Below, piece after piece: positions 1 to 64,000 of a DNA stretch of 64,000 bases. The stretch is from Opitutales bacterium. GTDB taxonomy: Bacteria; Verrucomicrobiota; Verrucomicrobiia; Opitutales; JABSRG01. The translations under genes and the position numbers were made by a program. Where the stretch lies: NCBI GenBank assembly GCA_028280845.1, contig JANQKZ010000034.1, positions 1 to 64,000 on the forward strand, given 5' to 3'. Within the stretch, counting starts at the first letter, position 1. Every line of letters begins with the position of its first letter. A model generated the notes under the pieces. That model was not told where the DNA came from. It ran no database searches and saw only the letters and a list, made by a program, of their open reading frames with translations.

Positions 1-99
1 ATAATCCCCAACCGGGCGTTTCGGAGTGAGCGTGAAAGTGGATTCTTGAATCAGCGCCACGACTGCCTTTTCCAGTATTCTCCGCAGCCCGGGACTGCC

Positions 100-1500
100 T
101 TATTTAATTCGGTAGCGGATAAAGTCTCGGCTGACTCCGAGTAGGCGGGCGGCTTTGGATACGTTACCTCTGCATTGGTCGAGGGCGCGTTCGATGAGGC
201 GAAGGGTGGCGGCCTCCAGATCGAAGCCCGATTCGGGAAAAGCGAAATCCGGGTTGAGCCATTCTGTGGGGTCAAGTCGGCGGGAGTCTCCGGAGGAGGC
301 CGGTCTCACTGGAGTTTGAAGTTGCTGGAGTTCGAGGGTGGGCTGATCCTCCAGAATAATGGCCCGTTCGAGCTCATGAATCAGTTCACGTATATTTCCG
401 GGCCAGGTATACTGCTGCAATCGATCCAGACCGTTGTCGGAAATACGGAGATCGGGCATCCGGTATTTCCTGGAAAGGGCCTTTAACATGTAGACTGCAA
501 GTTCGGGGATATCCTCTGCGCGCTCTCGGAGAGGTGGCATGTAGACCTCGAGTAAATTTAATCGATGGTAAAGGTCTTCTCGAAAGACTCCGTCCTCAAT
601 GAGCTGGGGAAGTTTCTGGTTGGTGGCGGCGAGGATACGCACATCCACCTGGATTTCCCGGGAGGCCCCGACCCGCCGAATTTTTTTTGTCTCCAAGGCA
701 GTCAAAACTTTGGCCTGGATGGCTGGACTGAGGCTGGGGATTTCGTCGAGGAACAGGCTGCCACCGTCGGCTGCCTCAAACAGACCAATGCGGGCCGACT
801 TTGCATCGGTGAAGGCTCCCCGCTCATGTCCGAACAACTCGCTTTCGGCGAGGGAGTCCGGCAGGGCGGAGCAGTTGACTTCGATAAAGGCGGCTTCGCG
901 CCGGGGCCCATGGTAGTGGACCCACCGGGCAATGGAGGACTTCCCGGTTCCGGTCTCCCCTTCGATGAGAATAGGAGGCAGGTCTTTTTGGAGGCGTTCA
1001 TCCGCGCGAATAATCTTATCCAGCTGGGCTTTGTACTCCTTTAGCCTGGATCCGAAAAACAGCTCTTCCTTTGAACTGGTTTCCTGGTCTTGGCGAAACT
1101 GTTCCAAGCGGTGGGCGTTGCGAATCTGGCGGCAGCGCAAGAATATAAGCGGAAGTTCATTGGGGTCGAAGGGCTTGGCCAGGTAATCGTGAGCTCCTAA
1201 CCGGATGGCCTCTACAGCGCGGGGAATTCCTCCTTCCGCTGTCATGATAACGATAAATGTATTGGGGCTGAAAGTGCCCGCTTTCAACAGGTCGAGTCCA
1301 TAGCCATCGGGAAGGTTGACATCGACCAGGGCGAAATCGAAGGCGAGGCTCTCCAGCGCGTTGCGGGCTTCAGCCAAGTTAGCTGCCACGGTGACAGCAG
1401 CTCCCTGCTCCTCCAAATGGCGGGCCAAGCGTTTCCGCAGCATGGACTCGTCTTCGACCACGAGGATTTCCTGTCCTGTGAGGGAGAAAGGCTCGGACAT
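100..1500 (-). CDS. NtrC-family sigma-54-dependent response regulator
   Basis: A 466-residue transcription activator of the sigma-54 enhancer-binding class, acting in the cytoplasm. The receiver domain (about 10-125) has the acidic pair E16/D17, phospho-acceptor D60, T87 and K109. The AAA+ domain has Walker A GETGTGKS, Walker B GGSLFLDEI and the sigma-54 contact loop as GAFTDA, not the canonical GAFTGA. The C-terminus carries a Fis-type helix-turn-helix (NVSKAARLLGVSRDFIRYRI) and stops right after it. No sensor kinase lies next to it inside the window, so its signal is unknown. The family call is secure; the target genes cannot be inferred. Confidence 0.95.
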   Translation of the reverse strand: MSEPFSLTGQEILVVEDESMLRKRLARHLEEQGAAVTVAANLAEARNALESLAFDFALVDVNLPDGYGLDLLKAGTFSPNTFIVIMTAEGGIPRAVEAIRLGAHDYLAKPFDPNELPLIFLRCRQIRNAHRLEQFRQDQETSSKEELFFGSRLKEYKAQLDKIIRADERLQKDLPPILIEGETGTGKSSIARWVHYHGPRREAAFIEVNCSALPDSLAESELFGHERGAFTDAKSARIGLFEAADGGSLFLDEIPSLSPAIQAKVLTALETKKIRRVGASREIQVDVRILAATNQKLPQLIEDGVFREDLYHRLNLLEVYMPPLRERAEDIPELAVYMLKALSRKYRMPDLRISDNGLDRLQQYTWPGNIRELIHELERAIILEDQPTLELQQLQTPVRPASSGDSRRLDPTEWLNPDFAFPESGFDLEAATLRLIERALDQCRGNVSKAARLLGVSRDFIRYRIK

Positions 1501-1506
1501 GGGGGT

Positions 1507-1560
1507 AGTGTTTATTGTCTGGTGTTTATTGTCTAGTGCTTAGTGCCTGGTGTCTAGTGA
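1507..1560. repeat. Degenerate TGTCTAGTG-type short tandem repeat
   Basis: Between the regulator and the gamma-glutamyltransferase gene there are imperfect repeats of a 7-10 base unit (variants of TGTCTGGTGTTTAT and TGTCTAGTGCTTAG). The stretch has no coding frame. It may be a slippage-prone intergenic repeat; no function is claimed. Confidence 0.5.
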
Positions 1561-1581
1561 CCAGGGTCTGGGGGTAATGCC

Positions 1582-1610
1582 GGCGCTGTGGAGGCCCACC
1601 GCGCCCTACC
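1582..1610. repeat. GC-rich imperfect hairpin ending in GCCCTACC
   Basis: An imperfect inverted repeat (GGCGC...GCGCC around GTGGAGGCCCAC) is followed by GCCCTACC. A second intergenic site at 54861-54887 carries the reverse-complement motif GGTAGGGC beside another GC-rich imperfect hairpin, which suggests a dispersed intergenic repeat family. Two copies alone are weak evidence. Confidence 0.35.
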
Positions 1611-1644
1611 TCCGTTTTGCGATTTGAAGGTGGATTCCGGCTGC

Positions 1645-3405
1645 TTAGTATCCCTGAGCAGAGCCTTCTCGCCTGGGATCTGCAAATCCGCGAAACAGGC
1701 CATCTTTGTAGAGGACGCTGTTGGCGGAACCCATGGGGGAATTGTTGGCGCTTATGGTGTGACCAAGCGATTCCAGGAGTCTTCGCGTATCCGGGCTCAC
1801 TCCTTCTTCCAGGCGGACCTCATCCGGTAACCACTGATGGTGAATGCGGGGAGCCAGAGTAGCCATGGCCAGGTTCATGTCATGATCGAGAACGTTGATG
1901 ATAATTTGCAGCACGGTCGTGATGATTCGGCTACCTCCCGGGCTTCCGGTCGCGAGGTAGGGTGAGCCGGCTTTGAAGACCAGGGTGGGGGTCATGGAAC
2001 TGAGCATTCGTTTGTGCGGCTCCACCGCATTGGCCGTCCCGCCAATTAATCCTACGGCGTTGGGAACCCCCGGCTTGGCGCTGAAGTCGTCCATTTCATT
2101 ATTCAATAGGAGGCCCGTCCCGGGAATCATATATCCGCTTCCGAAACTGAAATTGAGAGTGGTGGTGTTAGCTACCACATTGCCCATCGAATCCATGATG
2201 GAGTAGTGTGTGGTTTCCGGGCTTTCCCGTGGGATGGTCGGCGTCCCCGGGCGAGTGGATTTGCTGTCTCGGGCCTGGGAAGGGGAAAGGGATTGTGAGG
2301 TCTCAAAGGCGTAGGCTTTGGACGTCAACCAGTTCACGGGTATGTCCGTGAAGTCGGGATCTCCGAGGAATTTGGAGCGATCAGCGTAGGCCTGGCGCAT
2401 CGCTTCGATCATCCAGTGAAAAGGGGTGGCCTGATAGGGTTCGTATTCGGGGAATGGATACAGTTCGAGAATATTCAACATCTGAATGAGGTGAATTCCA
2501 CCCGAACTGGGGGCGGGCATAGCATAGATGTCGTAGCCGCGGTAGGTTCCGTGAATGGGCTCCCTCCACTTCGGTCGATAGGCGGCCAGGTCTTCCATGG
2601 TGATCAATCCACCATTGGCCTCCATGTCGTCCGCGATGGTCTGCGCAATGGATCCGGTGTAGAAGGACAGTGGGCCTGCTTTCGCCAGGGTTCTGAGGGT
2701 TTGGGCGAGGTGGGGTCGCTTGAGGAGTTCTCCGGGCCGCGGCGGATTTCCATCTTCATCATAAAATGCGCGCATGGCGGCTGGGGAGTTAGCCAACCAG
2801 GATTTATAGGTCAGCAGGGCCTTGTGAAGTTGTTGCCCCACGGGGAAGCCTTCTTCAGCAATACGGATAGCCGGAGCGAGGGCAGCTTCCCAGGTCAAGG
2901 TGCCGTAGGTTTCCAGGGCGAGCGCCAATCCCGCCACTGTGCCGGGCACCCCGCTGGCCAGGTGGGACTGGCGGGACAGCACGGGATCGGGATTGCCCTC
3001 TGCATCAAGGAACATGTCTCGGTGTGCCGCGGCAGGAGCTTGCTCTCTGTAGTCGAGTGCACGGATAGTTCCGGTCTCTCCGTCGCGGATCATCATGAAT
3101 CCGCCGCCGGTCAGGTTGCCGGCTCGGGGCAAGGTCACCACTTTGACCAGGCCGAGGACGACGGCAGCGTCGATGGCATTGCCCCCGGTCTCTAAGATTT
3201 TTACGGCCTCGTGGGTGGCATGAGGCTCTTGGCTGGATACCATGCCGTTGGCGGCAACGACGGGGAAAGCCCGATCACTTGGAGCAAAGATGGGCGGTGG
3301 TGCCGCTGCGGGCATTCCCCATGCTGGTATGAGCGAGAGGGCGAGGCTGAGGGCAAGCGTGGGCAGGGAAGGGGTCATGATATTAGGCAAGCCGCGTACG
3401 AGCAT
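1645..3405 (-). CDS. ggt: Gamma-glutamyltransferase (periplasmic/secreted)
   Basis: A 586-residue Ntn-hydrolase that cleaves gamma-glutamyl bonds, for example in glutathione. The proenzyme cuts itself before the Thr of TTHYS (T398), which becomes the N-terminal nucleophile of the small subunit. The oxyanion/substrate region GSGYMIPGTGLLLNNEMDDF and the C-terminal GSPGGSRI motif are present. A signal peptide is visible (TLALSLALSLIPAWGMPAAA). The first ATG lies 5 bases after the stop of the SelW-like gene, favouring a coupled start there; a second ATG at codon 10 (3378) would give a shorter signal peptide. Length is typical of the family. Confidence 0.95.
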   Translation of the reverse strand: MLVRGLPNIMTPSLPTLALSLALSLIPAWGMPAAAPPPIFAPSDRAFPVVAANGMVSSQEPHATHEAVKILETGGNAIDAAVVLGLVKVVTLPRAGNLTGGGFMMIRDGETGTIRALDYREQAPAAAHRDMFLDAEGNPDPVLSRQSHLASGVPGTVAGLALALETYGTLTWEAALAPAIRIAEEGFPVGQQLHKALLTYKSWLANSPAAMRAFYDEDGNPPRPGELLKRPHLAQTLRTLAKAGPLSFYTGSIAQTIADDMEANGGLITMEDLAAYRPKWREPIHGTYRGYDIYAMPAPSSGGIHLIQMLNILELYPFPEYEPYQATPFHWMIEAMRQAYADRSKFLGDPDFTDIPVNWLTSKAYAFETSQSLSPSQARDSKSTRPGTPTIPRESPETTHYSIMDSMGNVVANTTTLNFSFGSGYMIPGTGLLLNNEMDDFSAKPGVPNAVGLIGGTANAVEPHKRMLSSMTPTLVFKAGSPYLATGSPGGSRIITTVLQIIINVLDHDMNLAMATLAPRIHHQWLPDEVRLEEGVSPDTRRLLESLGHTISANNSPMGSANSVLYKDGLFRGFADPRREGSAQGY

Positions 3406-3410
3406 GGGAC

Positions 3411-3689
3411 CTACGAGCTATTGTCGATGTGGCCCAGGTCACGTTGGGGTTCCAGGTGATCCCGTACCGTTTGTTTTAAGCTTTTGATCTCAGGGAAGCC
3501 CCCATCCTCTTTTCGTGACCAGATCCGATTTCCCCGCAGATGTATTTCAAAAATACCGGGGATTTCCTGATCGGGGATAAGGGTCACCGATCCGATCGAC
3601 TCAGAAAAAGTGCTGAGTATTTCCTGGGCATACCAAGCGGACCGCAGGAGCCAATTACACTTTGGGCAGTAGCGAATCGTGAGGGACAT
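3411..3689 (-). CDS. SelW/SelT-family (Rdx) thioredoxin-like protein, Cys form
   Basis: A 92-residue protein of the Rdx family. It has an N-terminal beta strand followed by CPKC (C8/C11) where SelW-type proteins have CxxU or CxxC. The sequence IFEIHLRGNRIWSRKEDGGF, followed by a helix, is the typical second half of the fold. The redox pair is a plain dithiol here, with no selenocysteine. It ends 5 bases before ggt on the same strand, so the two are probably co-transcribed, which hints at thiol or glutathione metabolism (inference). The partner protein is unknown. Confidence 0.85.
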   Translation of the reverse strand: MSLTIRYCPKCNWLLRSAWYAQEILSTFSESIGSVTLIPDQEIPGIFEIHLRGNRIWSRKEDGGFPEIKSLKQTVRDHLEPQRDLGHIDNSS

Positions 3690-3694
3690 ACCGG

Positions 3695-3761
3695 AAGCCT
3701 AGGCTTTGAGAGTAAAATGGGAAAGATGAAATGTGAGCATGTCCTTCAGCGAAATGTGAGC
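3695..3761 (-). promoter_or_regulatory. Palindrome and direct repeats upstream of the selW-like/ggt pair
   Basis: A perfect 12-base palindrome (AAGCCTAGGCTT, 3695-3706) lies 5 bases upstream of the start. Two exact copies of GAAATGTGAGC (3728-3738 and 3751-3761) have starts 23 bases apart. All lie in the 99-base gap ahead of the SelW-like gene. The arrangement resembles an operator, but no regulator is identified. Confidence 0.3.
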
Positions 3762-3788
3762 TTTTGCTTCGCTTGGGGCAAATGCACA

Positions 3789-4784
3789 TCAGGCTTTCAC
3801 CTCATTGATGAGCTCATGGCCTTGCCGGTAATCTACAATATTTTTCAAGGTAGTCCGGGCGATATCGGAGAGGGCCTCGTGGGTGAAGAAGGCCTGGTGT
3901 CCCGTGACCAGTACATTGGGAAAGGTGAGGAGGCGCATGAAGACATCGTCTTGAATGATATGGCTGGAGAGGTCCTCGAAAAAGAGTTCATCCTCCTCTT
4001 CGTAAACGTCTAATCCAAGCTGGCCGATCTTGCCCGATTTGAGGCCCTGGATGGCGGCGTAGGTATCGATGAGCGCCCCCCGGCTGGTGTTGATGATGGT
4101 CACGCCCCGTTTCATGCTCAGGAGGGCTTCTCGACCGATGATGTGATGCGTTTCCTTTGTGAGTGGACAATGGAGGGAAATGATATCGCTGGATTGAAAT
4201 AGCGTATCCAGGTCGACGTATTGGATACCTATGGACTCACACTCAGGATTCGGATACACGTCGTGGGCGAAGACGGTGCAGCCGAGCCCTTTAAAGATAG
4301 AGGCCACGATAGCGCCAATTTTTCCAGTTCCAATGATGCCCACCGATTTCCCATGAATGTCGAATCCCTGGAGGCCTTCGATGGAGAAATTTCCCTCCCG
4401 GACCCTGTTATAGGCGCGATGTGTTTTTCGGTTTAAGGTGAAGAGCAGCGCCAAGACATGCTCTGCCACAGAGTAGGGCGAGTAAGCGGGAACGCGGACA
4501 ACGCGGATACCCAGCCTGGCGGCGGCTTTTAAATCGACATTGTTGAATCCAGCACACCTCAGGGCGATCAACCGGGTTTTGCCCGCGGCCAGGGTGGTTA
4601 AAGTTTCACGGTCGAGTTCGTCATTTACGAATGCGCATACGATTTCGTATTGGCTGGCTATCTGGGCGTTCTGTGGACGCAGGCGGTTTTCGAAAAATTC
4701 GAACTGAAGGCCGTGAGCCTGGTTGGCCCGCTGGAAGGATTCCTGATCGTAGCGTTTGCTGCTGAAAAAGGCGATAGTGTCCAT
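3789..4784 (-). CDS. ldhA: D-lactate dehydrogenase (NAD-dependent 2-hydroxyacid dehydrogenase)
   Basis: A 331-residue D-isomer-specific 2-hydroxyacid dehydrogenase, closest in pattern to fermentative D-lactate dehydrogenase (pyruvate + NADH to D-lactate). The Rossmann motif GTGKIG is at 152-157. The catalytic triad is R235 (TSRGALID), E264 (YEEEDELFF) and H296 (TGHQAF). The EEEDELFFED segment is characteristic of LdhA over glycerate or phosphoglycerate dehydrogenases. It starts 26 bases after the uvrA stop on the same strand, so read-through from uvrA is possible. Cytoplasmic; length is typical. Confidence 0.93.
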   Translation of the reverse strand: MDTIAFFSSKRYDQESFQRANQAHGLQFEFFENRLRPQNAQIASQYEIVCAFVNDELDRETLTTLAAGKTRLIALRCAGFNNVDLKAAARLGIRVVRVPAYSPYSVAEHVLALLFTLNRKTHRAYNRVREGNFSIEGLQGFDIHGKSVGIIGTGKIGAIVASIFKGLGCTVFAHDVYPNPECESIGIQYVDLDTLFQSSDIISLHCPLTKETHHIIGREALLSMKRGVTIINTSRGALIDTYAAIQGLKSGKIGQLGLDVYEEEDELFFEDLSSHIIQDDVFMRLLTFPNVLVTGHQAFFTHEALSDIARTTLKNIVDYRQGHELINEVKA

Positions 4785-4810
4785 GTGAGGGAGTATGATT
4801 AAGCGGAAGA

Positions 4811-7800
4811 TTAAGAGATTAGTTTGTCTTTGAGGTAGGGGGCGGTGGGGCTGCTTTTGCGTTTGAGCAGGCCACTGACTTTACCCTGGTAGAGGATGCG
4901 GCCTCCCTTATCTCCACCTCCGGGACCGACTTCCACCACATAATCCGCTTCGGCGATCAGGTCCAGGTGGTGTTCAATCACAATAACCGTGTGGCCCTGA
5001 TCCACAAGGCGATGCAGGAGTTCGATGAGGCGTTCGCAATCTCTCAGGTGTAGGCCAATGGTGGGTTCTTCAAGGATATACAGATTGCGCGGTCTGATTC
5101 CGCGGGAGCGTTCGGTATAGGTCTGGAGCCCTTTCGCCAGTTCACTGACCAGCTTGAGTCGTTGGGCTTCCCCTCCGCTTAATGTTGGAGAGCTTTGCCC
5201 CAGGTTCAGATAGCCAAGGCCGGTCTCCACCATGAGGTTGAGCATGGCCTTGAGGTGGCTGTGGAAATCGAAAAAGTCAGCAGCTTCTTCAAATGACATG
5301 TTCAGGACCTCGCCGATGTTTTTCCCCTTCCATCGAATGTCATCCAACTCCGGACCATAGCGGAGTCCGTTGCAGGCATCGCAATTGATATAGGTGTCGG
5401 GGAGGAAGGCCATTTCCAATTTGATCCGTCCAGCGCCCTTACACTTTTCACATCGACCGCCCTTGGTGTTAAAGGAGAAGGTGCCAGAATTCATTCCGCG
5501 CATTTTCGCTTCGGGAAGGGAGGCAAACAAATCGCGGATGATGTTGTAAGCGCCTATATAGGTAGAGGGTGTAGAGCGTGGCGTTTTGCCGATTGGGCTT
5601 TGGTCGACTTCAATCACCTGCTTAAAGCCATTGCCATTCACAATCTGATCGAGGGGGGGCTGACCGTTTTCTAAATCCTCCAGAAAGTAATGGCCGTCCC
5701 GTACCAGGGCCGTTCCTTTGAGGCGTTTGGCCTGGTTTTGGATGGCCCCCTCGATGGCGGGTTTCATGCAGTCCCGAATCAAGGTCGACTTTCCCGCGCC
5801 CGAAACCCCACACACCATGATGAGCCGGTTGAGGGGCAGTTGAAGGGTCTCTCCCTGTAGGTTGCGTAAGGAAGCATTCTGGAGGAGGAGCCATTGGTCA
5901 TTCGTTTTGGCTCGGCTACCTGCCTTGTATGGGGCAGGTAGCTGTCGATACTTTCCGCGGAGCGGGTGTGGAATGCCCGTCTTTAAATATTGGGCTGTGA
6001 GAGAGTTTTTGTTCGTTAGAACCTGGTCGACCGGGCCTTTGGCCAGGACCTCTCCTCCGTGGAGTCCCGCTCCGGGCCCCATGTCGATGATGTGGTCAGC
6101 AGCCCGCATGGTATCGTCATCGTGTTCAACCACGAGCAGGGTATTTCCCTTGTCACGGAGTTCGGTCATTGACTGAATAAGCCGATCATTGTCCCGGGCG
6201 TGAAGTCCGATGCTGGGCTCGTCGAGGACATAGAGGACACCAGCCAGGTTGCTCCCTAATTGGGCTGCCAGGCGGATACGTTGGGCCTCCCCGCCAGAAA
6301 GGGTATTGGTTGCCCGATCGAGAGTGAGGTACTCGATGCCGACCTTGTCCATGAATTGGAGTCGCTCAGATATTTGAGGGATGATGTCATCCGCAATTTG
6401 TCGCCCCCGTGCGTCCAACTTCATTTTTGAGAGGGTTTTCAGGAGGGAGCGAGGGTGTTGAGCCAACAGTTCGGGAAGGGAAATAGACTGGCCTCCCCGC
6501 AGCGGCAGGCGAACGGCGCGGCTGATTTCGTTGAGGCGTTCCCCGCCGCAGTCCGGACATAAACTACCGTGGTCGACATCATCGATATCTTCCGGCATGT
6601 CTTCCCGGTCTTTCATCCAGTCATAGATTCGGCCGTGGCCTCGGCAAGTCGGGCACCAGCCTTTGGAGCTGTTCCAGGAGAAGTGTTTGGGATCGAGTTC
6701 AGGAAAGGAGTCTCCGGTCTCGGGATCGGTTTTCGTTTTGGAAAACCATGCCTGAATCGTGCCGTCGGGGGTCATGAGAAAGCAGGAGCCCTTACCCAGG
6801 CGAAGCGCGGTCTTCATGGCTGCGGCGGGGTCGACGCGTTGCCGCTTTTTCTGGCTGTCGTAAGCCTGCATCGGTTGAGAACCGAGATCTGCGACCAGCA
6901 ACTCAATATCGTGTTCTTTATATCGGTCGAGCTTCTGGAAGTTGCTCAACGGAGTGAGGACCCCATCGCACCGGAGGAATTGATAACCGTGGTCGATCGC
7001 CCAGTTGGCCAGGGGCTGGTGGTGGCCCTTGCGCCCACGAATGAGGGGGGCAAAGAGGTAGAGGTGTTTGGCCCTTGCCAGGTTTTTTCGCGCCAGGACC
7101 TCCTTCAAGCGGTTCTGGATCTGGGGATCCGTCATCGGAAGAACAGCTTTGCCGGTGCGTGGGTGGTGCTGAACCCCGACCCGCGCATAGAGGAGTCGTA
7201 GATACTGGGCGACCTCGGTGATTGTCGCGACAGTCGATTTGCGGCTTCCCCGGGTGACCCGTTGCTCAATCGCGACGGTTGGGGCAATCCCGAGAAGCGC
7301 ATCGATATCCGGTTTGGGCATCTGCTCCACGAACTGGCGGGCATAGGAGGACATGGACTCCATGAAGCGGCGTTGTCCCTCGGCAAAAATAATATCGAAG
7401 GCGAGCGAACTTTTTCCTGATCCCGATACGCCGGTGACTACAGTCAATTTTCCGTGGGGAATGTTGACCGAAATATCCTTCAGGTTGTGTTCCCTAGCGC
7501 CTATCACGCGGAGGGCGTTGGCATCGCTGCTGCGGTTTCCATTGCCGAATGGAGCGGAGGCCTCTTTGACGGTAGTTTCAGATTTTGGATTGCCGGTGTC
7601 ACTCCCATCGGCACGGATTTCGGATTTCAGATTTTCCGTGAGTAGTTCTTTGAGGTAGGGCCCGGTTTCGGTCTTCTTTTTGGCAATGGTTTCGGGGGTG
7701 CCAGCGGCGACGAGCTTCCCTCCCTTGCTCCCCGCCTCGGGTCCCATCTCAATCAGCCAGTCTGCGGCAGCAAGGACATCCATCTGGTGTTCGATGACGA

Positions 7801-10537
7801 GGACACTGTGGCCATGATCGACCAGTTGCTGAAGCACTTGAATAAGGCGCCTGACATCCTCCCGGTGCAAGCCGGTGGTCGGCTCATCGAGGAGCAATAA
7901 GGCCTGATCCTCCGTATGAGCGAATCGGGATAGATACTTGACCAATTTCAAGCGCTGGCTCTCTCCGCCAGATAAGGTATTCAGGGGTTGTCCAAGCTGC
8001 AGATAGCCCAGACCAACATCTTGTAGGGCTTGCAGCCGCGCCTGGATACGCGGTTCCTTTTGAAAGACCTCGAGCGCGCGGTTTACATCCATTCCAAGGA
8101 TATCAGCGATGGTGAAGTCCTGCCATTTGATTTCGAGGACTTCCGGCCGGAAACGTTGACCGTGGCAGGTCGGGCATTCGACAAAGACATCGCTAAGGAA
8201 CTGCATTTCCACCCGCTCATAGCCAAGTCCTGAACAGGTGGGGCACCGCCCTTCCCCGGAATTAAAGCTGAAATGGGCATGGGTCATGCCCTGGGCTTTT
8301 GCCTGGTCGGTGGCAGCGAATCGTTCTCGAATGGGGTCCCATGCCTCGGTGAAGAGGGCGGGATTGGACCTGGGGGTCCGGCTGATGGGGGCCTGGTCTA
8401 CAAGGACAATTTCTGAAAAGCCGTGAGGCTGATCAATCTCCCGAATCATTGCCGGGTCCTCAGTCTGGCGTCCTCGCAGATTGAGAAGACCCTGGTATAT
8501 GACGTTGTTGAGGAGGGTGGATTTTCCTGAGCCGGATACTCCGCTAATGGCGACCAGTCGATTCAAGGGAACGGAAATATCGAGGTCTTTGATGTTGTGC
8601 TTTGATGCTCCGTAGAAATGGATGGAGGAACGGGGGTTTGCTTCGCGGGATGAGGACCCCCCTGCTCTATTTTCAGGAGAGCCCTTGCCCTTATACGGGC
8701 TTATTTCAGCTACCCTTCGTCGACTATCCGGAATGGCGATGGATTTGCGACCAGCCAGATAATCGCCGGTCAGCGAGCCTTTCTTTTTTAGGAGTTGCTT
8801 CAGGGTGCCATTAAAGGTGAGCTGCCCACCTCCATTTCCGGGATAGGGTCCGATTTCGAGGAGGGTGTCCGCCGCCTTCATAATCTCCTCATCATGTTCG
8901 ACTACAACGACGGTGTTTCCCAGCGAGGTGAGGCGTTTCAGGATGCCGATCAGGCGATCGATGTCTCTTGCGTGTAATCCTACACTGGGTTCGTCGAGCA
9001 CGAACAGGGTATCGACCAGGGAGGTGCCCAGGCAGCCCGTCAGGTTGACCCGCATGGTTTCCCCTCCGCTCAGGGTACGGCTGGACCGATCGAGGGTGAG
9101 GTAGCCGAGGCCGACCTGTTCGAGGTAACGCAGGCGGGTGAGGATAGCTTCCAGGGCGAGATCCAATTGGTGCTGGACGCCATTCCTGCCAGGAGTTGCG
9201 GCCTTGGATTGTGAACCGGGGTTCCCTTTCTCAATGAGGTGGAGGAGATCTGAAATCGGCAATAGGTAGAGATCTGGAAGACGATACCCCTTCCATCTCC
9301 AATTCAGGGCTTCCGGCTGAAGCCGGGTTCCCCCGCAATGAGGACAACTCACATACGCGCGGTATTTGGAAAGAAATACCCGGACATGCATCTTATAGGT
9401 CTGAGTTTCCAGCCAATCGAAAAAACGCCGAACCCCATACCATTTATGAGTCCACTCTCCTTCCTGATAATCCGCCTCACCCTCCATGATGAACTCGATA
9501 GCCTCCTCAGCCATGTCGGCCCAGGGGATGTGAGTCGGGATACCCTTCGCCTTGCACGCGCGTATGCAATCGCGCAGGCTTTCTGAGTAAACACTGCCGG
9601 TAAAGGCTTTGATCGCGCCCTCTTCAAGGCTTTTGGTGTGGTCCGGCACCACCAGCCGATAATCGATTTCGATGACTCGGCCGAACCCACGGCAATGGGG
9701 GCAGGCCCCGACGGGAGAATTGAAGGAAAACAGGGCAGGGGAGGAGGGGGCGAATGTTTTGCCCGTGGATGGCGAGTGCAGGCCCTCCGAGAAGATCGCG
9801 AGCGGCGACCCGTCCATGGCAAACAATTGGATGACCCCCTGGCCGAAGTGGAGAGCAGTCTCAATGGACTCGATGAACCGCCCGCGCTGGTTGCGGTTGA
9901 GTTTGATGCGATCCTGGATGACGTAGACCGCATCACCTTCCGGGCCTGCGAGGTTTTCCGTGAGACGAATGGGTGGAGCTCCTTCCCCGGGTAAGATCCG
10001 CGAATACCCCTGGGCGATCAGGGACTCGTAGATTTCTTTCCAGCTCAGGTTGTCCGGTCGGGTAATCTTAAAGGTCACAAGGACCTCCTGCTTCTCGAAG
10101 CCGTGAATTGCATCGAGCCAGATACTTTGAGGATTGTCGTCCTTGATTCGTTCTCCCGTCTCGGGGTCAAACAGTTCGGCTACATGTGCAAACCAGATTT
10201 TAAAGAAATCCGTCAACTCGGTCATGGTGCCCACGGTGGATCGTGAGGTCTTTACCGTATTCCGCTGTTCGATAGCGATGGATGGGCGAATATTGTCGAT
10301 TTGGTCCACCTGTGGGCGATCCAATAGCTCAAGAAATTGCCGTGTGTATGGACTGAATGTCTCTACGTACCGGCGTTGCCCTTCAGCATGAATGGTTTCG
10401 AATACAAGGGATGACTTTCCCGCCCCACTCAAACCAGTGACAACCACGAGGTGTCCGAGGGGGACATCCAGATCGAAGCCCTTCAGGTTATTTTGGCGGA
10501 CCCCTTTAAGGGAGATAAAATTCGCGCGTTCAGCCAT
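4811..10537 (-). CDS. uvrA: Double-length (fused tandem) UvrA excinuclease ATPase subunit
   Basis: A 1908-residue protein made of two complete UvrA protomers in one chain; ordinary UvrA has about 940 residues. UvrA recognises damaged DNA and loads UvrB in nucleotide excision repair. Four ABC Walker A motifs are visible: GLSGAGKS near 35, GVSGSGKS near 666 and 1036, and GVSGAGKS near 1580. Each has an LSGGE signature and an LDEP- or LEEP-type Walker B. Cys pairs of the zinc modules (CPHC, CPTC...CPTC, CPTC...CPDC, CEKC...CDAC) occur in both halves. A low-complexity linker around 955-985 joins them. The ordinary UvrA dimer is thus covalent here. Similar long UvrAs are known from Chlamydiae and relatives. 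Confidence 0.96.
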   Translation of the reverse strand: MAERANFISLKGVRQNNLKGFDLDVPLGHLVVVTGLSGAGKSSLVFETIHAEGQRRYVETFSPYTRQFLELLDRPQVDQIDNIRPSIAIEQRNTVKTSRSTVGTMTELTDFFKIWFAHVAELFDPETGERIKDDNPQSIWLDAIHGFEKQEVLVTFKITRPDNLSWKEIYESLIAQGYSRILPGEGAPPIRLTENLAGPEGDAVYVIQDRIKLNRNQRGRFIESIETALHFGQGVIQLFAMDGSPLAIFSEGLHSPSTGKTFAPSSPALFSFNSPVGACPHCRGFGRVIEIDYRLVVPDHTKSLEEGAIKAFTGSVYSESLRDCIRACKAKGIPTHIPWADMAEEAIEFIMEGEADYQEGEWTHKWYGVRRFFDWLETQTYKMHVRVFLSKYRAYVSCPHCGGTRLQPEALNWRWKGYRLPDLYLLPISDLLHLIEKGNPGSQSKAATPGRNGVQHQLDLALEAILTRLRYLEQVGLGYLTLDRSSRTLSGGETMRVNLTGCLGTSLVDTLFVLDEPSVGLHARDIDRLIGILKRLTSLGNTVVVVEHDEEIMKAADTLLEIGPYPGNGGGQLTFNGTLKQLLKKKGSLTGDYLAGRKSIAIPDSRRRVAEISPYKGKGSPENRAGGSSSREANPRSSIHFYGASKHNIKDLDISVPLNRLVAISGVSGSGKSTLLNNVIYQGLLNLRGRQTEDPAMIREIDQPHGFSEIVLVDQAPISRTPRSNPALFTEAWDPIRERFAATDQAKAQGMTHAHFSFNSGEGRCPTCSGLGYERVEMQFLSDVFVECPTCHGQRFRPEVLEIKWQDFTIADILGMDVNRALEVFQKEPRIQARLQALQDVGLGYLQLGQPLNTLSGGESQRLKLVKYLSRFAHTEDQALLLLDEPTTGLHREDVRRLIQVLQQLVDHGHSVLVIEHQMDVLAAADWLIEMGPEAGSKGGKLVAAGTPETIAKKKTETGPYLKELLTENLKSEIRADGSDTGNPKSETTVKEASAPFGNGNRSSDANALRVIGAREHNLKDISVNIPHGKLTVVTGVSGSGKSSLAFDIIFAEGQRRFMESMSSYARQFVEQMPKPDIDALLGIAPTVAIEQRVTRGSRKSTVATITEVAQYLRLLYARVGVQHHPRTGKAVLPMTDPQIQNRLKEVLARKNLARAKHLYLFAPLIRGRKGHHQPLANWAIDHGYQFLRCDGVLTPLSNFQKLDRYKEHDIELLVADLGSQPMQAYDSQKKRQRVDPAAAMKTALRLGKGSCFLMTPDGTIQAWFSKTKTDPETGDSFPELDPKHFSWNSSKGWCPTCRGHGRIYDWMKDREDMPEDIDDVDHGSLCPDCGGERLNEISRAVRLPLRGGQSISLPELLAQHPRSLLKTLSKMKLDARGRQIADDIIPQISERLQFMDKVGIEYLTLDRATNTLSGGEAQRIRLAAQLGSNLAGVLYVLDEPSIGLHARDNDRLIQSMTELRDKGNTLLVVEHDDDTMRAADHIIDMGPGAGLHGGEVLAKGPVDQVLTNKNSLTAQYLKTGIPHPLRGKYRQLPAPYKAGSRAKTNDQWLLLQNASLRNLQGETLQLPLNRLIMVCGVSGAGKSTLIRDCMKPAIEGAIQNQAKRLKGTALVRDGHYFLEDLENGQPPLDQIVNGNGFKQVIEVDQSPIGKTPRSTPSTYIGAYNIIRDLFASLPEAKMRGMNSGTFSFNTKGGRCEKCKGAGRIKLEMAFLPDTYINCDACNGLRYGPELDDIRWKGKNIGEVLNMSFEEAADFFDFHSHLKAMLNLMVETGLGYLNLGQSSPTLSGGEAQRLKLVSELAKGLQTYTERSRGIRPRNLYILEEPTIGLHLRDCERLIELLHRLVDQGHTVIVIEHHLDLIAEADYVVEVGPGGGDKGGRILYQGKVSGLLKRKSSPTAPYLKDKLIS

Positions 10538-10668
10538 GTTCGAAGAAACGCTAACTATCCATCAGGCTCTTCGGGAAATCAAACCGGATCTGGAGGGAAT
10601 TGTGTTGTGTGATTGGTAAACTGGGAAACAACCCAGTCCCCATCCACATCCCCACCTCACACTCCGCC

Positions 10669-11811
10669 TCAGTATCGGTAAATGACGTTGGCTCGGATGG
10701 TGCTATCTCGTTCCTCGACGTCTGGGCCGACCCGGGTGTCCAATTCGTATTCGTAATCGAGTTCCATGGCCAGCTGTTGCGTGATGGAGCCGAGCAGGCC
10801 AACCCGTAGGGTCATGTCATAGGAGGCAAAATCGTCTGGGGCGATCACACCTTCAAAGGACTGGTTGATCGAATAGTTTTTATTGATAGTATAGTTGAAG
10901 GCCTGGAAGAGGCGAAGGAGCAGGGTCCACTCTTCCTCCATGGTGGATTCTTGGTCGAGGTAGGAGGCGGAGAAGCCTGGAACGACCTGGATTTCAAAGC
11001 GCTCCGGCTTTTTGTGCTTCCAACCATACCCGACAGTCCCGCGAGCCTCGTGGTTGATCCGTTTGACCTGGTCGACGGCGTAGGAGCTTTCCGCCTGAAA
11101 GAAGGTACTTTGAGTGAGGTTGTAATCCCAGCGGAGCCGGCCGCTGTAGCGATCCCGGATCTTTCTTCTGGACTCATCGCGGGTTTCATACTCATAGCGA
11201 AGAAAAACTCCCCAAGTATCCTTTTCCCGTTGGATCCGGATGGTATTTTCGAAGTTAAAGCGGAATCGCTCGTTATTGCCAGAGACGTTGTCGAGGCCGG
11301 CCCGCAGTCGCCCATTCCAGGATTTGGGGTACTTTACCCAACGGAGTCCGGGAATATCCGTCTGTTTAAAATCTGATTCGGGAGGTTGTTCGGCCTCACT
11401 CTCCTCTTCTAGTTCTTCCGGGCCTGGAGCGGAAACCGCTCCCCCTTCTTCCTTTTCAATCTCTACATACACCATGCCCATATCGATCTCGGCGAGAGGA
11501 TCCTTTTCTCCGGGGGTGGTAAAGCCGCTCCCCAGGACTTGAGCCTCCCCTTTTTCAATTTCGAGGACTCCCAGGACTGAGGATTCAAAGACAATCGTGC
11601 CATCAGGCCAGTTTTCAATGAAGCGCCCCCGGAGGGTGTCGCCATTCTTCAGCAGGAGAATGTCGGCGTTTACGGAAGCTGTGATGGAAGAGGGGGTGGT
11701 CAGTTGTTCGCCGTCTCCCTGAGGGGCGCGTTCCTGCGCTACACCGGTCATGGGCAAAAGCCAACAGGCGGCTCCCAAAACACCAAAAAGTCTATTCAAG
11801 CAATCAATCAT
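10669..11811 (-). CDS. DUF481 outer-membrane beta-barrel protein
   Basis: A 380-residue exported protein. It has an N-terminal signal peptide (LFGVLGAACWLLPMTGVAQ), then a small strand-rich domain (ILLLKNGDTLRGRFIENWPDG) common before DUF481 barrels, then an acidic linker. About 200 residues of alternating-strand barrel sequence follow, ending in an aromatic C-terminal residue (VIYRY), as outer-membrane barrels require for BAM recognition. Function in the family is unknown; a salt-induced or porin-like role has been suggested for relatives. It stands alone, 131 bases upstream of uvrA. Confidence 0.85.
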   Translation of the reverse strand: MIDCLNRLFGVLGAACWLLPMTGVAQERAPQGDGEQLTTPSSITASVNADILLLKNGDTLRGRFIENWPDGTIVFESSVLGVLEIEKGEAQVLGSGFTTPGEKDPLAEIDMGMVYVEIEKEEGGAVSAPGPEELEEESEAEQPPESDFKQTDIPGLRWVKYPKSWNGRLRAGLDNVSGNNERFRFNFENTIRIQREKDTWGVFLRYEYETRDESRRKIRDRYSGRLRWDYNLTQSTFFQAESSYAVDQVKRINHEARGTVGYGWKHKKPERFEIQVVPGFSASYLDQESTMEEEWTLLLRLFQAFNYTINKNYSINQSFEGVIAPDDFASYDMTLRVGLLGSITQQLAMELDYEYELDTRVGPDVEERDSTIRANVIYRY

Positions 11812-11873
11812 CGTTAGGAGAAAGAGACCCTCTCGAGTCTATTTCGTTCAGTCGTTCGTCAAGGTTGCGCGAT

Positions 11874-12359
11874 TTAACGTGCGATATCGCTTTGCGAGAG
11901 GACCCGTATTTGATGCCGCGTCAGGACATCGCGAGCAATATCATTGTCTTCCAAGCGAAGGACAAGTGCTGTTTTTCCGCCCGGTCGAGCAACGAATGGA
12001 TATATGTAATGGATATTAATTTCGGCCTGCACCAACGCACACGTGACCCGATACAGGTAATCTGAACTCGGGATCTCAACGGCGACAATTTCCACCGTAC
12101 TATAGCAGAAGTTATGCTCATCGAGCATTTGGGCTACTTCCTCCGGATAATCCGCAACGAGTCGCACCAGCGTACTGTCCGTCGTATCTACTGTGGTTAT
12201 AGCCATGACATGGAGGTCACGATCGGCAAAATGCGCCAGCAATTCGTTTAATCGACCGACTTTATTGTCAGCCCATATCGTGAATTGGCGAACGGCTTCC
12301 CCTCCGGGATCCCGGGCTACCTGTGTCTCAGGAAATTCGGACATGTCTGGTTTTAGCAT
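11874..12359 (-). CDS. Tandem ACT-domain protein
   Basis: A 161-residue protein with two ACT-like beta-alpha-beta-beta-alpha-beta units. The first is about 25-85 (RQFTIWADNKVGRLNELLAHF, the typical ACT opening with GRL). The second is about 90-155 (YLYRVTCALVQAEINIHYIY). It has no catalytic domain, so it is likely a stand-alone amino-acid or small-ligand sensor. Translation may start at the first ATG or at codon 6 (12344). The neighbours give no pathway clue. Only 62 bases separate it from the divergent-looking but co-oriented DUF481 gene start. Confidence 0.8.
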   Translation of the reverse strand: MLKPDMSEFPETQVARDPGGEAVRQFTIWADNKVGRLNELLAHFADRDLHVMAITTVDTTDSTLVRLVADYPEEVAQMLDEHNFCYSTVEIVAVEIPSSDYLYRVTCALVQAEINIHYIYPFVARPGGKTALVLRLEDNDIARDVLTRHQIRVLSQSDIAR

Positions 12360-12543
12360 ACATTGACGGGTTTCTATGCATTTTGCAAAGCCAATATCGG
12401 AGGACTGTGAGCTGTGGGGGTGCCTTGTGAATGAGGGAACGACAGATCACGTAAATGGAAGCCCTCCCAATCCTCCATCCGCCCCTCACGCATCCCCGAT
12501 TCCCTCTTGCAATTAGATCGATTAGTCGAGTTATTATCTACAT

Positions 12544-13152
12544 ATGGATGGACGCAAGAAGCGATCGGAAGGGACACGGCGGCAGATACTATCAGGAGCG
12601 CGAGAGGTATTTCTGGAAGAGGGGTTTTCCGGGGCGTCCATGAAAGACATCGCGGTCCGGTCTGGCGTGACGCAAAGTTTGATTCATCACCATTATGGGA
12701 ACAAGGACGGGCTTTGGCAGGCGGTGCAGGAGCGGGGGTTTCAGGATGTGCTGGATGATCTTCGACCAGCCCTATCGACGGCGGCGAAGAGCGGTCGTTT
12801 TCTGGAGGCCTTGGTGGAATCCTACTTTAAGTATTTATCCACGCACCCGGATTACGTGCGTTTGCTGAGTTGGACTTATGCCGAAAGGGGTCGCGAGGTG
12901 CCGACAAACCCTGGCCAGGCGAGGCAAGCAGTTGACTTAATTCGATCCCTTCAGGAAGAGGGGAAGGTGTTCTCCGCGATCGACGCGGAACTGGTACTCC
13001 CCTTGGTTTGGTCCATGGTAGAAGGCTGGTTCCTGGGCAGACGGGTATTTATCCATCGGCTTGGAATTGAAAACGATAGGAATTTGCCGGACTCCCAATA
13101 TCTGGAGGCGATAAAGGCCCTGCTGAGGGAGGGGGTGCTGAAGGAGAGGTGA
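12544..13152 (+). CDS. TetR/AcrR-family transcriptional repressor
   Basis: A 202-residue protein with an N-terminal TetR helix-turn-helix (about 10-55: TRRQILSGAREVFLEEGFSG, then SMKDIAVRSGVTQSLIHHHY) and a helical C-terminal ligand domain of the TetR_C type. It probably represses a nearby or distant target on binding a small molecule. No efflux or metabolic gene is adjacent, and it converges with the next gene, so its target is unclear. The 184 bases upstream hold an imperfect inverted end pair (TAGAT...ATCTA) just before the start, which could be an autoregulatory site. That part is speculative. Confidence 0.93.
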   Translation: MDGRKKRSEGTRRQILSGAREVFLEEGFSGASMKDIAVRSGVTQSLIHHHYGNKDGLWQAVQERGFQDVLDDLRPALSTAAKSGRFLEALVESYFKYLSTHPDYVRLLSWTYAERGREVPTNPGQARQAVDLIRSLQEEGKVFSAIDAELVLPLVWSMVEGWFLGRRVFIHRLGIENDRNLPDSQYLEAIKALLREGVLKER

Positions 13153-13193
13153 CTGAACCCCGGGGCCGCTCTTAGCGGGAGATGACCGTGGGC

Positions 13194-13991
13194 TCAATAG
13201 GGGTCGGGTCTGGGATAGATTCCGTCTCCATCGTTTCGATGGTAGGGGCGGTGAAAGCGGCGGGTGGTGCTGTAGCTTTTGGTTTCGACGTATTGACGAT
13301 TTACCGGAAGCAGCTCCCGTTTCCGATCCCAGCGGACATAAAGCGGAATAGCATGGTAGCGGTCATAGACGTAGAAGGAGATCTGCTGGCGAGTGGACCG
13401 TTCGAGACGGAAGGGGCGCAGCATACGCACGGAGCGGGTGACGCCATCTGAATAGACCACCTTAAGGTCAAAGCTATTCAGGCTGCGAGAAGTGCGCCCG
13501 GTGTTCTCGATGATAGCAGTTCCCCATCCGACGCCAATGTCTGGCGAATAGAGTCGCATATCGTTGTATTCGATGAAAGGCTTAGCTGGACTGGAATGTG
13601 GCGCGGCGTCCGATACCAGACCCTTCGCGGCTTCTATAGCCACTTGCCGTTGCGCTTCTCGGTTGGCCTCAATTTCCGCCCAACGCCGCTGCTTATATGT
13701 GGGGAGTGCGGTCTCTTTTTCAGGGGGGAGATGGCTCTTCCGCAGTGAAAGGGCATTCATTTCCTCGGTTGCTTTTTGGTGGAGGCCTTCGGGTAAAAGT
13801 GTTGGCGGGATGGAAGTCAACGACCGGCCATGCTGGATAATCACCCCAGACCGGCTCACTCCTTTGATTTCTACATTTTCCAATACCACACCGTTGGAAA
13901 GGGTTAATGACTCCGTCCGGAATCCAGAAATCTGTGCCACAAGCAAGGCGGGGCAGAGAAGAAAACCGGACTGATACAGCACGCGCAACAT
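13194..13991 (-). CDS. Secreted protein of unknown function
   Basis: A 265-residue protein with a signal peptide (VLYQSGFLLCPALLVAQ). It continues into a short strand-rich module (LTLSNGVVLENVEIKGVSRS, then SIPPTLLPEGLHQK). This resembles a motif seen in many verrucomicrobial exported proteins that describes a translocated SH3-like or SHD1-like unit. A helical linker and a C-terminal beta-rich region (WGTAIIENTGRTSRSLNSFD) follow; the latter may be an Ig-like fold. The protein ends Arg/Tyr-rich. Function is not recognised. It converges with the TetR gene, 41 bases apart. Confidence 0.7.
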   Translation of the reverse strand: MLRVLYQSGFLLCPALLVAQISGFRTESLTLSNGVVLENVEIKGVSRSGVIIQHGRSLTSIPPTLLPEGLHQKATEEMNALSLRKSHLPPEKETALPTYKQRRWAEIEANREAQRQVAIEAAKGLVSDAAPHSSPAKPFIEYNDMRLYSPDIGVGWGTAIIENTGRTSRSLNSFDLKVVYSDGVTRSVRMLRPFRLERSTRQQISFYVYDRYHAIPLYVRWDRKRELLPVNRQYVETKSYSTTRRFHRPYHRNDGDGIYPRPDPY

Positions 13992-14030
13992 GATAGCAGT
14001 AATTCACCTACAATTTAAAATGAGACCGAT

Positions 14031-14068
14031 CGAGCGGCAAGGAAGTTCCGCTCGGCTTTGTCGAGCGG
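14031..14068. repeat. Three alternating copies of CGAGCGG/CCGCTCG
   Basis: CGAGCGG (14031-14037), CCGCTCG (14048-14054) and CGAGCGG (14062-14068) can form either of two alternative hairpins, as in REP-type extragenic palindromes. The element lies between divergent genes. Confidence 0.45.
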
Positions 14069-14201
14069 AGTGACAGTACAAAGGAGCAGGCTGCGGTTCT
14101 CCAGCGCTCATAATGGAGGGGTAACCCCGGATACTGGCGTCCCTGAACAGTTCACCCCCCTCCCGTTTGACAGAACCGGGAATTGCTTCTCAGTGCGGTC
14201 T

Positions 14202-14822
14202 ATGTTCAAATATGTTTTATCGAACCGGGTGCTGGGTTACTGTATGCTAATTACCTTCGGGGTGCTCTTCTTTTTCCAGGCGGAAGCGGCTCATCCCGCT
14301 GAAGGGCATTTCAAGCAGGAGGGAATGGCGAACTTGCTTTCCCTCGCCGGAGAGTGGCGTGGTACCCTGTCTTACCTGGATTATGGAACTGGGAACAAAG
14401 AGGCGATCGGCATGGCGGCCAGTATTTCAGTGACTCCTGACGATGCGTTCCTCGTCACCCAGTCTCGTTTCACCGATCCCGGGTTTGATGTCTTTATCAT
14501 GACCTTGATGACCCTGGATCCTGAAACCGGGGATATGATCGAGAGCTTTCATCGGGACCGGCAGATAGAACATTACCGCTACCCGGTTAAGCATCTGCAC
14601 GTATCGAAAACCGGATGGACTGTTATATGCGAAAACAAGGGCAGGGATGCGGACCGCCCCGCGACGATCCGACGCATCTTTTCCCTGGAGGGAGATATTT
14701 ACACTCAGCGGAAGGAAGTGGATTTCCTCGATGATGGCCAATTGGAATTCTTTTTCCGGAATGAATCTGTATTGGTCCGCTCTGAAGAACAGGTGTCCTT
14801 TGACGATTTTCGCAAGCGGTAG
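14202..14822 (+). CDS. Secreted lipocalin/DUF1579-like protein
   Basis: A 206-residue exported protein. The ATG at 14202 is preferred over in-frame upstream starts because a clear signal peptide follows (VLGYCMLITFGVLFFFQAEA). The mature part begins LLSLAGEWRGTLSYLDYGTG and alternates strands (VTPDDAFLVTQSRF, FHRDRQIEHYRY), resembling a DUF1579 or lipocalin-type small barrel that measures net weight-like ligands in related annotations. Ligand and role are unknown. The start is preceded by the pyrimidine-rich GCGGTCT. It stands alone, 123 bases before the pseudopilin operon. Confidence 0.7.
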   Translation: MFKYVLSNRVLGYCMLITFGVLFFFQAEAAHPAEGHFKQEGMANLLSLAGEWRGTLSYLDYGTGNKEAIGMAASISVTPDDAFLVTQSRFTDPGFDVFIMTLMTLDPETGDMIESFHRDRQIEHYRYPVKHLHVSKTGWTVICENKGRDADRPATIRRIFSLEGDIYTQRKEVDFLDDGQLEFFFRNESVLVRSEEQVSFDDFRKR

Positions 14823-14945
14823 TTCCTGGGTTTTGGGACAGGTTGGCTTGGAAATCTGCTTCCCGGTATTCCCTCGGGGTGGCAGCGGTCCGGGTCTTTT
14901 CCTTTACAAATTTCGGGCCCGTTCGCATGATTGCCCGCACTCTCT

Positions 14946-15728
14946 ATGTTTACATTGACCTTTAAAGGATTGTCGGAGGACCTGAAGCAAGCGGGCGCTG
15001 AATTTGATGTTTGGTCCAGTTCGGTTGAAACCAAGGAAGCGGTGATGGATCACCTGAGGCAGATCGCAGAGGCGGAGCTGGATGACTTTGTCTTTGAGCC
15101 CAGTGTCATGATTACAGGTGAGGATTATCACTTCGAGGTGCGACGAGAGGGTCGAGACCTGTTTCTCTACGATAAAAAGAACCTGAACATCCAAGGCTTG
15201 GGTATATCCCCTGAAACGGTATTCAATCAATCGGGGTTGGAAACCCTGGCTGATGACGAATCCGAGGAGCCTGCCCCTAGTCTTGCTGCATCGAAGGACA
15301 GGAAAGGCTTCGTGGTTCTACTGGCCATCGGATTGGTTGCTACAGTCCTTTTGCAAAGCGCAATCTATATGGCCAATGACCCGGACCCGTTTAAAGAGGT
15401 GCCGATCCGGGTGGTCAGCAATCCCGATGAGATTGAAACCCTGCGAAGCCAGGTGGTTGGCAATTACATGGAAACGAGCGGTGACGTGGGATTTGGGGTG
15501 GAATTGAAAGCGGACGGCACCTATTCCCTTTGGGAAATGGAGTTAGGTGGAGACAGTGCGGGGAAAACTGAGGTTTTTGAAACCGCCTCCTATTCCTTTG
15601 GAACTGTTTCTGGTGGTGGCAAAGTCATTCTGCTTCAGGATAGCACCTTAGTTGAAATGGGGCCGGACGGCCTGGGGTTTTACGGCTATACACTCGTAAA
15701 GCGGGTGAACACTGAAGGGGATTCATGA
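14946..15728 (+). CDS. Single-pass membrane protein, first gene of pseudopilin operon
   Basis: A 260-residue unknown protein with about 120 cytoplasmic residues and one membrane helix (FVVLLAIGLVATVLLQSAIY, near 127-146). An extracytoplasmic C-terminal domain of beta character follows (GVELKADGTYSLWEMELGGD). The ATG at 14946 is chosen over an in-frame TTG at 14931 because it follows CACTCTCT, matching the pyrimidine leaders seen elsewhere. Its stop overlaps the next start as ATGA (15725-15728), so it is translationally coupled to the first pseudopilin. A role in pilin assembly is inference from context only. Confidence 0.75.
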   Translation: MFTLTFKGLSEDLKQAGAEFDVWSSSVETKEAVMDHLRQIAEAELDDFVFEPSVMITGEDYHFEVRREGRDLFLYDKKNLNIQGLGISPETVFNQSGLETLADDESEEPAPSLAASKDRKGFVVLLAIGLVATVLLQSAIYMANDPDPFKEVPIRVVSNPDEIETLRSQVVGNYMETSGDVGFGVELKADGTYSLWEMELGGDSAGKTEVFETASYSFGTVSGGGKVILLQDSTLVEMGPDGLGFYGYTLVKRVNTEGDS

Positions 15729-16228
15729 GGAGATCTGGACGGCGCGGCTTCTCATTGGTTGAGATCATGATCGTGATCGTGATTATAGGGTTGTTGAATG
15801 CGCTTATCCTTCCAGCTTTATCAAACCTGAGGACTCGCTCCCAGGCAGCCCGGATTGCTTCTGATTTCCGCCTCATGAAAGCCGGGGCAGAAATGTGTAT
15901 CACGGAGTTAGGGAAGGCGCCTCCCAACGGCGTGCCCAGCCGTTTTCCTGCAGACCTCCTCCCCTACTTGCCGTCAAAGGTGACCAGCGGGCAAAACACG
16001 GCCAAGAACGTGTTTCCGAATAGCCGGTGGACGTGGGATAATCATGAAACCAATCGGCGATATGATTGGAAATATGGGATCGGCCTCCGCTCTATTTCGT
16101 CCTTCAACGCCAATCAGAAATTGATGACTGAGGTCGACAAGATCTTAGATGATGGGGATATTAATTCAGGCTACTTTTTCAAAGACCGCTGGCAAGGGTA
16201 CACCTATGCGCTCGAACTCCATGAGTGA
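15725..16228 (+). CDS. Type IV pilin-like/pseudopilin protein 1
   Basis: A 167-residue protein with a class III signal RRSGRRG|FSLVE (Glu at +5) and a hydrophobic helix IMIVIVIIGLLNALILPAL, as cut and N-methylated by PilD-type prepilin peptidase. The remainder is a globular head with no Cys pair (KAPPNGVPSRFPADLLPYLP). No secretion ATPase or other pilus genes are nearby, so this is an orphan pseudopilin. It overlaps both neighbours and shares the same head pattern (E-LG-APP-G-PSR-P-DL-PYLPS) with the following gene, indicating tandem duplication. Confidence 0.9.
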   Translation: MRRSGRRGFSLVEIMIVIVIIGLLNALILPALSNLRTRSQAARIASDFRLMKAGAEMCITELGKAPPNGVPSRFPADLLPYLPSKVTSGQNTAKNVFPNSRWTWDNHETNRRYDWKYGIGLRSISSFNANQKLMTEVDKILDDGDINSGYFFKDRWQGYTYALELHE

Positions 16229-16715
16229 ATCTTCAACACATCGGCGGGGCTTTACCTTAGTAGAGATCATGATTGTCGTGGTCATTATCGGGTTGATCAA
16301 TGCAATCGCTCTGCCGGCTATGGCGGATATTCGCCAGCGAACTTTAGCGACAAGGATGGCCAACGACTTTCGCCTGATTAAAGATGGGATTGAGTTTGGC
16401 TTGACCGAACTGGGGTATGCCCCTCGCGATGGTTATCCCAATCGGCATCCTTCCGATCTTCAACCTTACTTACCCTCGGATGCCATGGAACGCAGCTTTA
16501 TCAATGCGACCTGGGACTGGGAAAACTGGACCGGGCGACGCCGTCAATTCGATCTGGGACTCACCCTGCGGTGGCGTGGCAATACGGGGCATAGCGCCCA
16601 GTATCGGGACGAGTTGATGACTCAGGTTGATGCCATTCTCGACGATGGTGACCTGAGTTCAGGGGTGTTCCAGAAGGAAACCCGCTTTGGCGGGTATGCG
16701 ATCATCTTTGATTAG
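16221..16715 (+). CDS. Type IV pilin-like/pseudopilin protein 2
   Basis: A 164-residue paralog of the preceding gene. It has the signal THRRG|FTLVE, the helix IMIVVVIIGLINAIALPAM and a head with ELGYAPRDGYPNRHPSDLQP. The ATG at 16221, overlapping the previous stop, is the best start; in-frame ATGs at 16206 and 16149 lie deeper in the previous gene. Both heads end in a TQVD/TEVD-ILDDGD segment, a shared signature of the pair. They may form a heterodimer at a filament tip or act in a minimal secretion apparatus encoded elsewhere (inference). Confidence 0.88.
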   Translation: MSESSTHRRGFTLVEIMIVVVIIGLINAIALPAMADIRQRTLATRMANDFRLIKDGIEFGLTELGYAPRDGYPNRHPSDLQPYLPSDAMERSFINATWDWENWTGRRRQFDLGLTLRWRGNTGHSAQYRDELMTQVDAILDDGDLSSGVFQKETRFGGYAIIFD

Positions 16716-16831
16716 GGGCTATTGGATGCCTGTTCCTTCCCGCGTTCCGGAGCGCTCTTTTCATTTAGGGATTGAACTCCTGGGGAGAATGACCATTTTG
16801 TTTGGTTTCGGTTTATTCAACCTCGGTATCT

Positions 16832-16924
16832 GGAGAGATGGCAGAGTGGTCGAATGCGCTGGTTTGCTAAACCGGTGGACCCTGTAGAGGGGTCCCGCGG
16901 GTTCGAATCCCGCTCTCTCCGCCA
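16832..16924 (+). tRNA. tRNA-Ser(GCU)
   Basis: The acceptor stem GGAGAGA/TCTCTCC closes the structure. The anticodon arm CTGGT-TTGCTAA-ACCGG places GCT at 34-36. A long variable arm (GGACCCTGTAGAGGGGTCC) is diagnostic of serine. The T arm CGGGTTCGAATCCCG is present, followed by discriminator G and an encoded CCA. It reads AGC/AGU codons. A GCCATCC...GGATGGC hairpin overlaps the 3' end (16921-16948) without a T-run. Confidence 0.97.
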
Positions 16925-17131
16925 TCCTTCGCTAAAGCTTCGGATGGCACGCCAATGGGCGCCCAGCGCTTTCTCCCGCCGTCCTGTGAGAGGGATGATA
17001 ACCCGGACTTTTGATTCAAGAAGCCTAAATCCCGGGAAGAGGACCGTTTAACCCAGGCACGCAGCTATGCGGCGTTTTGGGGATCGCCAAGACCAGTCCA
17101 TGTGCCTTGATTAGTAACAGTCGTTTACGAT

Positions 17132-19075
17132 ATGCCCAACTCCCCTCCGTCTACCGAAGCCGCCGCGGTCGAAACTCATGATCGGTTTTTTCGCGAGTTT
17201 CACCAACATGCACCGCAAATCATCGAACAAGGGCCAGCCCTCTATGACGTGTTGGCTGGGATAGGAGACCGTCAGCGCATGGCGCAGTGCATTGGCCTCC
17301 AGGCGATGGCGCGATTCCGCCTCGGGCGTACCGCCGAGGCGATTCGTTTTCTGGCGGAGTGGGAAGGTGTTTTGGACGAGCTCGATGTACCGCAGGAGAC
17401 CGTCCGCATGCTCAACTTGCGCGGCCTGCTCGCCAAGGCGGAACATGACTATCGCAAGGCGATTGGTTACTTCCGCCGTGGGTTGGAATTGTCCGATGAT
17501 TCGAGTTTACGGGTAAACTTTTGCGGCAACCTGGGGCGCATCTTCAACGATCTCGGCGACTATGGCACCGCGTCGGAGTTGTTCCTCCAGGCTCTACAGG
17601 AAGTCAAAACGAAACCGCAGCCGGCAGAATTGGCCCGCACGCTGACGAATCTGGCGGATACCTGTCACCTCCAGGATCAGCACGACCTTGCGCTACGCTA
17701 CCTCGATGAAGCCATCCCTTATGCGATCGAGACAAAATTCATTGGACTCCAGGTCCAAGTTCACCTCTTCCGCGCCCGCACGCTGGAGAAGCTCGAGCGC
17801 ATCGCCGAGCAAGGGGAAGCATTGGCCGAGGCGGGGCGATTGGTGGAAGAGAGCCCGGATCTCAAGGCAGGCTTTCTTTATCAACGCGATGTGGTGCGAA
17901 TGGAATGCGCCAAGTATGAGCTGCAACACGGTGATCAGGCGCGCGGCCAGACAGATCTCGAGACGCTGATCAGAGGCTCGCATCACCTGAGTTCTCGCGA
18001 ATATACAGACGCATGCCTCACGCTCGCAGACCATGCCGACACGGAACGTGAGCGGGCGATGGAGCTATTGCAAAGTGCCTTAGCCTCGGCCGCGGAGGGA
18101 AACTTGCGCACGGCGGAAGCGGCAGCTCATGCCGGCCTCGCCGCTCGCTTACGGACAACTGACGCAGATACCGCCTATACCCACTTAGCTTGCGCCCGGG
18201 AAATCGAACAAGCCCGCTACTCCGAGGAAAGTGCGCGCCGGCTTCAAGCCGTGGGCCTTCATCGTGAGACGCGCGAACTCCAACAGAAACTCAGCGCAGA
18301 ACAACGGGTGCGAGAAGAAACCGCCCGGCTTCTCACGGAGGTCGAAATGCAGAAAAACCGCGCCGAGGAAGCCAACCGAGCCAAAACCGCCATTCTCAGC
18401 CTCGCGGCACACGATCTCCGCAATCAGGTCGGTTCCCTCCTTCTGGGAGCCGAAACGGTGGCCCACGCCTTGGAAGAACCGGACGAGGTGCTGTCGCTGG
18501 GTGATCTCGTTGTTCTTATCATGCAATCGGGTCGAGACTTGCGGGAACTTCTCGATAGCCTTCTTGATTACGCCGCGATTCAGGAAGGGACACTCAGTTC
18601 CCGGCCGGAATCCGTGGACTTGAACGAGCTCGTCGCCCCTGTTGTCGCGACTTGGGAAAAGGCGGCGGTGAAGAAAGACCAGACGCTTGCCCTTTGCGCC
18701 TCTCGGGAGACCGCAATGCGAGTCCACGTCGATCCGGCTCGGGTGAAGCAAGTGCTACATAACCTTCTCAGTAACGCCGTGAAGTATAGTCCCAAAGGAT
18801 CGCCGCTGGAAGTCGGGGTTACCCGTAAAACGCACCAGGCCCGGCTCGAAGTTCGCGACCGTGGGCCCGGCATTCATGCCGCTGACCAAACACGCCTGTT
18901 TGCGGCCTTCCAACCACTGGACAACCGCCCGACCGGCGACGAGTCATCCACCGGCCTCGGCTTGCACATCGCCAGAGCCATCATCGAGAACGAAGGCGGC
19001 CAGATTGGTTACCAAGCCCGCGACGATGACGGCGGCGGAAGCATTTTTTGGGTCGAATTACCCTTGACCATGTAA
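17132..19075 (+). CDS. Cytoplasmic TPR-histidine kinase 1
   Basis: A 647-residue soluble sensor kinase with no membrane segment. Residues about 1-380 are TPR-like helical repeats (AEHDYRKAIGYFRRGLELSD, FNDLGDYGTASELFLQALQE). A coiled coil leads into a HisKA domain with phospho-acceptor H427 in AAHDLRNQVGSLLLGAE. The usual Pro of the H-box is Gln. The HATPase domain has N-box RVKQVLHNLLSNAVKYSP, G1 RDRGPGI and G2 GLGLHIA. Signals probably arrive through the TPR repeats as protein contacts. Its close paralog lies at 24401. No response regulator is adjacent. Confidence 0.92.
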   Translation: MPNSPPSTEAAAVETHDRFFREFHQHAPQIIEQGPALYDVLAGIGDRQRMAQCIGLQAMARFRLGRTAEAIRFLAEWEGVLDELDVPQETVRMLNLRGLLAKAEHDYRKAIGYFRRGLELSDDSSLRVNFCGNLGRIFNDLGDYGTASELFLQALQEVKTKPQPAELARTLTNLADTCHLQDQHDLALRYLDEAIPYAIETKFIGLQVQVHLFRARTLEKLERIAEQGEALAEAGRLVEESPDLKAGFLYQRDVVRMECAKYELQHGDQARGQTDLETLIRGSHHLSSREYTDACLTLADHADTERERAMELLQSALASAAEGNLRTAEAAAHAGLAARLRTTDADTAYTHLACAREIEQARYSEESARRLQAVGLHRETRELQQKLSAEQRVREETARLLTEVEMQKNRAEEANRAKTAILSLAAHDLRNQVGSLLLGAETVAHALEEPDEVLSLGDLVVLIMQSGRDLRELLDSLLDYAAIQEGTLSSRPESVDLNELVAPVVATWEKAAVKKDQTLALCASRETAMRVHVDPARVKQVLHNLLSNAVKYSPKGSPLEVGVTRKTHQARLEVRDRGPGIHAADQTRLFAAFQPLDNRPTGDESSTGLGLHIARAIIENEGGQIGYQARDDDGGGSIFWVELPLTM

Positions 19076-19207
19076 GTCCTCCCGGGATGCGGTGTGGCTG
19101 GGTTAGGTGGAGTTGGCGTTGGTGGCCACGTTGCAAGCAACGGGCCCTACTTCAAGAAGAGGTTTTTTTTTGAATCAAACTTCGCCGGCGACACACTAGA
19201 GCCCGTT

Positions 19208-21466
19208 TCAGTAAATGCTGATAGAGCGGCGGCTAAATACATGCTTCTGCCCCTCATCTAAAAATCGGGCAACCAGGGAGTAGGATCCTGCCTTTTCCGG
19301 CAGGACCAGACGCGGGATCACCAGGCCTTGCTGCCAGGGGTTGACCCGGACCGTTTCCGTTTGTTCAAGGAGGACTTTCCCGTTCTGTTCAATCCGGACT
19401 GAAACGGTGCGCTCTACTGGCTCTCCCAGATCATTGGTTACCGTGACGGGCACCTGAACCATTTCGCCCGGAGAAAAATGGTCTTCCCATTGCTCGATAC
19501 ATAATCCTACCGGAGCAAATGCGGATTTCATTGCTTTGGCAAAATGAGGATCCAACTTCAAGGCGTTGACATCGATAAAATTATCACAAGTGGCTCCATC
19601 TGGCGGAAGCGAGTGGGCCAACCCAAAAACATGCAGCACGCCGAAACAGGTCCGGGCAGATCTCCAGAATTCAGTTAACCCTTGCAAGATGTAGGCGTAG
19701 TGTTGACGGCGCTCCTCGGCTGAAGCGTTCTCACCCAATACGGCATCGTAATAAGGTTTCGTCAGGGTGGTTGGGCTTCCGTCACGGTTGAGCCAGAAGT
19801 ATCCGTATTCATTGAGTATGCATGGCTGGTCACGGTAGTCGTTACGTTCGAGTTTATATGCGTATTGAAAGGGTGAATACAATGTTCCCGGAACTTTATC
19901 TTTGTCCTTGAGGTCAGAGAGGCGAAAGGGGCGGGCGGCCTCTACTCCCCGGGCGTTCTCGGCCTCACTTCCAGCGCGAAACCGTCCGAAATACTGGTGG
20001 GCTTCCCGGATATCCGTGGATCGCTGGGGGGGTGACCAGCCGTTGTCCCAGGGCCGGTTACTGTAATCAAGGCCTCGCACCATTTCAATGGCTGCTCCGG
20101 TTTCTTTCGACCATGTTTCATTTTGGGCATCCCAAGCCACAATGCTCGGGTGGTTCATGAGGTGCTGCATCCACCGGGCATACTCCGTGCTTAGCTTTTC
20201 TCTGGTTAGTCCTTCCGGGTAAATCCCATACTTCCGTTGAGGATCCTGGCGTTCTTTGTCAAAGTCTGCCTGGGATACGCCCTCTTTCAGCGCGTACCAT
20301 ATCGGGTATTCGGCGAACAGGGCAAAGCCTTCCTCATCGGCTATGTCATACCAGAACTCAGGGAACACACTGATACAGGTCCGGGCGGAATTCATTCCCA
20401 GGGTTTTGAAGGTCCGAAACAGGCCACGCACCCAAGTTTCGTTCCAAGGCTGGTCCCGACAGACGGGATCTTCGAAGAACCGAAACAAGGCAATATTGGT
20501 TCCCCGGAAAAAGTAGGGATTCCCGTTGAGAAGGGCTCGGTTTGTATGGGCAGGGTCCAACCGGAATCCACGCCACCCAAACCGTTCCACATGCCGGTAG
20601 GGTCCAAGCTTTATTACGGCTTTGTACAAGTGTGGGTGCTCGGGAGTCCACTCCTTCAGACCTTTTGCGGGTATTTGCTCATAAGTCACCAATTCCTGTT
20701 GGGATTCAAAAGTGACCGGATCGAGACCATGATTCATCACCACCGACCCTTCAGCGTCGTCGATCAACAATAGCCGCGCGGGATAGGTCGTCCGGCTGCC
20801 AACATGCCTTACTGTCATCTGCAGGGTAATCTGCCCTTCTTCGAATACCGGTGCCACCTGGACGGAATCGAAGTAGATATCCTCAAATAGATGGAGCTGC
20901 ACCGAGTCATAGATACCGGGGATATATCGTATCTTCTCGACCTCACCCCCGGTCGCAACAACGTCCTGGAGCGACTCAATGTGAGCGCCTACCGCAATGA
21001 CCAGTTCATTTTCCTCTCCCGCAGGTTTCAGGTATGGAGTGAGATTGACTGTGGTGGGGGAGAAGTTAATCCAGTTCTCCGCAACTTTATGGCCGTTAAG
21101 GTATATCTTTGCTCCATATTTGACCAAATTGATTTTCAAGATGGCATGAGCGGGGTCTTCTCTCACAAGGGAAAACACCTTGCGGTAGTAGAAACAATCC
21201 CTTTCCGGCACAGGAAGGCCTACGCCGGAAAATTCCGGTTCAGCCAGCTTGACGAGCCCCGGCACGGGCACTTTTCCGGGAAAAGCCGAAGGGAGCGTAT
21301 CCCACTGTCCTTCGGCAATGTCCCACGATCCGTCCAGCGAAATCACCTTTTGGATCCCTTCACCGGGGATGTTAGATTCCTGATGACCAGTATGGCCGAC
21401 CCCAGTGAGCCCAGGAATCAAAACAACCGCAATCAAGGTGGCTACCTGAATACCAATAAGCCTCAT
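19208..21466 (-). CDS. Secreted glycoside hydrolase family 2 enzyme
   Basis: A 752-residue exported beta-glycosidase (galactosidase, glucuronidase or mannosidase type). After a signal peptide come a jelly-roll sugar-binding domain (about 45-200), an Ig-like domain (about 200-300) and a TIM barrel. The barrel has the acid/base pair N449-E450 (WDAQNETW) and nucleophile E553 (ILNEYGYFW). A further Ig-like domain closes the protein. The exact substrate cannot be read from sequence. A TATAAT box lies only 7 bases before the ATG (21474-21479), which would make a nearly leaderless transcript. It converges with TPR-kinase 1. Confidence 0.9.
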   Translation of the reverse strand: MRLIGIQVATLIAVVLIPGLTGVGHTGHQESNIPGEGIQKVISLDGSWDIAEGQWDTLPSAFPGKVPVPGLVKLAEPEFSGVGLPVPERDCFYYRKVFSLVREDPAHAILKINLVKYGAKIYLNGHKVAENWINFSPTTVNLTPYLKPAGEENELVIAVGAHIESLQDVVATGGEVEKIRYIPGIYDSVQLHLFEDIYFDSVQVAPVFEEGQITLQMTVRHVGSRTTYPARLLLIDDAEGSVVMNHGLDPVTFESQQELVTYEQIPAKGLKEWTPEHPHLYKAVIKLGPYRHVERFGWRGFRLDPAHTNRALLNGNPYFFRGTNIALFRFFEDPVCRDQPWNETWVRGLFRTFKTLGMNSARTCISVFPEFWYDIADEEGFALFAEYPIWYALKEGVSQADFDKERQDPQRKYGIYPEGLTREKLSTEYARWMQHLMNHPSIVAWDAQNETWSKETGAAIEMVRGLDYSNRPWDNGWSPPQRSTDIREAHQYFGRFRAGSEAENARGVEAARPFRLSDLKDKDKVPGTLYSPFQYAYKLERNDYRDQPCILNEYGYFWLNRDGSPTTLTKPYYDAVLGENASAEERRQHYAYILQGLTEFWRSARTCFGVLHVFGLAHSLPPDGATCDNFIDVNALKLDPHFAKAMKSAFAPVGLCIEQWEDHFSPGEMVQVPVTVTNDLGEPVERTVSVRIEQNGKVLLEQTETVRVNPWQQGLVIPRLVLPEKAGSYSLVARFLDEGQKHVFSRRSISIY

Positions 21467-21473
21467 AGGTTTA

Positions 21474-21479
21474 TTATAT
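21474..21479 (-). promoter_or_regulatory. Candidate -10 box (TATAAT) directly before the GH2 start
   Basis: On the minus strand TATAAT ends 7 bases before the ATG. No good -35 element sits 17 bases upstream. If used, the mRNA would be leaderless or nearly so. Confidence 0.3.
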
Positions 21480-21648
21480 AGTTATGGTATCGCTAAAGGA
21501 AACCTAAATAACCCCCTCCGCAGTTGAGCTGCCAAAATCGAAGATCAGATCTTCTCCCGTCACGCTGTGACGAATCAGACCGGGGTCGAGAAGAGCGCGA
21601 CAAGGCCAGCACGTGTGGCCAAGGCATGATCACGGCAAATGAGCAGGT

Positions 21649-24033
21649 TCAGCTGCAACGCCGGCACTTGCGTTGCCAGAGGACGAAGCCCAGGCCGAGC
21701 AAGCCCGCGAGTAGCGCGGCGAGACGGGGTTCCGGCACGACGGCATAATCGAACCCGTTGAGCTCATTCACCGTAAAGGTATACCAACCGTTGGTGTAAT
21801 CGATTATGCCAGGGGTGTAGCTCACCCATGCATTGTCCCCGGCCCCGGTGGTTCGCTGATAGACCCCGAAAGTCGGTTCGATTGGTGTTCCGATATATAA
21901 CGACAGCGCAATGGAGAGCGAGGTATTCAAGCCGGTCGCGGCGAAAGAATAGGCGCCGAGAGCACCGTAACCCGAAACGGTCGACAGATTGAGGTCCGTC
22001 ACCGTGAGGCTGCCATTGGTGCCGGCATTTTCGTTGAGGGCCACCATGACGTCGCCGAACTGTACCCGGTCACCGCCGTTAATCCCGCTCTCGGTGCCAT
22101 CGTTGCCGGTATCGGTTTTAATGGCACTGACGGTGAAAGTGGGCACACCGGAGGGAAGACTCGTCGTGCCGCCGATGCCCACATAGCTGCCCGCCCCAAG
22201 AAAAGAAGCGGAGCTGATGGGCATGTAGCTTCCCGCTGCCGTCTGTTGCCCGGCGATGAAATTGACCGTGCCGTTGTTGGTGAACGAGGTGGTCGCGGTG
22301 AGCATGCTGTTGCCGCTGACCACCAGGTTTACCGTGCTGGCCGCATTCACGGTGGCGGTGGTGAAACTGGCAGAACCAGACTCGCTGATGTTAAAGCTGC
22401 TGGCGCCCGTATCGCCCAAATTGAGAGAGCTTGCCGAAACGGTAGAACCGGTTCCCCGAACGCTCACGATGCCGCCACTGGCGGACTCTCCGACAGTAAT
22501 ATAGTTCGAAGCTGTTGCCTGCCCCCCATTGAGCACATTGAGCTCGCCCGGACCACTGCCGCCAACGATGATATTGGCGCTCGAGAGACGCGAGTTGTTA
22601 CCACTGACCGTGACCTCGCCTGAGCCCGAAGCTCCGTTTCCGATGGTCGTATCGGCAAAGGTCGTCACCTGCGCCCCATCCAGGATGTTCAGCGAAGCTC
22701 TTCCGCCTTCGCTCAAAGTAATCCCACCGGTAATGGTTTCGAGGGTCGTGCCCGTGCCCTGCACCGTCACTTGGCCAACCGCCCCCGGATTGAGTCCGAC
22801 GAAAACGAAATGTCCGACCTCAGCCCGAGCGCCGTCGGACACGATCAGATTTCCGGTGCCGCTGTGGCCGACCAGGTAATTGTCCGAGCTGATGATAGTG
22901 GAGTTGGCTCCCTGCACCGTGATCTGGCCATCGCCGGTGGCAAAGTCTCCGAGCCTGATGACTGCTCCCTCCAGCCGACCGCCGTTCGAAACCACGGCAG
23001 TGCCCTTCCCCCTTCGGCCAACATTTGCGCTACCGTCGGTGGCGACAACGGAGGAGCCCGTGCCGTCGACCGTCAGACTGCCCTCCGAGCCTTCATCACT
23101 GCCGACTATAATACGTGAGGCTTGAACGTTACTCCCGCCCGTTACATTGAGCGTTCCCTTGCCATCATCTCCCACGTTGAGCAGGTCAGCTACGGTCACC
23201 CTTGAATTGGCGCCCTGCACGGTGAGACTTCCCGTGCTGATGCCTCCCACATCGTCGGCGATAACAATGTCATCGGTGGCGTACAGCAGACCTCCGTTGG
23301 AAACGGTGACCTGCCCGGTGCCGCCATCGCCCAGAAAAAAGTCGCGGCCGCGGAGGATCGAATTGATGCCATCAACCAGCACCGTGCCGCTGCCCGTGGG
23401 GTCATCCCCCAGATTGAACACGTCGGCAATCTCGACCAGACCACCATTTCGGATGGTGAGTGATCCGATGCCGTCGTCTCCCACAAAAATATCGTCGCTG
23501 GCCCGCAGAATGGATCCCGCACCATCAACCGTCACCGTGCCGCTGCTGGTGGCGGAGTCGCCCAACCAGATATCGACCGCTGAAGTCACGACGGCACCAC
23601 TGCTGATGTTAACCACACCGTTCCCCCCGGATCCAATGTCTTCGGAACCGAAGACCGCACTGCCTTCCGCGCCGATGTGGAAATCATTGGCCAGGTTCAG
23701 CGTCGAGCCGGCTCCGCTGATATCAACTGTCCCAGTCACGCCTGTGTTTCGACCCAGGTCCAGGTAGTGGAGGTTGAGATCGGAGCCGCCGGTGATAGTG
23801 AGTAAACCATCACTCGTCACGCCGACGACGCCGTCCGTATTGGGTGTCGTGGCCGGATCGGCATCAGCATCCCCCCCGCCCGTCCAGAAAGCAGCGTCCG
23901 TGCTCGTGGGCTCACTGCCCGTCGGACCGCTCAGGAAATCGCCACTGACGGTGATTTGTCCCTGAGCGACATGCGGCGCTGTCAGGGCGTAGAGCAAGAG
24001 TGTAAGAATGAAAAGAAGCGAGATAAGTTTCAT
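21649..24033 (-). CDS. PEP-CTERM surface protein with T5SS/PEP-CTERM-type repeats
   Basis: A 794-residue exported protein. A signal peptide (LISLLFILTLLLYALTAPHV) is followed by more than ten copies of a roughly 45-residue beta-solenoid repeat. The consensus is like GSGTVTVDGAGS-L, then VG-DG-G-L-I-NGG-V. This is the pattern of the repeats shared by autotransporter-like and PEP-CTERM proteins. The C-terminus is a sorting signal: VPEP, a hydrophobic helix (LAALLAGLLGLGFVLW) and a basic tail. An exosortase would cut and anchor it; none lies in this window. It is probably an extracellular matrix or biofilm component. The gene is GC-richer than its surroundings. Confidence 0.92.
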   Translation of the reverse strand: MKLISLLFILTLLLYALTAPHVAQGQITVSGDFLSGPTGSEPTSTDAAFWTGGGDADADPATTPNTDGVVGVTSDGLLTITGGSDLNLHYLDLGRNTGVTGTVDISGAGSTLNLANDFHIGAEGSAVFGSEDIGSGGNGVVNISSGAVVTSAVDIWLGDSATSSGTVTVDGAGSILRASDDIFVGDDGIGSLTIRNGGLVEIADVFNLGDDPTGSGTVLVDGINSILRGRDFFLGDGGTGQVTVSNGGLLYATDDIVIADDVGGISTGSLTVQGANSRVTVADLLNVGDDGKGTLNVTGGSNVQASRIIVGSDEGSEGSLTVDGTGSSVVATDGSANVGRRGKGTAVVSNGGRLEGAVIRLGDFATGDGQITVQGANSTIISSDNYLVGHSGTGNLIVSDGARAEVGHFVFVGLNPGAVGQVTVQGTGTTLETITGGITLSEGGRASLNILDGAQVTTFADTTIGNGASGSGEVTVSGNNSRLSSANIIVGGSGPGELNVLNGGQATASNYITVGESASGGIVSVRGTGSTVSASSLNLGDTGASSFNISESGSASFTTATVNAASTVNLVVSGNSMLTATTSFTNNGTVNFIAGQQTAAGSYMPISSASFLGAGSYVGIGGTTSLPSGVPTFTVSAIKTDTGNDGTESGINGGDRVQFGDVMVALNENAGTNGSLTVTDLNLSTVSGYGALGAYSFAATGLNTSLSIALSLYIGTPIEPTFGVYQRTTGAGDNAWVSYTPGIIDYTNGWYTFTVNELNGFDYAVVPEPRLAALLAGLLGLGFVLWQRKCRRCS

Positions 24034-24400
24034 TTTGTAAAAAAATGTAAAACTATGGTAATGAAAGCTTAAGACAGATATAGAATATCAAATTAGCGGC
24101 TGTCTGTCATTGCCCTGGTGCTTCATAAAACCGCTTCTTTTGTTTCATCCACCGGGATTCTTTCAGGCTTTTTTCAGACTTTCCCATTTTTCCTGATGCA
24201 GCGGAAGCAAGGTCCTCATCAGCAGAGAGACGATTCACCTGGGAGCACAAAAAAATTGGCCCTGGGCTTATCAAAATATCTATGGCGGGGGCTACAGGAT
24301 TTAGTAAGCGTCAGTTTGCCGAATACTCGCTGGGCCCGCTTCTGGAGGCGTTCTTCCATTCTCCATTGCGCACAGGTCTGGCCCATTATAGAGTCATGAG
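24034..24400. other. Divergent intergenic region between PEP-CTERM gene and TPR-kinase 2
   Basis: A region of 367 bases that must hold both promoters. It is AT-rich near 24034-24090. A 40-codon frame at 24282-24404 (ATG...TGA) overlaps the kinase start as ATGA and could be a coupled leader peptide, but its sequence resembles no known protein and it has no clear start signal. An A-run at 24249-24255 lacks a convincing hairpin. Nothing else was seen. Confidence 0.4.
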
Positions 24401-26326
24401 ATGAAGTTGCCTTCGAAGGAGTTGGAGCAAGCAGTCAATGCCCTTGTCGAAGGGTTTCCCGCGAATGCTTCACAGGTGGTAGACGAAGCCCGGCCGCTTT
24501 TCGAAGCGTTGCGGGACGGGGGGGACAGACAAAGCTTGCAGCGTTGCCTCGTGGTCGAACTCAACGCGCGTGTCTATCTCGGGCAACTTGAAGCAGCTGA
24601 GGCCTTGATGGATCGTTGGGAACCTGTCGCTGAGGCCGAGGGGTGGAATCTTGCCCGTACGAAGTTCTGTAATTTGCGGGGAATCATCGCACGAAAAAAA
24701 CATGATTATGTCTCTGCCGGAACTTTTTATCGGCGCGGTCTGGCTTTGGCTGAAACGGCAGAAGATAGGGGGGCATTTTGTGGGAATCTCGGTAACATAT
24801 TCAGTCAACTGGGTGACTTTGCTTCCGCCTTTGATTTGCTGAAGCAAAGCTTGGAGCATTTCCGGGAGGCGGGCCTTGAACGCAAGCAGGGCGAGATCCT
24901 GCTCTTCATGGGGTCGGCTTGTCAGGGGATGGAACAGCATGAACTCGCCTTGCGCTACTTTCAGCAGAGTTTCGATCTCCTTGATGATACCCATGACTTA
25001 AGCCGCAAGATATGGGGATGGCTTTGTGTCAGCCAGTGTCATGGCGAGTTGAGTGATATCCCTCGTCAACGCGAGGCGATTGAACAAGCCGAGGCAATGC
25101 TGAAGGCCGCCCCAGACCGACAGACTGTTCCTCCGGAGGACGTGATGAACGTGCGGAGCGTATGGGCGCAGTTTGAGCTCGATCATGGAGACGCGCAGGA
25201 AGGTCGTCGCATGCTTCTCGACCTCCTGAGCGCGGAACAAGTGCTTACGGCAGAGAAAACATCGGTGCTTTCCCTGGCTCTCGCCAATCACGCCAAAACT
25301 CCGCCTGACCTGGCCGAGCAAATGGCTCAACGTGCCAAGGCGGAGGCGGAGGAGCGCGGTTATCAAAAAGAACTCGCTGGAGCCTACCGCTGCCTCTATC
25401 GCCTGGCGAAGGAGCGCAGTCCTGCCGAAGCCTTGTCCCACCTGGAGAAAGTCCTCGAGCTTGAGCAGGTCCGTTTTACGGAGACGACCAACAAGCGATT
25501 GCAAGCCGTGGAGCTTCAGCAAAAAACGTGGGAGCTTGGCCAGGAGTTGTGGGAAGAACAACGCTTACGCAAAGAGACCGCTCGCCTGCTCGCGGAAGTC
25601 GAAAAGCAAAAAGCGCGCGCGGAAGAGGCCAACCGCGCGAAGACAGCCATCCTGGGCTTGACTGCCCATGACCTGCGTAATCAGGTGGCCTCGTTGCTCC
25701 TGGGTGTCGAAACCCTGGTCCACGCGACCAAGAAGCCAGATAAGCTTCCCCCCTTGCCCGAGCTTGCCCGTATGATCACCGCGTCCGGCGCGGATCTCCG
25801 CGATCTCCTCCACGGTCTTCTTGACTACGCTGCGATTCAGGAAGGCACGCTCGGATCCAGACCGGAGCTGGTTGACTTAGCCGAACTCGTCACCTCTGCC
25901 GTCGCACCCTGGGAAAAAGCCGCGGCCGAGAAAGAGCAGACGCTCGCTCTCCGGCTTCCTCCGACGCGTTCGATTCCCGGCCAGTTCGACCCGGCGCGGC
26001 TCAAGCAGGTGCTGCAGAATCTCGTCAGTAACGCGGTGAAATACGCCCCGCGAAATACAGAAATCGAGGTTGCCTTGAGCAAGCGGGAGGACATTGCGCG
26101 TCTTGACGTACGCGACCGCGGCCCTGGGATCGATGCGGACGACGAAGCGCGCCTGTTCCAAGCCTTTCACCCGCTTTCCAACCGTCCGACCGGCGATGAA
26201 TCTTCCATTGGTCTAGGTCTCCACATCGCCAAAGCAATCATTGAAAATGAGGGCGGCCGGATCGGCTACACCCCCCGCGACGGGGGTGGGAGTGTCTTTT
26301 GGGTCGAGTTGTCGTTGGACAAATAG
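24401..26326 (+). CDS. Cytoplasmic TPR-histidine kinase 2
   Basis: A 641-residue paralog of the kinase at 17132 with the same plan. TPR repeats (KHDYVSAGTFYRRGLALAET, LGDFASAFDLLKQSLEHF) are followed by a coiled coil and HisKA with H423 in TAHDLRNQVASLLLGVE, again with Gln in place of the H-box Pro. The HATPase motifs are RLKQVLQNLVSNAVKYAP, RDRGPGI and GLGLHIA. The C-terminal 80 residues are almost identical between the two kinases, while the TPR halves differ more, as expected if they sense different partners. The Hpt gene that starts 99 bases downstream is a plausible relay partner (inference). Confidence 0.92.
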   Translation: MKLPSKELEQAVNALVEGFPANASQVVDEARPLFEALRDGGDRQSLQRCLVVELNARVYLGQLEAAEALMDRWEPVAEAEGWNLARTKFCNLRGIIARKKHDYVSAGTFYRRGLALAETAEDRGAFCGNLGNIFSQLGDFASAFDLLKQSLEHFREAGLERKQGEILLFMGSACQGMEQHELALRYFQQSFDLLDDTHDLSRKIWGWLCVSQCHGELSDIPRQREAIEQAEAMLKAAPDRQTVPPEDVMNVRSVWAQFELDHGDAQEGRRMLLDLLSAEQVLTAEKTSVLSLALANHAKTPPDLAEQMAQRAKAEAEERGYQKELAGAYRCLYRLAKERSPAEALSHLEKVLELEQVRFTETTNKRLQAVELQQKTWELGQELWEEQRLRKETARLLAEVEKQKARAEEANRAKTAILGLTAHDLRNQVASLLLGVETLVHATKKPDKLPPLPELARMITASGADLRDLLHGLLDYAAIQEGTLGSRPELVDLAELVTSAVAPWEKAAAEKEQTLALRLPPTRSIPGQFDPARLKQVLQNLVSNAVKYAPRNTEIEVALSKREDIARLDVRDRGPGIDADDEARLFQAFHPLSNRPTGDESSIGLGLHIAKAIIENEGGRIGYTPRDGGGSVFWVELSLDK

Positions 26327-26424
26327 CATCTGGGATACAAGCTTTCATGCCCGGCTTTGGGAGTTCCTTGATTGTTTCCGCTTTTCTTTTGTATAAACAG
26401 CAGTAGACTTATGATTAATCCCCT

Positions 26425-26808
26425 ATGAGTAATCAGCCGATATTTGCTGAGGATGAAGTGCTTCGCCGGTTCAAGGGCCGAACCAAACTCTTCCTCAAAT
26501 TCAGCCATCGTTTTTTTGGAAACATTCCTCAATTGAAAGAAGATATTGAGCGGTTTCGTGCGCTCGAAGATCCGGATGAAATACGGACCTGGGCGCACTC
26601 CATGGCTGGGGTGGTTGGCAACTTGGGGGGAAAACGCCTGTTTGATGCGGCCAAGGCACTGGAATTCGCCGCGGAGGAGACAGAGAAAACCGCTACGATC
26701 GCTGCGCGTTTAGAAGATCTCGACCGAGAGTTGCGCGTGTTTGAGTCGGAATTGGGGATTCGTTCTGAGCAGATGGAGCAGAAGAAGCGGGCGGAAGAGT
26801 CTGAGTAG
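26425..26808 (+). CDS. Stand-alone Hpt-domain phosphotransfer protein
   Basis: A 127-residue helical protein matching the Hpt fold: VLRRFKGRTKLFLKFSHRFF, then the active-site helix WAHSMAGVVGNLGGKRLFDA, with H58 as the expected phosphorylated residue. In most Hpt proteins the motif is HxLKG; here it is HSMAG, so the conserved Lys is Ala. The C-terminal helix continues as a charged coiled coil. It follows TPR-kinase 2 and precedes a zinc-ribbon gene on the same strand. Such proteins shuttle phosphate between a receiver domain and another receiver; the receivers here are not local. Confidence 0.82.
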   Translation: MSNQPIFAEDEVLRRFKGRTKLFLKFSHRFFGNIPQLKEDIERFRALEDPDEIRTWAHSMAGVVGNLGGKRLFDAAKALEFAAEETEKTATIAARLEDLDRELRVFESELGIRSEQMEQKKRAEESE

Positions 26809-26867
26809 CCGCTAAAAGGCGTAAAGCAATTTAATGGATTAGGGTAAATGGGTGGTTTCCCAGATTT

Positions 26868-27023
26868 ATGGATATCGACACGCCTCTGACCTGCATCCAT
26901 TGTGGCCAGCCGACTGAACATCTGGTGGGTGAAGTTTCGATCTGTGAGGCCTGCTATCCCCTGGCGGGGGCGTGTTGCGCGGCTCTGGATGACACTCATC
27001 TGGAGGAAGAGGAAGCCGAATAG
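26868..27023 (+). CDS. 51-residue CxxC/CxxC zinc-ribbon protein
   Basis: A short open frame read directly from the DNA. It encodes MDIDTPLTCIHCGQPTEHLV followed by a second knuckle CEAC and a CC pair, then an acidic tail (LEEEEAE). C9, C12, C26 and C29 form two CxxC knuckles 13 residues apart, as in one zinc ribbon. It lies 59 bases after the Hpt gene on the same strand. The first half resembles small treble-clef or ribbon proteins; the function is unknown. The ordered Cys spacing argues for a real gene. Confidence 0.7.
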   Translation: MDIDTPLTCIHCGQPTEHLVGEVSICEACYPLAGACCAALDDTHLEEEEAE

Positions 27024-27102
27024 GCCCGGCTGAGCGGGGTTGTATTTCAAATCTTCGGTTCACTCTTGTCAGCTTATCCCGGGGCACCTTCAATGGCCTC
27101 CT

Positions 27103-28152
27103 ATGCGGTTGATTCCTATACCCTTCATTCTGTTATCCCTTATGACTTCCCCCTCGTTATCAGCGAAAGATAGGCATCTGCCCAGTCAGCAACCTCCCGG
27201 GGGCTTGGCTCCCGAGGAGACCCCGATGTTTGTCATGCTGGGTTTTGATGATAATCCCGAGATCGAGCCAATCGAGTGGATGCTCAAGGTCCTTGGGGAT
27301 CGTGGTGTCCGTGCATCTTTTTACAGCAACGGGAAATACCTCATGGATGATCCCGCGCTCCAGGCCGTCCACCAGCGCATGGCAGCCGATGGTCACGATG
27401 TGGGGAACCATACGCAAAATCATGAATGGGGGGGAGCTTTTACGGAGCAGGAATGGACGGCAGAACTCTCTATGTGTAGCCTCGCTTTGATGGGGGCCAG
27501 CGTGAAGGCGGACCGGATTCGTGGGTTTCGTGCCCCTTTTCTGGATTACAATGCGGCCACTTATGCGGTGCTGGAGGCCATGGGCTTTCTCTACGATACC
27601 AGCCTGGAAGAGGGGTTTCAGGCTGACCAGGACGGGACGAACTATTATTGGCCCTATACCCTCGACGAAGGCAGTCCGGGTAATGCGATGAGTGCTGCGG
27701 CAGGGAACAAGGAACGGGTTGGTTCCCATCCGGGTCTTTGGTCAATTCCGATCCATGCATTTGTCGTGCCCGATGATGAGCTGGCGCCCCAATACGGGAT
27801 GAAACCCGGCCTGAAAGATCGTATATTCGATTTCATTAAGGAGAATGGTGACTGGGAGTGGCCCAAGGCAGCGGGCAAGATTTCAGGATTAGATTGGAAT
27901 GTCCTCGAGATGGCGGGAATGTCCCCCCAGGAGTTTCTCGGGGTGATGAAGTATAACCTCGATCTGCGGCTCTCCGGAAACCGGGCTCCGATGATGATCG
28001 GCTTGCACACGGCGATGTATCCGGCGACGGATCGTGGGCGACGAGAGGCCCTTGAACTGTTTATTGATTACGCGCTCTCTATCCCGGGAGTGCGCATTGT
28101 TACCCCTCCCGATTTAATCAACTGGATGCGTGACCCGGCTCCCTTGAATTAG
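27103..28152 (+). CDS. Secreted polysaccharide deacetylase (NodB-like)
   Basis: A 349-residue exported enzyme of carbohydrate esterase family 4 type, removing N- or O-acetyl groups from polysaccharide or peptidoglycan. The ATG at 27103 gives a signal peptide (LIPIPFILLSLMTSPSLSA) and follows CCTCCT. NodB motif 1 appears as LGFDDN (usually TFDDG), motif 2 as NHTQNH (the two metal-binding His) and motif 3 as RGFRAPFLDYN. The first Asp of motif 1 is retained and the Gly replaced by Asn, a pattern of a divergent subgroup. Substrate is unknown. Confidence 0.88.
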   Translation: MRLIPIPFILLSLMTSPSLSAKDRHLPSQQPPGGLAPEETPMFVMLGFDDNPEIEPIEWMLKVLGDRGVRASFYSNGKYLMDDPALQAVHQRMAADGHDVGNHTQNHEWGGAFTEQEWTAELSMCSLALMGASVKADRIRGFRAPFLDYNAATYAVLEAMGFLYDTSLEEGFQADQDGTNYYWPYTLDEGSPGNAMSAAAGNKERVGSHPGLWSIPIHAFVVPDDELAPQYGMKPGLKDRIFDFIKENGDWEWPKAAGKISGLDWNVLEMAGMSPQEFLGVMKYNLDLRLSGNRAPMMIGLHTAMYPATDRGRREALELFIDYALSIPGVRIVTPPDLINWMRDPAPLN

Positions 28153-28176
28153 AGGCCTTGGTTCTTAAGGCCTATC

Positions 28177-29022
28177 CTATCGGAAGCAGAGGACGGGAAT
28201 CTGGCAGCGGCGGATCATCTCGGTGGTGGTGCTGCCAATGAGGAGGTAACGGATCCGGCTATGACCGTAGGCCCCCATGATCAGCATATCCATGTCCTGT
28301 TGAGTCACATACTGGGCAATGGTAGATTCCGGTTCGCCCAGGAGCATCTGACAGATGGGCTGGTAGCCAGCGACCTGTAACTGTGCCTCCACTTCCCGCA
28401 GGGTTTTCCAGGCCTCCTCGTTGTCATGGTGATCCCCGCCTGTCACGACATGGAGCTCCAGGTCTTTGAGGGCCTGCGAACGGACGAGGAAATCGACCGC
28501 TTTTTTCCCACTGGGGCCACCATCGTAGGCGAAAATAATTTTCCGGATATTCCGAAACTTGCGGGAGGTCACCCAGACGGGGTGTTGGCTGGCCCGGATG
28601 ATCCGCTCCATCATGGAACCCAGGTGCTCTTTATCAAAATTGGCATTTTCTCCCCGTTTCCCGACTACCACGAGATCCACGTCCTGTTGCATGGACTCGA
28701 TGCAATCCATCAGCAGGCCGGTTTTATGGTGAAAAGTCACCACATCGGAAAGCCCTGCCTGATGCATGATGGCGAGGGATTGGGTTTCGATGGCGCGAGC
28801 TTTGTCCTTCTCCAATTCCTGGAGTTGGGCGGTGATCCCCTGGTAGGGTTGTACGCCCAGACTCCCGCTCAAATCCGCGACGACGGGTAATTCAAATTGA
28901 CGCAGATCCGATACATAGAGGAGCTGGACCGAAGCCTTGGCTCGCCTGGCCAGCCACGCGGTGTATCTGCAAGCTTCGGGTCCGTAGGAAGACCCGTCGA
29001 CACAAAGAAGGATTCTGTTCAT
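28177..29022 (-). CDS. Universal stress protein with two Usp domains
   Basis: A 281-residue tandem UspA-type protein. Domain 1 (about 1-150) opens RILLCVDGSSYGPEACRYTA and contains GKRGENANF...LGSMMERIIRASQHPVWVT. Domain 2 (about 155-281) opens RKIIFAYDGGPSGKKAVDFL and ends with MLIMGAYGHSRIRYLLIGST, the ATP-binding G-x2-G-x9-G(S/T) pattern. ATP-binding Usps dimerise through such domains; the fusion supplies both copies. It starts 8 bases after glgC on the same strand, so the two are probably one transcript linking energy storage and stress (inference). Confidence 0.93.
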   Translation of the reverse strand: MNRILLCVDGSSYGPEACRYTAWLARRAKASVQLLYVSDLRQFELPVVADLSGSLGVQPYQGITAQLQELEKDKARAIETQSLAIMHQAGLSDVVTFHHKTGLLMDCIESMQQDVDLVVVGKRGENANFDKEHLGSMMERIIRASQHPVWVTSRKFRNIRKIIFAYDGGPSGKKAVDFLVRSQALKDLELHVVTGGDHHDNEEAWKTLREVEAQLQVAGYQPICQMLLGEPESTIAQYVTQQDMDMLIMGAYGHSRIRYLLIGSTTTEMIRRCQIPVLCFR

Positions 29023-29030
29023 GGTTCCGG

Positions 29031-30323
29031 TTAAGATCCCGGAGCGATCACAGTGTTGTCGGGGATGACACTTTCTTTAATGGCAATCAGAATGCCATCC
29101 CTGACAACGATTCCATCCTTTTCCCAGAGGTCCGGTTTCCCTTCCGGGTCAAGGACGACATTGTTACCGATCCGGCAGTTTTTATCGATAATGGCATTGC
29201 GGATCCGGCAGTTTTCCCCGACTCCGATGTCGGGTCGGTTGAGTTCCTTATTTTCTGCCTTTTCCTCTTCCGTTTCATAATAGTCAGCCCCCATCATGAC
29301 GACGTTGTCCATCATGACGCCTTGGTGGACGACGGACCGCACACCGAGGAGGCAGCGATGGAGGGTCGCCCCATCGACGATGGATCCATCGGAAAGGATG
29401 ACTTTTTCTCCCTGAAGTCCATTGACTTTGGCTGCGGGGAGAAAGCGGGCGTGGGTGTAGATCCTGTAGTTCTGGTCGTAAAAGTTGAAGGGAGGGACCT
29501 TGTCGGTCAGGCGGAGATTGGACTCGAAGAACGCATCAATCGTCCCGATGTCTTCCCAGTAACCTGTGTAAATATAGCTGAACAATCGCTTCTTACCGAG
29601 GAGACCGGGGATGATTTCTTTGCCGAAATCGGTCTGGTCATTTTTAAGGGATTCTTTGAGGACTTTGCCGCTGAAGATGTAGATCCCCATATTGACCAGG
29701 CAATAGTCGCAATCCTTATCGGCGTTGAAGGTAGCCTTTAACTGATCAGGTATGACTAAACTATCGATTACGGCTGGATCTTTCGGTTTTTCTACAAACT
29801 CGGTGATGGAGAGATCATCATTAATCCGCATGACCCCAAAGCCGGATACCCCGGCTTTATCAAAGGCGGTCCCGGCAATCGTGATTTCGGCTTTGTTTTT
29901 CCGGTGCTGGTCGATCAGGTCGGAGAAATCCATGCTGTAGAGCTGATCCCCCGATAGGATAAGCACCAGGTCATCATCCCCTGCACGGATATGCATGAGA
30001 TTCTGCCGCACCGCATCGGCTGTTCCCTGGTACCAGCTGTCACCCCGTTCGGTCTGTTCAGCTGAAAGGATGTCGACGAAGCCTCCACCGAAGGGGTCAA
30101 ACTTGTAAGACTCTTGAATGTGATGGTGGAGCGAGGCGGTATTGAACTGGGTCAACACATAGATCTGGTTCAAACCTGAGTTGAGGCAGTTGCTGATGGG
30201 GATATCGACGAGGCGGTATTTCCCCGCCAACGGGACGGCGGGCTTAGAGCGGAGTTTAGTCAGGGGCTGGAGGCGGGTGCCGCGTCCGCCACCCATGATG
30301 AGGCAAATGACCTTGGATCTCAT
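29031..30323 (-). CDS. glgC: Glucose-1-phosphate adenylyltransferase
   Basis: A 430-residue enzyme that makes ADP-glucose from ATP and glucose 1-phosphate, the committed step of glycogen synthesis. It has the N-terminal nucleotidyltransferase motif GGGRGTRLQPLTKLRSKPAV and PIS-NCLNSG, then the metal/substrate region SGDQLYSMD and WYQGTADAVRQN. The C-terminus is a left-handed beta-helix of hexapeptides (IGVGENCRIRNAIIDKNCRI). Length and motifs are as in plant and cyanobacterial types. It is first in a probable operon with the downstream Usp gene. The start follows a pyrimidine-rich leader (GACTCCTTTCT). Confidence 0.96.
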   Translation of the reverse strand: MRSKVICLIMGGGRGTRLQPLTKLRSKPAVPLAGKYRLVDIPISNCLNSGLNQIYVLTQFNTASLHHHIQESYKFDPFGGGFVDILSAEQTERGDSWYQGTADAVRQNLMHIRAGDDDLVLILSGDQLYSMDFSDLIDQHRKNKAEITIAGTAFDKAGVSGFGVMRINDDLSITEFVEKPKDPAVIDSLVIPDQLKATFNADKDCDYCLVNMGIYIFSGKVLKESLKNDQTDFGKEIIPGLLGKKRLFSYIYTGYWEDIGTIDAFFESNLRLTDKVPPFNFYDQNYRIYTHARFLPAAKVNGLQGEKVILSDGSIVDGATLHRCLLGVRSVVHQGVMMDNVVMMGADYYETEEEKAENKELNRPDIGVGENCRIRNAIIDKNCRIGNNVVLDPEGKPDLWEKDGIVVRDGILIAIKESVIPDNTVIAPGS

Positions 30324-30418
30324 AGAAAGGAGTCGAGTTGAGCAGTGAGGGTTGGGGAGCCCGTTTCGGGGTTGATTCAGGCCATAATTAGGGAATGATG
30401 GGCAAAACCCAAGAAATT

Positions 30419-32269
30419 ATGTGTGGTATTGTAGGATATGTAGGTAAACGGCAGGCAAAGGGGATCCTCGTGGAGGGTCTGAAACGCCTGGAATATCGAG
30501 GTTATGATTCGGCCGGCCTGGCGATTCTCCAGAATGGGGCCCTCAAACTTGAAAAACAAACCGGGCGGGTGGCCAATCTTGAAGGAGAGCTGGATAAACG
30601 TGCGTTCAACGGGAATATCGGGATCAGCCACACACGGTGGGCGACCCACGGAAAGGTGTCCCAATCCAATGCTCACCCTCACGTTTCTTCCGATGGGAAG
30701 ATTGCCCTGGTGCACAATGGGGTGATCGAAAATTTCACCTCCATTAAGAAGTTTCTTTTGAGCAAGGGGTACAGTTTTGAAAGTGAAACCGATACCGAGG
30801 TGTTATGTAACCTGGTAGCCTACCACTATGCCAAGCAACCCGAAGTCGATGGCCAGAGCCGCTTTGCCGAAAGCGTGCGCCGCACCTTGTTCCACGTCGA
30901 AGGCACCTACGGAATCGCCGTCCTAAGCACGGATTGTCCGGACGAAATGGTGTGCGCTCGAAAGGGCTCGCCCCTGATCATCGGGGTGGGTGTGGGAGAG
31001 AACATTGTGGCCAGCGACGCGACTGCCTTCGCCAGTCGGACCCAAAATGTGGTCTATCTCAATGATGGGGAAGTTGCACATGTGACCAGTGATGATTTCA
31101 ATATCCTGACGATCTCCAATGAATCGGTGGATCCCATCGTGAGTCAGTTGGACTGGTCCGGAGAGGAAGCGGATCTTGGCGACTTTGCCTATTTCATGGA
31201 GAAGGAAATCTTCGAGCAACCTTCCGCCTTGGAAAACGCTATGCGAGGTCGATTTTCCGAGGATGATAGCACCACCAAGTTTGGTGGACTCAATGTAAGC
31301 CCGCAAGAATTCCGGCAGATGGACCGCTTGTTGTTCTGTGCTTGTGGGACAGCCTGGCATGCCTGTCTGGTAGCGGAGTATTTGATCGAAAAGTACGCCC
31401 GTATTCCGGTGGAAGTGGAGTATGCCTCGGAGTTTCGCTACCGGAATGCACCGCTGGATAAAAACACGGTTGTCTTTGTTATTAGCCAAAGCGGCGAGAC
31501 CCTCGATACCTTGGCGGCATTGAGGGAGGCCCAACGCAAGGGGTATCGCGCGCTTGCCATCAACAATGTGGTTGGTTCTACCATTGCCCGAGAATCCGAT
31601 GGAGGGATCTACCAGCACGCGGGTCCTGAAATTGGTGTGGCCTCCACTAAAGCCTTTACCTCCCAACTCTTGATATCTGCGATGTTAGCCCTGTACCTGG
31701 GCCGGCTCAATGACATGAGCTACGGTGATGGCCGAAGGTTTGTCGAAGCGCTCAAAGCAGTGCCCGAATTGGTTGCGCTCAACCTGAAGGTGAACAGCCA
31801 AGTGGAAGCGATCGCCAAGGCCTACGCCCAATACGATGATTTTCTTTTTCTGGGACGCCAGGAGATGTTTCCCATCGCCTTGGAAGGGGCGTTGAAGTTG
31901 AAAGAGATTTCATACATTCATGCCGAGGGCTATCCTGCAGCGGAAATGAAACACGGTCCAATCGCATTAATCAGTGAACTGTGCCCCAGTGTATTTATTA
32001 TTGCGAAAGGAGAGGTTTTTCAAAAGACGATCGCCAACATGCAGGAGATCAAAGCCCGCCACGGGAAAATTATCTGTATTGCCCCGGAAGGCGCCGAATT
32101 TCCCGATGGTTTAATCGATGACTTGATTCTCTATCCGGATTGCCACGAAGCGGTGGCTCCCCTCCTGGCCTGCATCCCGCTCCAGTTGCTGAGTTATTAT
32201 ATTGCCCGTGAACGTGGGTGTGACGTAGATAAGCCACGCAACCTGGCAAAGAGTGTGACGGTGGAGTGA
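30419..32269 (+). CDS. glmS: Glutamine-fructose-6-phosphate aminotransferase (isomerising)
   Basis: A 616-residue enzyme making glucosamine 6-phosphate from fructose 6-phosphate and glutamine for peptidoglycan and LPS. The start at 30419 is chosen because the next codon is the essential Cys (MCGIVGYVG), which becomes the N-terminal nucleophile after Met removal; upstream in-frame ATGs at 30395 and 30398 would block this. The class II glutaminase domain (to about 240) is followed by two SIS sugar isomerase domains (SQSGETLDTLAALREAQRKG; GRQEMFPIALEGALKLKEIS). The C-terminus DKPRNLAKSVTVE is diagnostic. No glmS ribozyme is visible upstream. Confidence 0.97.
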   Translation: MCGIVGYVGKRQAKGILVEGLKRLEYRGYDSAGLAILQNGALKLEKQTGRVANLEGELDKRAFNGNIGISHTRWATHGKVSQSNAHPHVSSDGKIALVHNGVIENFTSIKKFLLSKGYSFESETDTEVLCNLVAYHYAKQPEVDGQSRFAESVRRTLFHVEGTYGIAVLSTDCPDEMVCARKGSPLIIGVGVGENIVASDATAFASRTQNVVYLNDGEVAHVTSDDFNILTISNESVDPIVSQLDWSGEEADLGDFAYFMEKEIFEQPSALENAMRGRFSEDDSTTKFGGLNVSPQEFRQMDRLLFCACGTAWHACLVAEYLIEKYARIPVEVEYASEFRYRNAPLDKNTVVFVISQSGETLDTLAALREAQRKGYRALAINNVVGSTIARESDGGIYQHAGPEIGVASTKAFTSQLLISAMLALYLGRLNDMSYGDGRRFVEALKAVPELVALNLKVNSQVEAIAKAYAQYDDFLFLGRQEMFPIALEGALKLKEISYIHAEGYPAAEMKHGPIALISELCPSVFIIAKGEVFQKTIANMQEIKARHGKIICIAPEGAEFPDGLIDDLILYPDCHEAVAPLLACIPLQLLSYYIARERGCDVDKPRNLAKSVTVE

Positions 32270-32357
32270 GAGCTTTCAGCCCGGTGATTGGGGTTCTGAC
32301 TTGCGTTCGTGGGCGGGGTGGCTTGCCTTAGCAGGTTCTGACTAACTGAAATATACC

Positions 32358-33233
32358 ATGGATACGTTGCTCATGCTGGGGCTGCCGAAGGGCAGCTTAG
32401 AAGATTCAACTGTGGCCCTGTTCGACAAGGCAGGTTATCGGATTACCCGGTCATCTCGCTCTTATCGGCCTGCAATTGACGATGATGAACTCGACGGACG
32501 CTTCGTTCGTGCCCAGGAAATCAGCCGTTATGTGGAGCACGGCTATTTTGACTGTGGCCTTACGGGCTATGACTGGGTGGTGGAAAATGACAGCGATGTG
32601 GTCGAGGTCTGTGACCTTGTCTACAGCCGGGCCTCGAATCGGCAGTCGCGTTGGGTGCTCGCCGTGCCGGAGAGCTCGGACATCGTTTCGGTAGAGGGCC
32701 TGGAGGGAAAGTATATTGCGACCGAAGTGGTCAATATCACCAGGAAGTATTTAGAGGACCATGGAGTCACGGCGACGGTAGAGTTCAGCTGGGGCGCGAC
32801 TGAAGTGAAGGTCCCTGACCTGGTGGATGCGATTGTCGATCTAACAGAGACCGGAAGTTCCCTGCGTCAGAATAAGCTGCGAGTTATTGATACGCTACTT
32901 TGCACCAATACGAAGTTAATTGCCAATAAAGGGAGCTGGGAAGATCCCCAGAAACGCCAGAAAATTGAAAACCTGGCCCTGCTGCTGCGGGCCGCACTGG
33001 AAGCCGAGTCCAAGGTAGGCCTGAAATTCAATTTGTTGCGGGATCATATGGCGACTCTCCTGGATGAGCTGCCTGCCCTGCGGAATCCCACGATCAACCG
33101 CCTTTCTGACGAGGCCTGGGTCGCATTGGATATCGTATTGGATGATAAGCAGGTCCGCGAAATTATCCCCTTGCTTAAGGAGCGGGGAGCCGAGGGCATT
33201 GTTGAGTATCCGCTGAACAAGGTTGTGTTTTAG
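32358..33233 (+). CDS. hisG: ATP phosphoribosyltransferase, long form
   Basis: A 291-residue first enzyme of histidine biosynthesis, joining ATP with PRPP. The catalytic bilobal part opens [20 protein letters not shown] and contains [14 protein letters not shown] and the PRPP-binding motif [22 protein letters not shown]-terminal regulatory domain of about 75 residues ([16 protein letters not shown] at the end) marks the long HisG_L form, feedback-inhibited by histidine and independent of HisZ. It is solitary: no other his gene is adjacent. Start ATG follows AATATACC with no ribosome-binding purine run. Confidence 0.95.
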
Positions 33234-33374
33234 GGCAGGTCTTTATCGCGTGCCTGCGGAACGACGACATGGTCGACTGCAGATTTTACTTCTGAATTCT
33301 CCGGGAGCGGCCTCCGCTCTCAGTTCGATTCTTCCGGCTCGACAGGTCAGGTTCGGGCATAAAGGCTAATACCT

Positions 33375-34247
33375 GTGTTGAATACCCTTCTCCTAGATGG
33401 CTATAACCTTGTTTTTCGGGCCTACTACGGTATGCCCGAGCTGACTCGAAGCGACGGCTTCCCGACGAATGTGGTTCATGGATGGTTGCGCACCTTATGG
33501 CTGTTGGAGGATCAGCAGAAAGCAGAGGGGATGGTGGCCTTCTTCGACTTAGGCCCCCCCACCGAGCGCGAAGCTTTGCAGGCGGATTATAAGGCAAACC
33601 GGTCCGAAACTCCAGAGGACCTGGAGAAACAAGTACCGTGGGTAAAGCGCCTGACTGTTGCTCTAGGTCTTCCTGTGGTGGAGCAGCAAGGGGTTGAAGC
33701 GGATGACCTGATTGGAGCCGCTGCCTTGCGACTGATGCAGGCCGGCCAGACAGCAACCATTGTCAGCGCAGACAAAGACCTGGGCCAGGTCGTTCAACCT
33801 GGAATTTCCCAACTCTTGCCCCCGCCGACGGCTAACCCGCGCCTGGGTTGGCGGCTCCTCGATGCCGAGGGGGTCAAAAAGAAATTCGGAGTGCCCCCGG
33901 AAAAAATCCCCGATTACCTCGCACTGGTCGGAGACACGTCGGACAACATACCAGGCTTGCAAGGGGTCGGCCCGAAGACCGCAGCCAAGTGGATTTTAGA
34001 ATATGGGGACCTGGAGGGCATTATTGCCCAGGCAAATTATATTAAGCCTCCGCGATTTCAGGACAAGGTGGCCGCGCAAAAGGACGATTTGCGAAGAAAC
34101 CTGAAAATGGTCACCCTGAATACGGAGCTTCCACTTCCAGATTCGTTAGTGCGGAATCCCGTGCAGGTAGAGGAAGCGGCTGCTATTCTGGAAGCGCTTG
34201 AAATGCGGACAGCGGCCCGTGATTGCAGAAAGCGGTATGGAACCTAA
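33375..34247 (+). CDS. Stand-alone 5'-3' exonuclease/flap endonuclease domain protein
   Basis: A 290-residue protein equivalent to the N-terminal nuclease of DNA polymerase I, but with no polymerase domain. The opening LLLDGYNLVFRAYYGMPEL, the acidic cluster GVEADDLIGAAALRL and SADKDLGQVV, and the helix-3-turn-helix DTSDNIPGLQGVGPKTAAKW are present. It probably removes RNA primers or flaps. The start codon is GTG at 33375. The last codons overlap the start of the next small gene. The family also includes ExoIX/Xni; a separate full-length polA would be expected elsewhere. Confidence 0.9.
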   Translation: MLNTLLLDGYNLVFRAYYGMPELTRSDGFPTNVVHGWLRTLWLLEDQQKAEGMVAFFDLGPPTEREALQADYKANRSETPEDLEKQVPWVKRLTVALGLPVVEQQGVEADDLIGAAALRLMQAGQTATIVSADKDLGQVVQPGISQLLPPPTANPRLGWRLLDAEGVKKKFGVPPEKIPDYLALVGDTSDNIPGLQGVGPKTAAKWILEYGDLEGIIAQANYIKPPRFQDKVAAQKDDLRRNLKMVTLNTELPLPDSLVRNPVQVEEAAAILEALEMRTAARDCRKRYGT

Positions 34248-34374
34248 GCCCCCACCGTCTTCTCCGGGTTGGCAGGATTTATCCACCAAAGCGAAAGTCT
34301 TCTGGGTAGTAAGTGGCATCTTTGCCCTGGGGCTTGGCATCGTGATCGGCGTCATTCTAACCTTTTCGAATTAA
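34237..34374 (+). CDS. 45-residue single-pass membrane protein
   Basis: A short frame read from the DNA. It overlaps the exonuclease stop (ATG at 34237, that stop at 34245-34247), indicating coupled translation. It begins MEPKPPPSSPGWQDLSTKAK and has one hydrophobic helix (VFWVVSGIFALGLGIVIGVI) ending FSN. The helix carries GxxxG-like spacing (GIFALGLGIVIG). No homolog is recognised. The overlap and the clean helix support it; its size makes it uncertain. Confidence 0.55.
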   Translation: MEPKPPPSSPGWQDLSTKAKVFWVVSGIFALGLGIVIGVILTFSN

Positions 34375-34521
34375 GGAAGCGAAAGTACCTGGAAAAGGGG
34401 AACTTGTTACTCAATTGTAAAAATAAAAATTGTAAAATTGTAACGGTGTGATAGAGAATCCACTACAGTATTTGATCCCAACGATTCTCGCTCCCATCTC
34501 ACTACTCAAACTGCTTTTCCT

Positions 34522-35256
34522 ATGGCTCAAGGCAGCAAACCTTTAATCCTCATTGTCGAGGATGAAAAAGAGTTAGCAGCAATGATTGCTGAGCAACTCG
34601 AACAAGCCGGTATGATGACCCAGGTCTATTACCGTGCCGCAAATGCCGTTCGTTTCCTCAGTGATAACTTCGCGAACCTCATGCTTCTGGATGTGAACCT
34701 TCCGGACAATACCGGTTTTGGCCTCCTCGAGGAACTCAACCAGAAGAATATCCAAGTCCCTACCATCTTCCTGACGGCGAGTAATTCCGAGGTGCATAAG
34801 GTGAAGGGTCTCGATATGGGAGGAGACGACTATATCACGAAGCCCTTCAGTTTCCCTGAACTGATTGCACGGATTAATGCCGTGCTTCGCCGGGCTGAGA
34901 CAAGCCACGACCAGAATGTGACCCAGAACGCGAAGCTGACGGAGGAGCCTTTTGATTTTTGTGGAGCCACCATAAACCCGACTCGGATGGAAGCCGATTT
35001 TCCTGGGGGAAAAACGGAGAAAGTTGGGCGGAAAGAGTTAGGAATTATGATGTATCTGGTGGAAAACCCGCATACGGTGCTTACGCGCAAAAGCCTGATT
35101 CATGCGGTCTGGGGGATCCATGCAGATATCCGTAGCCGATCCCTGGACCAATATATCGTAAAAATTCGGGATACCTTTTCCCGGCATGGGGTGAGCCTGG
35201 ATTCCTTCCGAACCATTCATGGGGTGGGCTATATTTACGACCCTCAGGGGGAGTAG
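34522..35256 (+). CDS. OmpR/PhoB-family response regulator
   Basis: A 244-residue DNA-binding regulator. The receiver domain has E13/D14, phospho-acceptor D57, T85 and K107 (GDDYITKPFSFPELIARINA). The C-terminal winged helix (about 135-235) contains VGRKELGIMMYLVENPHTVL and SRSLDQYIVKIRDTF, ending GVGYIYD, the characteristic PhoB wing. No kinase gene lies beside it. The 147-base upstream region is AT-rich (TTGTAAAAATAAAAATTGTA) and probably holds its promoter. The start follows the pyrimidine tract CTGCTTTTCCT. It could receive phosphate from either TPR-kinase, but nothing in the sequence shows this. Confidence 0.95.
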   Translation: MAQGSKPLILIVEDEKELAAMIAEQLEQAGMMTQVYYRAANAVRFLSDNFANLMLLDVNLPDNTGFGLLEELNQKNIQVPTIFLTASNSEVHKVKGLDMGGDDYITKPFSFPELIARINAVLRRAETSHDQNVTQNAKLTEEPFDFCGATINPTRMEADFPGGKTEKVGRKELGIMMYLVENPHTVLTRKSLIHAVWGIHADIRSRSLDQYIVKIRDTFSRHGVSLDSFRTIHGVGYIYDPQGE

Positions 35257-35409
35257 AGAGCATCCGGGGGGTGCGGGATTAAAAGGTCCTGGTGCGGATA
35301 CAGATTCGAACCCTTAACTTCCAGATTTTGCACTTCGAATCGCCAGCCTGCCAAGGCAGAGGGCCTAAGTGTGCACCCTTCGATTTCCCGGAGCCCCTTG
35401 TAAATTGGC

Positions 35410-35440
35410 AAAAAAATGCCCCCGGGCTACGCCCAGGGGC
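35410..35440 (-). terminator. Rho-independent terminator of the peroxiredoxin-like gene
   Basis: On the minus strand GCCCCTGGGC-GTA-GCCCGGGGGC forms a 10-pair stem with one mismatch, then CAT and seven T's. It lies 31 bases beyond the stop at 35472. Confidence 0.85.
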
Positions 35441-35471
35441 CAGGAGGAGGGTTGTTGGGGAAATTTAGTAT

Positions 35472-36110
35472 TTATTCATAATCAACCACCGATTTGGCTT
35501 TTGTCAACAGAGTTTCTGAATTTATTCGGCTTTTATAATCGGGATTGTGTTGGGCAAAAATGATATTGCCTGACTTGTCGGAGATATAAACGGCAGGAAC
35601 GGGCAAGAGGTGGTGAGTTTCGCCAGAATCAGCCTCCAAATCAATGTTGTATTTGGTTTTGTACATATTCACCAGTTGCGCTTCGACACGGAAGGCCAGA
35701 CCAAACTCCAGCATGGCTTGAGCCGAGCTGTCGCTCAGCAGGGTATAGGTCAGTTCATTGCTGTCGATGGTGTTGCCCAATTTCTCGGGGCGGTCCGGGC
35801 TGATGGCTACAATTTGATAACCTAGATCGAGGAGTTCCTGTTCGACTCCTTTCAGCTTGGCGAGGTGGGCGTTACAATAGGGGCACCAGCCCCCGCGATA
35901 AAAGATGAGGACCAGCGGCCCTTCTCCTGCCATGGATTGCAGGTAGACTTCCTCCCCGTCTACGGTTTTGAGGGCTACATCAGGTAGGGTGTCTCCGACG
36001 GCAAGGGGGGAGACCTGATCGGCCGAGAGCGCAGCTTTTGAATAGTCTACGCCTGCCTGGTTGATGAGCGGGGTGAGCAGGAGGAGGAGTGTGGTCAGGT
36101 GTTTGGTCAT
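35472..36110 (-). CDS. Exported AhpC/TSA peroxiredoxin-like protein
   Basis: A 212-residue thioredoxin-fold protein with a signal peptide (LTTLLLLLTPLINQAG). The active region is LVLIFYRGGWCPYCNAHLAK, with C76 and C79, typical of the Prx-like branch of the AhpC/TSA family. The cis-Pro loop PVPAVYISDKSG follows. It likely reduces peroxides or thiols outside the cytoplasm. The gene is monocistronic: it has its own terminator and is divergent from trpE, 51-90 bases apart. Whether it is a peroxidase or a reductase is not certain from sequence. Confidence 0.88.
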   Translation of the reverse strand: MTKHLTTLLLLLTPLINQAGVDYSKAALSADQVSPLAVGDTLPDVALKTVDGEEVYLQSMAGEGPLVLIFYRGGWCPYCNAHLAKLKGVEQELLDLGYQIVAISPDRPEKLGNTIDSNELTYTLLSDSSAQAMLEFGLAFRVEAQLVNMYKTKYNIDLEADSGETHHLLPVPAVYISDKSGNIIFAQHNPDYKSRINSETLLTKAKSVVDYE

Positions 36111-36200
36111 ATGAGGCCAGAAGGTGAAGACTCATCATTTATTCCCGCAATCTTTTCTTGATTGCAAAAACAGCAATCGCGAAACTGCTCGTTTAAGCGC

Positions 36201-37688
36201 ATGGACATCTATCCCTCCAGAGACACTTTTCATGAATTATCGGCCCAGGGGAACCTGATCCCGGTCTACACCGATCTGATGGCTGATTTCGAAACCCCGG
36301 TATCCATTTATGCGAAACTGCGGGAAAGTGGTCCTGCTTTTCTTTTTGAATCCATTGAAGGTGGGGAACATATCGGGCGCTATACCTTCCTGGGGGCCCG
36401 ACCCCGGAAAGTGATCCGGGTCTATGCCGATCGGGCAGAAATTGAGAAACGCGACGGGAGCATGGAGCGGCGTGAGCGGCCTACCGATCCCTTGAAGTTG
36501 ATTGAAGAGGAAATGGCTCAATACCAGGCGGTAATCCTTCGGGATATGCCTCCGTTTACCGGTGGTGCCGTTGGTGGCTTAGGTTATGAGTACGTTCATG
36601 ACTATGAACCTACCGTTCCGTATGCAGAGAAGGACGAACTCGGCCTACCGGTGGTCTATTATCTAATTACCGATAGCATCGTGGCCTTTGATCGCGCGCG
36701 TCAGACTGTGCGTGTCATTGTAAATGCCCATACCGAAATGGGCATAGATCGGGCCTACGATGCGGCGGTGACGGAAATCAAAGAGATTTATGGGCTTTTA
36801 AGTCGGGCAGGGGAGCTCGCCCCTTTACCTTTGGCCCAGGTAGATATGCCTGCCCTGCCTCAGGGGAACTTTACGCAGGATGAATTTCAGCGGGTAGTCG
36901 AGCAGACTAAGGAATATATTCTGGCTGGAGATATTATTCAGGCGGTGCTTTCTCAGCGGTTTGAATTAGATTTTCCAGGATCTCCACTTCAGCTTTATCG
37001 GGCTCTTCGCGTAATCAATCCGTCTCCCTATATGTTTCTGCTGGAAACGGGAGAATTTTCGATCATTGGTGCCTCTCCGGAGGTCCATGTTCGGCTGACT
37101 GGATCCGAAGTAGAGATTCGTCCCATCGCGGGGACCCGTCCAAGGGGCAAAACCCACGAAGAAGATCTTGACCTGGAAAAAGATCTACTGGCAGATGAAA
37201 AAGAGCGTGCCGAACATCTTATGCTGGTAGACTTGGCCCGCAACGATATCGGTCGTGTCTGTAGAATAGGAACGGTAACGGTTCCAGAGTATATGGTCAT
37301 CGAACGCTATTCCCATGTGATGCACATTGTCTCCCAGGTCGTTGGTGATCTGGAGGAAGGGAAAACGGCCTTTGACCTGATGCGGGCGACGTTCCCCGCT
37401 GGGACCGTTTCTGGTGCTCCAAAAGTCCGCGCCATGCAGATTATTGCGGAACTGGAAAAAACCCAACGTGGAATCTATGCCGGGGCCTTGGGCTATTTTA
37501 GCTATGATGGAAATTGCGATTCCTGTATAGCTATCCGGACGGCCTTATGGAAGGACGGTAAGCTTTTTATTCAGTCTGGAGCTGGTCTGGTGGCCGATTC
37601 GGTCCCGAAAAATGAATATCAGGAAACAATAAATAAAGCGCAGGGTCTACTGAAAGCTGTAGCCCTCGCAAAAAATATTGATTCCTAA
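36201..37688 (+). CDS. trpE: Anthranilate synthase component I
   Basis: A 495-residue chorismate-using enzyme, making anthranilate with a TrpG glutaminase partner (not in the window). The N-terminal Trp-binding part includes RESGPAFLFESIEGGEHIGR. The chorismate-binding domain has IQAVLSQRF, PSPYMFLLETGEFSIIGASP, RPIAGTRPRGKTHEEDLDLE, DEKERAEHLMLVDLARNDIG and the C-terminal QSGAGLVADSVPKNEYQET. The ATG at 36201 gives the usual N-terminus; an upstream in-frame ATG at 36162 adds 13 residues. Solitary with respect to other trp genes. Confidence 0.96.
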   Translation: MDIYPSRDTFHELSAQGNLIPVYTDLMADFETPVSIYAKLRESGPAFLFESIEGGEHIGRYTFLGARPRKVIRVYADRAEIEKRDGSMERRERPTDPLKLIEEEMAQYQAVILRDMPPFTGGAVGGLGYEYVHDYEPTVPYAEKDELGLPVVYYLITDSIVAFDRARQTVRVIVNAHTEMGIDRAYDAAVTEIKEIYGLLSRAGELAPLPLAQVDMPALPQGNFTQDEFQRVVEQTKEYILAGDIIQAVLSQRFELDFPGSPLQLYRALRVINPSPYMFLLETGEFSIIGASPEVHVRLTGSEVEIRPIAGTRPRGKTHEEDLDLEKDLLADEKERAEHLMLVDLARNDIGRVCRIGTVTVPEYMVIERYSHVMHIVSQVVGDLEEGKTAFDLMRATFPAGTVSGAPKVRAMQIIAELEKTQRGIYAGALGYFSYDGNCDSCIAIRTALWKDGKLFIQSGAGLVADSVPKNEYQETINKAQGLLKAVALAKNIDS

Positions 37689-37720
37689 GATTTTGATATT
37701 CATATATTTATAACTTACTT

Positions 37721-37733
37721 TAGAATTATTCTA
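37721..37733 (+). promoter_or_regulatory. Perfect palindrome TAGAATTATTCTA upstream of sigma-factor gene
   Basis: A 13-base palindrome in the AT-rich region between trpE and the sigma factor, about 80 bases before the start. A short CCACGC-TAA-GCGTGG hairpin follows at 37766-37780. Either could be an operator or mRNA structure; unproven. Confidence 0.35.
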
Positions 37734-37812
37734 GAAATCTGGGAAAATTGAATATATTTCTCTAACCACGCTAAGCGTGGGAATAACTCTTTTCGTTCGA
37801 CCTCCCATATCC

Positions 37813-38853
37813 ATGCCAAGCTCATCAGAATTTACTTCCTTGAACCCTTCCTTCCTCAATAGCGATGATATCACGGTGACTCGGTCGGTTACTCCGGCTG
37901 ATGTCAACCAAGCTGAGGATGTCCGCGATTTGCCTTCATCAGATCGCACCGCGATCAAACTTTATCTTCAGGAAATTGGCAAAACCCCTCTTCTTACTCC
38001 TGCGGAAGAGGTTGAACTGGCCAACCGTATTCGGACAGGAGATAAGTCTGCTCGGGATCACATGATCCAAGCCAACCTTCGCCTCGTGGTGAAGATTGCT
38101 CATGACTATTCAAATTTCGGTCTTCCTCTCCTTGACCTGATATCGGAGGGAAACATTGGCCTGGTAAAAGCTGTTGAACGGTTTGATCCGAATAAGGGGG
38201 GTAAATTATCCACCTACGCCGCATGGTGGATTAAACAAAGCATCAAGCGTGCCCTGGCCAACCAATCGAAGACGATCCGTCTGCCGGTTCACCTGGTTGA
38301 CAAGATTGCCAAGATGCGCCGGTTAGCCGTGGAGTTAGCGGAAGAATTTGGTCGGGAGCCTACGGATGAAGAAGTCGCCATGGAGATGGGGATGTCGGTT
38401 AACAAGGTGGCCCACCTCAAGTCTGTAAGCGTGCGTCCCACCTCCCTGGATGCGCCTGTAGGTGAGGACGAAGAAACCAAATTTGGCGATCTGGTTGGCG
38501 ATGAATCGGCTACAACTCCCTATGAGGACCTGCATACCAAGTCTTTATCCAGCGACGTGAGCGAGATGATTGATCGGCTTGAACCTCGTGAAGGAGAGAT
38601 CATCAAGATGCGATTCGGCCTGAGTGGCGAACGCCCCATGACCCTGGAAGAGGTTGGAGAAGTTTTTGACATTACCCGGGAGCGAGTGCGTCAACTCCAG
38701 AACATGGCCCTTCAAAAAATGCGCAGGATCATGTCCGAGAAGGAAACCCAACGGACCAAAGAAGAGATTCACGAAAAAAACCTGGAGATCTCTCGAATGG
38801 AAGTGTTGAAGGAGTTCTTTGACCGGAACACCCACAACTCGGGGATTGGTTGA
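37813..38853 (+). CDS. Sigma-70 family RNA polymerase sigma factor (group 1/2)
   Basis: A 346-residue sigma factor with regions 1.2 (TAIKLYLQEIGKTPLLTPAE), 2 (DLISEGNIGLVKAVERFDPN; STYAAWWIKQSIKRALANQS), 3 and 4 (TLEEVGEVFDITRERVRQLQ). There is no long region 1.1 or non-conserved insertion, so it is shorter than typical RpoD. It could be the primary sigma of this lineage or an RpoS-like group 2 factor. A charged tail of about 40 residues follows region 4. The ATG at 37813 is preferred over 37777 because it follows CTCCCATATCC. The family is certain, the class is not. Confidence 0.93.
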   Translation: MPSSSEFTSLNPSFLNSDDITVTRSVTPADVNQAEDVRDLPSSDRTAIKLYLQEIGKTPLLTPAEEVELANRIRTGDKSARDHMIQANLRLVVKIAHDYSNFGLPLLDLISEGNIGLVKAVERFDPNKGGKLSTYAAWWIKQSIKRALANQSKTIRLPVHLVDKIAKMRRLAVELAEEFGREPTDEEVAMEMGMSVNKVAHLKSVSVRPTSLDAPVGEDEETKFGDLVGDESATTPYEDLHTKSLSSDVSEMIDRLEPREGEIIKMRFGLSGERPMTLEEVGEVFDITRERVRQLQNMALQKMRRIMSEKETQRTKEEIHEKNLEISRMEVLKEFFDRNTHNSGIG

Positions 38854-38924
38854 GCGGTTCCTGACGAAAACGCATTCTTGGAGTTGTTGCGGCATCCCGT
38901 GAGGGGGCGGGCGACCCGGGCGAG

Positions 38925-39443
38925 TTAATTCCACTCGCTATAGAACTCGACAATGCGGTTGGCGAGGATCTTGTGCTCGAGCGGTTGGAGTTGTCCTTGA
39001 GCGAGGAGCTTGTCGGCTTCAACAATCCGACGGGTCATTTCTTCAAAGGGCCGGGCGCTGACGGTCTTGGGAACGAGCTCGTGGTCCATAATCTCCGCCA
39101 TGGCTTCCGGGGTGAGTTCATTGTAGTAGCCGATATCCGCCAGGAGGCCAAGTTTTACAAAGCTCCCATGCTTTTCGTTGGCTTGCGGAACAAAGAATCT
39201 GGTTTTCGAGTAGTATCCGTCTTTGCGGAGCTCTACCTTGTGGGGAACTTTACGGCCAAGCCGGACCGTGACCGGACTGCTCCCCATTAATTCATCATTA
39301 ATCCAGACTTCCGCGCCAGATGGATAGGATAGTACGGTCACCTCTTGGGGAAGTCCTTCCGAGAAGGCGGTCTGAACGGAGCTGCAGCCGGGCGATGCAA
39401 GCAGCAGTCCCAGGGTGAGCATGACGCTGGTATGGACCTTCAT
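38925..39443 (-). CDS. PEGA-domain putative lipoprotein
   Basis: A 172-residue envelope protein. The signal sequence VMLTLGLLLASPGC has a possible but imperfect lipobox at Cys20. A PEGA domain follows (EVTVLSYPSGAEVWINDELM; PHKVELRKDGYYSKT), a small surface beta module. A helical C-terminal part (EAMAEIMDHELVPKTVSARP) has no recognised family. Function is unknown. It converges with the sigma-factor gene. Confidence 0.8.
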   Translation of the reverse strand: MKVHTSVMLTLGLLLASPGCSSVQTAFSEGLPQEVTVLSYPSGAEVWINDELMGSSPVTVRLGRKVPHKVELRKDGYYSKTRFFVPQANEKHGSFVKLGLLADIGYYNELTPEAMAEIMDHELVPKTVSARPFEEMTRRIVEADKLLAQGQLQPLEHKILANRIVEFYSEWN

Positions 39444-39833
39444 AGAGTAAGCGTCTCTATGTGTTTTGGCGTAGCTATGAGGTCAAGCGGGAAGGTTTGC
39501 TATCTCTTGATTGTTACGCATTTGCCACAATGTTTGCCAAACCATAGAAAAGCTTGAAAAGAAAAAGCGCTCGTGTTTGGTTTCGGCTTTGAAATGACGC
39601 GGTGCATGTCGCCCACAAGGTCCATGTTTCCTTGCGTTGATTTTTCATAGATTAAGGACGACCCTGAACACGATTGATTTTTTCTCCGAAGACGAAGCTG
39701 ACGACCCTGACCCGTTGTCCATACGCTTCCGCTTGATTACTACTCTGACCTGCGGAACCTCACGCATCTCCGGTTCCATACGGACGGGGTTTGACTGCAT
39801 GGATCGAGGGCCTGCAGGAAAGGAGTCGTTGTC
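39444..39833. other. 390-base region between PEGA and CNNM genes
   Basis: Divergent spacer. A 66-codon frame with a TTG start (39637-39837) overlaps the next ATG as ATGA, but its composition resembles no protein and an equal-length frame runs on the opposite strand, so it is not called as a gene. The next gene has its own AAAGGAG ribosome-binding site at 39818-39824. No hairpin or repeat was found. Confidence 0.4.
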
Positions 39834-40916
39834 ATGACTCAATTGCTCTTCGTATCTGGGCTGACCATCCTTATTTCCGCCCTCTGCTCCCTACTCGAAG
39901 CTATGATCCTGAGTACCACTACGGCGGAAATTGAGAGCCTGAAAAAAACGAATCGACGAAGTGGTGGTATGCTGGAGCGGTTCAAGTTAGATATTGAGGA
40001 AACGTCTTCCGCCATACTCTCCCTCAATACGATTGCCAATACGGCGGGCGCAGTGGTCGCGGGAGGTCTCGCCGTGGTCGCGCTGGGAGACGCAAACGTG
40101 GTGTATTTTTCTGCGTCCATGGTTGTGGCCATTCTCGTGGTCTCGGAAGTCATTCCAAAAAATGCCGGGGTGATTTACCGCAAAGGACTCCAGCCCTACC
40201 TGGTGTATCCCCTCGCTGTGATTCGATGGCTCATGTGGCCGGTTTCCCGTTTGCTGAAGCTCCTTGTCCGGTTGTTCCTGCGCGAGTCGGAGGATCTCCA
40301 ATCCGGGGACGAGGAGATCCAGCTACTGGCTGAGAAGAGCGCGAAAGAGGGGCGCCTGACCACAAGCGAGCGGGATCTCATTCATAATGCGTTGGCTCTG
40401 GATGATATTAAGGTTAGCGAGATTATGACCCCCCGGACGGTCGTGAGCGCTTTCGAAAAGTCCCTGACAATCGGTCGCTTGTTTCAGGAGATTCAGGACA
40501 TTCCCTTCGCTCGACTACCCGTCTATGATGACAACATCGATAATGTGATTGGAATCGTGCGGCGGCGCGACCTGTTGGCGGAGAAGGCCAACGATCATGA
40601 CCAGACCATCATTGATGAGCTCAAGCAGGAAGCGCTTTATATCCCGGAAACCGCTTCCGCTGCAGATGCCTTACAGGTGCTGATCAAGAACCACCAGCAA
40701 CTGGCCATCGTGGTGGACGAATATGGTTCAGTGGATGGAGTGGTGACGATGGAAGACATCATGGAGAGCATAATCGGGCAGGAAATTTTTGAACCGGACG
40801 ACCCCGCCGTTGACATGCGTGAGTTGGCACGTCAGCAAACGCAGGCCACTCGGCCGCCTCTGCCTCGTTCCCAATCCCTGTCCCGATCAGTCGGCAATAA
40901 AAGCAGCAGCCGATAG
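39834..40916 (+). CDS. CNNM/CBS-pair membrane protein (HlyC/CorC type)
   Basis: A 360-residue integral membrane protein: a DUF21/CNNM domain of about three to four helices (ISALCSLLEAMILSTTTAEI, VVAILVVSEVIPKNAGVIYR) followed by two CBS domains (VSEIMTPRTVVSAFEKSLTI; IVVDEYGSVDGVVTMEDIME). Relatives move or sense Mg2+/Co2+. The C-terminal CorC_HlyC domain present in many homologs is missing; only 40 low-complexity residues follow CBS2. Unlike most genes here, it has a clear Shine-Dalgarno AAAGGAG 9 bases before the ATG. Confidence 0.93.
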   Translation: MTQLLFVSGLTILISALCSLLEAMILSTTTAEIESLKKTNRRSGGMLERFKLDIEETSSAILSLNTIANTAGAVVAGGLAVVALGDANVVYFSASMVVAILVVSEVIPKNAGVIYRKGLQPYLVYPLAVIRWLMWPVSRLLKLLVRLFLRESEDLQSGDEEIQLLAEKSAKEGRLTTSERDLIHNALALDDIKVSEIMTPRTVVSAFEKSLTIGRLFQEIQDIPFARLPVYDDNIDNVIGIVRRRDLLAEKANDHDQTIIDELKQEALYIPETASAADALQVLIKNHQQLAIVVDEYGSVDGVVTMEDIMESIIGQEIFEPDDPAVDMRELARQQTQATRPPLPRSQSLSRSVGNKSSSR

Positions 40917-41000
40917 GAGGGGTGGCTTGGGTCGCCTGGCCGGGAGCCTGAATCAGAAAACGGTTGCGATGGCCGTGCAGATGCCACTAGCGATGAGCAG

Positions 41001-41852
41001 ATGTACGAAGGATATTACCATCACGACCTGAGTCCCTTCCTTATTCGATTTCCTGAAGGTTGGTTCATAGAGGGTATCCGTTGGTATGGTTTATCTTACA
41101 TCGCCGGATTTCTCATAGGGTGGGGGCTGTTATCTCTATATTACAGGAAGGGCCGGTCTTCACTCAATCCGGATAAGGTTTTCAACCTGATCTTCGCCCT
41201 TATCCTGGGAGTGGCTCTGGGCGGGAGGATCGGGTACGCCATACTTTATGATTGGAATACTGTATCAGAAAATCCGGTACGTATTTTTGCGGTTTGGCAG
41301 GGAGGAATGGCCAGCCACGGAGGCATGCTTGGAGTGGCGATTGCCCTCTATATCTTTTCACGCCTGGAACGGTTACCTTATCTCCAGGTGACAGACTGGG
41401 TATGCACTATTGCCTCAGCCGGGATCGCTCTGGGCCGGTTGGCCAACTTTATTAACGGGGAGCTCTGGGGGAAGGCAACTGATGTGTCCTGGGCCGTGGT
41501 CTTCCGTGAATACAGCGCCTTTACCCAAACCTGGGAATACACCTTTCCCCGGCACCCCTCCCAACTTTATCAGGCCGGGATGGAGGGCCTTCTCCTGTTC
41601 CTGTTCATTCAGGTGCGGTTCTGGTTTTTTCCCCCGAAGCACGTTGGCCGAATAACGGGTGAATACCTGATTGGATATATGGTTTTTCGAGTTATTGGGG
41701 AGGTGTTTCGTGAACCGGACGAGGGTATCACACTCGTCCTCGGGATGAGTCGAGGGACCTTTTACTCCCTGTTTCTGGTTGGGGTGGCGGTCGTCTGCAT
41801 CTGGATCGGGCGAAAGACCCTTGCCTATACATCGGCAGCTGCTGGCAAGTAG
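41001..41852 (+). CDS. lgt: Prolipoprotein diacylglyceryl transferase
   Basis: A 283-residue inner-membrane enzyme that transfers diacylglycerol from phosphatidylglycerol to the lipobox Cys of prolipoproteins. Seven or so membrane helices are predicted. Motifs IRWYGLSYIAGFLIGW, QGGMASHGGMLG and GIALGRLANFINGELWG (the Lgt signature, usually GRIGNFING) and RHPSQLYQAGMEG are present. It matches the presence of several lipoproteins in this window. The following gene is on the opposite strand, so it is probably the end of its transcript. Confidence 0.96.
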   Translation: MYEGYYHHDLSPFLIRFPEGWFIEGIRWYGLSYIAGFLIGWGLLSLYYRKGRSSLNPDKVFNLIFALILGVALGGRIGYAILYDWNTVSENPVRIFAVWQGGMASHGGMLGVAIALYIFSRLERLPYLQVTDWVCTIASAGIALGRLANFINGELWGKATDVSWAVVFREYSAFTQTWEYTFPRHPSQLYQAGMEGLLLFLFIQVRFWFFPPKHVGRITGEYLIGYMVFRVIGEVFREPDEGITLVLGMSRGTFYSLFLVGVAVVCIWIGRKTLAYTSAAAGK

Positions 41853-41925
41853 CTCCTTTTTTCCTATGAAGATGGTGATGGCTGGGCCGAGGGGAGGATT
41901 TCCGGCTGACTCCGGAATCACTTAA

Positions 41926-42711
41926 TCAGTGAACTGAATGCGCTCCGGATACTGCGGCCAGTTCATGCTGTTTTTCATCGGATAGGTCGAAGGTGGCATG
42001 ATGATGCTCCACTCCGGTGGAAATCTCGAACTGGAGTTCCCGGATTGATTCTTCAGGGAGCTCCACTCGAATCAATCCCTGGGTATAGTCTGAAGGTAAG
42101 ACGACCTCTCCATGCAGCCACTCTTCTTTGATTTTCTGTTTCATTTTCTCGTAGCGACGATGGACCATGATAAAGGATTGGCGCAAATACTCCTGCAGCC
42201 GTTCCTGGTCGATTTCTGAAGGGCTGCGCCCTCCACCCTTGGGATTGCTGGAATCGTAAACGGTTTGTGGCCCGTAGCCCCGATTCTCCTGTTTACCTCG
42301 CCGCATTCCAAGTTGATCGGCGTGTTTGAGGATACGGTTAAATTCCATTTGTCTGGACTGGTCCAAATTCTCTAGCACCTGTGCGAGTGAAGGAGTATTC
42401 AATACCGCTCCATTCTGATCTTTCACGATAATGTCCTCGAGCCCGAAGTAGAATGGCTCACCATGGCTGTTTTCAGCTACGATGAGGAAGTCTATGGCAG
42501 TGTTTTCATTTTGTATCGGAAAAATAGATACGTTTCTACTGAGACCGTAGGACTTTAATCCCACCTCGCTGCCCAACTGAGTCAGCTCCTGGTTGGTTCG
42601 GACGTGAGGCTGGGCAACCAGGGTCTCTGATTGGCAGCCGGAATGGATGAGAGTCGTAATCGTCAGTCCGAAACTGAGCAGGAGCCGGGTTGGCATTTTT
42701 GTTTCGAACAT
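41926..42711 (-). CDS. Lipoprotein of unknown function
   Basis: A 261-residue lipoprotein with a good lipobox (LTITTLIHSGC, Cys26). The mature part begins with a beta region (SIFPIQNENTAIDFLIVAEN) and has a Gly/Ser-rich middle, a long charged helix (RLQEYLRQSFIMVHRRYEKM) and a final beta segment (VVLPSDYTQGLIRVELPEES) with a His-rich patch VEHHH. No family is recognised. It converges with lgt and diverges from the SDR gene. Envelope location is secure; the role is unknown. Confidence 0.75.
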   Translation of the reverse strand: MFETKMPTRLLLSFGLTITTLIHSGCQSETLVAQPHVRTNQELTQLGSEVGLKSYGLSRNVSIFPIQNENTAIDFLIVAENSHGEPFYFGLEDIIVKDQNGAVLNTPSLAQVLENLDQSRQMEFNRILKHADQLGMRRGKQENRGYGPQTVYDSSNPKGGGRSPSEIDQERLQEYLRQSFIMVHRRYEKMKQKIKEEWLHGEVVLPSDYTQGLIRVELPEESIRELQFEISTGVEHHHATFDLSDEKQHELAAVSGAHSVH

Positions 42712-42871
42712 GTTAAGATTGTTACAAATAAGTTACGATATAGGCAATCTATTTAATGTTACAATTTTTCCTAATGGGGTTTAGATGTTGAGTAAACGAA
42801 GCCCTTGTCAGGTGGCGGGGCATCTGCGAAAGAGAAGAACCAGGGGAGGAGCTCCAGTAATTGTTATCCCA

Positions 42872-43645
42872 GTGAAGCGTTTTCAAGATCAAGTCGTAGT
42901 AGTGACCGGTGGAGCCAAAGGAATGGGCGCGGCGGTCAGTCGTCAGTTTGTGGAAGAGGGCGGCCGTATTGTCTGTCTGGATATCGATGCGGAGGCGGGG
43001 GAGGCTCTAGCCGCTTCCCTGGGAGCATCCTGTTTGTTTTACGCTGTGGATGTAAGGAAAGGTGAAGCCATTCGGGAGGCCATCCAAGCGGGTCGGGGTA
43101 AATTCGGCCCGGTGAATCACTTGGTAAATTCTGCAGGCGTGCAGGGCTACTCAAATGCCCTCGACACAACGGAAGCGGAGTGGGATCGGGTGATGGAGAT
43201 CAACTTAAAGAGTGCCTGGTTGGCTGCAAGGGAGACGATCCCGGATATCCAATCGGCGGGAGGAGGCTGCGTCGTTAATATTGCGAGCGTAAATGCGCTC
43301 CATTGCCAGCGGAACACATTACCCTATGCGACGAGTAAGGCGGCCTTATTGGGGTTGACCCGAAGCATCGCTCTAGACTATGGGCCTACGGTCCGTTCGG
43401 TAGCGATCTGTCCAGGCACGGTGAACACACCGATGCTGGAGGAGGCTTTAGCGACTTTTTCCGAACCTGAGAAGATGATGCAGGAGATCCGGGATATCAG
43501 CATTGCGAAACGGGTGGCGGAACCGGAAGAAATTGCCAAATTGATCGCCTTTGTGTGTAGTGCAGATGGCAGTTTCATGACCGGACAGGCGGTCCGGATC
43601 GATGGTGGGTTGGGAATCGAAATCGGAGGCGTAGGAAATTCATGA
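42872..43645 (+). CDS. Short-chain dehydrogenase/reductase
   Basis: A 257-residue NAD(P)-dependent SDR of the classical type. It has the cofactor motif [22 protein letters not shown], catalytic Asn region NLKSAWLAA, the Ser of [10 protein letters not shown] and Y-x3-K ([13 protein letters not shown]). The C-terminus [11 protein letters not shown] is typical. A GTG at 42872 is chosen because classical SDRs begin about here; an upstream in-frame ATG at 42785 would add a basic 29-residue leader. It overlaps the following dehydratase gene (ATGA), so it probably oxidises the sugar that feeds it, giving a lactone (inference). Confidence 0.9.
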
Positions 43646-44874
43646 AAATAACCGATTTAAATGCCACCACAGTAACCGTGCCCCTAGAGGCGCCGCTTCG
43701 GCATTCGGCGGGATGCCATTGGGGGCGGTTTGTACGGACTATCATCGAGATTAGGACCGACGAGGGCATCTCCGGTTGGGGCGAAATGGGGGGAGGCGGG
43801 GAGTCTGCGGAAGCCGTATTTGCGGGAATGAAGGCCTACCTGGTCGGCGAGGATCCGATGCAGATTGAATCGCTGCGCTGGAAGCTGTGCAACCCTACGG
43901 GCTCCCTTTACAATAACCGAAATCAGGAGTTCGCGGCGATCGAATTCGCCTGCCTCGATATCATCGGCAAAAAGCTGGGAGTTCGCGCATGCGATTTACT
44001 GGGGGGCGCGTTGAGAGAGCGTATTCCTTTTATATCCTATCTGTTTTTTCGTTTTCCGAATGAGGAAACGGGCATCGGAGGGGAAAGCAGCCCGGAAGCA
44101 ATGGTGCAGCACACGCGTGACCTTGTCGACCGATATGGGTTCAAGACGCATAAATTAAAAGCCGGGCTATTCCCGCCCGGACATGAAGTCGAAGTTATGG
44201 AGGCCCTGCATGCCGCGTTTCCCGAAGATGGGTTGCGAATCGATGCCAACGCGGTGTGGTCGGTTGAGACCGGTCTGTCGGTTGCTCAGGCTCTGCGCGA
44301 CCAGGGCCTGGAATACCTGGAGGACCCGTGCTGGGGACTGGAAGCTGCACGCCGGTTGCGGCAGCTTTCGGGAATGCCGATGGCGACCAATATGAGTGTG
44401 ATCAATTTTGAGCAGCTCGCTTCGAATGCACGCGACCCGGCCTTTGACGTTATTCTTTTGGACACCACCTTCTGGGGAGGTTTGCGGAATGCCTGGAAAG
44501 CCGGGATTGTTTGCGAAAAAATGCAGCTGAATAGCGCGGTGCATAGCTCTGGAGAGCTTGGAGTTCAACTGGCAACGATGCTGCACCTGACTGCCGTCCT
44601 CCCCAATCTTTCCTATGCTACTGACGCCCACTACCATCACCTGACCGATGACATCCTGGTGGGCGGAAAGATGCAGTATGTAGACGGTTGTCTGCCGGTT
44701 CCTTTGGGGCCGGGTCTGGGGGTCGAGGTATCGAGAGATAAACTCGACCAGTACGCTGAACTCTACCAGGAGCTTGGCGGGTATCCCTATGATCGCGACC
44801 CCTCACGCCCGGATTGGTATTCCGTCTGGCCCGAGCGCAATTGGGCCGACCCGAAGGCGGCGGGATTGATTTAG
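43642..44874 (+). CDS. Enolase-superfamily acid-sugar dehydratase, glucarate dehydratase-like
   Basis: A 410-residue member of the mandelate racemase/muconate lactonising group. Acid-base Lys pair K171/K173 (HKLKAG), metal ligands D201, E227 and N250, extra active-site N203, and H301 (HSSGELG) with a following Asp (YATDAHYHH) reproduce the glucarate dehydratase pattern. It likely dehydrates an aldonate or aldarate to a 2-keto-3-deoxy acid. The substrate cannot be fixed. It is coupled to the SDR gene, and the SMP-30 lactonase lies beyond a broken VOC gene on the other strand. Confidence 0.9.
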
Positions 44875-45167
44875 CTTCCAGCCCCAGTTTGTTGCTCCCA
44901 AACATTAAAGCGGACCCCAAAGGGATCTTCGATGTAGCAATCCTTCCCTTTGCCGTGCCAACGCAAAATCTTACACCCGTTCGCCAGGAAATGTGCCTTG
45001 GCTGTGTCCAGATCATCCACAAAGAGCTCCATAACAGGGCCGGCGATTGCCTGATCCTCAATAATAAACAGTTCAAAGGAGAAGCATCGAGGTCGGTATG
45101 CGTGCTGTTTCCCGGCCGATGCGGGAAACCGAAACCCTTGGTCTAAAAGGCATAGGCCTGTTGGGGC
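44871..45167 (-). pseudogene. Truncated VOC/glyoxalase-family gene remnant
   Basis: On the minus strand an open frame from 45167 to a TAA at 44871-44873 encodes a clear VOC C-terminal module: PVMELFVDDLDTAKAHFLAN, then KDCYIEDPFGVRFNVWEQ. The frame has no start codon in its first 60 codons and opens directly after a TGA. Another frame supplies ATG-AAA-ATC-ACC-ATG at 45183-45169, a VOC-like MKITM start, but it does not connect without a frameshift. Its last bases overlap the dehydratase stop. The first beta-alpha-beta module is missing. I read it as a decayed gene; sequencing error cannot be excluded. Confidence 0.6.
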
Positions 45168-45216
45168 TCATGGTGATTTTCATCGGAGCTGAGGGGTAGA
45201 AGAAGGAGCGTAAGAT

Positions 45217-46068
45217 TTAGCGGGGAAAAGGTGTGGTGGGAAGACCCCGGACTCCGGGTTTGCAGGAGAAAACGCTACCGCTGAGGGGAAATTGAGCTCT
45301 CTCTTCCGGGCTAAGACCGAGGCTGGCCGTGGTGATGAAGAGGGTGTCGAGCAGGGGGCCGCCAAACCAACAGGCGGTCACTTTCAAGGCGGGGATGGGG
45401 ATTTCCTCCAGGAGTTCGCCGGTTGCCGGATGAAAGCACCGGACGCAGGCCCCTTCCCAGAAAGCGATCCAGAGGTTGCCGGTTTTGTCTATGGTCATTC
45501 CATCGGGAATGCCGCTGAGGGGGGCCGTGGTGAAGGCGGGGCGGGGATTAGAGATTGCTCCTGTCTGCGGCTGATAGTCGAAAATATCGACTTTTCGGGT
45601 AGGAGAATCGATGTAGTAGAACCGTTCCCCCTGCCAGCACAACCCGTTGGAGCAGGATACCCCCTGGTGCACGGTGGACCAGGACCCGTCGGGGTCTAAC
45701 CGAAAGAGGGATCCCCGACCTGTATCGCTCATCGTTCCGGCAAAGAACCTGCCTGCAGGGTCACACTTTCCGTCATTGAAACGCCCCTGCATCGTGGCCA
45801 AGGGAGGCGAATTCAATGGAATCACTTTTCCAGTTCCAAGATCGAGTCGTTTAAATCCGGTTTCGCATGCCAGAAGCAGGTCTCCCCCCCGGCAAGGGAC
45901 AACAGTTCCGACTTGCTCTCCAATGCGCCACTCTCGCTGGTGGCCAGTCTCGGGGTTCAGCGCCAGGACATGGCCAGGTATAATATCCACCCAGTAAAGG
46001 GTATCTTTCCACCAGACCGGTCCTTCGCCTACGACGGATTCACGTTGCCAGACAAGGTTCAGATCCAT
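45217..46068 (-). CDS. SMP-30/gluconolactonase-family lactonase
   Basis: A 283-residue six-bladed beta-propeller, a metal-dependent sugar lactonase. It opens ESVVGEGPVWWKDTLYWVDI (metal ligand Glu15) and has GRFNDGKCDPAGRFFAGTM, SNGLCWQGERFYYIDS (ligand Asn) and GIPDGMTIDKTGNLWIAFWE (ligand Asp). It starts 7 bases after the sulfatase stop on the same strand, so both come from one transcript. No signal peptide is present, so it acts in the cytoplasm. With the SDR and dehydratase it fits an oxidative sugar pathway (dehydrogenase, lactonase, dehydratase). Confidence 0.92.
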   Translation of the reverse strand: MDLNLVWQRESVVGEGPVWWKDTLYWVDIIPGHVLALNPETGHQREWRIGEQVGTVVPCRGGDLLLACETGFKRLDLGTGKVIPLNSPPLATMQGRFNDGKCDPAGRFFAGTMSDTGRGSLFRLDPDGSWSTVHQGVSCSNGLCWQGERFYYIDSPTRKVDIFDYQPQTGAISNPRPAFTTAPLSGIPDGMTIDKTGNLWIAFWEGACVRCFHPATGELLEEIPIPALKVTACWFGGPLLDTLFITTASLGLSPEERAQFPLSGSVFSCKPGVRGLPTTPFPR

Positions 46069-46075
46069 GGGACAA

Positions 46076-47653
46076 TCAATCGAGTTTTTCGTCGTAGTCG
46101 GTGGGGAATACCCACCCTGTGTTTTCGGGCCCGATTTCCCCCTTCAGGTATTTCTCATAGAAATTGCGCTGAGCGGCATTGGAGTAGTGAAATTGCATAA
46201 AGTAGTCGGGGTCGCCTAAAGTTCGGGGATCTCCCTGTTCGGCCAGTTCAGCCAGCATCAGCTTTTCGAGTTCCACTTTGAGTTCCTGGTATTGGGGATG
46301 CTCGGCGAGGTTGCGAATACACTCCGGATCCGAACCGATATGGTATAGTTCTTCGGCCGGGCGCTTCCCCAGGTTGAGCTCCCAGAATTTGTAGGTCTCC
46401 AGGTTTTTCCGGTTGTCGATCAGATAGGTTTTGATGGCTCCCCCATCGGTCGCGAGGTATCCGGTTTCCGGATTTCCAGCGGGCCACAGGTCGGGCTGAT
46501 AATTTCGAATATAGAGAAACTCCCCGCGCACGATCCCCCGCATGGGATAGCCCGCATCGCCGGGACGCCCGATGTCGTGGCGTTCCTTTCCAATGAGCAT
46601 GAATTGTTCACCCGGTCGATTTTGTCCCGCTTTCCCGGATTGGAGGATATCCACAAGGCTGGTGCCTTCGATGGGTTGCATCCCGGATTCATCTTCGGAA
46701 ATTCCCGCGATTTCCAAAAAGGTTGGGGCAAAATCACTGAAATTGATAATGTCGTCCACCGCGCGCCCGGCACCCTGGATTCCCCGGGGCCACATGATGG
46801 CCAGGGGCAGGTGATTTGAGTATTCGTAGCTATTGGCTTTGGCGCGGGGAAAGGGCATGCCGTTGTCCGCAGTCACAACAATCATGGTGTTCCCCAGCAA
46901 GCCCTCGGCCTCTAACAGGTTCAGCATGGCGACAAGATGATGATCGAAATAATCGATTTCATAGGCGTAATCGAGCATGTCGTGCCGCGTTTCAGGCGTA
47001 TCTGGCCAAAAGGCCGGCACCTGGTCAATGTCGCTGAGCTGCTTGCCGCCCTTGCGAACGCCGGATTGGTATTCGTAGGCCCGGTGGGGTTCAAGTGAAC
47101 CGTACCAGAAAAAAAACGGCTGCCCCGGGTCGCGGTCCTCGAGGAAGAGGCGAAAGTTTTCCGCATAATCGATGGATGTGATTTCATGAGTGGGGGCCAC
47201 GGTTCTTGCCTCGCTATATCGATTGACGAGTAGGTCGCGCGGGCTGCCATCCTCATGCTTCACCACTCCCGGGGCCCATCCCTTGCCGGTATACCCAACA
47301 TGGTAGCCGTTTTCATCAAGCACTTCGGCGACAGACTTAAATTTGGGAGGAAAGTAAGGCCAGTGGTTGGCCGCGGCCTCGAGTTGCCAGCTATTGCGGC
47401 CTGTCACGATGGAGGAGCGGGAGGGCGAGCACTTGGCATTGCTGGTGTAGGCCCGATTGAATAGGATACCTTCCCGAGCGATCCGGTCGAAGCCTGGGGT
47501 GTTGACCCATTCGCACCCGTAAGCCCCCATGTGTTTCCAGGTGATATCGTCTCCAATGACGAAGAGGATGTTCGGTCGTTCATGGTGGGCAGCAGAGGCG
47601 TTGGCGCCGGCCATGAGCAACGTGGATACTAGGGCTAAGAGGAGCTTCGGCAT
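46076..47653 (-). CDS. Secreted sulfatase 1 (formylglycine type)
   Basis: A 525-residue sulfatase with signal peptide (LLLALVSTLLMAGANASA). The ATG at 47653 is chosen because the signal peptide begins there; the longer frame from 47725 overlaps the divergent promoter. The active-site Cys75 in CSPSRSSIVTGR must be converted to formylglycine by an enzyme not encoded here. Metal-binding D35-D36 and the TADNG motif match the family, closest to N-sulfoglucosamine sulfohydrolase or heparan-type sulfatases in overall look. Substrate unknown. Co-transcribed with the lactonase. Confidence 0.93.
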   Translation of the reverse strand: MPKLLLALVSTLLMAGANASAAHHERPNILFVIGDDITWKHMGAYGCEWVNTPGFDRIAREGILFNRAYTSNAKCSPSRSSIVTGRNSWQLEAAANHWPYFPPKFKSVAEVLDENGYHVGYTGKGWAPGVVKHEDGSPRDLLVNRYSEARTVAPTHEITSIDYAENFRLFLEDRDPGQPFFFWYGSLEPHRAYEYQSGVRKGGKQLSDIDQVPAFWPDTPETRHDMLDYAYEIDYFDHHLVAMLNLLEAEGLLGNTMIVVTADNGMPFPRAKANSYEYSNHLPLAIMWPRGIQGAGRAVDDIINFSDFAPTFLEIAGISEDESGMQPIEGTSLVDILQSGKAGQNRPGEQFMLIGKERHDIGRPGDAGYPMRGIVRGEFLYIRNYQPDLWPAGNPETGYLATDGGAIKTYLIDNRKNLETYKFWELNLGKRPAEELYHIGSDPECIRNLAEHPQYQELKVELEKLMLAELAEQGDPRTLGDPDYFMQFHYSNAAQRNFYEKYLKGEIGPENTGWVFPTDYDEKLD

Positions 47654-47745
47654 GACGAAACGTTGAGGGCCGGAGATGTAAAAGTCGAAGATTATTGGTG
47701 CTTTCAAGATTGCCGTTGAGAACAAAGCTGGGCCTCATTTCAGAT

Positions 47746-49269
47746 ATGCGGTTTCGTCTTCTTGTCTTTGCTTTTTTATTCGCAGGATCTTTCCTGCCCC
47801 TTGTGCTTTCGCAGGTCGACTTTCCCCTGGGTCCCGATTCGCGAATGCAACCAGGGGTGCCTGCCGGGGAGCTCATCGGGCTTACGATGGAGCATAGTAG
47901 CTATTACCCGGGCACGGTTCGACCGCTGTGGGTCTACCTTCCTGCCGGATTTGACAGGGAGGCAAGCTATCCGGTTATGGTGTTCTCCGACGGGCATAAT
48001 TTCAGGAGCCGGGAAAGTCATTGGTACGCGCCCATAGTATTGGATAACCTGATACATAAGGGAGAGATACCGTCAATGATCGCGGTCTTTGTGAAGTGGG
48101 GAGAGGTGCCCGCCCTGGAACCTGAGACTGCGTTTGATCGAATGAACCGAAGCTTTGAGTATGACTCGGTAGGCGACCGCTATGCTCGATTTCTGGATGG
48201 GGAGGTCTTTCCATTGGTGGAGAGGGAGTTGGGGGTTCAACTTACTGATGATCCCAACTTGAGAGGGATCGCGGGCAGCAGTTCAAGTGGGATTGCTGCG
48301 GTTAATGCAGCCTTTATGCGACCAGACCTATTTCGAAGGGCTTACAGCGGGGTGGGGACATTCGTAGGATTTCGAGGTGGGCAAAACCTGGCAACCTATG
48401 CCCGGAAAATGGAACCCAAGCCCATCAGGGTGTTTTTACAGGGCGCGCGGAATGATTTAGATAACCATGCGGGGAACTGGTGGATATCCAATCAGAATAT
48501 GCTAAGCGCATTTCAATATCACAATTATGCGGTAAATTTTGAGTGGGGGGAAGGGGGGCACAACCCGATTCATAGTGGATTTATTTTTCCTAAAGCCATG
48601 CGCTGGTTATGGGCGGAATGGGAACAGCCCATCCTTCCCGGTAGCATTCAGGAAAAGTCGAGGTTAGCCAACATCCTGCGGGATGGTAGCCCTTGGTATG
48701 TGCTCTCAGGGGAGCGGGCAGAATGGGAAGAACGGTCGAATCGCGAGGTTTCCTGGAGGGCGGGAGCCTGGTTGATCAGTGACAAGCATCTCCTATATAC
48801 GCCGGAAGGAGATGAAACCAGGGCTGTGGCCGAGTGGAATTCTGAACTGGCCGCGGTGGCTCTATCCCCGGATCACTCTATTCTGGCGGTTGTGTTTGCC
48901 CACAGTCGATTTGGATGGGCTTACCAACCCCAAGCCGATGGCAGCCTGAGCTTTGGTCAACCGTTTTACCACATGCATATTCCAGAAGACGCGGATTCCA
49001 ATCGGGCAGGCGGGGCTGTCTTCGATGCGTTGGGACAACTCTATGTGGCAACTCGGATAGGGATTCAGGTCTTTGGGCATCAGGGACGTTGCGATGCGAT
49101 CCTTGAGCTTCCCGACCAGAAGTGGGTGCAGCACCTGTCTTTCGGGGGGCCTGACGGGCGAACCCTCCTTGCCCAGGTTGCGGATGGGACCGTTTACGGG
49201 CGGGAAATGAAAGTACGGGGCGGAAGCACGACCGGAACCCCTCGGAAGTCCCCTGTCTTTTTGAGATAA
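47746..49269 (+). CDS. Secreted esterase fused to a beta-propeller-like domain
   Basis: A 507-residue exported protein. A signal peptide (LLVFAFLFAGSFLPLVLS) is followed by an esterase-D/enterochelin-esterase alpha/beta hydrolase (about 30-315). That domain has nucleophile motif GSSSSG, the VMVFSDGHNF oxyanion region and catalytic His in GEGGHNPIHSG. The C-terminal 190 residues have propeller-like repeats (AAVALSPDHSILAVVFAHSR; GAVFDALGQLYVATRIGIQV), resembling SMP-30. The ATG at 47746 follows CTCATTTCAGAT. It diverges from sulfatase 1 with 92 bases between them, suggesting shared control. It might remove acetyl or feruloyl groups from polysaccharide (inference). Confidence 0.88.
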   Translation: MRFRLLVFAFLFAGSFLPLVLSQVDFPLGPDSRMQPGVPAGELIGLTMEHSSYYPGTVRPLWVYLPAGFDREASYPVMVFSDGHNFRSRESHWYAPIVLDNLIHKGEIPSMIAVFVKWGEVPALEPETAFDRMNRSFEYDSVGDRYARFLDGEVFPLVERELGVQLTDDPNLRGIAGSSSSGIAAVNAAFMRPDLFRRAYSGVGTFVGFRGGQNLATYARKMEPKPIRVFLQGARNDLDNHAGNWWISNQNMLSAFQYHNYAVNFEWGEGGHNPIHSGFIFPKAMRWLWAEWEQPILPGSIQEKSRLANILRDGSPWYVLSGERAEWEERSNREVSWRAGAWLISDKHLLYTPEGDETRAVAEWNSELAAVALSPDHSILAVVFAHSRFGWAYQPQADGSLSFGQPFYHMHIPEDADSNRAGGAVFDALGQLYVATRIGIQVFGHQGRCDAILELPDQKWVQHLSFGGPDGRTLLAQVADGTVYGREMKVRGGSTTGTPRKSPVFLR

Positions 49270-49294
49270 CTCAGGTTTTGTAAAAAAATCGTTA

Positions 49295-49585
49295 ATGCTC
49301 ATAATCCGGCGCGGCCCGGGAATATCTCTGGGGTGTCCGCGTCCTACCTTTGTGTCTCGATTATGGCCTAAACTTTTCTTATTCGGTTTAATCACGCTGT
49401 TTGCTGCATGGGGGGCCGGGTGCTCAAGTGTCAGCATCCAGCAGCAACGCCTGCTTGCTCTGCAACAAATGCAGGAGACCGACCGTCTGGCCTTTAGTGA
49501 CTGGACGCCCTTGTCGTCTCAAGTGGAACCTGGCGCTGCCAATACGGGAGGTGGAGTCGCCAGTGGGTGTAGTTCCTGTCGATGA
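49295..49585 (+). CDS. Short DUF4266-like putative lipoprotein
   Basis: A 96-residue protein with a late hydrophobic signal (LFLFGLITLFAAWGAGC) and a Cys-terminated lipobox-like end. A short mature part follows, ending GGGVASGCSSCR, the Gly/Cys-rich tail characteristic of DUF4266 proteins. Translation may begin at 49295 or at a GTG near 49349. Its stop overlaps the TlpA start as ATGA. DUF4266 proteins often occur with a TlpA thioredoxin and an outer-membrane barrel, as here. The role is unknown; the C-terminal Cys pair suggests redox or metal binding. Confidence 0.75.
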   Translation: MLIIRRGPGISLGCPRPTFVSRLWPKLFLFGLITLFAAWGAGCSSVSIQQQRLLALQQMQETDRLAFSDWTPLSSQVEPGAANTGGGVASGCSSCR

Positions 49586-50118
49586 AACGGAAATCCCAGA
49601 TGTTTCTCGGAGCCCCATTCCTAATGTTGCTCTCCGCTTTGGTCAGCTTTGCGAAAACTGCCAATGAAGGGTTGAACTGGGACCAGCTGTCCCTGCCAGA
49701 GGTGAGCTCGGAGCGCGAAGTGGTTTTTGCAGACTATAGTGGGCAGCTCGTTTTGCTCGATTTTTTTGCCTATTGGTGCGCGCCTTGTCGCGATGCCAGC
49801 AAGGGGCTTTCCCGGGAAATCGAGACCTATTACTCGGAACGCAATGGGAATCCAGCTGGTATTCCAGTTCATGTCCTGGGAATCAATATCGAACCTTCCC
49901 GCCCGGATAAGACCATAGCCTTCGTCAAGCAAACCGGCATGTCCAAGGCGCTCCACGACGAGGATGGCGTCCTGGTAGATCTCTACGGAGTGGAGGTGTT
50001 GCCAACTCTGGTTCTGCTTGATTTTTCCAACCCGTCATCACCTGAGGTGGTCCATAAATCCGTCGGATACTTTGGAGCTGAGGAGTGGCGCCATGTAATC
50101 GATCAAGTTTCCAGGTAA
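49582..50118 (+). CDS. TlpA-like exported thioredoxin 1
   Basis: A 178-residue protein with a signal peptide (MFLGAPFLMLLSALVSFA) and a thioredoxin domain. The active site is FFAYWCAPCRD (C66/C69) and the cis-Pro loop is EVLPTLVLLD. A TlpA-type insert is visible between them. It probably exchanges disulfides in the periplasm, perhaps with the Cys tail of the preceding DUF4266 protein. Start overlaps that gene; its stop is 2 bases before the barrel gene. All three likely form one transcript. Confidence 0.9.
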   Translation: MKRKSQMFLGAPFLMLLSALVSFAKTANEGLNWDQLSLPEVSSEREVVFADYSGQLVLLDFFAYWCAPCRDASKGLSREIETYYSERNGNPAGIPVHVLGINIEPSRPDKTIAFVKQTGMSKALHDEDGVLVDLYGVEVLPTLVLLDFSNPSSPEVVHKSVGYFGAEEWRHVIDQVSR

Positions 50119-50120
50119 GC

Positions 50121-51218
50121 ATGTTAGGTCTGTTATCCAGGGTTCGTTTGTTGCCCATTTTTTACGGAGTGTCGCTGCTGGGGATCTCGGCCAATGTTCC
50201 CTGGGATACAGGAATCAGTGGCCTGGTCTCGGACGATCTCCGCATGATTCAGGGGGATGCCCGAGTAGAATTTGGAGGACTGGAGTGGGACAATGACTTT
50301 ACCGCAAGTATTACCCATTTCGACATCGACTATCGTCCAGCTTCCTTTGATGCGCTGGGCTTTGAAACGGATCGTAGGGAAGATCGGTTTGGGGCGCGGT
50401 TGCAGCTGGAAAAACGGCTTCGGGGAAATTTCTCGCTCAACGGAATCGCAACGGCCTATAAGGGTTTTGGAGATTTTCAATCCATCTGGCTAGCAGAATA
50501 TTATGAGCAACAGTTTTCAGATTTGGATTTTCCGGGGTTTGATACCTGGGAAGAACCGAACCCCCATGGTTTCGCCGGAGCCTTGACCGGCAGTTGGGAA
50601 TTCAGGCCGGGGTTATCGAAATTGGAGCTAAGCGTATCCCAATCTGCGGACAAGATTTCTCCCGGGTACGAAATTGATTTTGATGGCCTGGTCCAGGGGT
50701 TGACCTGGTTGACAACCACATCTGTTGCCTTGCGCTGGGAGGAGGTCCTCACCCCACGAATCCGGGCAATCTTTCAGGCTTCGGTATCGGAAACCACAGA
50801 GAGAGAGAAACGCTGGAATGGGAATGCGCGTTTATTTTGGAGCGTGTCCGAACGACTTGTGCTTCGAGCCGATGTCGGGGGCGCAACGGAGTCTCCGGAT
50901 TTCGAGGCTGCCTTTGGGGGAGCCACCCTGGATTGGGGGATATCCGAGCAATGGGCGATTATAGTGGGAGGACGTGCTTATTATGACTCAGGCGAATTGC
51001 AGAATGACGGGTTGTTTTCGACTGCGGCGCCAGCCTTGCGCTCCTACAGTTACACGTTGGGCACTCGTTATATGGGGGGAAATTGGGCAGTCCGAGTGGC
51101 GGTGGGTGGTGTCAACTCGGATTACGAAGAGGGAAATCCCGATCTCGACTTTTTTCAAAACCTCTACACGGACCGTGACTATTTAAATTTCAATGCCTCG
51201 TTTTCTTACGGTTTTTAG
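50121..51218 (+). CDS. Outer-membrane beta-barrel protein (DUF3570-like context)
   Basis: A 365-residue exported barrel. A signal peptide (LLPIFYGVSLLGISANV) is followed by alternating hydrophobic strands with polar loops (FTASITHFDIDYRPASF; NFSLNGIATAYKGFGD; VALRWEEVLTPRIRAIFQAS) to a terminal Phe (NASFSYGF), the BAM recognition residue. The start at 50121 sits 2 bases after the TlpA stop. In other bacteria DUF4266 proteins neighbour DUF3570 barrels; this one occupies that position, but I cannot confirm the same family from sequence alone. Transport function unknown. Confidence 0.82.
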   Translation: MLGLLSRVRLLPIFYGVSLLGISANVPWDTGISGLVSDDLRMIQGDARVEFGGLEWDNDFTASITHFDIDYRPASFDALGFETDRREDRFGARLQLEKRLRGNFSLNGIATAYKGFGDFQSIWLAEYYEQQFSDLDFPGFDTWEEPNPHGFAGALTGSWEFRPGLSKLELSVSQSADKISPGYEIDFDGLVQGLTWLTTTSVALRWEEVLTPRIRAIFQASVSETTEREKRWNGNARLFWSVSERLVLRADVGGATESPDFEAAFGGATLDWGISEQWAIIVGGRAYYDSGELQNDGLFSTAAPALRSYSYTLGTRYMGGNWAVRVAVGGVNSDYEEGNPDLDFFQNLYTDRDYLNFNASFSYGF

Positions 51219-51261
51219 TCCGAAGCGCTGGTAACTGTCACTTTTTAACCCCTCACAACCG

Positions 51262-52158
51262 ATGAAACTGATCCAGCTCCCCTTTGTCACCAGCCTGTTG
51301 ATTCTTCTCGCATCCCCCCTGACACTCATTGCCCAGACTTACGATGTTGGCGACATCGTGTCGAACCAGGCCCTGGTCCGGCGAGACGGAGAGGTGGTCA
51401 ATCTCTACGATCTTGAGGGCAAGATTATCTTCATCGAATGGTTTGCCTGGTGGTGTCCGTTTTGTCAGGCAGCTGCACCAGAGATCCGGGATGAGATCGT
51501 GAATTACTACAAGGAACGGGGAGGCACACCGGAGGGGATTGAGATTGTCCATATCGGGGCCAATCTGCAGAGCATGCAGGATCCACAAACCAATAATTTT
51601 ATCCAGACCAATGGTATTGAATTCGCCATTGATGATACCAATCGTCAGCTTGCCAATCAGTTCCTGGCTACTGGGGGGCAGCCCTTATTCGCCATTATAA
51701 ACGGGGTAGCGAATTCCCCCTCTCACGCGCAATGGGAGCTTGTTTTTGAGCATGATGGCTATGGCAATTTATCACAGCCGGTGACCACCTTCAGGCAGCA
51801 GTTGGAATCTGTTCTTGCTGGCGAGCAGACCTTTCCCGACAAGATGGGGTTTGATGAGTTTTTTCCGCGTGCTTTCCGGTTGGAAAATGGCTGGTATTTT
51901 CAAAGTGCTGCACCTGCCCTTGGGCTGATCAATGTTTCTACCTTTCCCTGGATCTACCAGCCCAGCCTCGGATTCTGGTATATTGATGACTTTGCCGGGA
52001 TGGATTTTGCCTTCGATCCGACTATGGGCTGGCTTTACATCCATGCCTATCCCTACCTTTACCGCTACTCGGATGGAGCGTGGCTCTACTATGAGGAAGG
52101 CAGTCGGGCCCCGCGATATTTTTTCAATTTTTCTACCAGTGAGTGGGAATCCAATTAA
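51262..52158 (+). CDS. TlpA-like exported thioredoxin 2 with aromatic-rich C-terminal domain
   Basis: A 298-residue protein. A signal peptide (LPFVTSLLILLASPLTLIA) is followed by a thioredoxin domain with FAWWCPFCQA (C65/C68) and a cis-Pro GGQPLFAII. Residues about 205-298 are rich in Trp, Tyr and Phe (FPWIYQPSLGFWYIDDFAGM; MGWLYIHAYPYLYRYSDGAW). They form repeated G-W/F-WY units of about 20 residues, seen at the C-terminus of other verrucomicrobial exported proteins. It may be a surface-anchoring or carbohydrate-contact module (inference). It is 43 bases after the barrel gene and probably in the same operon. Confidence 0.85.
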   Translation: MKLIQLPFVTSLLILLASPLTLIAQTYDVGDIVSNQALVRRDGEVVNLYDLEGKIIFIEWFAWWCPFCQAAAPEIRDEIVNYYKERGGTPEGIEIVHIGANLQSMQDPQTNNFIQTNGIEFAIDDTNRQLANQFLATGGQPLFAIINGVANSPSHAQWELVFEHDGYGNLSQPVTTFRQQLESVLAGEQTFPDKMGFDEFFPRAFRLENGWYFQSAAPALGLINVSTFPWIYQPSLGFWYIDDFAGMDFAFDPTMGWLYIHAYPYLYRYSDGAWLYYEEGSRAPRYFFNFSTSEWESN

Positions 52159-52221
52159 GTGGTTACCCGCCTCATGGCGTTTGAGCATTGCCGGGGGAGG
52201 GCGTCGAGGTCAGAGTGAGAT

Positions 52222-53106
52222 ATGGCTGATCAACCGCTCTTGATTTTCGGTGAGGTGCTTTACGATTGTTTTCCTGATGGGCGCAAGGTGTTGGGTGGGG
52301 CGCCCTTCAATGTCGCTTGGCACTTAAAGGGTCTTGGGTATAGCCCGCGTTTCATCAGCCGAGTCGGGGCGGACCAGGAAGGTCGTCTCATTCTCGACAG
52401 CATGCGGAGGTGGGGGATGGATATCACGGGTATGCAAGTCGATGATGGGCTGCCGACTGGGGAGGTCTTCGTAACCATTGAGGAGGGGGAGCCCAGTTAC
52501 GAGATCTGCCACCCACGTGCCTGGGACAATATAGAAGCTATTGAGCCCGGTAACGGAGGGATGCTCTACCACGGGTCCCTTGCTCTGCGAAGCGAAAAGT
52601 CCCGCGAGAGTTTCCTCGCCCTAAGAAGCGGGTTCGCTGGTCCAATATTTATGGATCTAAACCTGCGGCCACCTGATATCGATTGGGATTTAATTCATCA
52701 GCTGCTGCCTGGTTTAGCCTGGCTAAAAATCAATCTTCTGGAGTTGCGGGCCCTGTTAGAGGATCCATCTCTTTCGTTTGCAGCTCCGGAGGCTGCCCTG
52801 GAGCGGGTTGTGGAAGATTTTGGTGTGCAAAATATCGTTTTAACCGCAGGTGTGGAGGGGGCTCTGCTCTATGGAAAAACCGGTATGGTCCGGAAGCGTC
52901 CGGCTCCCCGCACGGTTCAGTTTGCGGATGCGGTCGGGGCCGGGGATGCCTTCTCGGCTATGACTATCGATGGCCTGCAAAAGGGATTCCCGCTCGATGA
53001 GGTGCTAGCGCGCGCAAGCCAGTTTGCGGCCAAGGTTTGTGGAATAGCTGGGGCGACCAGCTCGGAGTTGTCCCTGTACACCCATGAGGGGGTGAGTGAC
53101 TGGTGA
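52222..53106 (+). CDS. PfkB-family sugar kinase
   Basis: A 294-residue ribokinase-fold enzyme. It opens LLIFGEVLYDCFPDGRKVLG with the GGAPFNVAWHLKGLG substrate motif and ends with ATP-binding/catalytic VQFADAVGAGDAFSAMTIDG (catalytic Asp in GAGDAF). Closest overall to fructokinase-like members; a 2-keto-3-deoxygluconate kinase role would complete the sugar-acid pathway at 42.8-46.1 kb, but the sequence does not distinguish these. Its C-terminus overlaps the frame of the next sulfatase by a few codons if that gene started at 53096. Confidence 0.92.
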   Translation: MADQPLLIFGEVLYDCFPDGRKVLGGAPFNVAWHLKGLGYSPRFISRVGADQEGRLILDSMRRWGMDITGMQVDDGLPTGEVFVTIEEGEPSYEICHPRAWDNIEAIEPGNGGMLYHGSLALRSEKSRESFLALRSGFAGPIFMDLNLRPPDIDWDLIHQLLPGLAWLKINLLELRALLEDPSLSFAAPEAALERVVEDFGVQNIVLTAGVEGALLYGKTGMVRKRPAPRTVQFADAVGAGDAFSAMTIDGLQKGFPLDEVLARASQFAAKVCGIAGATSSELSLYTHEGVSDW

Positions 53107-53170
53107 GGACCTTTTGCGTTACGGGCCTCTAACTGCGGGATCGTATTTATTGCTCATCGCTCTTCCAGTA

Positions 53171-54592
53171 ATGGAGATGAAGCGTACTGGCATACCCCTT
53201 TTCCTTCTCCTCTCCCTCGGCTGTCTCCTCTCGGGATCCCCGTTATCGGCCGAGCGGAAAAATGTTCTCTTTATCATGGCGGATGACTTTAATCATTGGC
53301 TTCCAGCGATCGGCTATGATGACCAGGCCATAACACCCAACCTGGATCGCCTGGCCGCCAAAGGGGTATTGTTCGCTGATGCTCAATCGGCCTCTCCGGT
53401 GTGTAATCCATCCCGGAACGCCTTGTGGTCTGGCCTACGTCCTGAAACCACAGGAATAAAAAGCAACGCCGATGGCTTTGTCCGGGATAAGCCGGGATTT
53501 GAGCATATCGTTTCCCTGCATCAGTATTTCATGCAGCAGGGCTATCATACCGTAGGGGCAGGAAAATTATGGCATCCTGGTCGTATGGGAGTTGCGAATA
53601 CAGACGCAGAGCACTGGTCGGAATTATATACCGGGAGAACGGGAAGCCCGGGAGGATCTTATTCCCGCTACAATCCGGACTTTAAGAGTTATCAGTGGAG
53701 TGGGGGGGAGTTTGATCTGGAAACGGATGCCAACGACACGGTGATGGCTCATCACATAGCAAAGCTGATCGGTAATTACTCAAAGTCGAAGCAAGCCGAT
53801 CAACCTTTCTTTATCGCGACTGGTTTTTTTCGGCCACACCTCCCCTGGCATTGCCATAAGGCATTTTGGGATTTGTATGACCGCAGCAAGCTGAAAATCC
53901 CACAAGGCTATAAGGCCGGCGACCTGGAGGATATCCCTACCGCAGTGAACAACACAGAAGCCCATGACATTATTCATGGGGATGGAAAATGGATCGAAGG
54001 GATCCATGCCTATTTGGCAAATCTGAGTTACGCCGACTACAATGTGGGGATCCTGCTGGATGCTCTGGACAAAAGCCCTCATCGGGATAATACCATCGTT
54101 TTATTTATGGGAGACCATGGATGGCACCTGGGGGAAAAGGAGCGCTGGAGCAAACATGAGGTGTTTGACCAGGCGAACCATACGACTCTAATTATTTATG
54201 ATCCATCGGCGGCAGGGAACGGTCAGGTCTGCCATAAAGTGGTTAGCTTGCAGGATGTATATCCGACACTGGTCTCCCTCTGTGGCCTGCCCGAGCGTGA
54301 GATGGTTCAGGGGAACGACCTTACTCCGCTCTTGCATGAACCTGCCCTCGCTTCGTGGGATAAGCCGGTTTTCATGTCATGGAACGAGCGGCAGTATATA
54401 AAGTCGGACGATTGGAAATTTATCGAGGATGGGGAAAAAAGCCAACTCTACCATGTCGCTGTAGATCCCTATGAGTGGGATAATTTGTTTGGAAAGCCAG
54501 GCTATGAGCAAGTGACTGTGGAGATGCGGAATGAGATGAAGCGACAAATCGAGGGGTGTACCCGTTTGCGGGAACGGATCACCGCGAATTAA
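53171..54592 (+). CDS. Secreted sulfatase 2, iduronate-2-sulfatase-like
   Basis: A 473-residue formylglycine sulfatase. ATGs at 53171 and 53177 both give a signal peptide (IPLFLLLSLGCLLSGSPLSA); a longer frame from 53096 would lie inside pfkB. Metal-binding DD in FIMADDFNHW, active-site CNPSRNALWSGLRPE (Cys76 counted from 53177), and GDHGWHLGEKERWSKHEVFD match the iduronate-2-sulfatase-like S1 subfamily. It ends with the conserved YEWDNL. It lies in tandem with the kinase, so desulfation and sugar phosphorylation may be co-regulated. The maturase is not in the window. Confidence 0.93.
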   Translation: MEMKRTGIPLFLLLSLGCLLSGSPLSAERKNVLFIMADDFNHWLPAIGYDDQAITPNLDRLAAKGVLFADAQSASPVCNPSRNALWSGLRPETTGIKSNADGFVRDKPGFEHIVSLHQYFMQQGYHTVGAGKLWHPGRMGVANTDAEHWSELYTGRTGSPGGSYSRYNPDFKSYQWSGGEFDLETDANDTVMAHHIAKLIGNYSKSKQADQPFFIATGFFRPHLPWHCHKAFWDLYDRSKLKIPQGYKAGDLEDIPTAVNNTEAHDIIHGDGKWIEGIHAYLANLSYADYNVGILLDALDKSPHRDNTIVLFMGDHGWHLGEKERWSKHEVFDQANHTTLIIYDPSAAGNGQVCHKVVSLQDVYPTLVSLCGLPEREMVQGNDLTPLLHEPALASWDKPVFMSWNERQYIKSDDWKFIEDGEKSQLYHVAVDPYEWDNLFGKPGYEQVTVEMRNEMKRQIEGCTRLRERITAN

Positions 54593-54653
54593 AAAATTAA
54601 GAAATTCTGCTTGATTCCGATTCTGGAATTGTCACTTTTGGGGTTTCCGCTCG

Positions 54654-54731
<78 letters not shown>

Positions 54732-54736
54732 ATGAA

Positions 54737-54777
54737 GCCCGCAAGCCTAAAACTTGCGGGCTTCGCCATTTTTTTTT
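54737..54777 (+). terminator. Rho-independent terminator after tRNA-fMet
   Basis: A perfect 9-pair stem GCCCGCAAG/CTTGCGGGC with a 7-base loop, then TTCGCCA and nine T's, 5 bases after the tRNA. Confidence 0.93.
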
Positions 54778-55099
54778 GGAGGGTATAGTTCTGTCCAGTG
54801 GGTGTGGGGCTACATCTCAATTAAGTGTTTGAGCTCGTCGAGGACCTAAACACGAAAAGGGGTAGGGCAGCCCTCGGACCAGCCGCCGACGGATCTGGCG
54901 ATACTCCGGGTATGTGGATGGAGCCTGTGATGAAGCAGGGGTAGGTCGGGAAGATTTTTACAAATGGCCGAACAAATCCTGGGGTAAATCCCTTAAATAG
55001 CTGTAAAAGTGCTGTTAAAGGCAGGGAAAAAATGGGAAATCCTTTAGCCTTCCGGGGTAATGGATGAAATAAGGGAAACTTTAAATCAGGATTCTCGCC
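54778..55099. other. 322-base region between terminator and small-peptide gene
   Basis: It contains a GGTAGGGC-plus-hairpin element (54861-54887) resembling the one at 1582-1610. The frame at 54821-55249 on the minus strand has unlikely protein composition and is not called. The final 130 bases are AT-richer and may hold a promoter for the gene at 55100. Confidence 0.4.
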
Positions 55100-55276
55100 A
55101 TGAAACGCACGACCGTCATCTTCCCCTTCGGCAAAATCGGCCTCTTGTTCCTTATTGTGGTAGCGACCTACCTGAACTCCCGAGCTGACGCTTCCAGCCC
55201 GGTGGATACCGAGCTGGCCTCCCAATCCGGACCCACCCTCGATGTCCATATCAGTTCGATGACCTTTGTTCCCTGA
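55100..55276 (+). CDS. 58-residue exported or membrane peptide
   Basis: A small frame beginning MKRTTVIFPFGKIGLLFLIV. A hydrophobic helix continues to about residue 25, followed by a polar Ser/Asp-rich tail ending MTFVP. An AGGA ribosome-binding site stands 8 bases before the ATG, unusual in this window. A strong terminator follows 61 bases after the stop, so the gene makes its own short transcript between two terminators. No homolog is recognised. Confidence 0.55.
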   Translation: MKRTTVIFPFGKIGLLFLIVVATYLNSRADASSPVDTELASQSGPTLDVHISSMTFVP

Positions 55277-55337
55277 GCGCCTTTCATTCCGAAGGGGAGT
55301 AATCTTTCAAGAATTGCCAAACGAGGAAAAACAGGAG

Positions 55338-55368
55338 ACGCCTCGCCCCCAGGGCGGGGCGTTTTTTT
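55338..55368 (+). terminator. Rho-independent terminator ahead of rpsB
   Basis: An 11-pair stem ACGCCTCGCCC/GGGCGGGGCGT (one G:T) with loop CCA runs into seven T's. It insulates rpsB-tsf from upstream transcription. Confidence 0.93.
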
Positions 55369-55564
55369 GGGTGCCCCATCTGGTGTCGAAAATCCGGTAT
55401 CTGATTTCTTGTGTCCGGCAACCTACAAAATTGGCTTTACACGGGGGCGGAGACTCTCCACCTTGATCGTTTTTCCCGAATTCGGAAACCCGGTTTCGGC
55501 TATTTAATCCACAAACCCAATAAGAAAACTATTTCTCCCTCGCTGAAAGGCAGGGCTTTGAATC

Positions 55565-56506
55565 ATGAATATATCTCCTAAGGATCTATTAGATGCTGGT
55601 GTTCACTTTGGCCACCAGACCCGCCGTTGGAATCCCAAGTCGAAGCCGTTTATTTACGATCACCGTCACGGCATTTCGATCATCAACCTGGAAAAGACCT
55701 ACACCTTGCTGGAGCAGGCGTGTGCCTTTATCGAAGACCTGGTCGCCTCGGGTAAGAATGTACTGTTCGTCGGCACGAAGAAACAGGCCCAGGAAATTAT
55801 CCGCGAAGCGGCGACGACCTGCCAGATGCCCTTTTGTGCCAATCGGTGGATGGGAGGCACGTTGACTAACTTTGCTACGATCAAGACCAGTCTGGCTAAG
55901 TATAAGAAGTTTCTCGATATGGAAGCTACCGGTGAATTGTCCAAGTTGCCCGGCAAGGAAGCGGCCGCTATTAAGCGCCAGATGAGCCGCATGCACCGCA
56001 ACTTTGAAGGCCTGCTGGATACGAGTGACCTTCCCTCTGCCCTGTTTATTATCGATAGCCGGAGCGAGGCGATTGCGGTCAACGAAGCACGCCGCTTGAA
56101 TATACCGGTCATAGCCCTGGTCGATACCAACTCCGATCCGACCCTACTGAATTACCCCATTCCGGGAAACGACGACGCGGTCAAATCGATCCGCATCATC
56201 ACAGAGGTCGTGATGGAAGCCGTTCAGAACGGGTTGGCTCGCCGTCCGGTTGCCAAGGCACAGAAGGGAAGCATTACTCCACTCGTGCGCGAACAGTTTT
56301 TCGAAGATCAGGAAGAACCCGAAGTCACTCTGCCGGAAGGTTACGGGGAAGAGCAAGCGGCTCCTGCTCCAGTCGTGGAAGAGGAAATCGCCCCTCCTGC
56401 TCCCGAGATCGAGGCTGAGGTTGAAGCCCCGGCGCCCGTGGAGGCCACGGCCGAAGAATCTCCTCCTGAGAGCGAACCTGAGGTTGAAAAGGAAGAGCAA
56501 AAGTAA
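55565..56506 (+). CDS. rpsB: 30S ribosomal protein S2
   Basis: A 313-residue S2 with the expected opening ISPKDLLDAGVHFGHQTRRW and motifs FVGTKKQAQEIIREAA, NRWMGGTLTNF and PVIALVDTNSDP. Residues about 235-313 form an acidic extension rich in Glu, Pro and Ala (APEIEAEVEAPAPVEATAEE) beyond the usual length. The ATG at 55565 is preceded by AAAGGCAGGG about 12 bases upstream, a weak ribosome-binding site. It forms an operon with tsf. Confidence 0.97.
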   Translation: MNISPKDLLDAGVHFGHQTRRWNPKSKPFIYDHRHGISIINLEKTYTLLEQACAFIEDLVASGKNVLFVGTKKQAQEIIREAATTCQMPFCANRWMGGTLTNFATIKTSLAKYKKFLDMEATGELSKLPGKEAAAIKRQMSRMHRNFEGLLDTSDLPSALFIIDSRSEAIAVNEARRLNIPVIALVDTNSDPTLLNYPIPGNDDAVKSIRIITEVVMEAVQNGLARRPVAKAQKGSITPLVREQFFEDQEEPEVTLPEGYGEEQAAPAPVVEEEIAPPAPEIEAEVEAPAPVEATAEESPPESEPEVEKEEQK

Positions 56507-56562
56507 GAGGCTCTCCCCGGTTTAATGAATCATCCCTGAAAACCCTTTAATCTGACATTAAA

Positions 56563-57159
56563 ATGACTCAAATCACTGCATCGATGGTGGCAGACCTGCG
56601 CGCAAAAACCAGCGCTGGTTTAATGGACTGCAAAAAAGCATTGACCGAGAACGAAGGCGATTTCGACAAGGCTGTTGAATGGCTCCGCAAGAAGGGCATC
56701 GCTTCTGCCGCGAAGAAGGCTGGCCGCGACGCTTCGGAAGGCTTGGTCAGCAGCTATATCCACCTGGGTGGAAAAGTAGGCGTCCTGGTGGAGGTCAATT
56801 GTGAGACCGACTTTGTGGCCAAGAACGAGGATTTCCAACAGTTTGTAAAGGACATCGGCATGCACATCGCCGCGGCAAACCCCATCGTGGTATCCCGCGA
56901 GGATGTGGCAGAAGACCTGGTGGAAAAGGAGCGCGAGATTGCGACTGCTCAGGCTGAAGGCAAGCCTCCCCAAGCCGTGCAAAAGATTGTGGAAGGAAAG
57001 CTGGAAAAGTATTTCTCCCAAGTTGCGCTCATGGAGCAACCCTTTGTGAAAAATCCCGACCAAACCATCAAGGACCTGGTAACTGAGAAGATCTCGACTA
57101 TCGGAGAGAATATCGTAATTCGTCGCTTTGCCCGTTTCCAGATTGGAGACGAGGCATAA
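56563..57159 (+). CDS. tsf: Elongation factor Ts (short form)
   Basis: A 198-residue guanine-nucleotide exchange factor for EF-Tu. The UBA-like N-terminus VADLRAKTSAGLMDCKKALT and the core GKVGVLVEVNCETDFVAKNE and QVALMEQPFV are present. One core subdomain is missing relative to the roughly 280-residue enterobacterial protein, as in Thermus and cyanobacterial short forms. It lies 56 bases after rpsB and is followed by a terminator. Confidence 0.97.
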   Translation: MTQITASMVADLRAKTSAGLMDCKKALTENEGDFDKAVEWLRKKGIASAAKKAGRDASEGLVSSYIHLGGKVGVLVEVNCETDFVAKNEDFQQFVKDIGMHIAAANPIVVSREDVAEDLVEKEREIATAQAEGKPPQAVQKIVEGKLEKYFSQVALMEQPFVKNPDQTIKDLVTEKISTIGENIVIRRFARFQIGDEA

Positions 57160-57183
57160 TCCGTGTTCACAGAATCCCCTTTC

Positions 57184-57212
57184 AAGCCTTGCCGGTTCGG
57201 CAGGGCTTTTTT
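57184..57212 (+). terminator. Rho-independent terminator after tsf
   Basis: A perfect 11-pair stem AAGCCTTGCCG/CGGCAGGGCTT with loop GTT ends in a T-run, 24 bases after the tsf stop. Confidence 0.92.
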
Positions 57213-57376
57213 GTGTCCAAGCCACTAACGTTGCCTTGGATATTGCGAAAATGGGGAAAATGGGGCAAAAATGCAAAGAGCAGGTGGAAAAACCGATGGA
57301 AAGTGCACAAAAAATGCAACAAAACCCGTTGGCCATCAGTCGATATCCATAATCCGCTTAATTGTTACATGCTAAG

Positions 57377-58240
57377 ATGAATTCGCCTTCAAAATCCATT
57401 CCACTCCTTGTTGGAGTCTACCTGCTGGGGATGGCCTTGTTCCTGACAGGCTGCATCACTTCGGGTGGGACTCTGGCGACTCCGAATCTCGTTGATGACG
57501 AAAAAGTTGTCCAGATGAGCGAGGAGCAGTTTGAACAGATAAAGAAGGTCTCGCGGTTAACGCGAGCACCCAACTATGTGAATCAAGTCAATCGTGTCAT
57601 GGATCAACTCTCGACACAGGTCAACTGGTGGGAATTTGCGGCAGATTGGGAAATCATCATCATCAACGACAATGCGAATATCAATGCGTTCGCCATGGCA
57701 GGAGGAAAGATCGGGGTCTACACCGGGCTGCTCAATCTAGTCGAAAATGATGACCAACTGGCTTTTGTTCTCGCTCATGAAATTTCTCATGTAACGAAAA
57801 AGCACGTCCACAAGAAGCTTTCGGAATCTATGGTAAAAGAGGCGGGAGGAGCTGTCGTGGGCACGGCAGCCGCAGGAACAGGCGTTTATACAGGAGGTAC
57901 CTATATCGGACTCGGATCGGCCGTGAGCGGGCTTTATAACATGGGTAGTGGCGTTGCGGGGCTCTCGATGGATCGGGGCAAGGAGCGGGAAGCCGACATG
58001 GAAGGGTTATTTCTCATGGCTAAGGCTGGTTTCGATCCCAATGAAGCGATTCGCATCATCGAACTGGTCGATATGAAAGCGATGAGCGGGGGAGCCAGAG
58101 CTCCGTCCGCTTGGCTATCCACACATCCGACTTCTTTTGATCGAATGGTTAAAGTGAACGCAAACATGCCCCAGGCTCTGGAATATTATGAGCAGGCAAA
58201 GGGCATCGCGCTATCAACCGGAGGGGTGATCGGCATATAA
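57377..58240 (+). CDS. M48-family metalloprotease lipoprotein
   Basis: A 287-residue zinc protease of the BepA/LoiP type. The lipobox LFLTGC (Cys26) anchors it to a membrane. The catalytic motif HEISH (H134-H138) and the downstream ligand Glu in KEREADMEGLFLMAKAGFDP are present, with AMAGGKIGVYTGLLNL as the conserved pre-motif strand. A Gly/Ala-rich loop links the two. Such proteases clear misassembled outer-membrane or envelope proteins. It sits 51 bases before the three-gene low-complexity operon on the same strand. The ATG at 57377 is preferred over a TTG at 57362. Confidence 0.92.
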   Translation: MNSPSKSIPLLVGVYLLGMALFLTGCITSGGTLATPNLVDDEKVVQMSEEQFEQIKKVSRLTRAPNYVNQVNRVMDQLSTQVNWWEFAADWEIIIINDNANINAFAMAGGKIGVYTGLLNLVENDDQLAFVLAHEISHVTKKHVHKKLSESMVKEAGGAVVGTAAAGTGVYTGGTYIGLGSAVSGLYNMGSGVAGLSMDRGKEREADMEGLFLMAKAGFDPNEAIRIIELVDMKAMSGGARAPSAWLSTHPTSFDRMVKVNANMPQALEYYEQAKGIALSTGGVIGI

Positions 58241-58291
58241 ACTTTTTCGCACCCAATTTGAAAAACGTAAGGCAATACGAATATTCTCCCT

Positions 58292-60046
58292 ATGACCCCT
58301 GAAGACGAAAACAACGTTTCCAAGAAAAAGCTGAAAGTCATCGACTGGCACATGGCCGATCCTATCTCCGCTGATCTGGAAGACGACATCCGGATGTCGG
58401 CCCCCAAACGGGAAAGTTCGGGCTTCTTGAAAAAGGCTGTTACCTTTGCTGTGGTCGCCATAATTGGTGTGGTCAGCGTTCGGGTTTTCGTCGTCTATCG
58501 CCAGATACAGAAAGAGATGGCTGCAGCGATGGAAGGCAATCAGGCCACCCTGACTGCGAGTACTGAATTTAATCCAAATATCCCGCTCCAGGACAGTTTC
58601 GTCAGCCGGCCGAAAGCTGAACTGGCCCGCGATGAAGTGCGCGACAAGCTGCAAACGACCCGCCAAACGACTGATCTGGATAGCCCAGTCATCATGTCCA
58701 AGCTGCTGGGTGTAGAAATGGCCTTTCAACAGGGAGATAAGTTGTTGGAGCGGCGGGACTATTCGGGGGCCTATCAACGATTTGAAGAAACGCGGGTCAT
58801 GCTGGAGCAGTTTCAGACCGACATGTCGAACAAGGCAGAGTCCCTCGCCGCCCGCGACGACTATCTCCTGCTGCGCAACAAGGTAGAGCCACAGCGCAGC
58901 ATCGATATGGATTCTTATGAGCGAGCCTTTGCCTTCTACAGCGAGGGGGTCTTCTTTTTAGAAAACGGTAGCTTTTTCGAAGCGAGTGAACGATTTTCTG
59001 ATGCGCTAGTGGAGCTCCGCGTCCTGGAGAACAAGATTCAGGGGTTTGTGGACCGCCGGCTTCTCGAAGGGCAAGCGGCCCTGGCCAAAGGAGACAGCTC
59101 CACCGCAATGACCATTTTCAACGATGTTCTCGGCATTGAGGACGAGAATGAAATTGCACGAAACGGCGTGAAGCGGGCGGAAACCCTCGACCAGGTTTTT
59201 CCCTTGCTGGAACAAGCTGAGACTCTTGAAGGTTCCGGAGACCTGGTGGCAGCCAACGACGCCTACGTTCGAGCCTATGAACTCGACAACTTTTCCGCTA
59301 AAGCCCAGCAGGGGATGTATCGGACTGAACGCCTGGTGAAGGATTACACCTTTAATTCGGCTTTGATCGACGCCCATAATGCAGCCACAGCCGCGAATTG
59401 GTATGACGCCATCGAGGCGTATGACCGCGCCTTGAACGTTTATCCAGAGAACGAGGAGGTGAAGCAGCTCCGTGAAGATGCGGTCCAATTGGAGTATGAG
59501 CTGCGCCTTGCCGATGGTTTGGACAAAGCCAAGTTTTATGAAGATAGCAGTGAGTGGGATCTTGCTAAAGATGCCTACATCGAGGTATTGGAAATTGAGC
59601 CGGAAAATACAATCGCAAAGGAAGGACTACTGCGCACGGGGCGCATGGTTCGTGTGCTTCTTCGCTACGAAAAACTGATTGAACTGTCTCTCCTGGAAGC
59701 CCGTAGCGGAGAATTCCAATCTGCCATTCGTTATTTCAATGAAGCGATGGGAATCAAACCTGACTTTCTCACCCTGTCCCTGGACGCCGAGCGGTTGAAG
59801 AATTACCTGGAAGCCCAGAGCAAGCCCGTCTCCATCACTTTGGTATCGGATGGAAAAACCTGGGTCAGCGTGGCGGGCTATGAATTGCTTGGAAAAATCA
59901 GAGAGAAGTCCATCCGCATCCTCCCGGGCAAGTACCGTATTGTCGGCCGCCGGAAAGGCTATGAGGACGTGAATATCCAGGTGCAAGTTGTCGCCGGCCA
60001 GAGCATCCCGCCCATTACCGTGATTGCCAGTAAGAAAGTTGGTTAA
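58292..60046 (+). CDS. Membrane-anchored TPR-like protein with PEGA-like C-terminus
   Basis: A 584-residue protein. Residues 1-45 are cytoplasmic and charged, 46-66 form a membrane helix (AVTFAVVAIIGVVSVRVFVV), and the rest is extracytoplasmic. The bulk is TPR-like helical repeats (GSFFEASERFSDALVELRVL; ANWYDAIEAYDRALNVYPEN; SSEWDLAKDAYIEVLEIEPE; SGEFQSAIRYFNEAMGIKPD). The final 70 residues look like a PEGA-type beta module (RILPGKYRIVGRRKGYEDVN). No enzyme motif is seen. It stands 19 bases before the Gln-rich gene, so the three genes form one operon. It could be a scaffold for exported partners (inference). The start follows TATTCTCCCT. Confidence 0.85.
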   Translation: MTPEDENNVSKKKLKVIDWHMADPISADLEDDIRMSAPKRESSGFLKKAVTFAVVAIIGVVSVRVFVVYRQIQKEMAAAMEGNQATLTASTEFNPNIPLQDSFVSRPKAELARDEVRDKLQTTRQTTDLDSPVIMSKLLGVEMAFQQGDKLLERRDYSGAYQRFEETRVMLEQFQTDMSNKAESLAARDDYLLLRNKVEPQRSIDMDSYERAFAFYSEGVFFLENGSFFEASERFSDALVELRVLENKIQGFVDRRLLEGQAALAKGDSSTAMTIFNDVLGIEDENEIARNGVKRAETLDQVFPLLEQAETLEGSGDLVAANDAYVRAYELDNFSAKAQQGMYRTERLVKDYTFNSALIDAHNAATAANWYDAIEAYDRALNVYPENEEVKQLREDAVQLEYELRLADGLDKAKFYEDSSEWDLAKDAYIEVLEIEPENTIAKEGLLRTGRMVRVLLRYEKLIELSLLEARSGEFQSAIRYFNEAMGIKPDFLTLSLDAERLKNYLEAQSKPVSITLVSDGKTWVSVAGYELLGKIREKSIRILPGKYRIVGRRKGYEDVNIQVQVVAGQSIPPITVIASKKVG

Positions 60047-60065
60047 CCTTTTCCCCTACAGCCCC

Positions 60066-60920
60066 ATGAACGCCCGTCTGCTAATTCCCCTGATCTTTGC
60101 CACTTCGCTGATTCCGCTTAGTGCCCAAATTGGCTCTCAACCGATTGGTAGCACTCGCACCGACACTCCAGATCCTGACATATGGGATGGAACCATGGTT
60201 GAAAATACCGAAGAGGAGCGCACGGAACAGCCCCATTATGCACGGGTAGGCGACTACTCCGAGGGCAACTCCCTCGAAGGTATGAAAAACCAGGTTGAAG
60301 GCTGGAATTCCCCGCAAAGCCAACAGCAGGGCGGTGGTCAGCAACAGCAGCAGGGGCAAGGCCAGGGTGGTCAAGGCGGTCAGGAACAAGGTGAAAGCGA
60401 CCAGCAACAACAAGGTCCTGGCGGACAAGGCGGTCAAGATCAGGAAGAAGGTGAACAAGGCGGCGGCGGCCTGGAAGGTATGCCGGAAGCGATGGCTCAA
60501 GAAATGGGACAACAGGGTCAACAGGGCCAACAGGGTGGCGGAATGGGCCAACAAGGCAGCATGGCCCAGCAGGGTGGGATGCAACAAGGTGGCATGCAGC
60601 AGCAAGGGGGTATGCAACAGGGCGGCATGCAAGGCAGCCCGCTAGACGCGCTGGCAGCCATTACTTCCCAGGCACAGAGTGCAATGAATCAGCGTTCGCA
60701 ACAGCAACAGCAGCAAGCGGGTATGCAAGGTTCTGAAGAGATTGGTAATAATCCTTACGCAGTGGATGCCGCCAATGTTGCCGATCAACAAACGATCGGA
60801 GATATGGAAGCGGTTCAGGAGCCGACTCCGGCCTCAGCGAATCGTTCTGCCACGGGTCGACAAGAACAGTCCCGGTCCACCGGATCTGAAGTCGGAGACA
60901 AAATGCCGTCCGATATTTAA
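60066..60920 (+). CDS. Secreted Gln/Gly-rich low-complexity protein
   Basis: A 284-residue exported protein with a signal peptide (MNARLLIPLIFATSLIPLSA). A short ordered region follows, containing WDGTMVENTEEERTEQPHYA. About 150 residues are then almost wholly Gln, Gly and Met (GGQGQEQ-, QQGGMQQGGM-type repeats), and the rest is a mildly ordered tail. Bases are strongly biased to CAG/CAA and GGN codons. No family is recognised. Such sequences are typical of sticky or gel-forming extracellular material. The gene lies 19 bases after the TPR gene and 18 before the poly-Ser gene. Confidence 0.8.
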   Translation: MNARLLIPLIFATSLIPLSAQIGSQPIGSTRTDTPDPDIWDGTMVENTEEERTEQPHYARVGDYSEGNSLEGMKNQVEGWNSPQSQQQGGGQQQQQGQGQGGQGGQEQGESDQQQQGPGGQGGQDQEEGEQGGGGLEGMPEAMAQEMGQQGQQGQQGGGMGQQGSMAQQGGMQQGGMQQQGGMQQGGMQGSPLDALAAITSQAQSAMNQRSQQQQQQAGMQGSEEIGNNPYAVDAANVADQQTIGDMEAVQEPTPASANRSATGRQEQSRSTGSEVGDKMPSDI

Positions 60921-60938
60921 TTTTTTTCCATCCGTTTC

Positions 60939-61781
60939 ATGAAGACTCGCATCCTTTCCGTATTCATCCTGTTCCTCATCCCTGGCTTTCTCAGCTATGG
61001 AGGAAGTTTCATTCTGCCCGTCGATGCGATTGAAGCCGCTCGTAAGATGGACGCTGCCGAATTTCGTGAAAAGTTTCCGGGTATTCCCCTGAATGGAAAT
61101 TACATGGGCGATTTTGGCTATTATGTCCGGTATAAGCATGAGAATCTATATTACTTTTTCGGGCCCTCGGAAACCGTAGAGGAAGCGCAAGAGGCCATGT
61201 ATCAGCTCGAAGATATTCTCATTGAAGCCATGGTGCAGCGCCCCAGCTTGTCGACCGCCCAAATTGATATCATCCAGTTTGATGAAACCGGCCTGCAAAG
61301 TATCGGCGATGGTACTGGCGGCATGGGAGGCGACCGCCCCTTTGGTGGCTTTGGTGACGAAGGCGACCAGATGGGTGGCATGGGGGATATGACCGATGGC
61401 GGTATGGGTGGCCAGAACGGTAACCAAATGGGTGGCATGGATGGCGACCAGATGGGCAATCAGGGCCAGGACGGTAACCAGATGGGCCAGAATGGAAACC
61501 AGCAGGGCAACCAGGGTAATCAGCAGGGGCAGCAGGGTCGACAAGGCCAACAGGGTCAGCAACAAGGCCAACAAGGCCAGATGAGTCAAAGCGGCCAAAT
61601 GAGTCAGAGTGGCCAGCAAAGCTCCAGTTCCAGCTCGAGCTCTTCTTCAAGTAGCAGTTCCTCGTCGTCTTCTTCTTCTTCTTCTTCTTCGAGTTCGAGC
61701 TCCCAGCAGGGATCTGGCTCGGGGCAACCGCCACCTCCCAATATCTGGGAAGTCATTCGCCGGGCGATCCTCGGGGGATAG
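60939..61781 (+). CDS. Secreted Gln/Gly-rich protein with a 28-serine tract
   Basis: A 280-residue exported protein. A signal peptide (ILSVFILFLIPGFLSYG) is followed by an ordered 110-residue domain (DAAEFREKFPGIPLNGNYMG; YYVRYKHENLYYFFGPSETV), then a Gly/Met/Gln-rich region and 28 consecutive Ser. It ends with a Pro-rich stretch and a short hydrophobic helix (PNIWEVIRRAILGG). The Ser tract is encoded by mixed AGC/TCN codons including seven TCT in a row (about 61668-61688), a possible slippage site that would stay in frame. It is last in the operon. Function is unknown. Confidence 0.8.
   Translation: MKTRILSVFILFLIPGFLSYGGSFILPVDAIEAARKMDAAEFREKFPGIPLNGNYMGDFGYYVRYKHENLYYFFGPSETVEEAQEAMYQLEDILIEAMVQRPSLSTAQIDIIQFDETGLQSIGDGTGGMGGDRPFGGFGDEGDQMGGMGDMTDGGMGGQNGNQMGGMDGDQMGNQGQDGNQMGQNGNQQGNQGNQQGQQGRQGQQGQQQGQQGQMSQSGQMSQSGQQSSSSSSSSSSSSSSSSSSSSSSSSSSSSQQGSGSGQPPPPNIWEVIRRAILGG
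61668..61688 (+). repeat. TCT trinucleotide repeat (7 copies) inside the poly-Ser tract
   Basis: Seven tandem TCT codons. A change in copy number would alter tract length but not the frame. Confidence 0.7.
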
Positions 61782-61801
61782 ACGCTTTTTGCGGGGATCC
61801 G

Positions 61802-62371
61802 CTACAGGATTACCAAGTCGAGATTGTGAATTTCCGGGGGCAGCCCGAGGAACTCATCTACGAATCCATCGAGGTGGTCCTTCGTTTTTGGGGAGAGCAG
61901 TTTGGTGATTTCTTCCATGGCTTCAGCGGAAATCATCATTGGCAGGTAGTCATACAGCATGTGGTCGGCTGAGCAGATGGACATGATCTGATATTCTCCC
62001 GCTTCCTCTCGGGATTTGCCCGTAATGATGCAGTGATCAATCCAATCCACCAGCCGCCGGTCGCTTTGCTTCATGAGATGCTCCCGTCGCTGAATCAGGT
62101 CGACATGCTCGTGGAAGTAGTGGTCTACCCGGGTCTGGCTTTCCTGGGAAATCTGTTTTTGCATTTTTGTCCGGCAGTCCAGGCAGATGGCATATTCAAA
62201 AATGACTTCATCTTTTTTGAAGGCCCGCTCGATGAGGTAGGGCTGTTCAGTGGTGTAAATCGGACACCCGCACACCTGGCATTGGCGAAACGGTCCATCC
62301 TCTGCAAAGGACTCAAACTCCGGGGGAATTGGCCGGCTATCGGGTTGATCCTCATAATCAGGAAGGTCCAT
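61802..62371 (-). CDS. Conserved protein of unknown function with two CxxC pairs
   Basis: A 189-residue cytoplasmic protein. CQVCGCPIY and, about 35 residues later, CLDCRTKM form a likely zinc-binding unit. A helical region follows (ESQTRVDHYFHEHVDLIQRR) and a C-terminal part (EITKLLSPKTKDHLDGFVDE). Lengths and Cys spacing resemble unknown proteins in other Verrucomicrobiota, but I do not recognise a family. It converges with the poly-Ser gene, 20 bases apart. Confidence 0.75.
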   Translation of the reverse strand: MDLPDYEDQPDSRPIPPEFESFAEDGPFRQCQVCGCPIYTTEQPYLIERAFKKDEVIFEYAICLDCRTKMQKQISQESQTRVDHYFHEHVDLIQRREHLMKQSDRRLVDWIDHCIITGKSREEAGEYQIMSICSADHMLYDYLPMMISAEAMEEITKLLSPKTKDHLDGFVDEFLGLPPEIHNLDLVIL

Positions 62372-62507
62372 GAGGATAGTATGAAATCAGATTGATAAAA
62401 TCAGAAGGAAGAAATGCAGGTGGGGAGTGGATATTCGGGATCTCCGGGGCCCTAAACTGGGAGGCAATAGGCTTGAGTGTGGCGGCGGGGTCTCCATTTT
62501 TTCAAAA

Positions 62508-63032
62508 ATGGCTCAGGATCCCAATGAACTGTTTGATGTGGTGGATAGCTCGGACCGAGTTATCGGTCAGTCCTCTCGAGGGGAGGTGCATCGCCTGGGG
62601 CTACGGCATCGTGCTATCCACATCTGGTTATTCAATCGGGATGGGCAGTTGTTTATCCAGAAACGGTCCATGCAGAAGGACACCGCAGCAGGCAAATGGG
62701 ATAGTTCAGCTAGCGGCCACGTGAATAGTGGGGAAAGGTATTTGGAGTCTGCCGAACGCGAGTGTGTCGAGGAATTGGGGTGCGCCTTGCACGGGATGCT
62801 GTGGCCTATAATCAAGGTTGATCCCTGCGCCGAAACGGGGAATGAGTTTGTCTGGGTTTACCGGGGGACGCACGAGGGACCGTTTACCTTGCACCCGGAG
62901 GAGATTGAGTGCGGGGAATGGATTTCGCCCACAAGGTTGGAACAGCAGTTCGCGTCCTCCCCGGATGCCTATGCCAGGTCTTTCCGGTATCTGTGGGAAC
63001 AGGTGCAGGCCGCCGGAGTCTACCTCATTTAA
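62508..63032 (+). CDS. Nudix hydrolase, YfcD/IPP-isomerase-like
   Basis: A 174-residue Nudix enzyme. The Nudix box GHVNSGERYLESAERECVEE-LG fits GX5EX7REUXEEXGU exactly. The flanking DPNELFDVVDSSDRVIGQ, RHRAIHIWLFNRDGQLFIQK and GKWDSSASGH resemble YfcD, with partial likeness to isopentenyl-diphosphate isomerase. It likely hydrolyses a nucleotide or related diphosphate. The ATG at 62508 gives the typical N-terminus; an in-frame GTG at 62427 is less likely. Confidence 0.92.
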   Translation: MAQDPNELFDVVDSSDRVIGQSSRGEVHRLGLRHRAIHIWLFNRDGQLFIQKRSMQKDTAAGKWDSSASGHVNSGERYLESAERECVEELGCALHGMLWPIIKVDPCAETGNEFVWVYRGTHEGPFTLHPEEIECGEWISPTRLEQQFASSPDAYARSFRYLWEQVQAAGVYLI

Positions 63033-63045
63033 ATTTCGTTTGCTT

Positions 63046-63570
63046 ATGAAACCATACTCCCTCCCGCTCCTCATCCTCTCGGTCGTAACTCTCCCCTCCC
63101 TGCTGTTGGCCGAAGCCGAGGACGTTCCCAATGAATTTGATTTCTGGGTGGGTCATTGGGATCTGACCTGGAAGGGCGACTTGGGTGGGGGTAAGGGGAA
63201 GAATGAGATCCTCAAGATTTTGGGGGACCAGGTGGTGCAGGAGAATTTTACCACCATGGGGGATCAACCATTTAAAGGTCAAAGTTACACTGTTTTTAAT
63301 AAAACGCTTAAGGTATGGGAACAGACCTGGGTCGATAATGCGGGGGGGTATCTGACTTTCCAGGGCAAGATGGAGGGGGATACCATGGTGCTATATGGGA
63401 CTCGCCAGGCCAAGCGACCGGATGGAAGTATGGTCGACACCCGGATGGTATTTAAAGAAATCAAAAAGGATTCACTGACCTGGAGCTGGGAGGCTTCGGC
63501 AGATGAGGGGAAGACCTGGCAGGTGAATTGGGAAATCCGGTATGTTCGGAGGGGTAGCGGTGGGCGCTGA
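63046..63570 (+). CDS. Secreted DUF1579-like protein
   Basis: A 174-residue exported protein. The ATG at 63046, 13 bases after the Nudix stop, gives a signal peptide (LPLLILSVVTLPSLLLAEA). The mature part is a small beta-barrel pattern (FDFWVGHWDLTWKGDLGGGK; YTVFNKTLKVWEQTWVDNAG; MVLYGTRQAKRPDGSMVDTR) typical of DUF1579 or lipocalin-like weight-sensing domains. Function is unknown. It resembles, in layout, the protein at 14202. Confidence 0.82.
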   Translation: MKPYSLPLLILSVVTLPSLLLAEAEDVPNEFDFWVGHWDLTWKGDLGGGKGKNEILKILGDQVVQENFTTMGDQPFKGQSYTVFNKTLKVWEQTWVDNAGGYLTFQGKMEGDTMVLYGTRQAKRPDGSMVDTRMVFKEIKKDSLTWSWEASADEGKTWQVNWEIRYVRRGSGGR

Positions 63571-63760
63571 GCGGTGAGAGGAAAAGCGATGCGACCGGGC
63601 TCCGAGCAGTCTGAATTTTCTGAAACCTGAAAACACTGGCTCAGCCGGCAGCTTGTTGCCCCACCTCATCCTGCGTCTGCGGACCAGGAGTGAGCCGGGT
63701 TATCTGAACGTCCATGGTGTGTCGATTGCCTATCATTGGGCTTCGGTTTAAAAGACGCCA

Positions 63761-64000
63761 ATGAGGTCATTCTACCTGTTCACCTTCATCCTTACCTGGC
63801 TTTCCCAAGCCTTATCCAACCCGGTGTATGTTCCCGGTGCCTCCAGTATCTGGCATCTGGAAATCCAGCCGGGGGAGGATGTGCTGGTTGCGGATTATTA
63901 CGGAAACCTCACTTCCAAGGATCTCCAAACAGGAAGCGAACATTGGACTTATTCAGCTGGCAGTTTCATTTTTGATATGAAAACTGCGGATTTGGAAGGA
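63761..64000 (+). CDS. Secreted protein, 5' part only (cut by window end)
   Basis: An 80-codon frame from ATG at 63761 runs open to the end of the window. It starts with a signal peptide (SFYLFTFILTWLSQALS) and continues WHLEIQPGEDVLVADYYGNL, then SEHWTYSAGSFIFDMK. The repeated G-LVADYYGN / W-Y-AG pattern suggests a PQQ-like or other beta-propeller repeat. The product cannot be named from this much. Confidence 0.6.
   Translation, partial: MRSFYLFTFILTWLSQALSNPVYVPGASSIWHLEIQPGEDVLVADYYGNLTSKDLQTGSEHWTYSAGSFIFDMKTADLEG

Follow-up and report, generated by a model that had tools for sequence, protein, structure and literature searches.

A proposed split two-component system with two soluble TPR kinases as a candidate for control of PEP-CTERM surface proteins in an Opitutales bacterium

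In purpose, the nearest known system to the one considered here is PrsK/PrsR/PrsT, by which proteobacteria regulate PEP-CTERM genes (Haft et al. 2006, PMC1569441). The two are alike in that a histidine kinase and a response regulator go with PEP-CTERM genes, an upstream DNA element is shared and a TPR protein is involved. However, its defining features are not those of the proteins considered here: in that paper PrsK is a transmembrane protein, PrsR is NtrC-like and interacts with sigma-54, and the TPRs of PrsT belong to a separate lipoprotein, whereas our kinases (k1 and k2) have no membrane segment, the proposed regulator is of the OmpR type and the TPRs lie within the soluble kinase. An AraC-type regulator would also belong to the system here, unlike in PrsK/PrsR/PrsT as outlined there. 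For Verrucomicrobium spinosum the paper gives 65 PEP-CTERM proteins and a table with no PrsK, PrsR or PrsT, and it states that further regulators and motifs are still to be found.

Among known TPR kinases that act on surface proteins, the nearest is FimS of the FimS/FimR pair of Porphyromonas gingivalis, a sensor kinase with TPRs and with control over surface appendage proteins; according to PMC11053733 its TPRs are periplasmic, between two membrane helices, whereas k1 and k2 have no membrane helices. Against NCBIfam HK_Porph_FimS (NF053520), k2 scored 88.9 of 600 bits, far below the cut-off. A PDB search also returned RapF (6.4e-5), as a generic TPR match. Bacillus Rap proteins are soluble TPR proteins acting on two-component signalling; their target is the response regulator, and they lack the kinase core that k1 and k2 carry. 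Searches of the openly accessible journal literature found no OmpR/AraC/TPR-kinase system for PEP-CTERM genes.

The window, that is the whole stretch of DNA analysed (64,000 nucleotides), covers the initial 64 kb of contig C41 in a 4.79-Mb, 62-contig assembly. The locus is arranged as follows:

16832..16924, + strand: tRNA-Ser(gct), found with ARAGORN; in the flank just 5' of k1 and outside the system
17132..19075, + strand: k1, 647-aa sensor histidine kinase, soluble, with TPRs; H-box histidine H427
19208..21466, - strand: GH2-type glycoside hydrolase with a signal-peptide-like N-terminus; Pfam GH2 domains over cut-off
21649..24033, - strand: T5SS/PEP-CTERM-associated repeat protein, 794 aa (TIGR04393, 1.1e-70), with a PEP-CTERM-like tail
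24034..24400: intergenic region from which the repeat gene and k2 diverge
24034..24043, - strand: TTTTTACAAA, also present twice in the AraC/PEP-CTERM region of contig C6 of the same genome; suggestive
24105..24114, + strand: TGTCATTGCC, candidate core of an operator, 72 bp before the repeat gene; suggestive
24401..26326, + strand: k2, 641-aa paralogue of k1, likewise a soluble sensor histidine kinase with TPRs; H-box histidine H423
26425..26808, + strand: stand-alone Hpt protein, 127 aa, H58; PF01627 over cut-off
26868..27023, + strand: 51-aa ORF with two CxxC pairs, after the Hpt gene; absent from the sequence-only reading's list

The GH2 protein has three Pfam GH2 domains over cut-off, with motif glutamates E450 and E553, which we presume to be catalytic. 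A search for tandem repeats returned none. The 51-aa ORF directly 3' of the Hpt gene has an acidic tail; it matched no Pfam family over cut-off, and no relative outside its own locus was found among the loci compared. Elsewhere in the window, two overlapping type IV pilin-like genes stand in tandem at 15725-16715, just 5' of the tRNA-Ser gene, and a UvrA-like ORF of double length (1908 aa, named by eye) occupies 4811-10537.

The sequence-only reading had described two paralogous TPR kinases with no membrane segment, placed either side of a minus-strand GH2 gene and a repeat gene, and this picture was borne out by Pfam, TIGR04393 and hydropathy. Both kinases carry TPRs and a HATPase_c domain (PF02518; 3.7e-23 in k1, 3.4e-24 in k2). 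The HisKA model (PF00512) stays below its cut-off in both (18.1 and 19.3 vs 26.9 bits), and an H-box is present at H427 of k1 and H423 of k2; by H-box and HATPase_c, they classify as HisKA-type sensor kinases. The highest 19-residue Kyte-Doolittle mean is 1.03 for k1 and 0.88 for k2, and neither contains a receiver domain (PF00072) at E<=0.1. An AlphaFold model of k1, built from a three-row alignment (mean pLDDT 78, pTM 0.53), has paired helices up to about residue 340, followed by a long helix and a kinase core resembling solved kinases such as HK853.

The two proteins are paralogous along their full length (E 1e-174), with 46% of residues identical over 625 aa. The TPR half is the most divergent part (28%), against 61% for the coiled-coil linker and 65% for the core (k1 419-647), and the last 65 residues reach 75%: the TPR halves do differ, as had been claimed, and the cores are more distant than the "nearly identical" of the same account. 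A third soluble-looking TPR kinase in this genome (L059:7888-9750) is 29% identical to k2 in the region they have in common. Its gene converges on that of a receiver-bearing regulator (9755-11314), the two gene ends lying 5 bp apart, and kinase and regulator likely form a separate pair.

A scan of the genome_contigs collection with k1 and k2, pattern-based and so likely to miss members, gave seven loci, one of them full-length (L049), from the Opitutaceae MAG PL25a_bin.28. There a PEP-CTERM gene (-), an AraC-type gene (+), an OmpR-type regulator gene (+) and a TPR kinase gene (+) are contiguous, and no Hpt gene lies beside the kinase. Being 57% identical to k1 over 645 aa and 41% to k2, the MAG kinase is the orthologue of k1. 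All three kinases (that of the MAG is L049:7926-9884) have Q at position H+5 of the H-box, a position usually held by Pro and indeed Pro in three other TPR kinases compared. At H+7, H+11 and H+12, which we take to be specificity positions of the DHp domain, k1, k2 and the MAG kinase have G/A/G, L/L/L and G/G/G, respectively. Similar specificity positions under divergent TPR halves fit the earlier suggestion of two inputs into one output. In their cores k1 and k2 resemble each other more than they resemble the MAG kinase, which is not so for their TPR halves; since trees leave the branching of the three kinases open (AU p 0.12-0.38), we do not claim gene conversion between the k1 and k2 cores.

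In our genome, the best match of the MAG regulator is G000:C6:157866-158510 (57%; the second-best regulator reaches 38%), a protein with Response_reg and Trans_reg_C domains, i.e. of OmpR type. At this C6 locus (L077) the regulator gene, a homologue of the AraC-type gene (56%) and a homologue of the PEP-CTERM gene (44%) stand side by side. No kinase ORF was found there in 19 kb, and none of the 26 kinase-core matches in the genome falls at the locus. The four-gene set of the MAG therefore occupies two places here: C6 has three of the genes, and the window has the kinase as two copies. The PEP-CTERM proteins of C6 gave no profile match. A 104-aa ORF (L077:6713-7027) separates the AraC gene of C6 from the 238-aa PEP-CTERM gene; it has a signal-peptide-like start and a PEP-CTERM-like end and is perhaps a shrunken PEP-CTERM gene.

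Kinship of the two regulators agrees with this. When the MAG regulator was searched against 372 genomes of the order, the C6 regulator came first apart from the query (2.9e-76, against 1.1e-62 for the runner-up), and the two form one clade with support 100/100. They have in common a helix 1 motif, EDNRWMRxQLExLL, absent from the 17 others in a comparison of 20 loci from which L069, whose broken frame yielded no row, was left out. Relatives of the kinase at E<=1e-50 occur in 3 of the 372 genomes: our own, the MAG (G313) and G288, the latter on a 3.3-kb contig (1.8e-54); the best match outside our genome reaches 4e-135. Matches to the AraC-type regulator at E<=1e-25 are likewise found in three (about 1e-229 in our genome and the MAG, 4.6e-40 in G040), and a close AraC-type regulator together with a close kinase in the same two genomes only. 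G001, a genome of the same family, gave no match for the kinase, the AraC-type regulator or the C6-type regulator at the thresholds used. A profile of the TPR half matched one of 384 genomes of the class, our own; as the MAG is missing from these matches, that draw of genomes probably did not include it. No relative of the kinase or of the AraC-type regulator was found on viral contigs, and plasmids gave kinase-core matches only, with none of 3840 records covering 80% of the query.

From the gene content, the orthology, the co-occurrence and the conserved DNA block presented below, we propose that both TPR kinases signal to the C6 OmpR-type regulator as a split two-component system controlling PEP-CTERM surface proteins (probability roughly 0.57). 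The pairing of kinase and regulator, with the partner taken from orthology, and the direction of control are what we infer from these sequence comparisons. Each of k1 and k2 would sense a cytoplasmic cue through its TPR superhelix, and the signal would travel along the long coiled coil to the HisKA-type/HATPase core, which would phosphorylate the C6 regulator. Together with the adjoining AraC-type regulator, the latter would control the PEP-CTERM surface proteins on C6 and, more tentatively, also the repeat protein between the kinases. k2 would provide a second input to the same output, and the local Hpt protein would stand outside the core system. Several points count against this proposal: the close gene set occurs in only two genomes, the genome is a 62-contig assembly, the kinase trees do not settle how k1, k2 and the MAG kinase branch, no profile matched the PEP-CTERM proteins of C6, and the regulator family is broad, with members in 51 of 372 genomes of the order at E<=1e-52.

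The sequence-only reading had envisaged a phosphorelay through the Hpt protein. That a stand-alone Hpt follows k2 is correct: the protein, which starts 98 bp after k2, scores 27.8 bits against PF01627 (cut-off 24.6), its predicted helices fit a four-helix bundle, with H58 as the histidine of the HxxxG motif, and its model matches solved Hpt proteins (TM 0.51-0.71, Foldseek probability up to 1.00, at E of at least 0.1). It resembles HptB of Pseudomonas aeruginosa (7c1i) in its single domain, four-helix bundle and conserved His. The hybrid kinases that feed HptB contain receiver domains; k1 and k2 have none. HisKA-type kinases phosphorylate receivers rather than Hpts, and His-to-His transfer is not normal. 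At E<=0.001 the Hpt protein has matches in 4 of 52 relatives, our genome included, elsewhere none better than 5e-6, and its best match in the genome of the k1 orthologue is at 0.05. Within our searches the pairing of kinase and Hpt is thus unique to this genome, an outcome that the sequence-only reading had itself named as refuting its idea. As the kinases have no receiver domain and the pairing was found nowhere else, be it in genomes of the order and class or in that of the k1 orthologue, the relay is not supported; we reject the Hpt as a conserved partner, and it is probably not the partner of these kinases. Nor is a lone Hpt unusual here, since the genome has six Hpt matches, three of them in short frames.

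A longer route, in which phosphate from k1 and k2 would reach the Hpt (26425) by way of a free-standing receiver and then move to a further receiver, would make use of a genuine Hpt separated from k2 by a gap with no + strand terminator-like site, and of 51 receiver matches in the genome, some in frames short enough for single-domain proteins. It seems improbable to us: the kinases have no receiver domain and none adjoins them, the closest receiver ORFs in the window lying about 16 kb and about 8 kb off, and the k1 orthologue adjoins an OmpR-type regulator, not an Hpt; the absence of the pairing elsewhere and the other Hpt matches of the genome weigh against it as well. The Hpt could instead act as a brake or phosphate sink, taking phosphate from the regulator or blocking the k2 core with no forward relay. 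Its position just 3' of k2 and its fold would suit such a role, the Hpt four-helix bundle being akin to a DHp domain; with no orthologue, and with position as its sole specific support, we give this idea very little credence.

The window itself encodes an OmpR-type regulator (34522-35256), 8 kb from the kinases and with no kinase beside it. The kinases might act on this protein or on another receiver, the C6 trio being by now independent, and gene splitting can indeed accompany rewiring. This regulator is however kept in G001 (74% identity), where a search with k2 gave no kinase at E<=1e-30. In the MAG its counterpart (62%) lies on a contig other than the kinase's, and it is only 28% identical to the regulator that adjoins the k1 orthologue. 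We consider it an unlikely partner, disfavoured by its pattern of conservation in G001 and the MAG. In both the MAG and the window, it is found near hisG and an exonuclease-like gene. Of 24 window proteins, it alone found a match on the 35.9-kb contig of G001 that was compared.

Returning to the C6 regulator as the proposed partner, we compared the AraC/PEP-CTERM regions of the MAG and C6. They share the block TGTCATTGCC[CT]CCCTGTTCCAA[AT]TCTGGC: over 29 bp, 27 positions are identical and ungapped, and none of 1000 shuffles was equally good, making this a well supported candidate regulatory block. Its first 10 bp, TGTCATTGCC, occur four times in 968,338 bases of our genome (49 pieces), twice within ORFs and twice in intergenic DNA. 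One intergenic copy is at C6, 73 bp before the 104-aa ORF with the PEP-CTERM-like tail and 87 bp before the AraC gene; the other precedes the repeat gene of the window, and the two have the same orientation to the PEP-CTERM-like gene. TTTTTACAAA has five copies in the same sample: two in the C6 region, one at the start of the repeat gene and two elsewhere in the window. Both 10-mers were chosen because they are common to two regions, therefore only their further matches count as tests. Taken whole, the 29-bp block does not set the window site apart: 17 of 29 positions match there, and 735 sites of the sample score 17 or more; control of the window repeat gene therefore rests on the 10-mer, and the TGTCATTGCC site there is a suggestive candidate operator.

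In addition, window positions 24199-24222 align with the MAG region at 21 of 24 positions, a result equalled in 1 of 1000 shuffles, uncorrected. The best alignments of window with C6, window with G040 and C6 with G040 were matched by 45, 76 and 978 of 1000 shuffles, respectively, so we see no wider promoter similarity. The C6 region also has a palindrome, CAAATCTG-AGC-CAGATTTG (L077:6602-6620), that overlaps the 29-bp block, and near-identical direct repeats of TCATTRGACTGGAGTACC, about 22 bp apart (L093, ~5809-5850), precede the G040 TIGR04393 gene that adjoins an AraC relative.

The repeat protein between the kinases matches TIGR04393 in nine stretches (233.5 bits). Earlier described as a PEP-CTERM repeat protein, it keeps the repeats under this profile; its tail, VPEPRLAALLAGLLGLGFVLWQRKCRRC, is PEP-CTERM-like as read by eye and by a home-made rule, and PEP-CTERM profiles gave no match. 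It is probably a surface protein, judging by these features. In G040, two relatives of the AraC-type regulator (32% and 26%) are each divergent to a surface-type gene, encoding a TIGR04393 repeat protein (1.5e-181) and a choice-of-anchor beta-helix protein; by eye, no TPR-kinase ORF of the k1/k2 kind lies beside them. The divergent arrangement with a surface-type gene thus holds in all four loci examined (L049, L077 and the two of G040). Of the earlier idea of polysaccharide or matrix control, the surface part is kept in altered form: the conserved partners are OmpR-type and AraC-type regulators and PEP-CTERM proteins.

It may still be that k1 and k2 are unconnected with the intervening genes, and that chance placed the repeat gene and the GH2 gene beside tandem kinase copies. 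Both are on the opposite strand, and no GH2 or TIGR04393 protein was noticed by eye among ORFs within 8 kb of the k1 orthologue. Against this, in both genomes the kinase has a PEP-CTERM or PEP-CTERM-like gene close by, and 10-mers are common to the DNA upstream of the repeat gene and the C6 AraC/PEP-CTERM region; on balance we lean away from chance, while regarding it as a serious contender.

Altogether, the kinase pair, the OmpR-type regulator, the AraC-type factor and the promoter block provide a concrete candidate set for PEP-CTERM control in Verrucomicrobiota, a phylum in which these proteins can be numerous and where, in the study of PMC1569441, the proteobacterial regulators were not found in Verrucomicrobium spinosum. 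The case also illustrates how the gene next door can suggest the wrong partner for an orphan kinase: here the orthologue of k1 led to a regulator on a different contig. More speculatively, and with low odds in our estimate, the TPR kinases might sense the export state of PEP-CTERM proteins from inside, a precursor or chaperone occupying the TPR groove while the OmpR-type and AraC-type regulators adjust synthesis through the shared operator. If true, PEP-CTERM surface proteins in Verrucomicrobiota would be under a feedback circuit with two inputs.

What the first reader, a model, noticed from the sequence alone, without database searches (positions are those of the whole stretch)
57377..61781. 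Unrecognised operon: M48 protease lipoprotein, membrane TPR/PEGA-like protein and two secreted low-complexity proteins
Four same-strand genes spaced by 51, 19 and 18 bases combine an envelope protease, a membrane-anchored TPR scaffold and two exported Gln/Gly-rich proteins, one with 28 serines. The two exported proteins share a layout of signal peptide, ordered N-terminal part, then Q/G/M repeats. I know of no named system of this make-up. A scaffold-plus-matrix or gel/adhesion system that needs quality control by the protease is a plausible reading, but it is inference.
Basis: partly seen in the sequence, partly recalled or inferred. Interest (0 to 1): 0.65.

Follow-up and report, generated by a model that had tools for sequence, protein, structure and literature searches.

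The report
Periplasmic partners of a proton-driven motor
Four neighbouring genes encode an envelope protease, a membrane-anchored repeat protein and two exported, mostly disordered proteins; the last three occur almost only in bacteria that also carry a recently predicted proton-driven motor of unknown job, so they are probably the missing envelope-spanning half of that machine.

Summary
In detail: four same-strand genes (M48 lipoprotein A, TPR protein B, low-complexity exported proteins C and D). B-C-D is a conserved ordered module (44 distinct C proteins). M48 genes adjoin B in 17 further loci, there divergently, and A groups with exactly those M48s (100/99). The low-complexity stretches are variable linkers: Q/G here, S/T, P or acidic elsewhere, missing in some D proteins. 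Conserved instead are the ends: DPD(I/L)FDG and a PS(D/N/G)(L/I/F) C-terminus in C; a ~100-residue domain and an xWxxI+xIFG tail in D. This argues against a matrix. Unexpectedly, B/C/D co-occur almost perfectly with an ExbB/TolQ-type channel gene and two TM-coiled-coil-vWA genes (B and vWA: both in 22 of 388 genomes, 3 discordant, p 1e-32). The motor genes are convergent neighbours in 13 loci, lie in one run with B in another lineage, and sit on another contig in the window's own genome. That motor class was predicted in 2025 (PMC12204202) without function or these partners. Best reading: B-C-D, with the M48 as accessory, is the motor's periplasmic arm and tethers. Linkage is shown; force transmission is inferred.

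The parts
57184..57208 (+). terminator-like hairpin after tsf, upstream boundary of the operon
   Evidence: 11-pair stem plus T run; consensus match only
57377..58240 (+). A: M48 metalloprotease lipoprotein (lipobox LTGC, HEISH)
   Evidence: Pfam PF01435 1.7e-31; groups 100/99 with the 17 M48s that adjoin B in other genomes
58292..60046 (+). B: inner-membrane-anchored periplasmic TPR protein
   Evidence: TPR over Pfam cut-offs; AlphaFold pLDDT 88.5; found in 24 of 388 phylum genomes, 22 of them with the vWA pair
58322..58348 (+). cytoplasmic motif of B (KKKLKVIDW; KKRRxIHWNP in relatives)
   Evidence: alignment A2; absent in the marine f10 clade
58436..58498 (+). TM helix of B, about residues 49-69
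   Evidence: sequence; inside helix 44-82 of the model
59828..59989 (+). C-terminal beta domain of B, residues 513-566; holds the most conserved residues of B
   Evidence: model; invariant D520 and P545; no Pfam PEGA match shown
60066..60920 (+). C: exported disordered protein with conserved ends
   Evidence: 44 distinct relatives between B and D
60171..60191 (+). N-terminal motif of C (DPDIWDG)
   Evidence: present in 43 of 44 distinct C proteins
60882..60917 (+). C-terminal motif of C (GSEVGDKMPSDI-COOH)
   Evidence: last four residues fit [PS][SKTA][DNG][LIF] in 42 of 44
60939..61781 (+). D: exported protein = ~100-residue domain + low-complexity linker + amphipathic tail
60993..61313 (+). 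D domain, model beta-alpha-alpha-beta-beta-alpha-beta
   Evidence: 56-sequence alignment A3; AlphaFold pLDDT 83; no PDB fold match
61620..61703 (+). 28-serine run in the linker of D
   Evidence: mixed codons; runs of 30-43 Ser in five Opitutaceae-type D proteins
61740..61778 (+). amphipathic tail of D (NIWEVIRRAILGG)
   Evidence: xWxxI+xIFG-type tail in most Opitutia D proteins, TM segment in f47 relatives

Best explanation
B, C and D are the periplasmic half of a proton-driven trans-envelope machine. Its inner-membrane motor, an ExbB/TolQ-like channel with two paired vWA proteins (V1, V2), is encoded on another contig of this genome (L159 = G000:C59:5000-24000; ExbB 9465-10340, U 7997-9451, V1 6914-7984, V2 5784-6911, all - strand). 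V1 and V2 carry an ExbD/TolR-like helix with an invariant Asp. Proposed working: the ExbB pentamer turns or pulls the V1-V2 pair; their coiled-coil and vWA parts engage the TPR arm of B, which reaches into the periplasm from its own anchor. C and D are flexible tethers whose conserved ends bind fixed partners (DPDIFDG and PSDL-type ends of C; domain and amphipathic tail of D) and pass force or position on towards the outer membrane or wall. The M48 lipoprotein is an accessory that clips or quality-controls envelope components. Shown: gene content, module, linkage, co-occurrence, conserved ends. Inferred: physical contact, force transmission, localisation, the protease's task.
For: Near-perfect co-occurrence of B and D with the vWA pair in 388 phylum genomes (B and V: 22 both, 2 + 1 discordant, 363 neither, p 1.4e-32; D and V: 21, 1 + 2, 364, p 2.1e-31) and in 62 relatives (11, 1, 0, 50). 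Presence and absence agree also inside families f1, f10, f13, f21 and genus g48. Convergent neighbours in 13 loci of three families; one same-strand run B-PEGA/FGE-ExbB-U-V1-V2 in family f52 (L174). G064 lacks V and has a broken B frame. ExbB: MotA_ExbB 8e-15; V: invariant Asp in the TM segment, VWA in 9 of 20 members. The C59 ExbB is the only one of 11 in the genome with no ExbD match on its contig. Published precedent for the motor class: PMC12204202. Tethers: C ends; D tails.
Against: In this genome the two operons are unlinked. C could not be traced outside Opitutia, and D was not detected in G185 and G345, which have B and V, so C and D are not obligatory for every motor. The M48 is not adjacent in families f4, f10 and f21. 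Co-occurrence p-values ignore kinship. The identity of U is unknown.
Confidence: 0.6

Rival explanations
1. Extracellular matrix, gel or adhesion system: C and D are exported Q/G- and Ser-rich surface polymers, B a scaffold, A a quality-control protease.
For: Signal peptides on C and D, extreme composition, 28-Ser run; long Ser runs recur in Opitutaceae.
Against: Linker composition drifts freely (Q 0.28 to 0.00) while the ends are conserved; D without linker or tail in L096, L098, L100 and L025; tight co-occurrence with an inner-membrane motor; f47 D relatives end in a TM anchor.
Confidence: 0.08
2. Outer-membrane assembly quality control: the M48 protein with the separate TPR protein B does what BepA (M48 + TPR in one chain) does, and C and D are chaperone-like helpers; the motor link is a shared regulon or niche effect.
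For: A resembles BepA and LoiP over the protease domain (3.4e-26 and 3e-19); A groups with the B-adjacent M48s.
Against: Scores are far below the BepA and LoiP cut-offs (92 of 570; 69 of 365 bits); the M48 is the loosest part of the module while the motor link holds throughout; B is anchored in the inner membrane by a TM helix.
Confidence: 0.15
3. A surface-motility or attachment machine comparable to myxobacterial focal-adhesion gliding, with this motor as engine. This is a specific task for the best explanation rather than a different mechanism.
For: PMC12204202 suggests a gliding role for vWA transducers; B has a weak TPR match to myxobacterial TraC, 8.4e-12.
Against: No gliding gene beyond a generic ExbB-type channel was identified; the TraC match is TPR-only and far below cut-off (44.5 of 500 bits); carriers include small-genome marine MAGs.
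Confidence: 0.13

Closest known systems
TolQ-like channel with paired TPH-vWA proteins (predicted motor class, PMC12204202, Mol Biol Evol 2025)
   Same: ExbB/TolQ-type gene beside a pair of different vWA genes with an Asp-bearing transpore helix, no tolR/exbD in the operon.
   Different: That paper names no partners and no function for this class. Here B, C, D, U, an M48 and lipoproteins are tied to it by co-occurrence and gene order.
Tol-Pal and Ton systems
   Same: Proton-driven ExbB/TolQ motor, periplasm-spanning partners, outer-membrane lipoproteins nearby.
   Different: No ExbD/TolR in the operon, no TolA/TonB-type transducer in it; a TPR protein and disordered tethers instead. This genome has ten other ExbD genes for ordinary systems.
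BepA and LoiP M48 proteases
   Same: M48 lipoprotein-type protease domain.
   Different: A lacks the TPR part of BepA and scores far under both curated cut-offs; the TPR protein is a separate, membrane-anchored gene.
Zorya anti-phage system
   Same: MotA/ExbB-type channel protein.
   Different: Only a weak ZorA match through the shared channel domain; no ZorB, ZorC or ZorD match.

Membership tests
TolQ + paired TPH-vWA motor class | tolQ/exbB-type gene in the operon | tested here: met
   PF01618 at 8.4e-15 in the own genome; profile hits in all linked operons
TolQ + paired TPH-vWA motor class | two different vWA genes with a TM helix carrying a conserved Asp | tested here: met
   two copies in every positive genome; invariant D18 in 20 sequences; VWA in 9 of 20
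TolQ + paired TPH-vWA motor class | no tolR/exbD gene alongside | tested here: met
   no ExbD match on contig C59
TolQ + paired TPH-vWA motor class | membership of B, C and D themselves in a described motor system | not testable with these tools
   PMC12204202 does not describe such partners for this class; its TPR gene belongs to another vWA class and was not compared
Tol-Pal / Ton | ExbD/TolR partner in the motor operon | tested here: not met
Tol-Pal / Ton | TolA/TonB-type transducer | tested here: inconclusive
   none in the own operon; a TonB_C gene lies next to the M48 in several Opitutaceae-type loci
Peptidase family M48 (A) | M48 domain with HExxH | tested here: met
BepA | whole-protein curated score (M48 + TPR) | tested here: not met
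   92.1 of 570 bits
PEGA-domain proteins (B) | PEGA domain | tested here: inconclusive
   no PEGA match for the window's B up to E 1 nor among the 25 families shown for 46 relatives; the C-terminal beta domain was not folded and searched alone
SPOR domain (D) | SPOR profile or fold | tested here: inconclusive
   2 of 56 members at best 0.004; no SPOR structure among fold matches
Zorya | ZorB, ZorC or ZorD partners | tested here: not met
   only ZorA at 3e-4 among the eight proteins

The most novel reading that the evidence does not exclude
An undescribed trans-envelope machine in which a V1-V2 vWA pair, moved by an ExbB pentamer, drives an inner-membrane TPR arm and two disordered periplasmic cords (C, D) with dedicated end motifs: a Tol/Ton-like force line built from unrelated parts.
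Probability: 0.3. Interest if true: 0.82.

Novelty: new variant of a known kind. Interest (0 to 1): 0.63.

Why it matters
Proton-driven motors with paired vWA proteins were predicted in 2025 from structure models, with no task and no partners for this class. This work names concrete partners (B, C, D, probably the M48) and gives short, testable end motifs. It also shows that proteins which look like matrix or gel proteins by composition can be tethers whose composition drifts freely. Single-gene deletions would now make the function of this motor class testable.

Tried and rejected
(a) Matrix/gel reading: set aside on linker drift and tailless D proteins. (b) Low-complexity tracts as recent slippage: the Ser run has mixed codons and recurs in other genera. 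(c) Known fold for the D domain: no PDB sequence hit (only antibody chains at E 0.4), Foldseek best E 0.9, VIA-align best Z 3.5 among unrelated proteins; a missing match does not show a new fold. (d) Identity of U (~490 aa between ExbB and V1): no Pfam family apart from one FHA match at 3.5e-4 in L017, no PDB hit; I first took it for an actin/Hsp70-like protein by eye but could not support this. (e) PDB search with the V profile returned only coiled coils. (f) After the first relatives search I took the M48 to be no part of the module; the wider set reversed this. (h) Searches failed on a wrong frame or an unusable search term; one search was a malformed report.

Full report
WHAT IS THERE. A is an M48 metalloprotease with a lipobox (LTGC) and HEISH. 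B has a short cytoplasmic stretch, one TM helix, a long TPR solenoid and a C-terminal beta domain (AlphaFold pLDDT 88.5; Foldseek's best matches are TPR/helical-repeat proteins). C and D have signal peptides and match no Pfam family above its cut-off.

B-C-D IS A CONSERVED MODULE. Searching relatives with B and with the N-terminal part of D finds the same places, and the order B-C-D recurs. A scan of 84,980 species genomes with the D domain returned 36 loci, all in Verrucomicrobiota/PVC records, most of them Opitutales, Opitutaceae or Puniceicoccaceae (one search pattern, so more distant relatives may be missed). Exceptions in order are few: an extra gene between B and C in L024, and B and D on separate contigs in G008 and G011.

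THE LOW-COMPLEXITY PARTS ARE LINKERS. In 44 distinct C proteins the region after the signal peptide carries D[PV]x[IL][FLW][DE][GA] in 43, and the last four residues fit [PS][SKTA][DNG][LIF] in 42. Between these ends the Q fraction falls from 0.28 (window) to 0.00-0.05 in seven of the loci sampled, replaced by S/T, P or acidic residues. D keeps a ~100-residue domain with six invariant positions (G, Y, H, L, G, P) and, in most Opitutia, a tail of the form xWxxI+xIFG. Relatives in family f47 end in a TM segment, and L025, L096, L098 and L100 have neither long linker nor tail. This is the pattern of a tether with binding ends rather than of a polymer selected for its composition. Binding itself is inferred.

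THE M48. In 17 loci an M48 gene adjoins B, transcribed divergently. A tree of 47 M48 proteins puts the window's A with exactly these 17 (100/99), apart from the M48s of genomes without B. The window's branch is long (1.73), so its exact place is unsure. In families f4, f10 and f21 the M48 is not adjacent. It is best called an accessory.

THE MOTOR. Clustering neighbouring genes across loci showed a four-gene operon convergent with B-C-D in L017 and 11 Opitutaceae-type loci, and then in G007 (L024/L169): ExbB-like, U, V1, V2. V1 and V2 have a TM segment with an invariant Asp (SFLDCICCGFGAVILLF in V2), a coiled coil and a vWA domain; V2 keeps a MIDAS-type DTSGSM and V1 does not. In the window's own genome the operon lies on contig C59. 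Of 11 ExbB matches in that genome only this one has no ExbD match on its contig. Beside it, divergent, lie a glycine-zipper lipoprotein and two further lipoproteins, one with a DUF4136 match, an arrangement that recurs in G030, G046, G275 and Opitutaceae-type loci. In G011, G032 and G048 the operon lacks U.

CO-OCCURRENCE. In 388 genomes across the phylum, B and V: 22 both, 2 B only, 1 V only, 363 neither (p 1.4e-32); D and V: 21, 1, 2, 364 (p 2.1e-31). In 62 near relatives: 11 both, 1 B only (G014, 82% complete), 0 V only, 50 neither. The p-values ignore kinship, but presence and absence also agree inside families f1, f10, f13 and f21 and inside genus g48 (G210 and G325 have both, G137 and G181 neither). 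In G064 V is absent and B's frame is broken, which fits joint decay, though a MAG error cannot be excluded. In L174 (family f52) B, a PEGA+FGE gene, ExbB, U, V1 and V2 form one same-strand run, so the link reaches a lineage outside the order.

WHAT IS KNOWN. PMC12204202 (Mol Biol Evol 2025) predicts from AlphaFold 3 models a class of tolQ-like genes next to pairs of vWA genes with a TolR/ExbD-like helix and conserved Asp, without tolR/exbD, mainly in Proteobacteria and Verrucomicrobia, and describes these as systems remaining to be discovered. The V genes here meet those features. For another vWA class (TolA-like, with tolR pairs) that paper notes an uncharacterised TPR gene; whether it is related to B was not tested. 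My paper searches (open-access full text only) found no description of the B-C-D module.

MECHANISM. Shown: content, order, co-occurrence, conserved ends, domain architecture. From established knowledge: MotA/TolQ/ExbB pentamers with two Asp-bearing helices are proton-driven motors. Inferred: that V1-V2 is the two-helix partner here, that their vWA parts engage B, that C and D relay to outer-membrane-side partners, and that the M48 lipoprotein trims or polices them. I put functional linkage of B-C-D with the motor at about 0.85, the periplasmic-arm/tether mechanism at about 0.6, and any one cellular task (outer-membrane tethering, division, attachment, movement) below 0.3.

Noticed in passing
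L159:10474-12684 (own genome, contig C59): Divergent from the ExbB gene: a glycine-zipper lipoprotein and two more lipoproteins (one DUF4136-like), an arrangement that recurs in G030, G046, G275 and Opitutaceae-type loci; possible outer-membrane-side members of the system.
   Followed up: partly
L025 / L068 (G064:C6): B is split over several frames in a 99% complete 1.7 Mb genome that has no detectable V pair; looks like decay of the system, or a MAG error.
   Followed up: partly
L024:3808-5916 and L174:8405-10498: A ~700-aa protein with several PEGA domains and an FGE-sulfatase domain sits directly after B in two distant lineages; absent from the window operon.
   Followed up: partly
L069, L076, L086, L104-L108 (family f47 and kin): D-domain proteins with a C-terminal TM segment in place of the amphipathic tail, next to coiled-coil proteins; their B homologue and motor are elsewhere in the genome.
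   Followed up: partly
window 62427-63032; L160:14454-15050; L168:9285-9785: A Nudix (IPP-isomerase-like) gene lies near B-C-D in the window, and a similar-looking one near the motor operon in G030 and G046; possible trace of former linkage, judged by eye only.
   Followed up: no
window 61802-62371 (- strand): 189-aa protein with paired CxxC motifs directly downstream of D on the opposite strand; no Pfam family above cut-off.
   Followed up: no
own genome contigs C7, C11, C30, C42, C44, C50, C62: Ten further ExbB and ten ExbD matches: a rich set of Ton/Tol-type motors in one genome.
   Followed up: no
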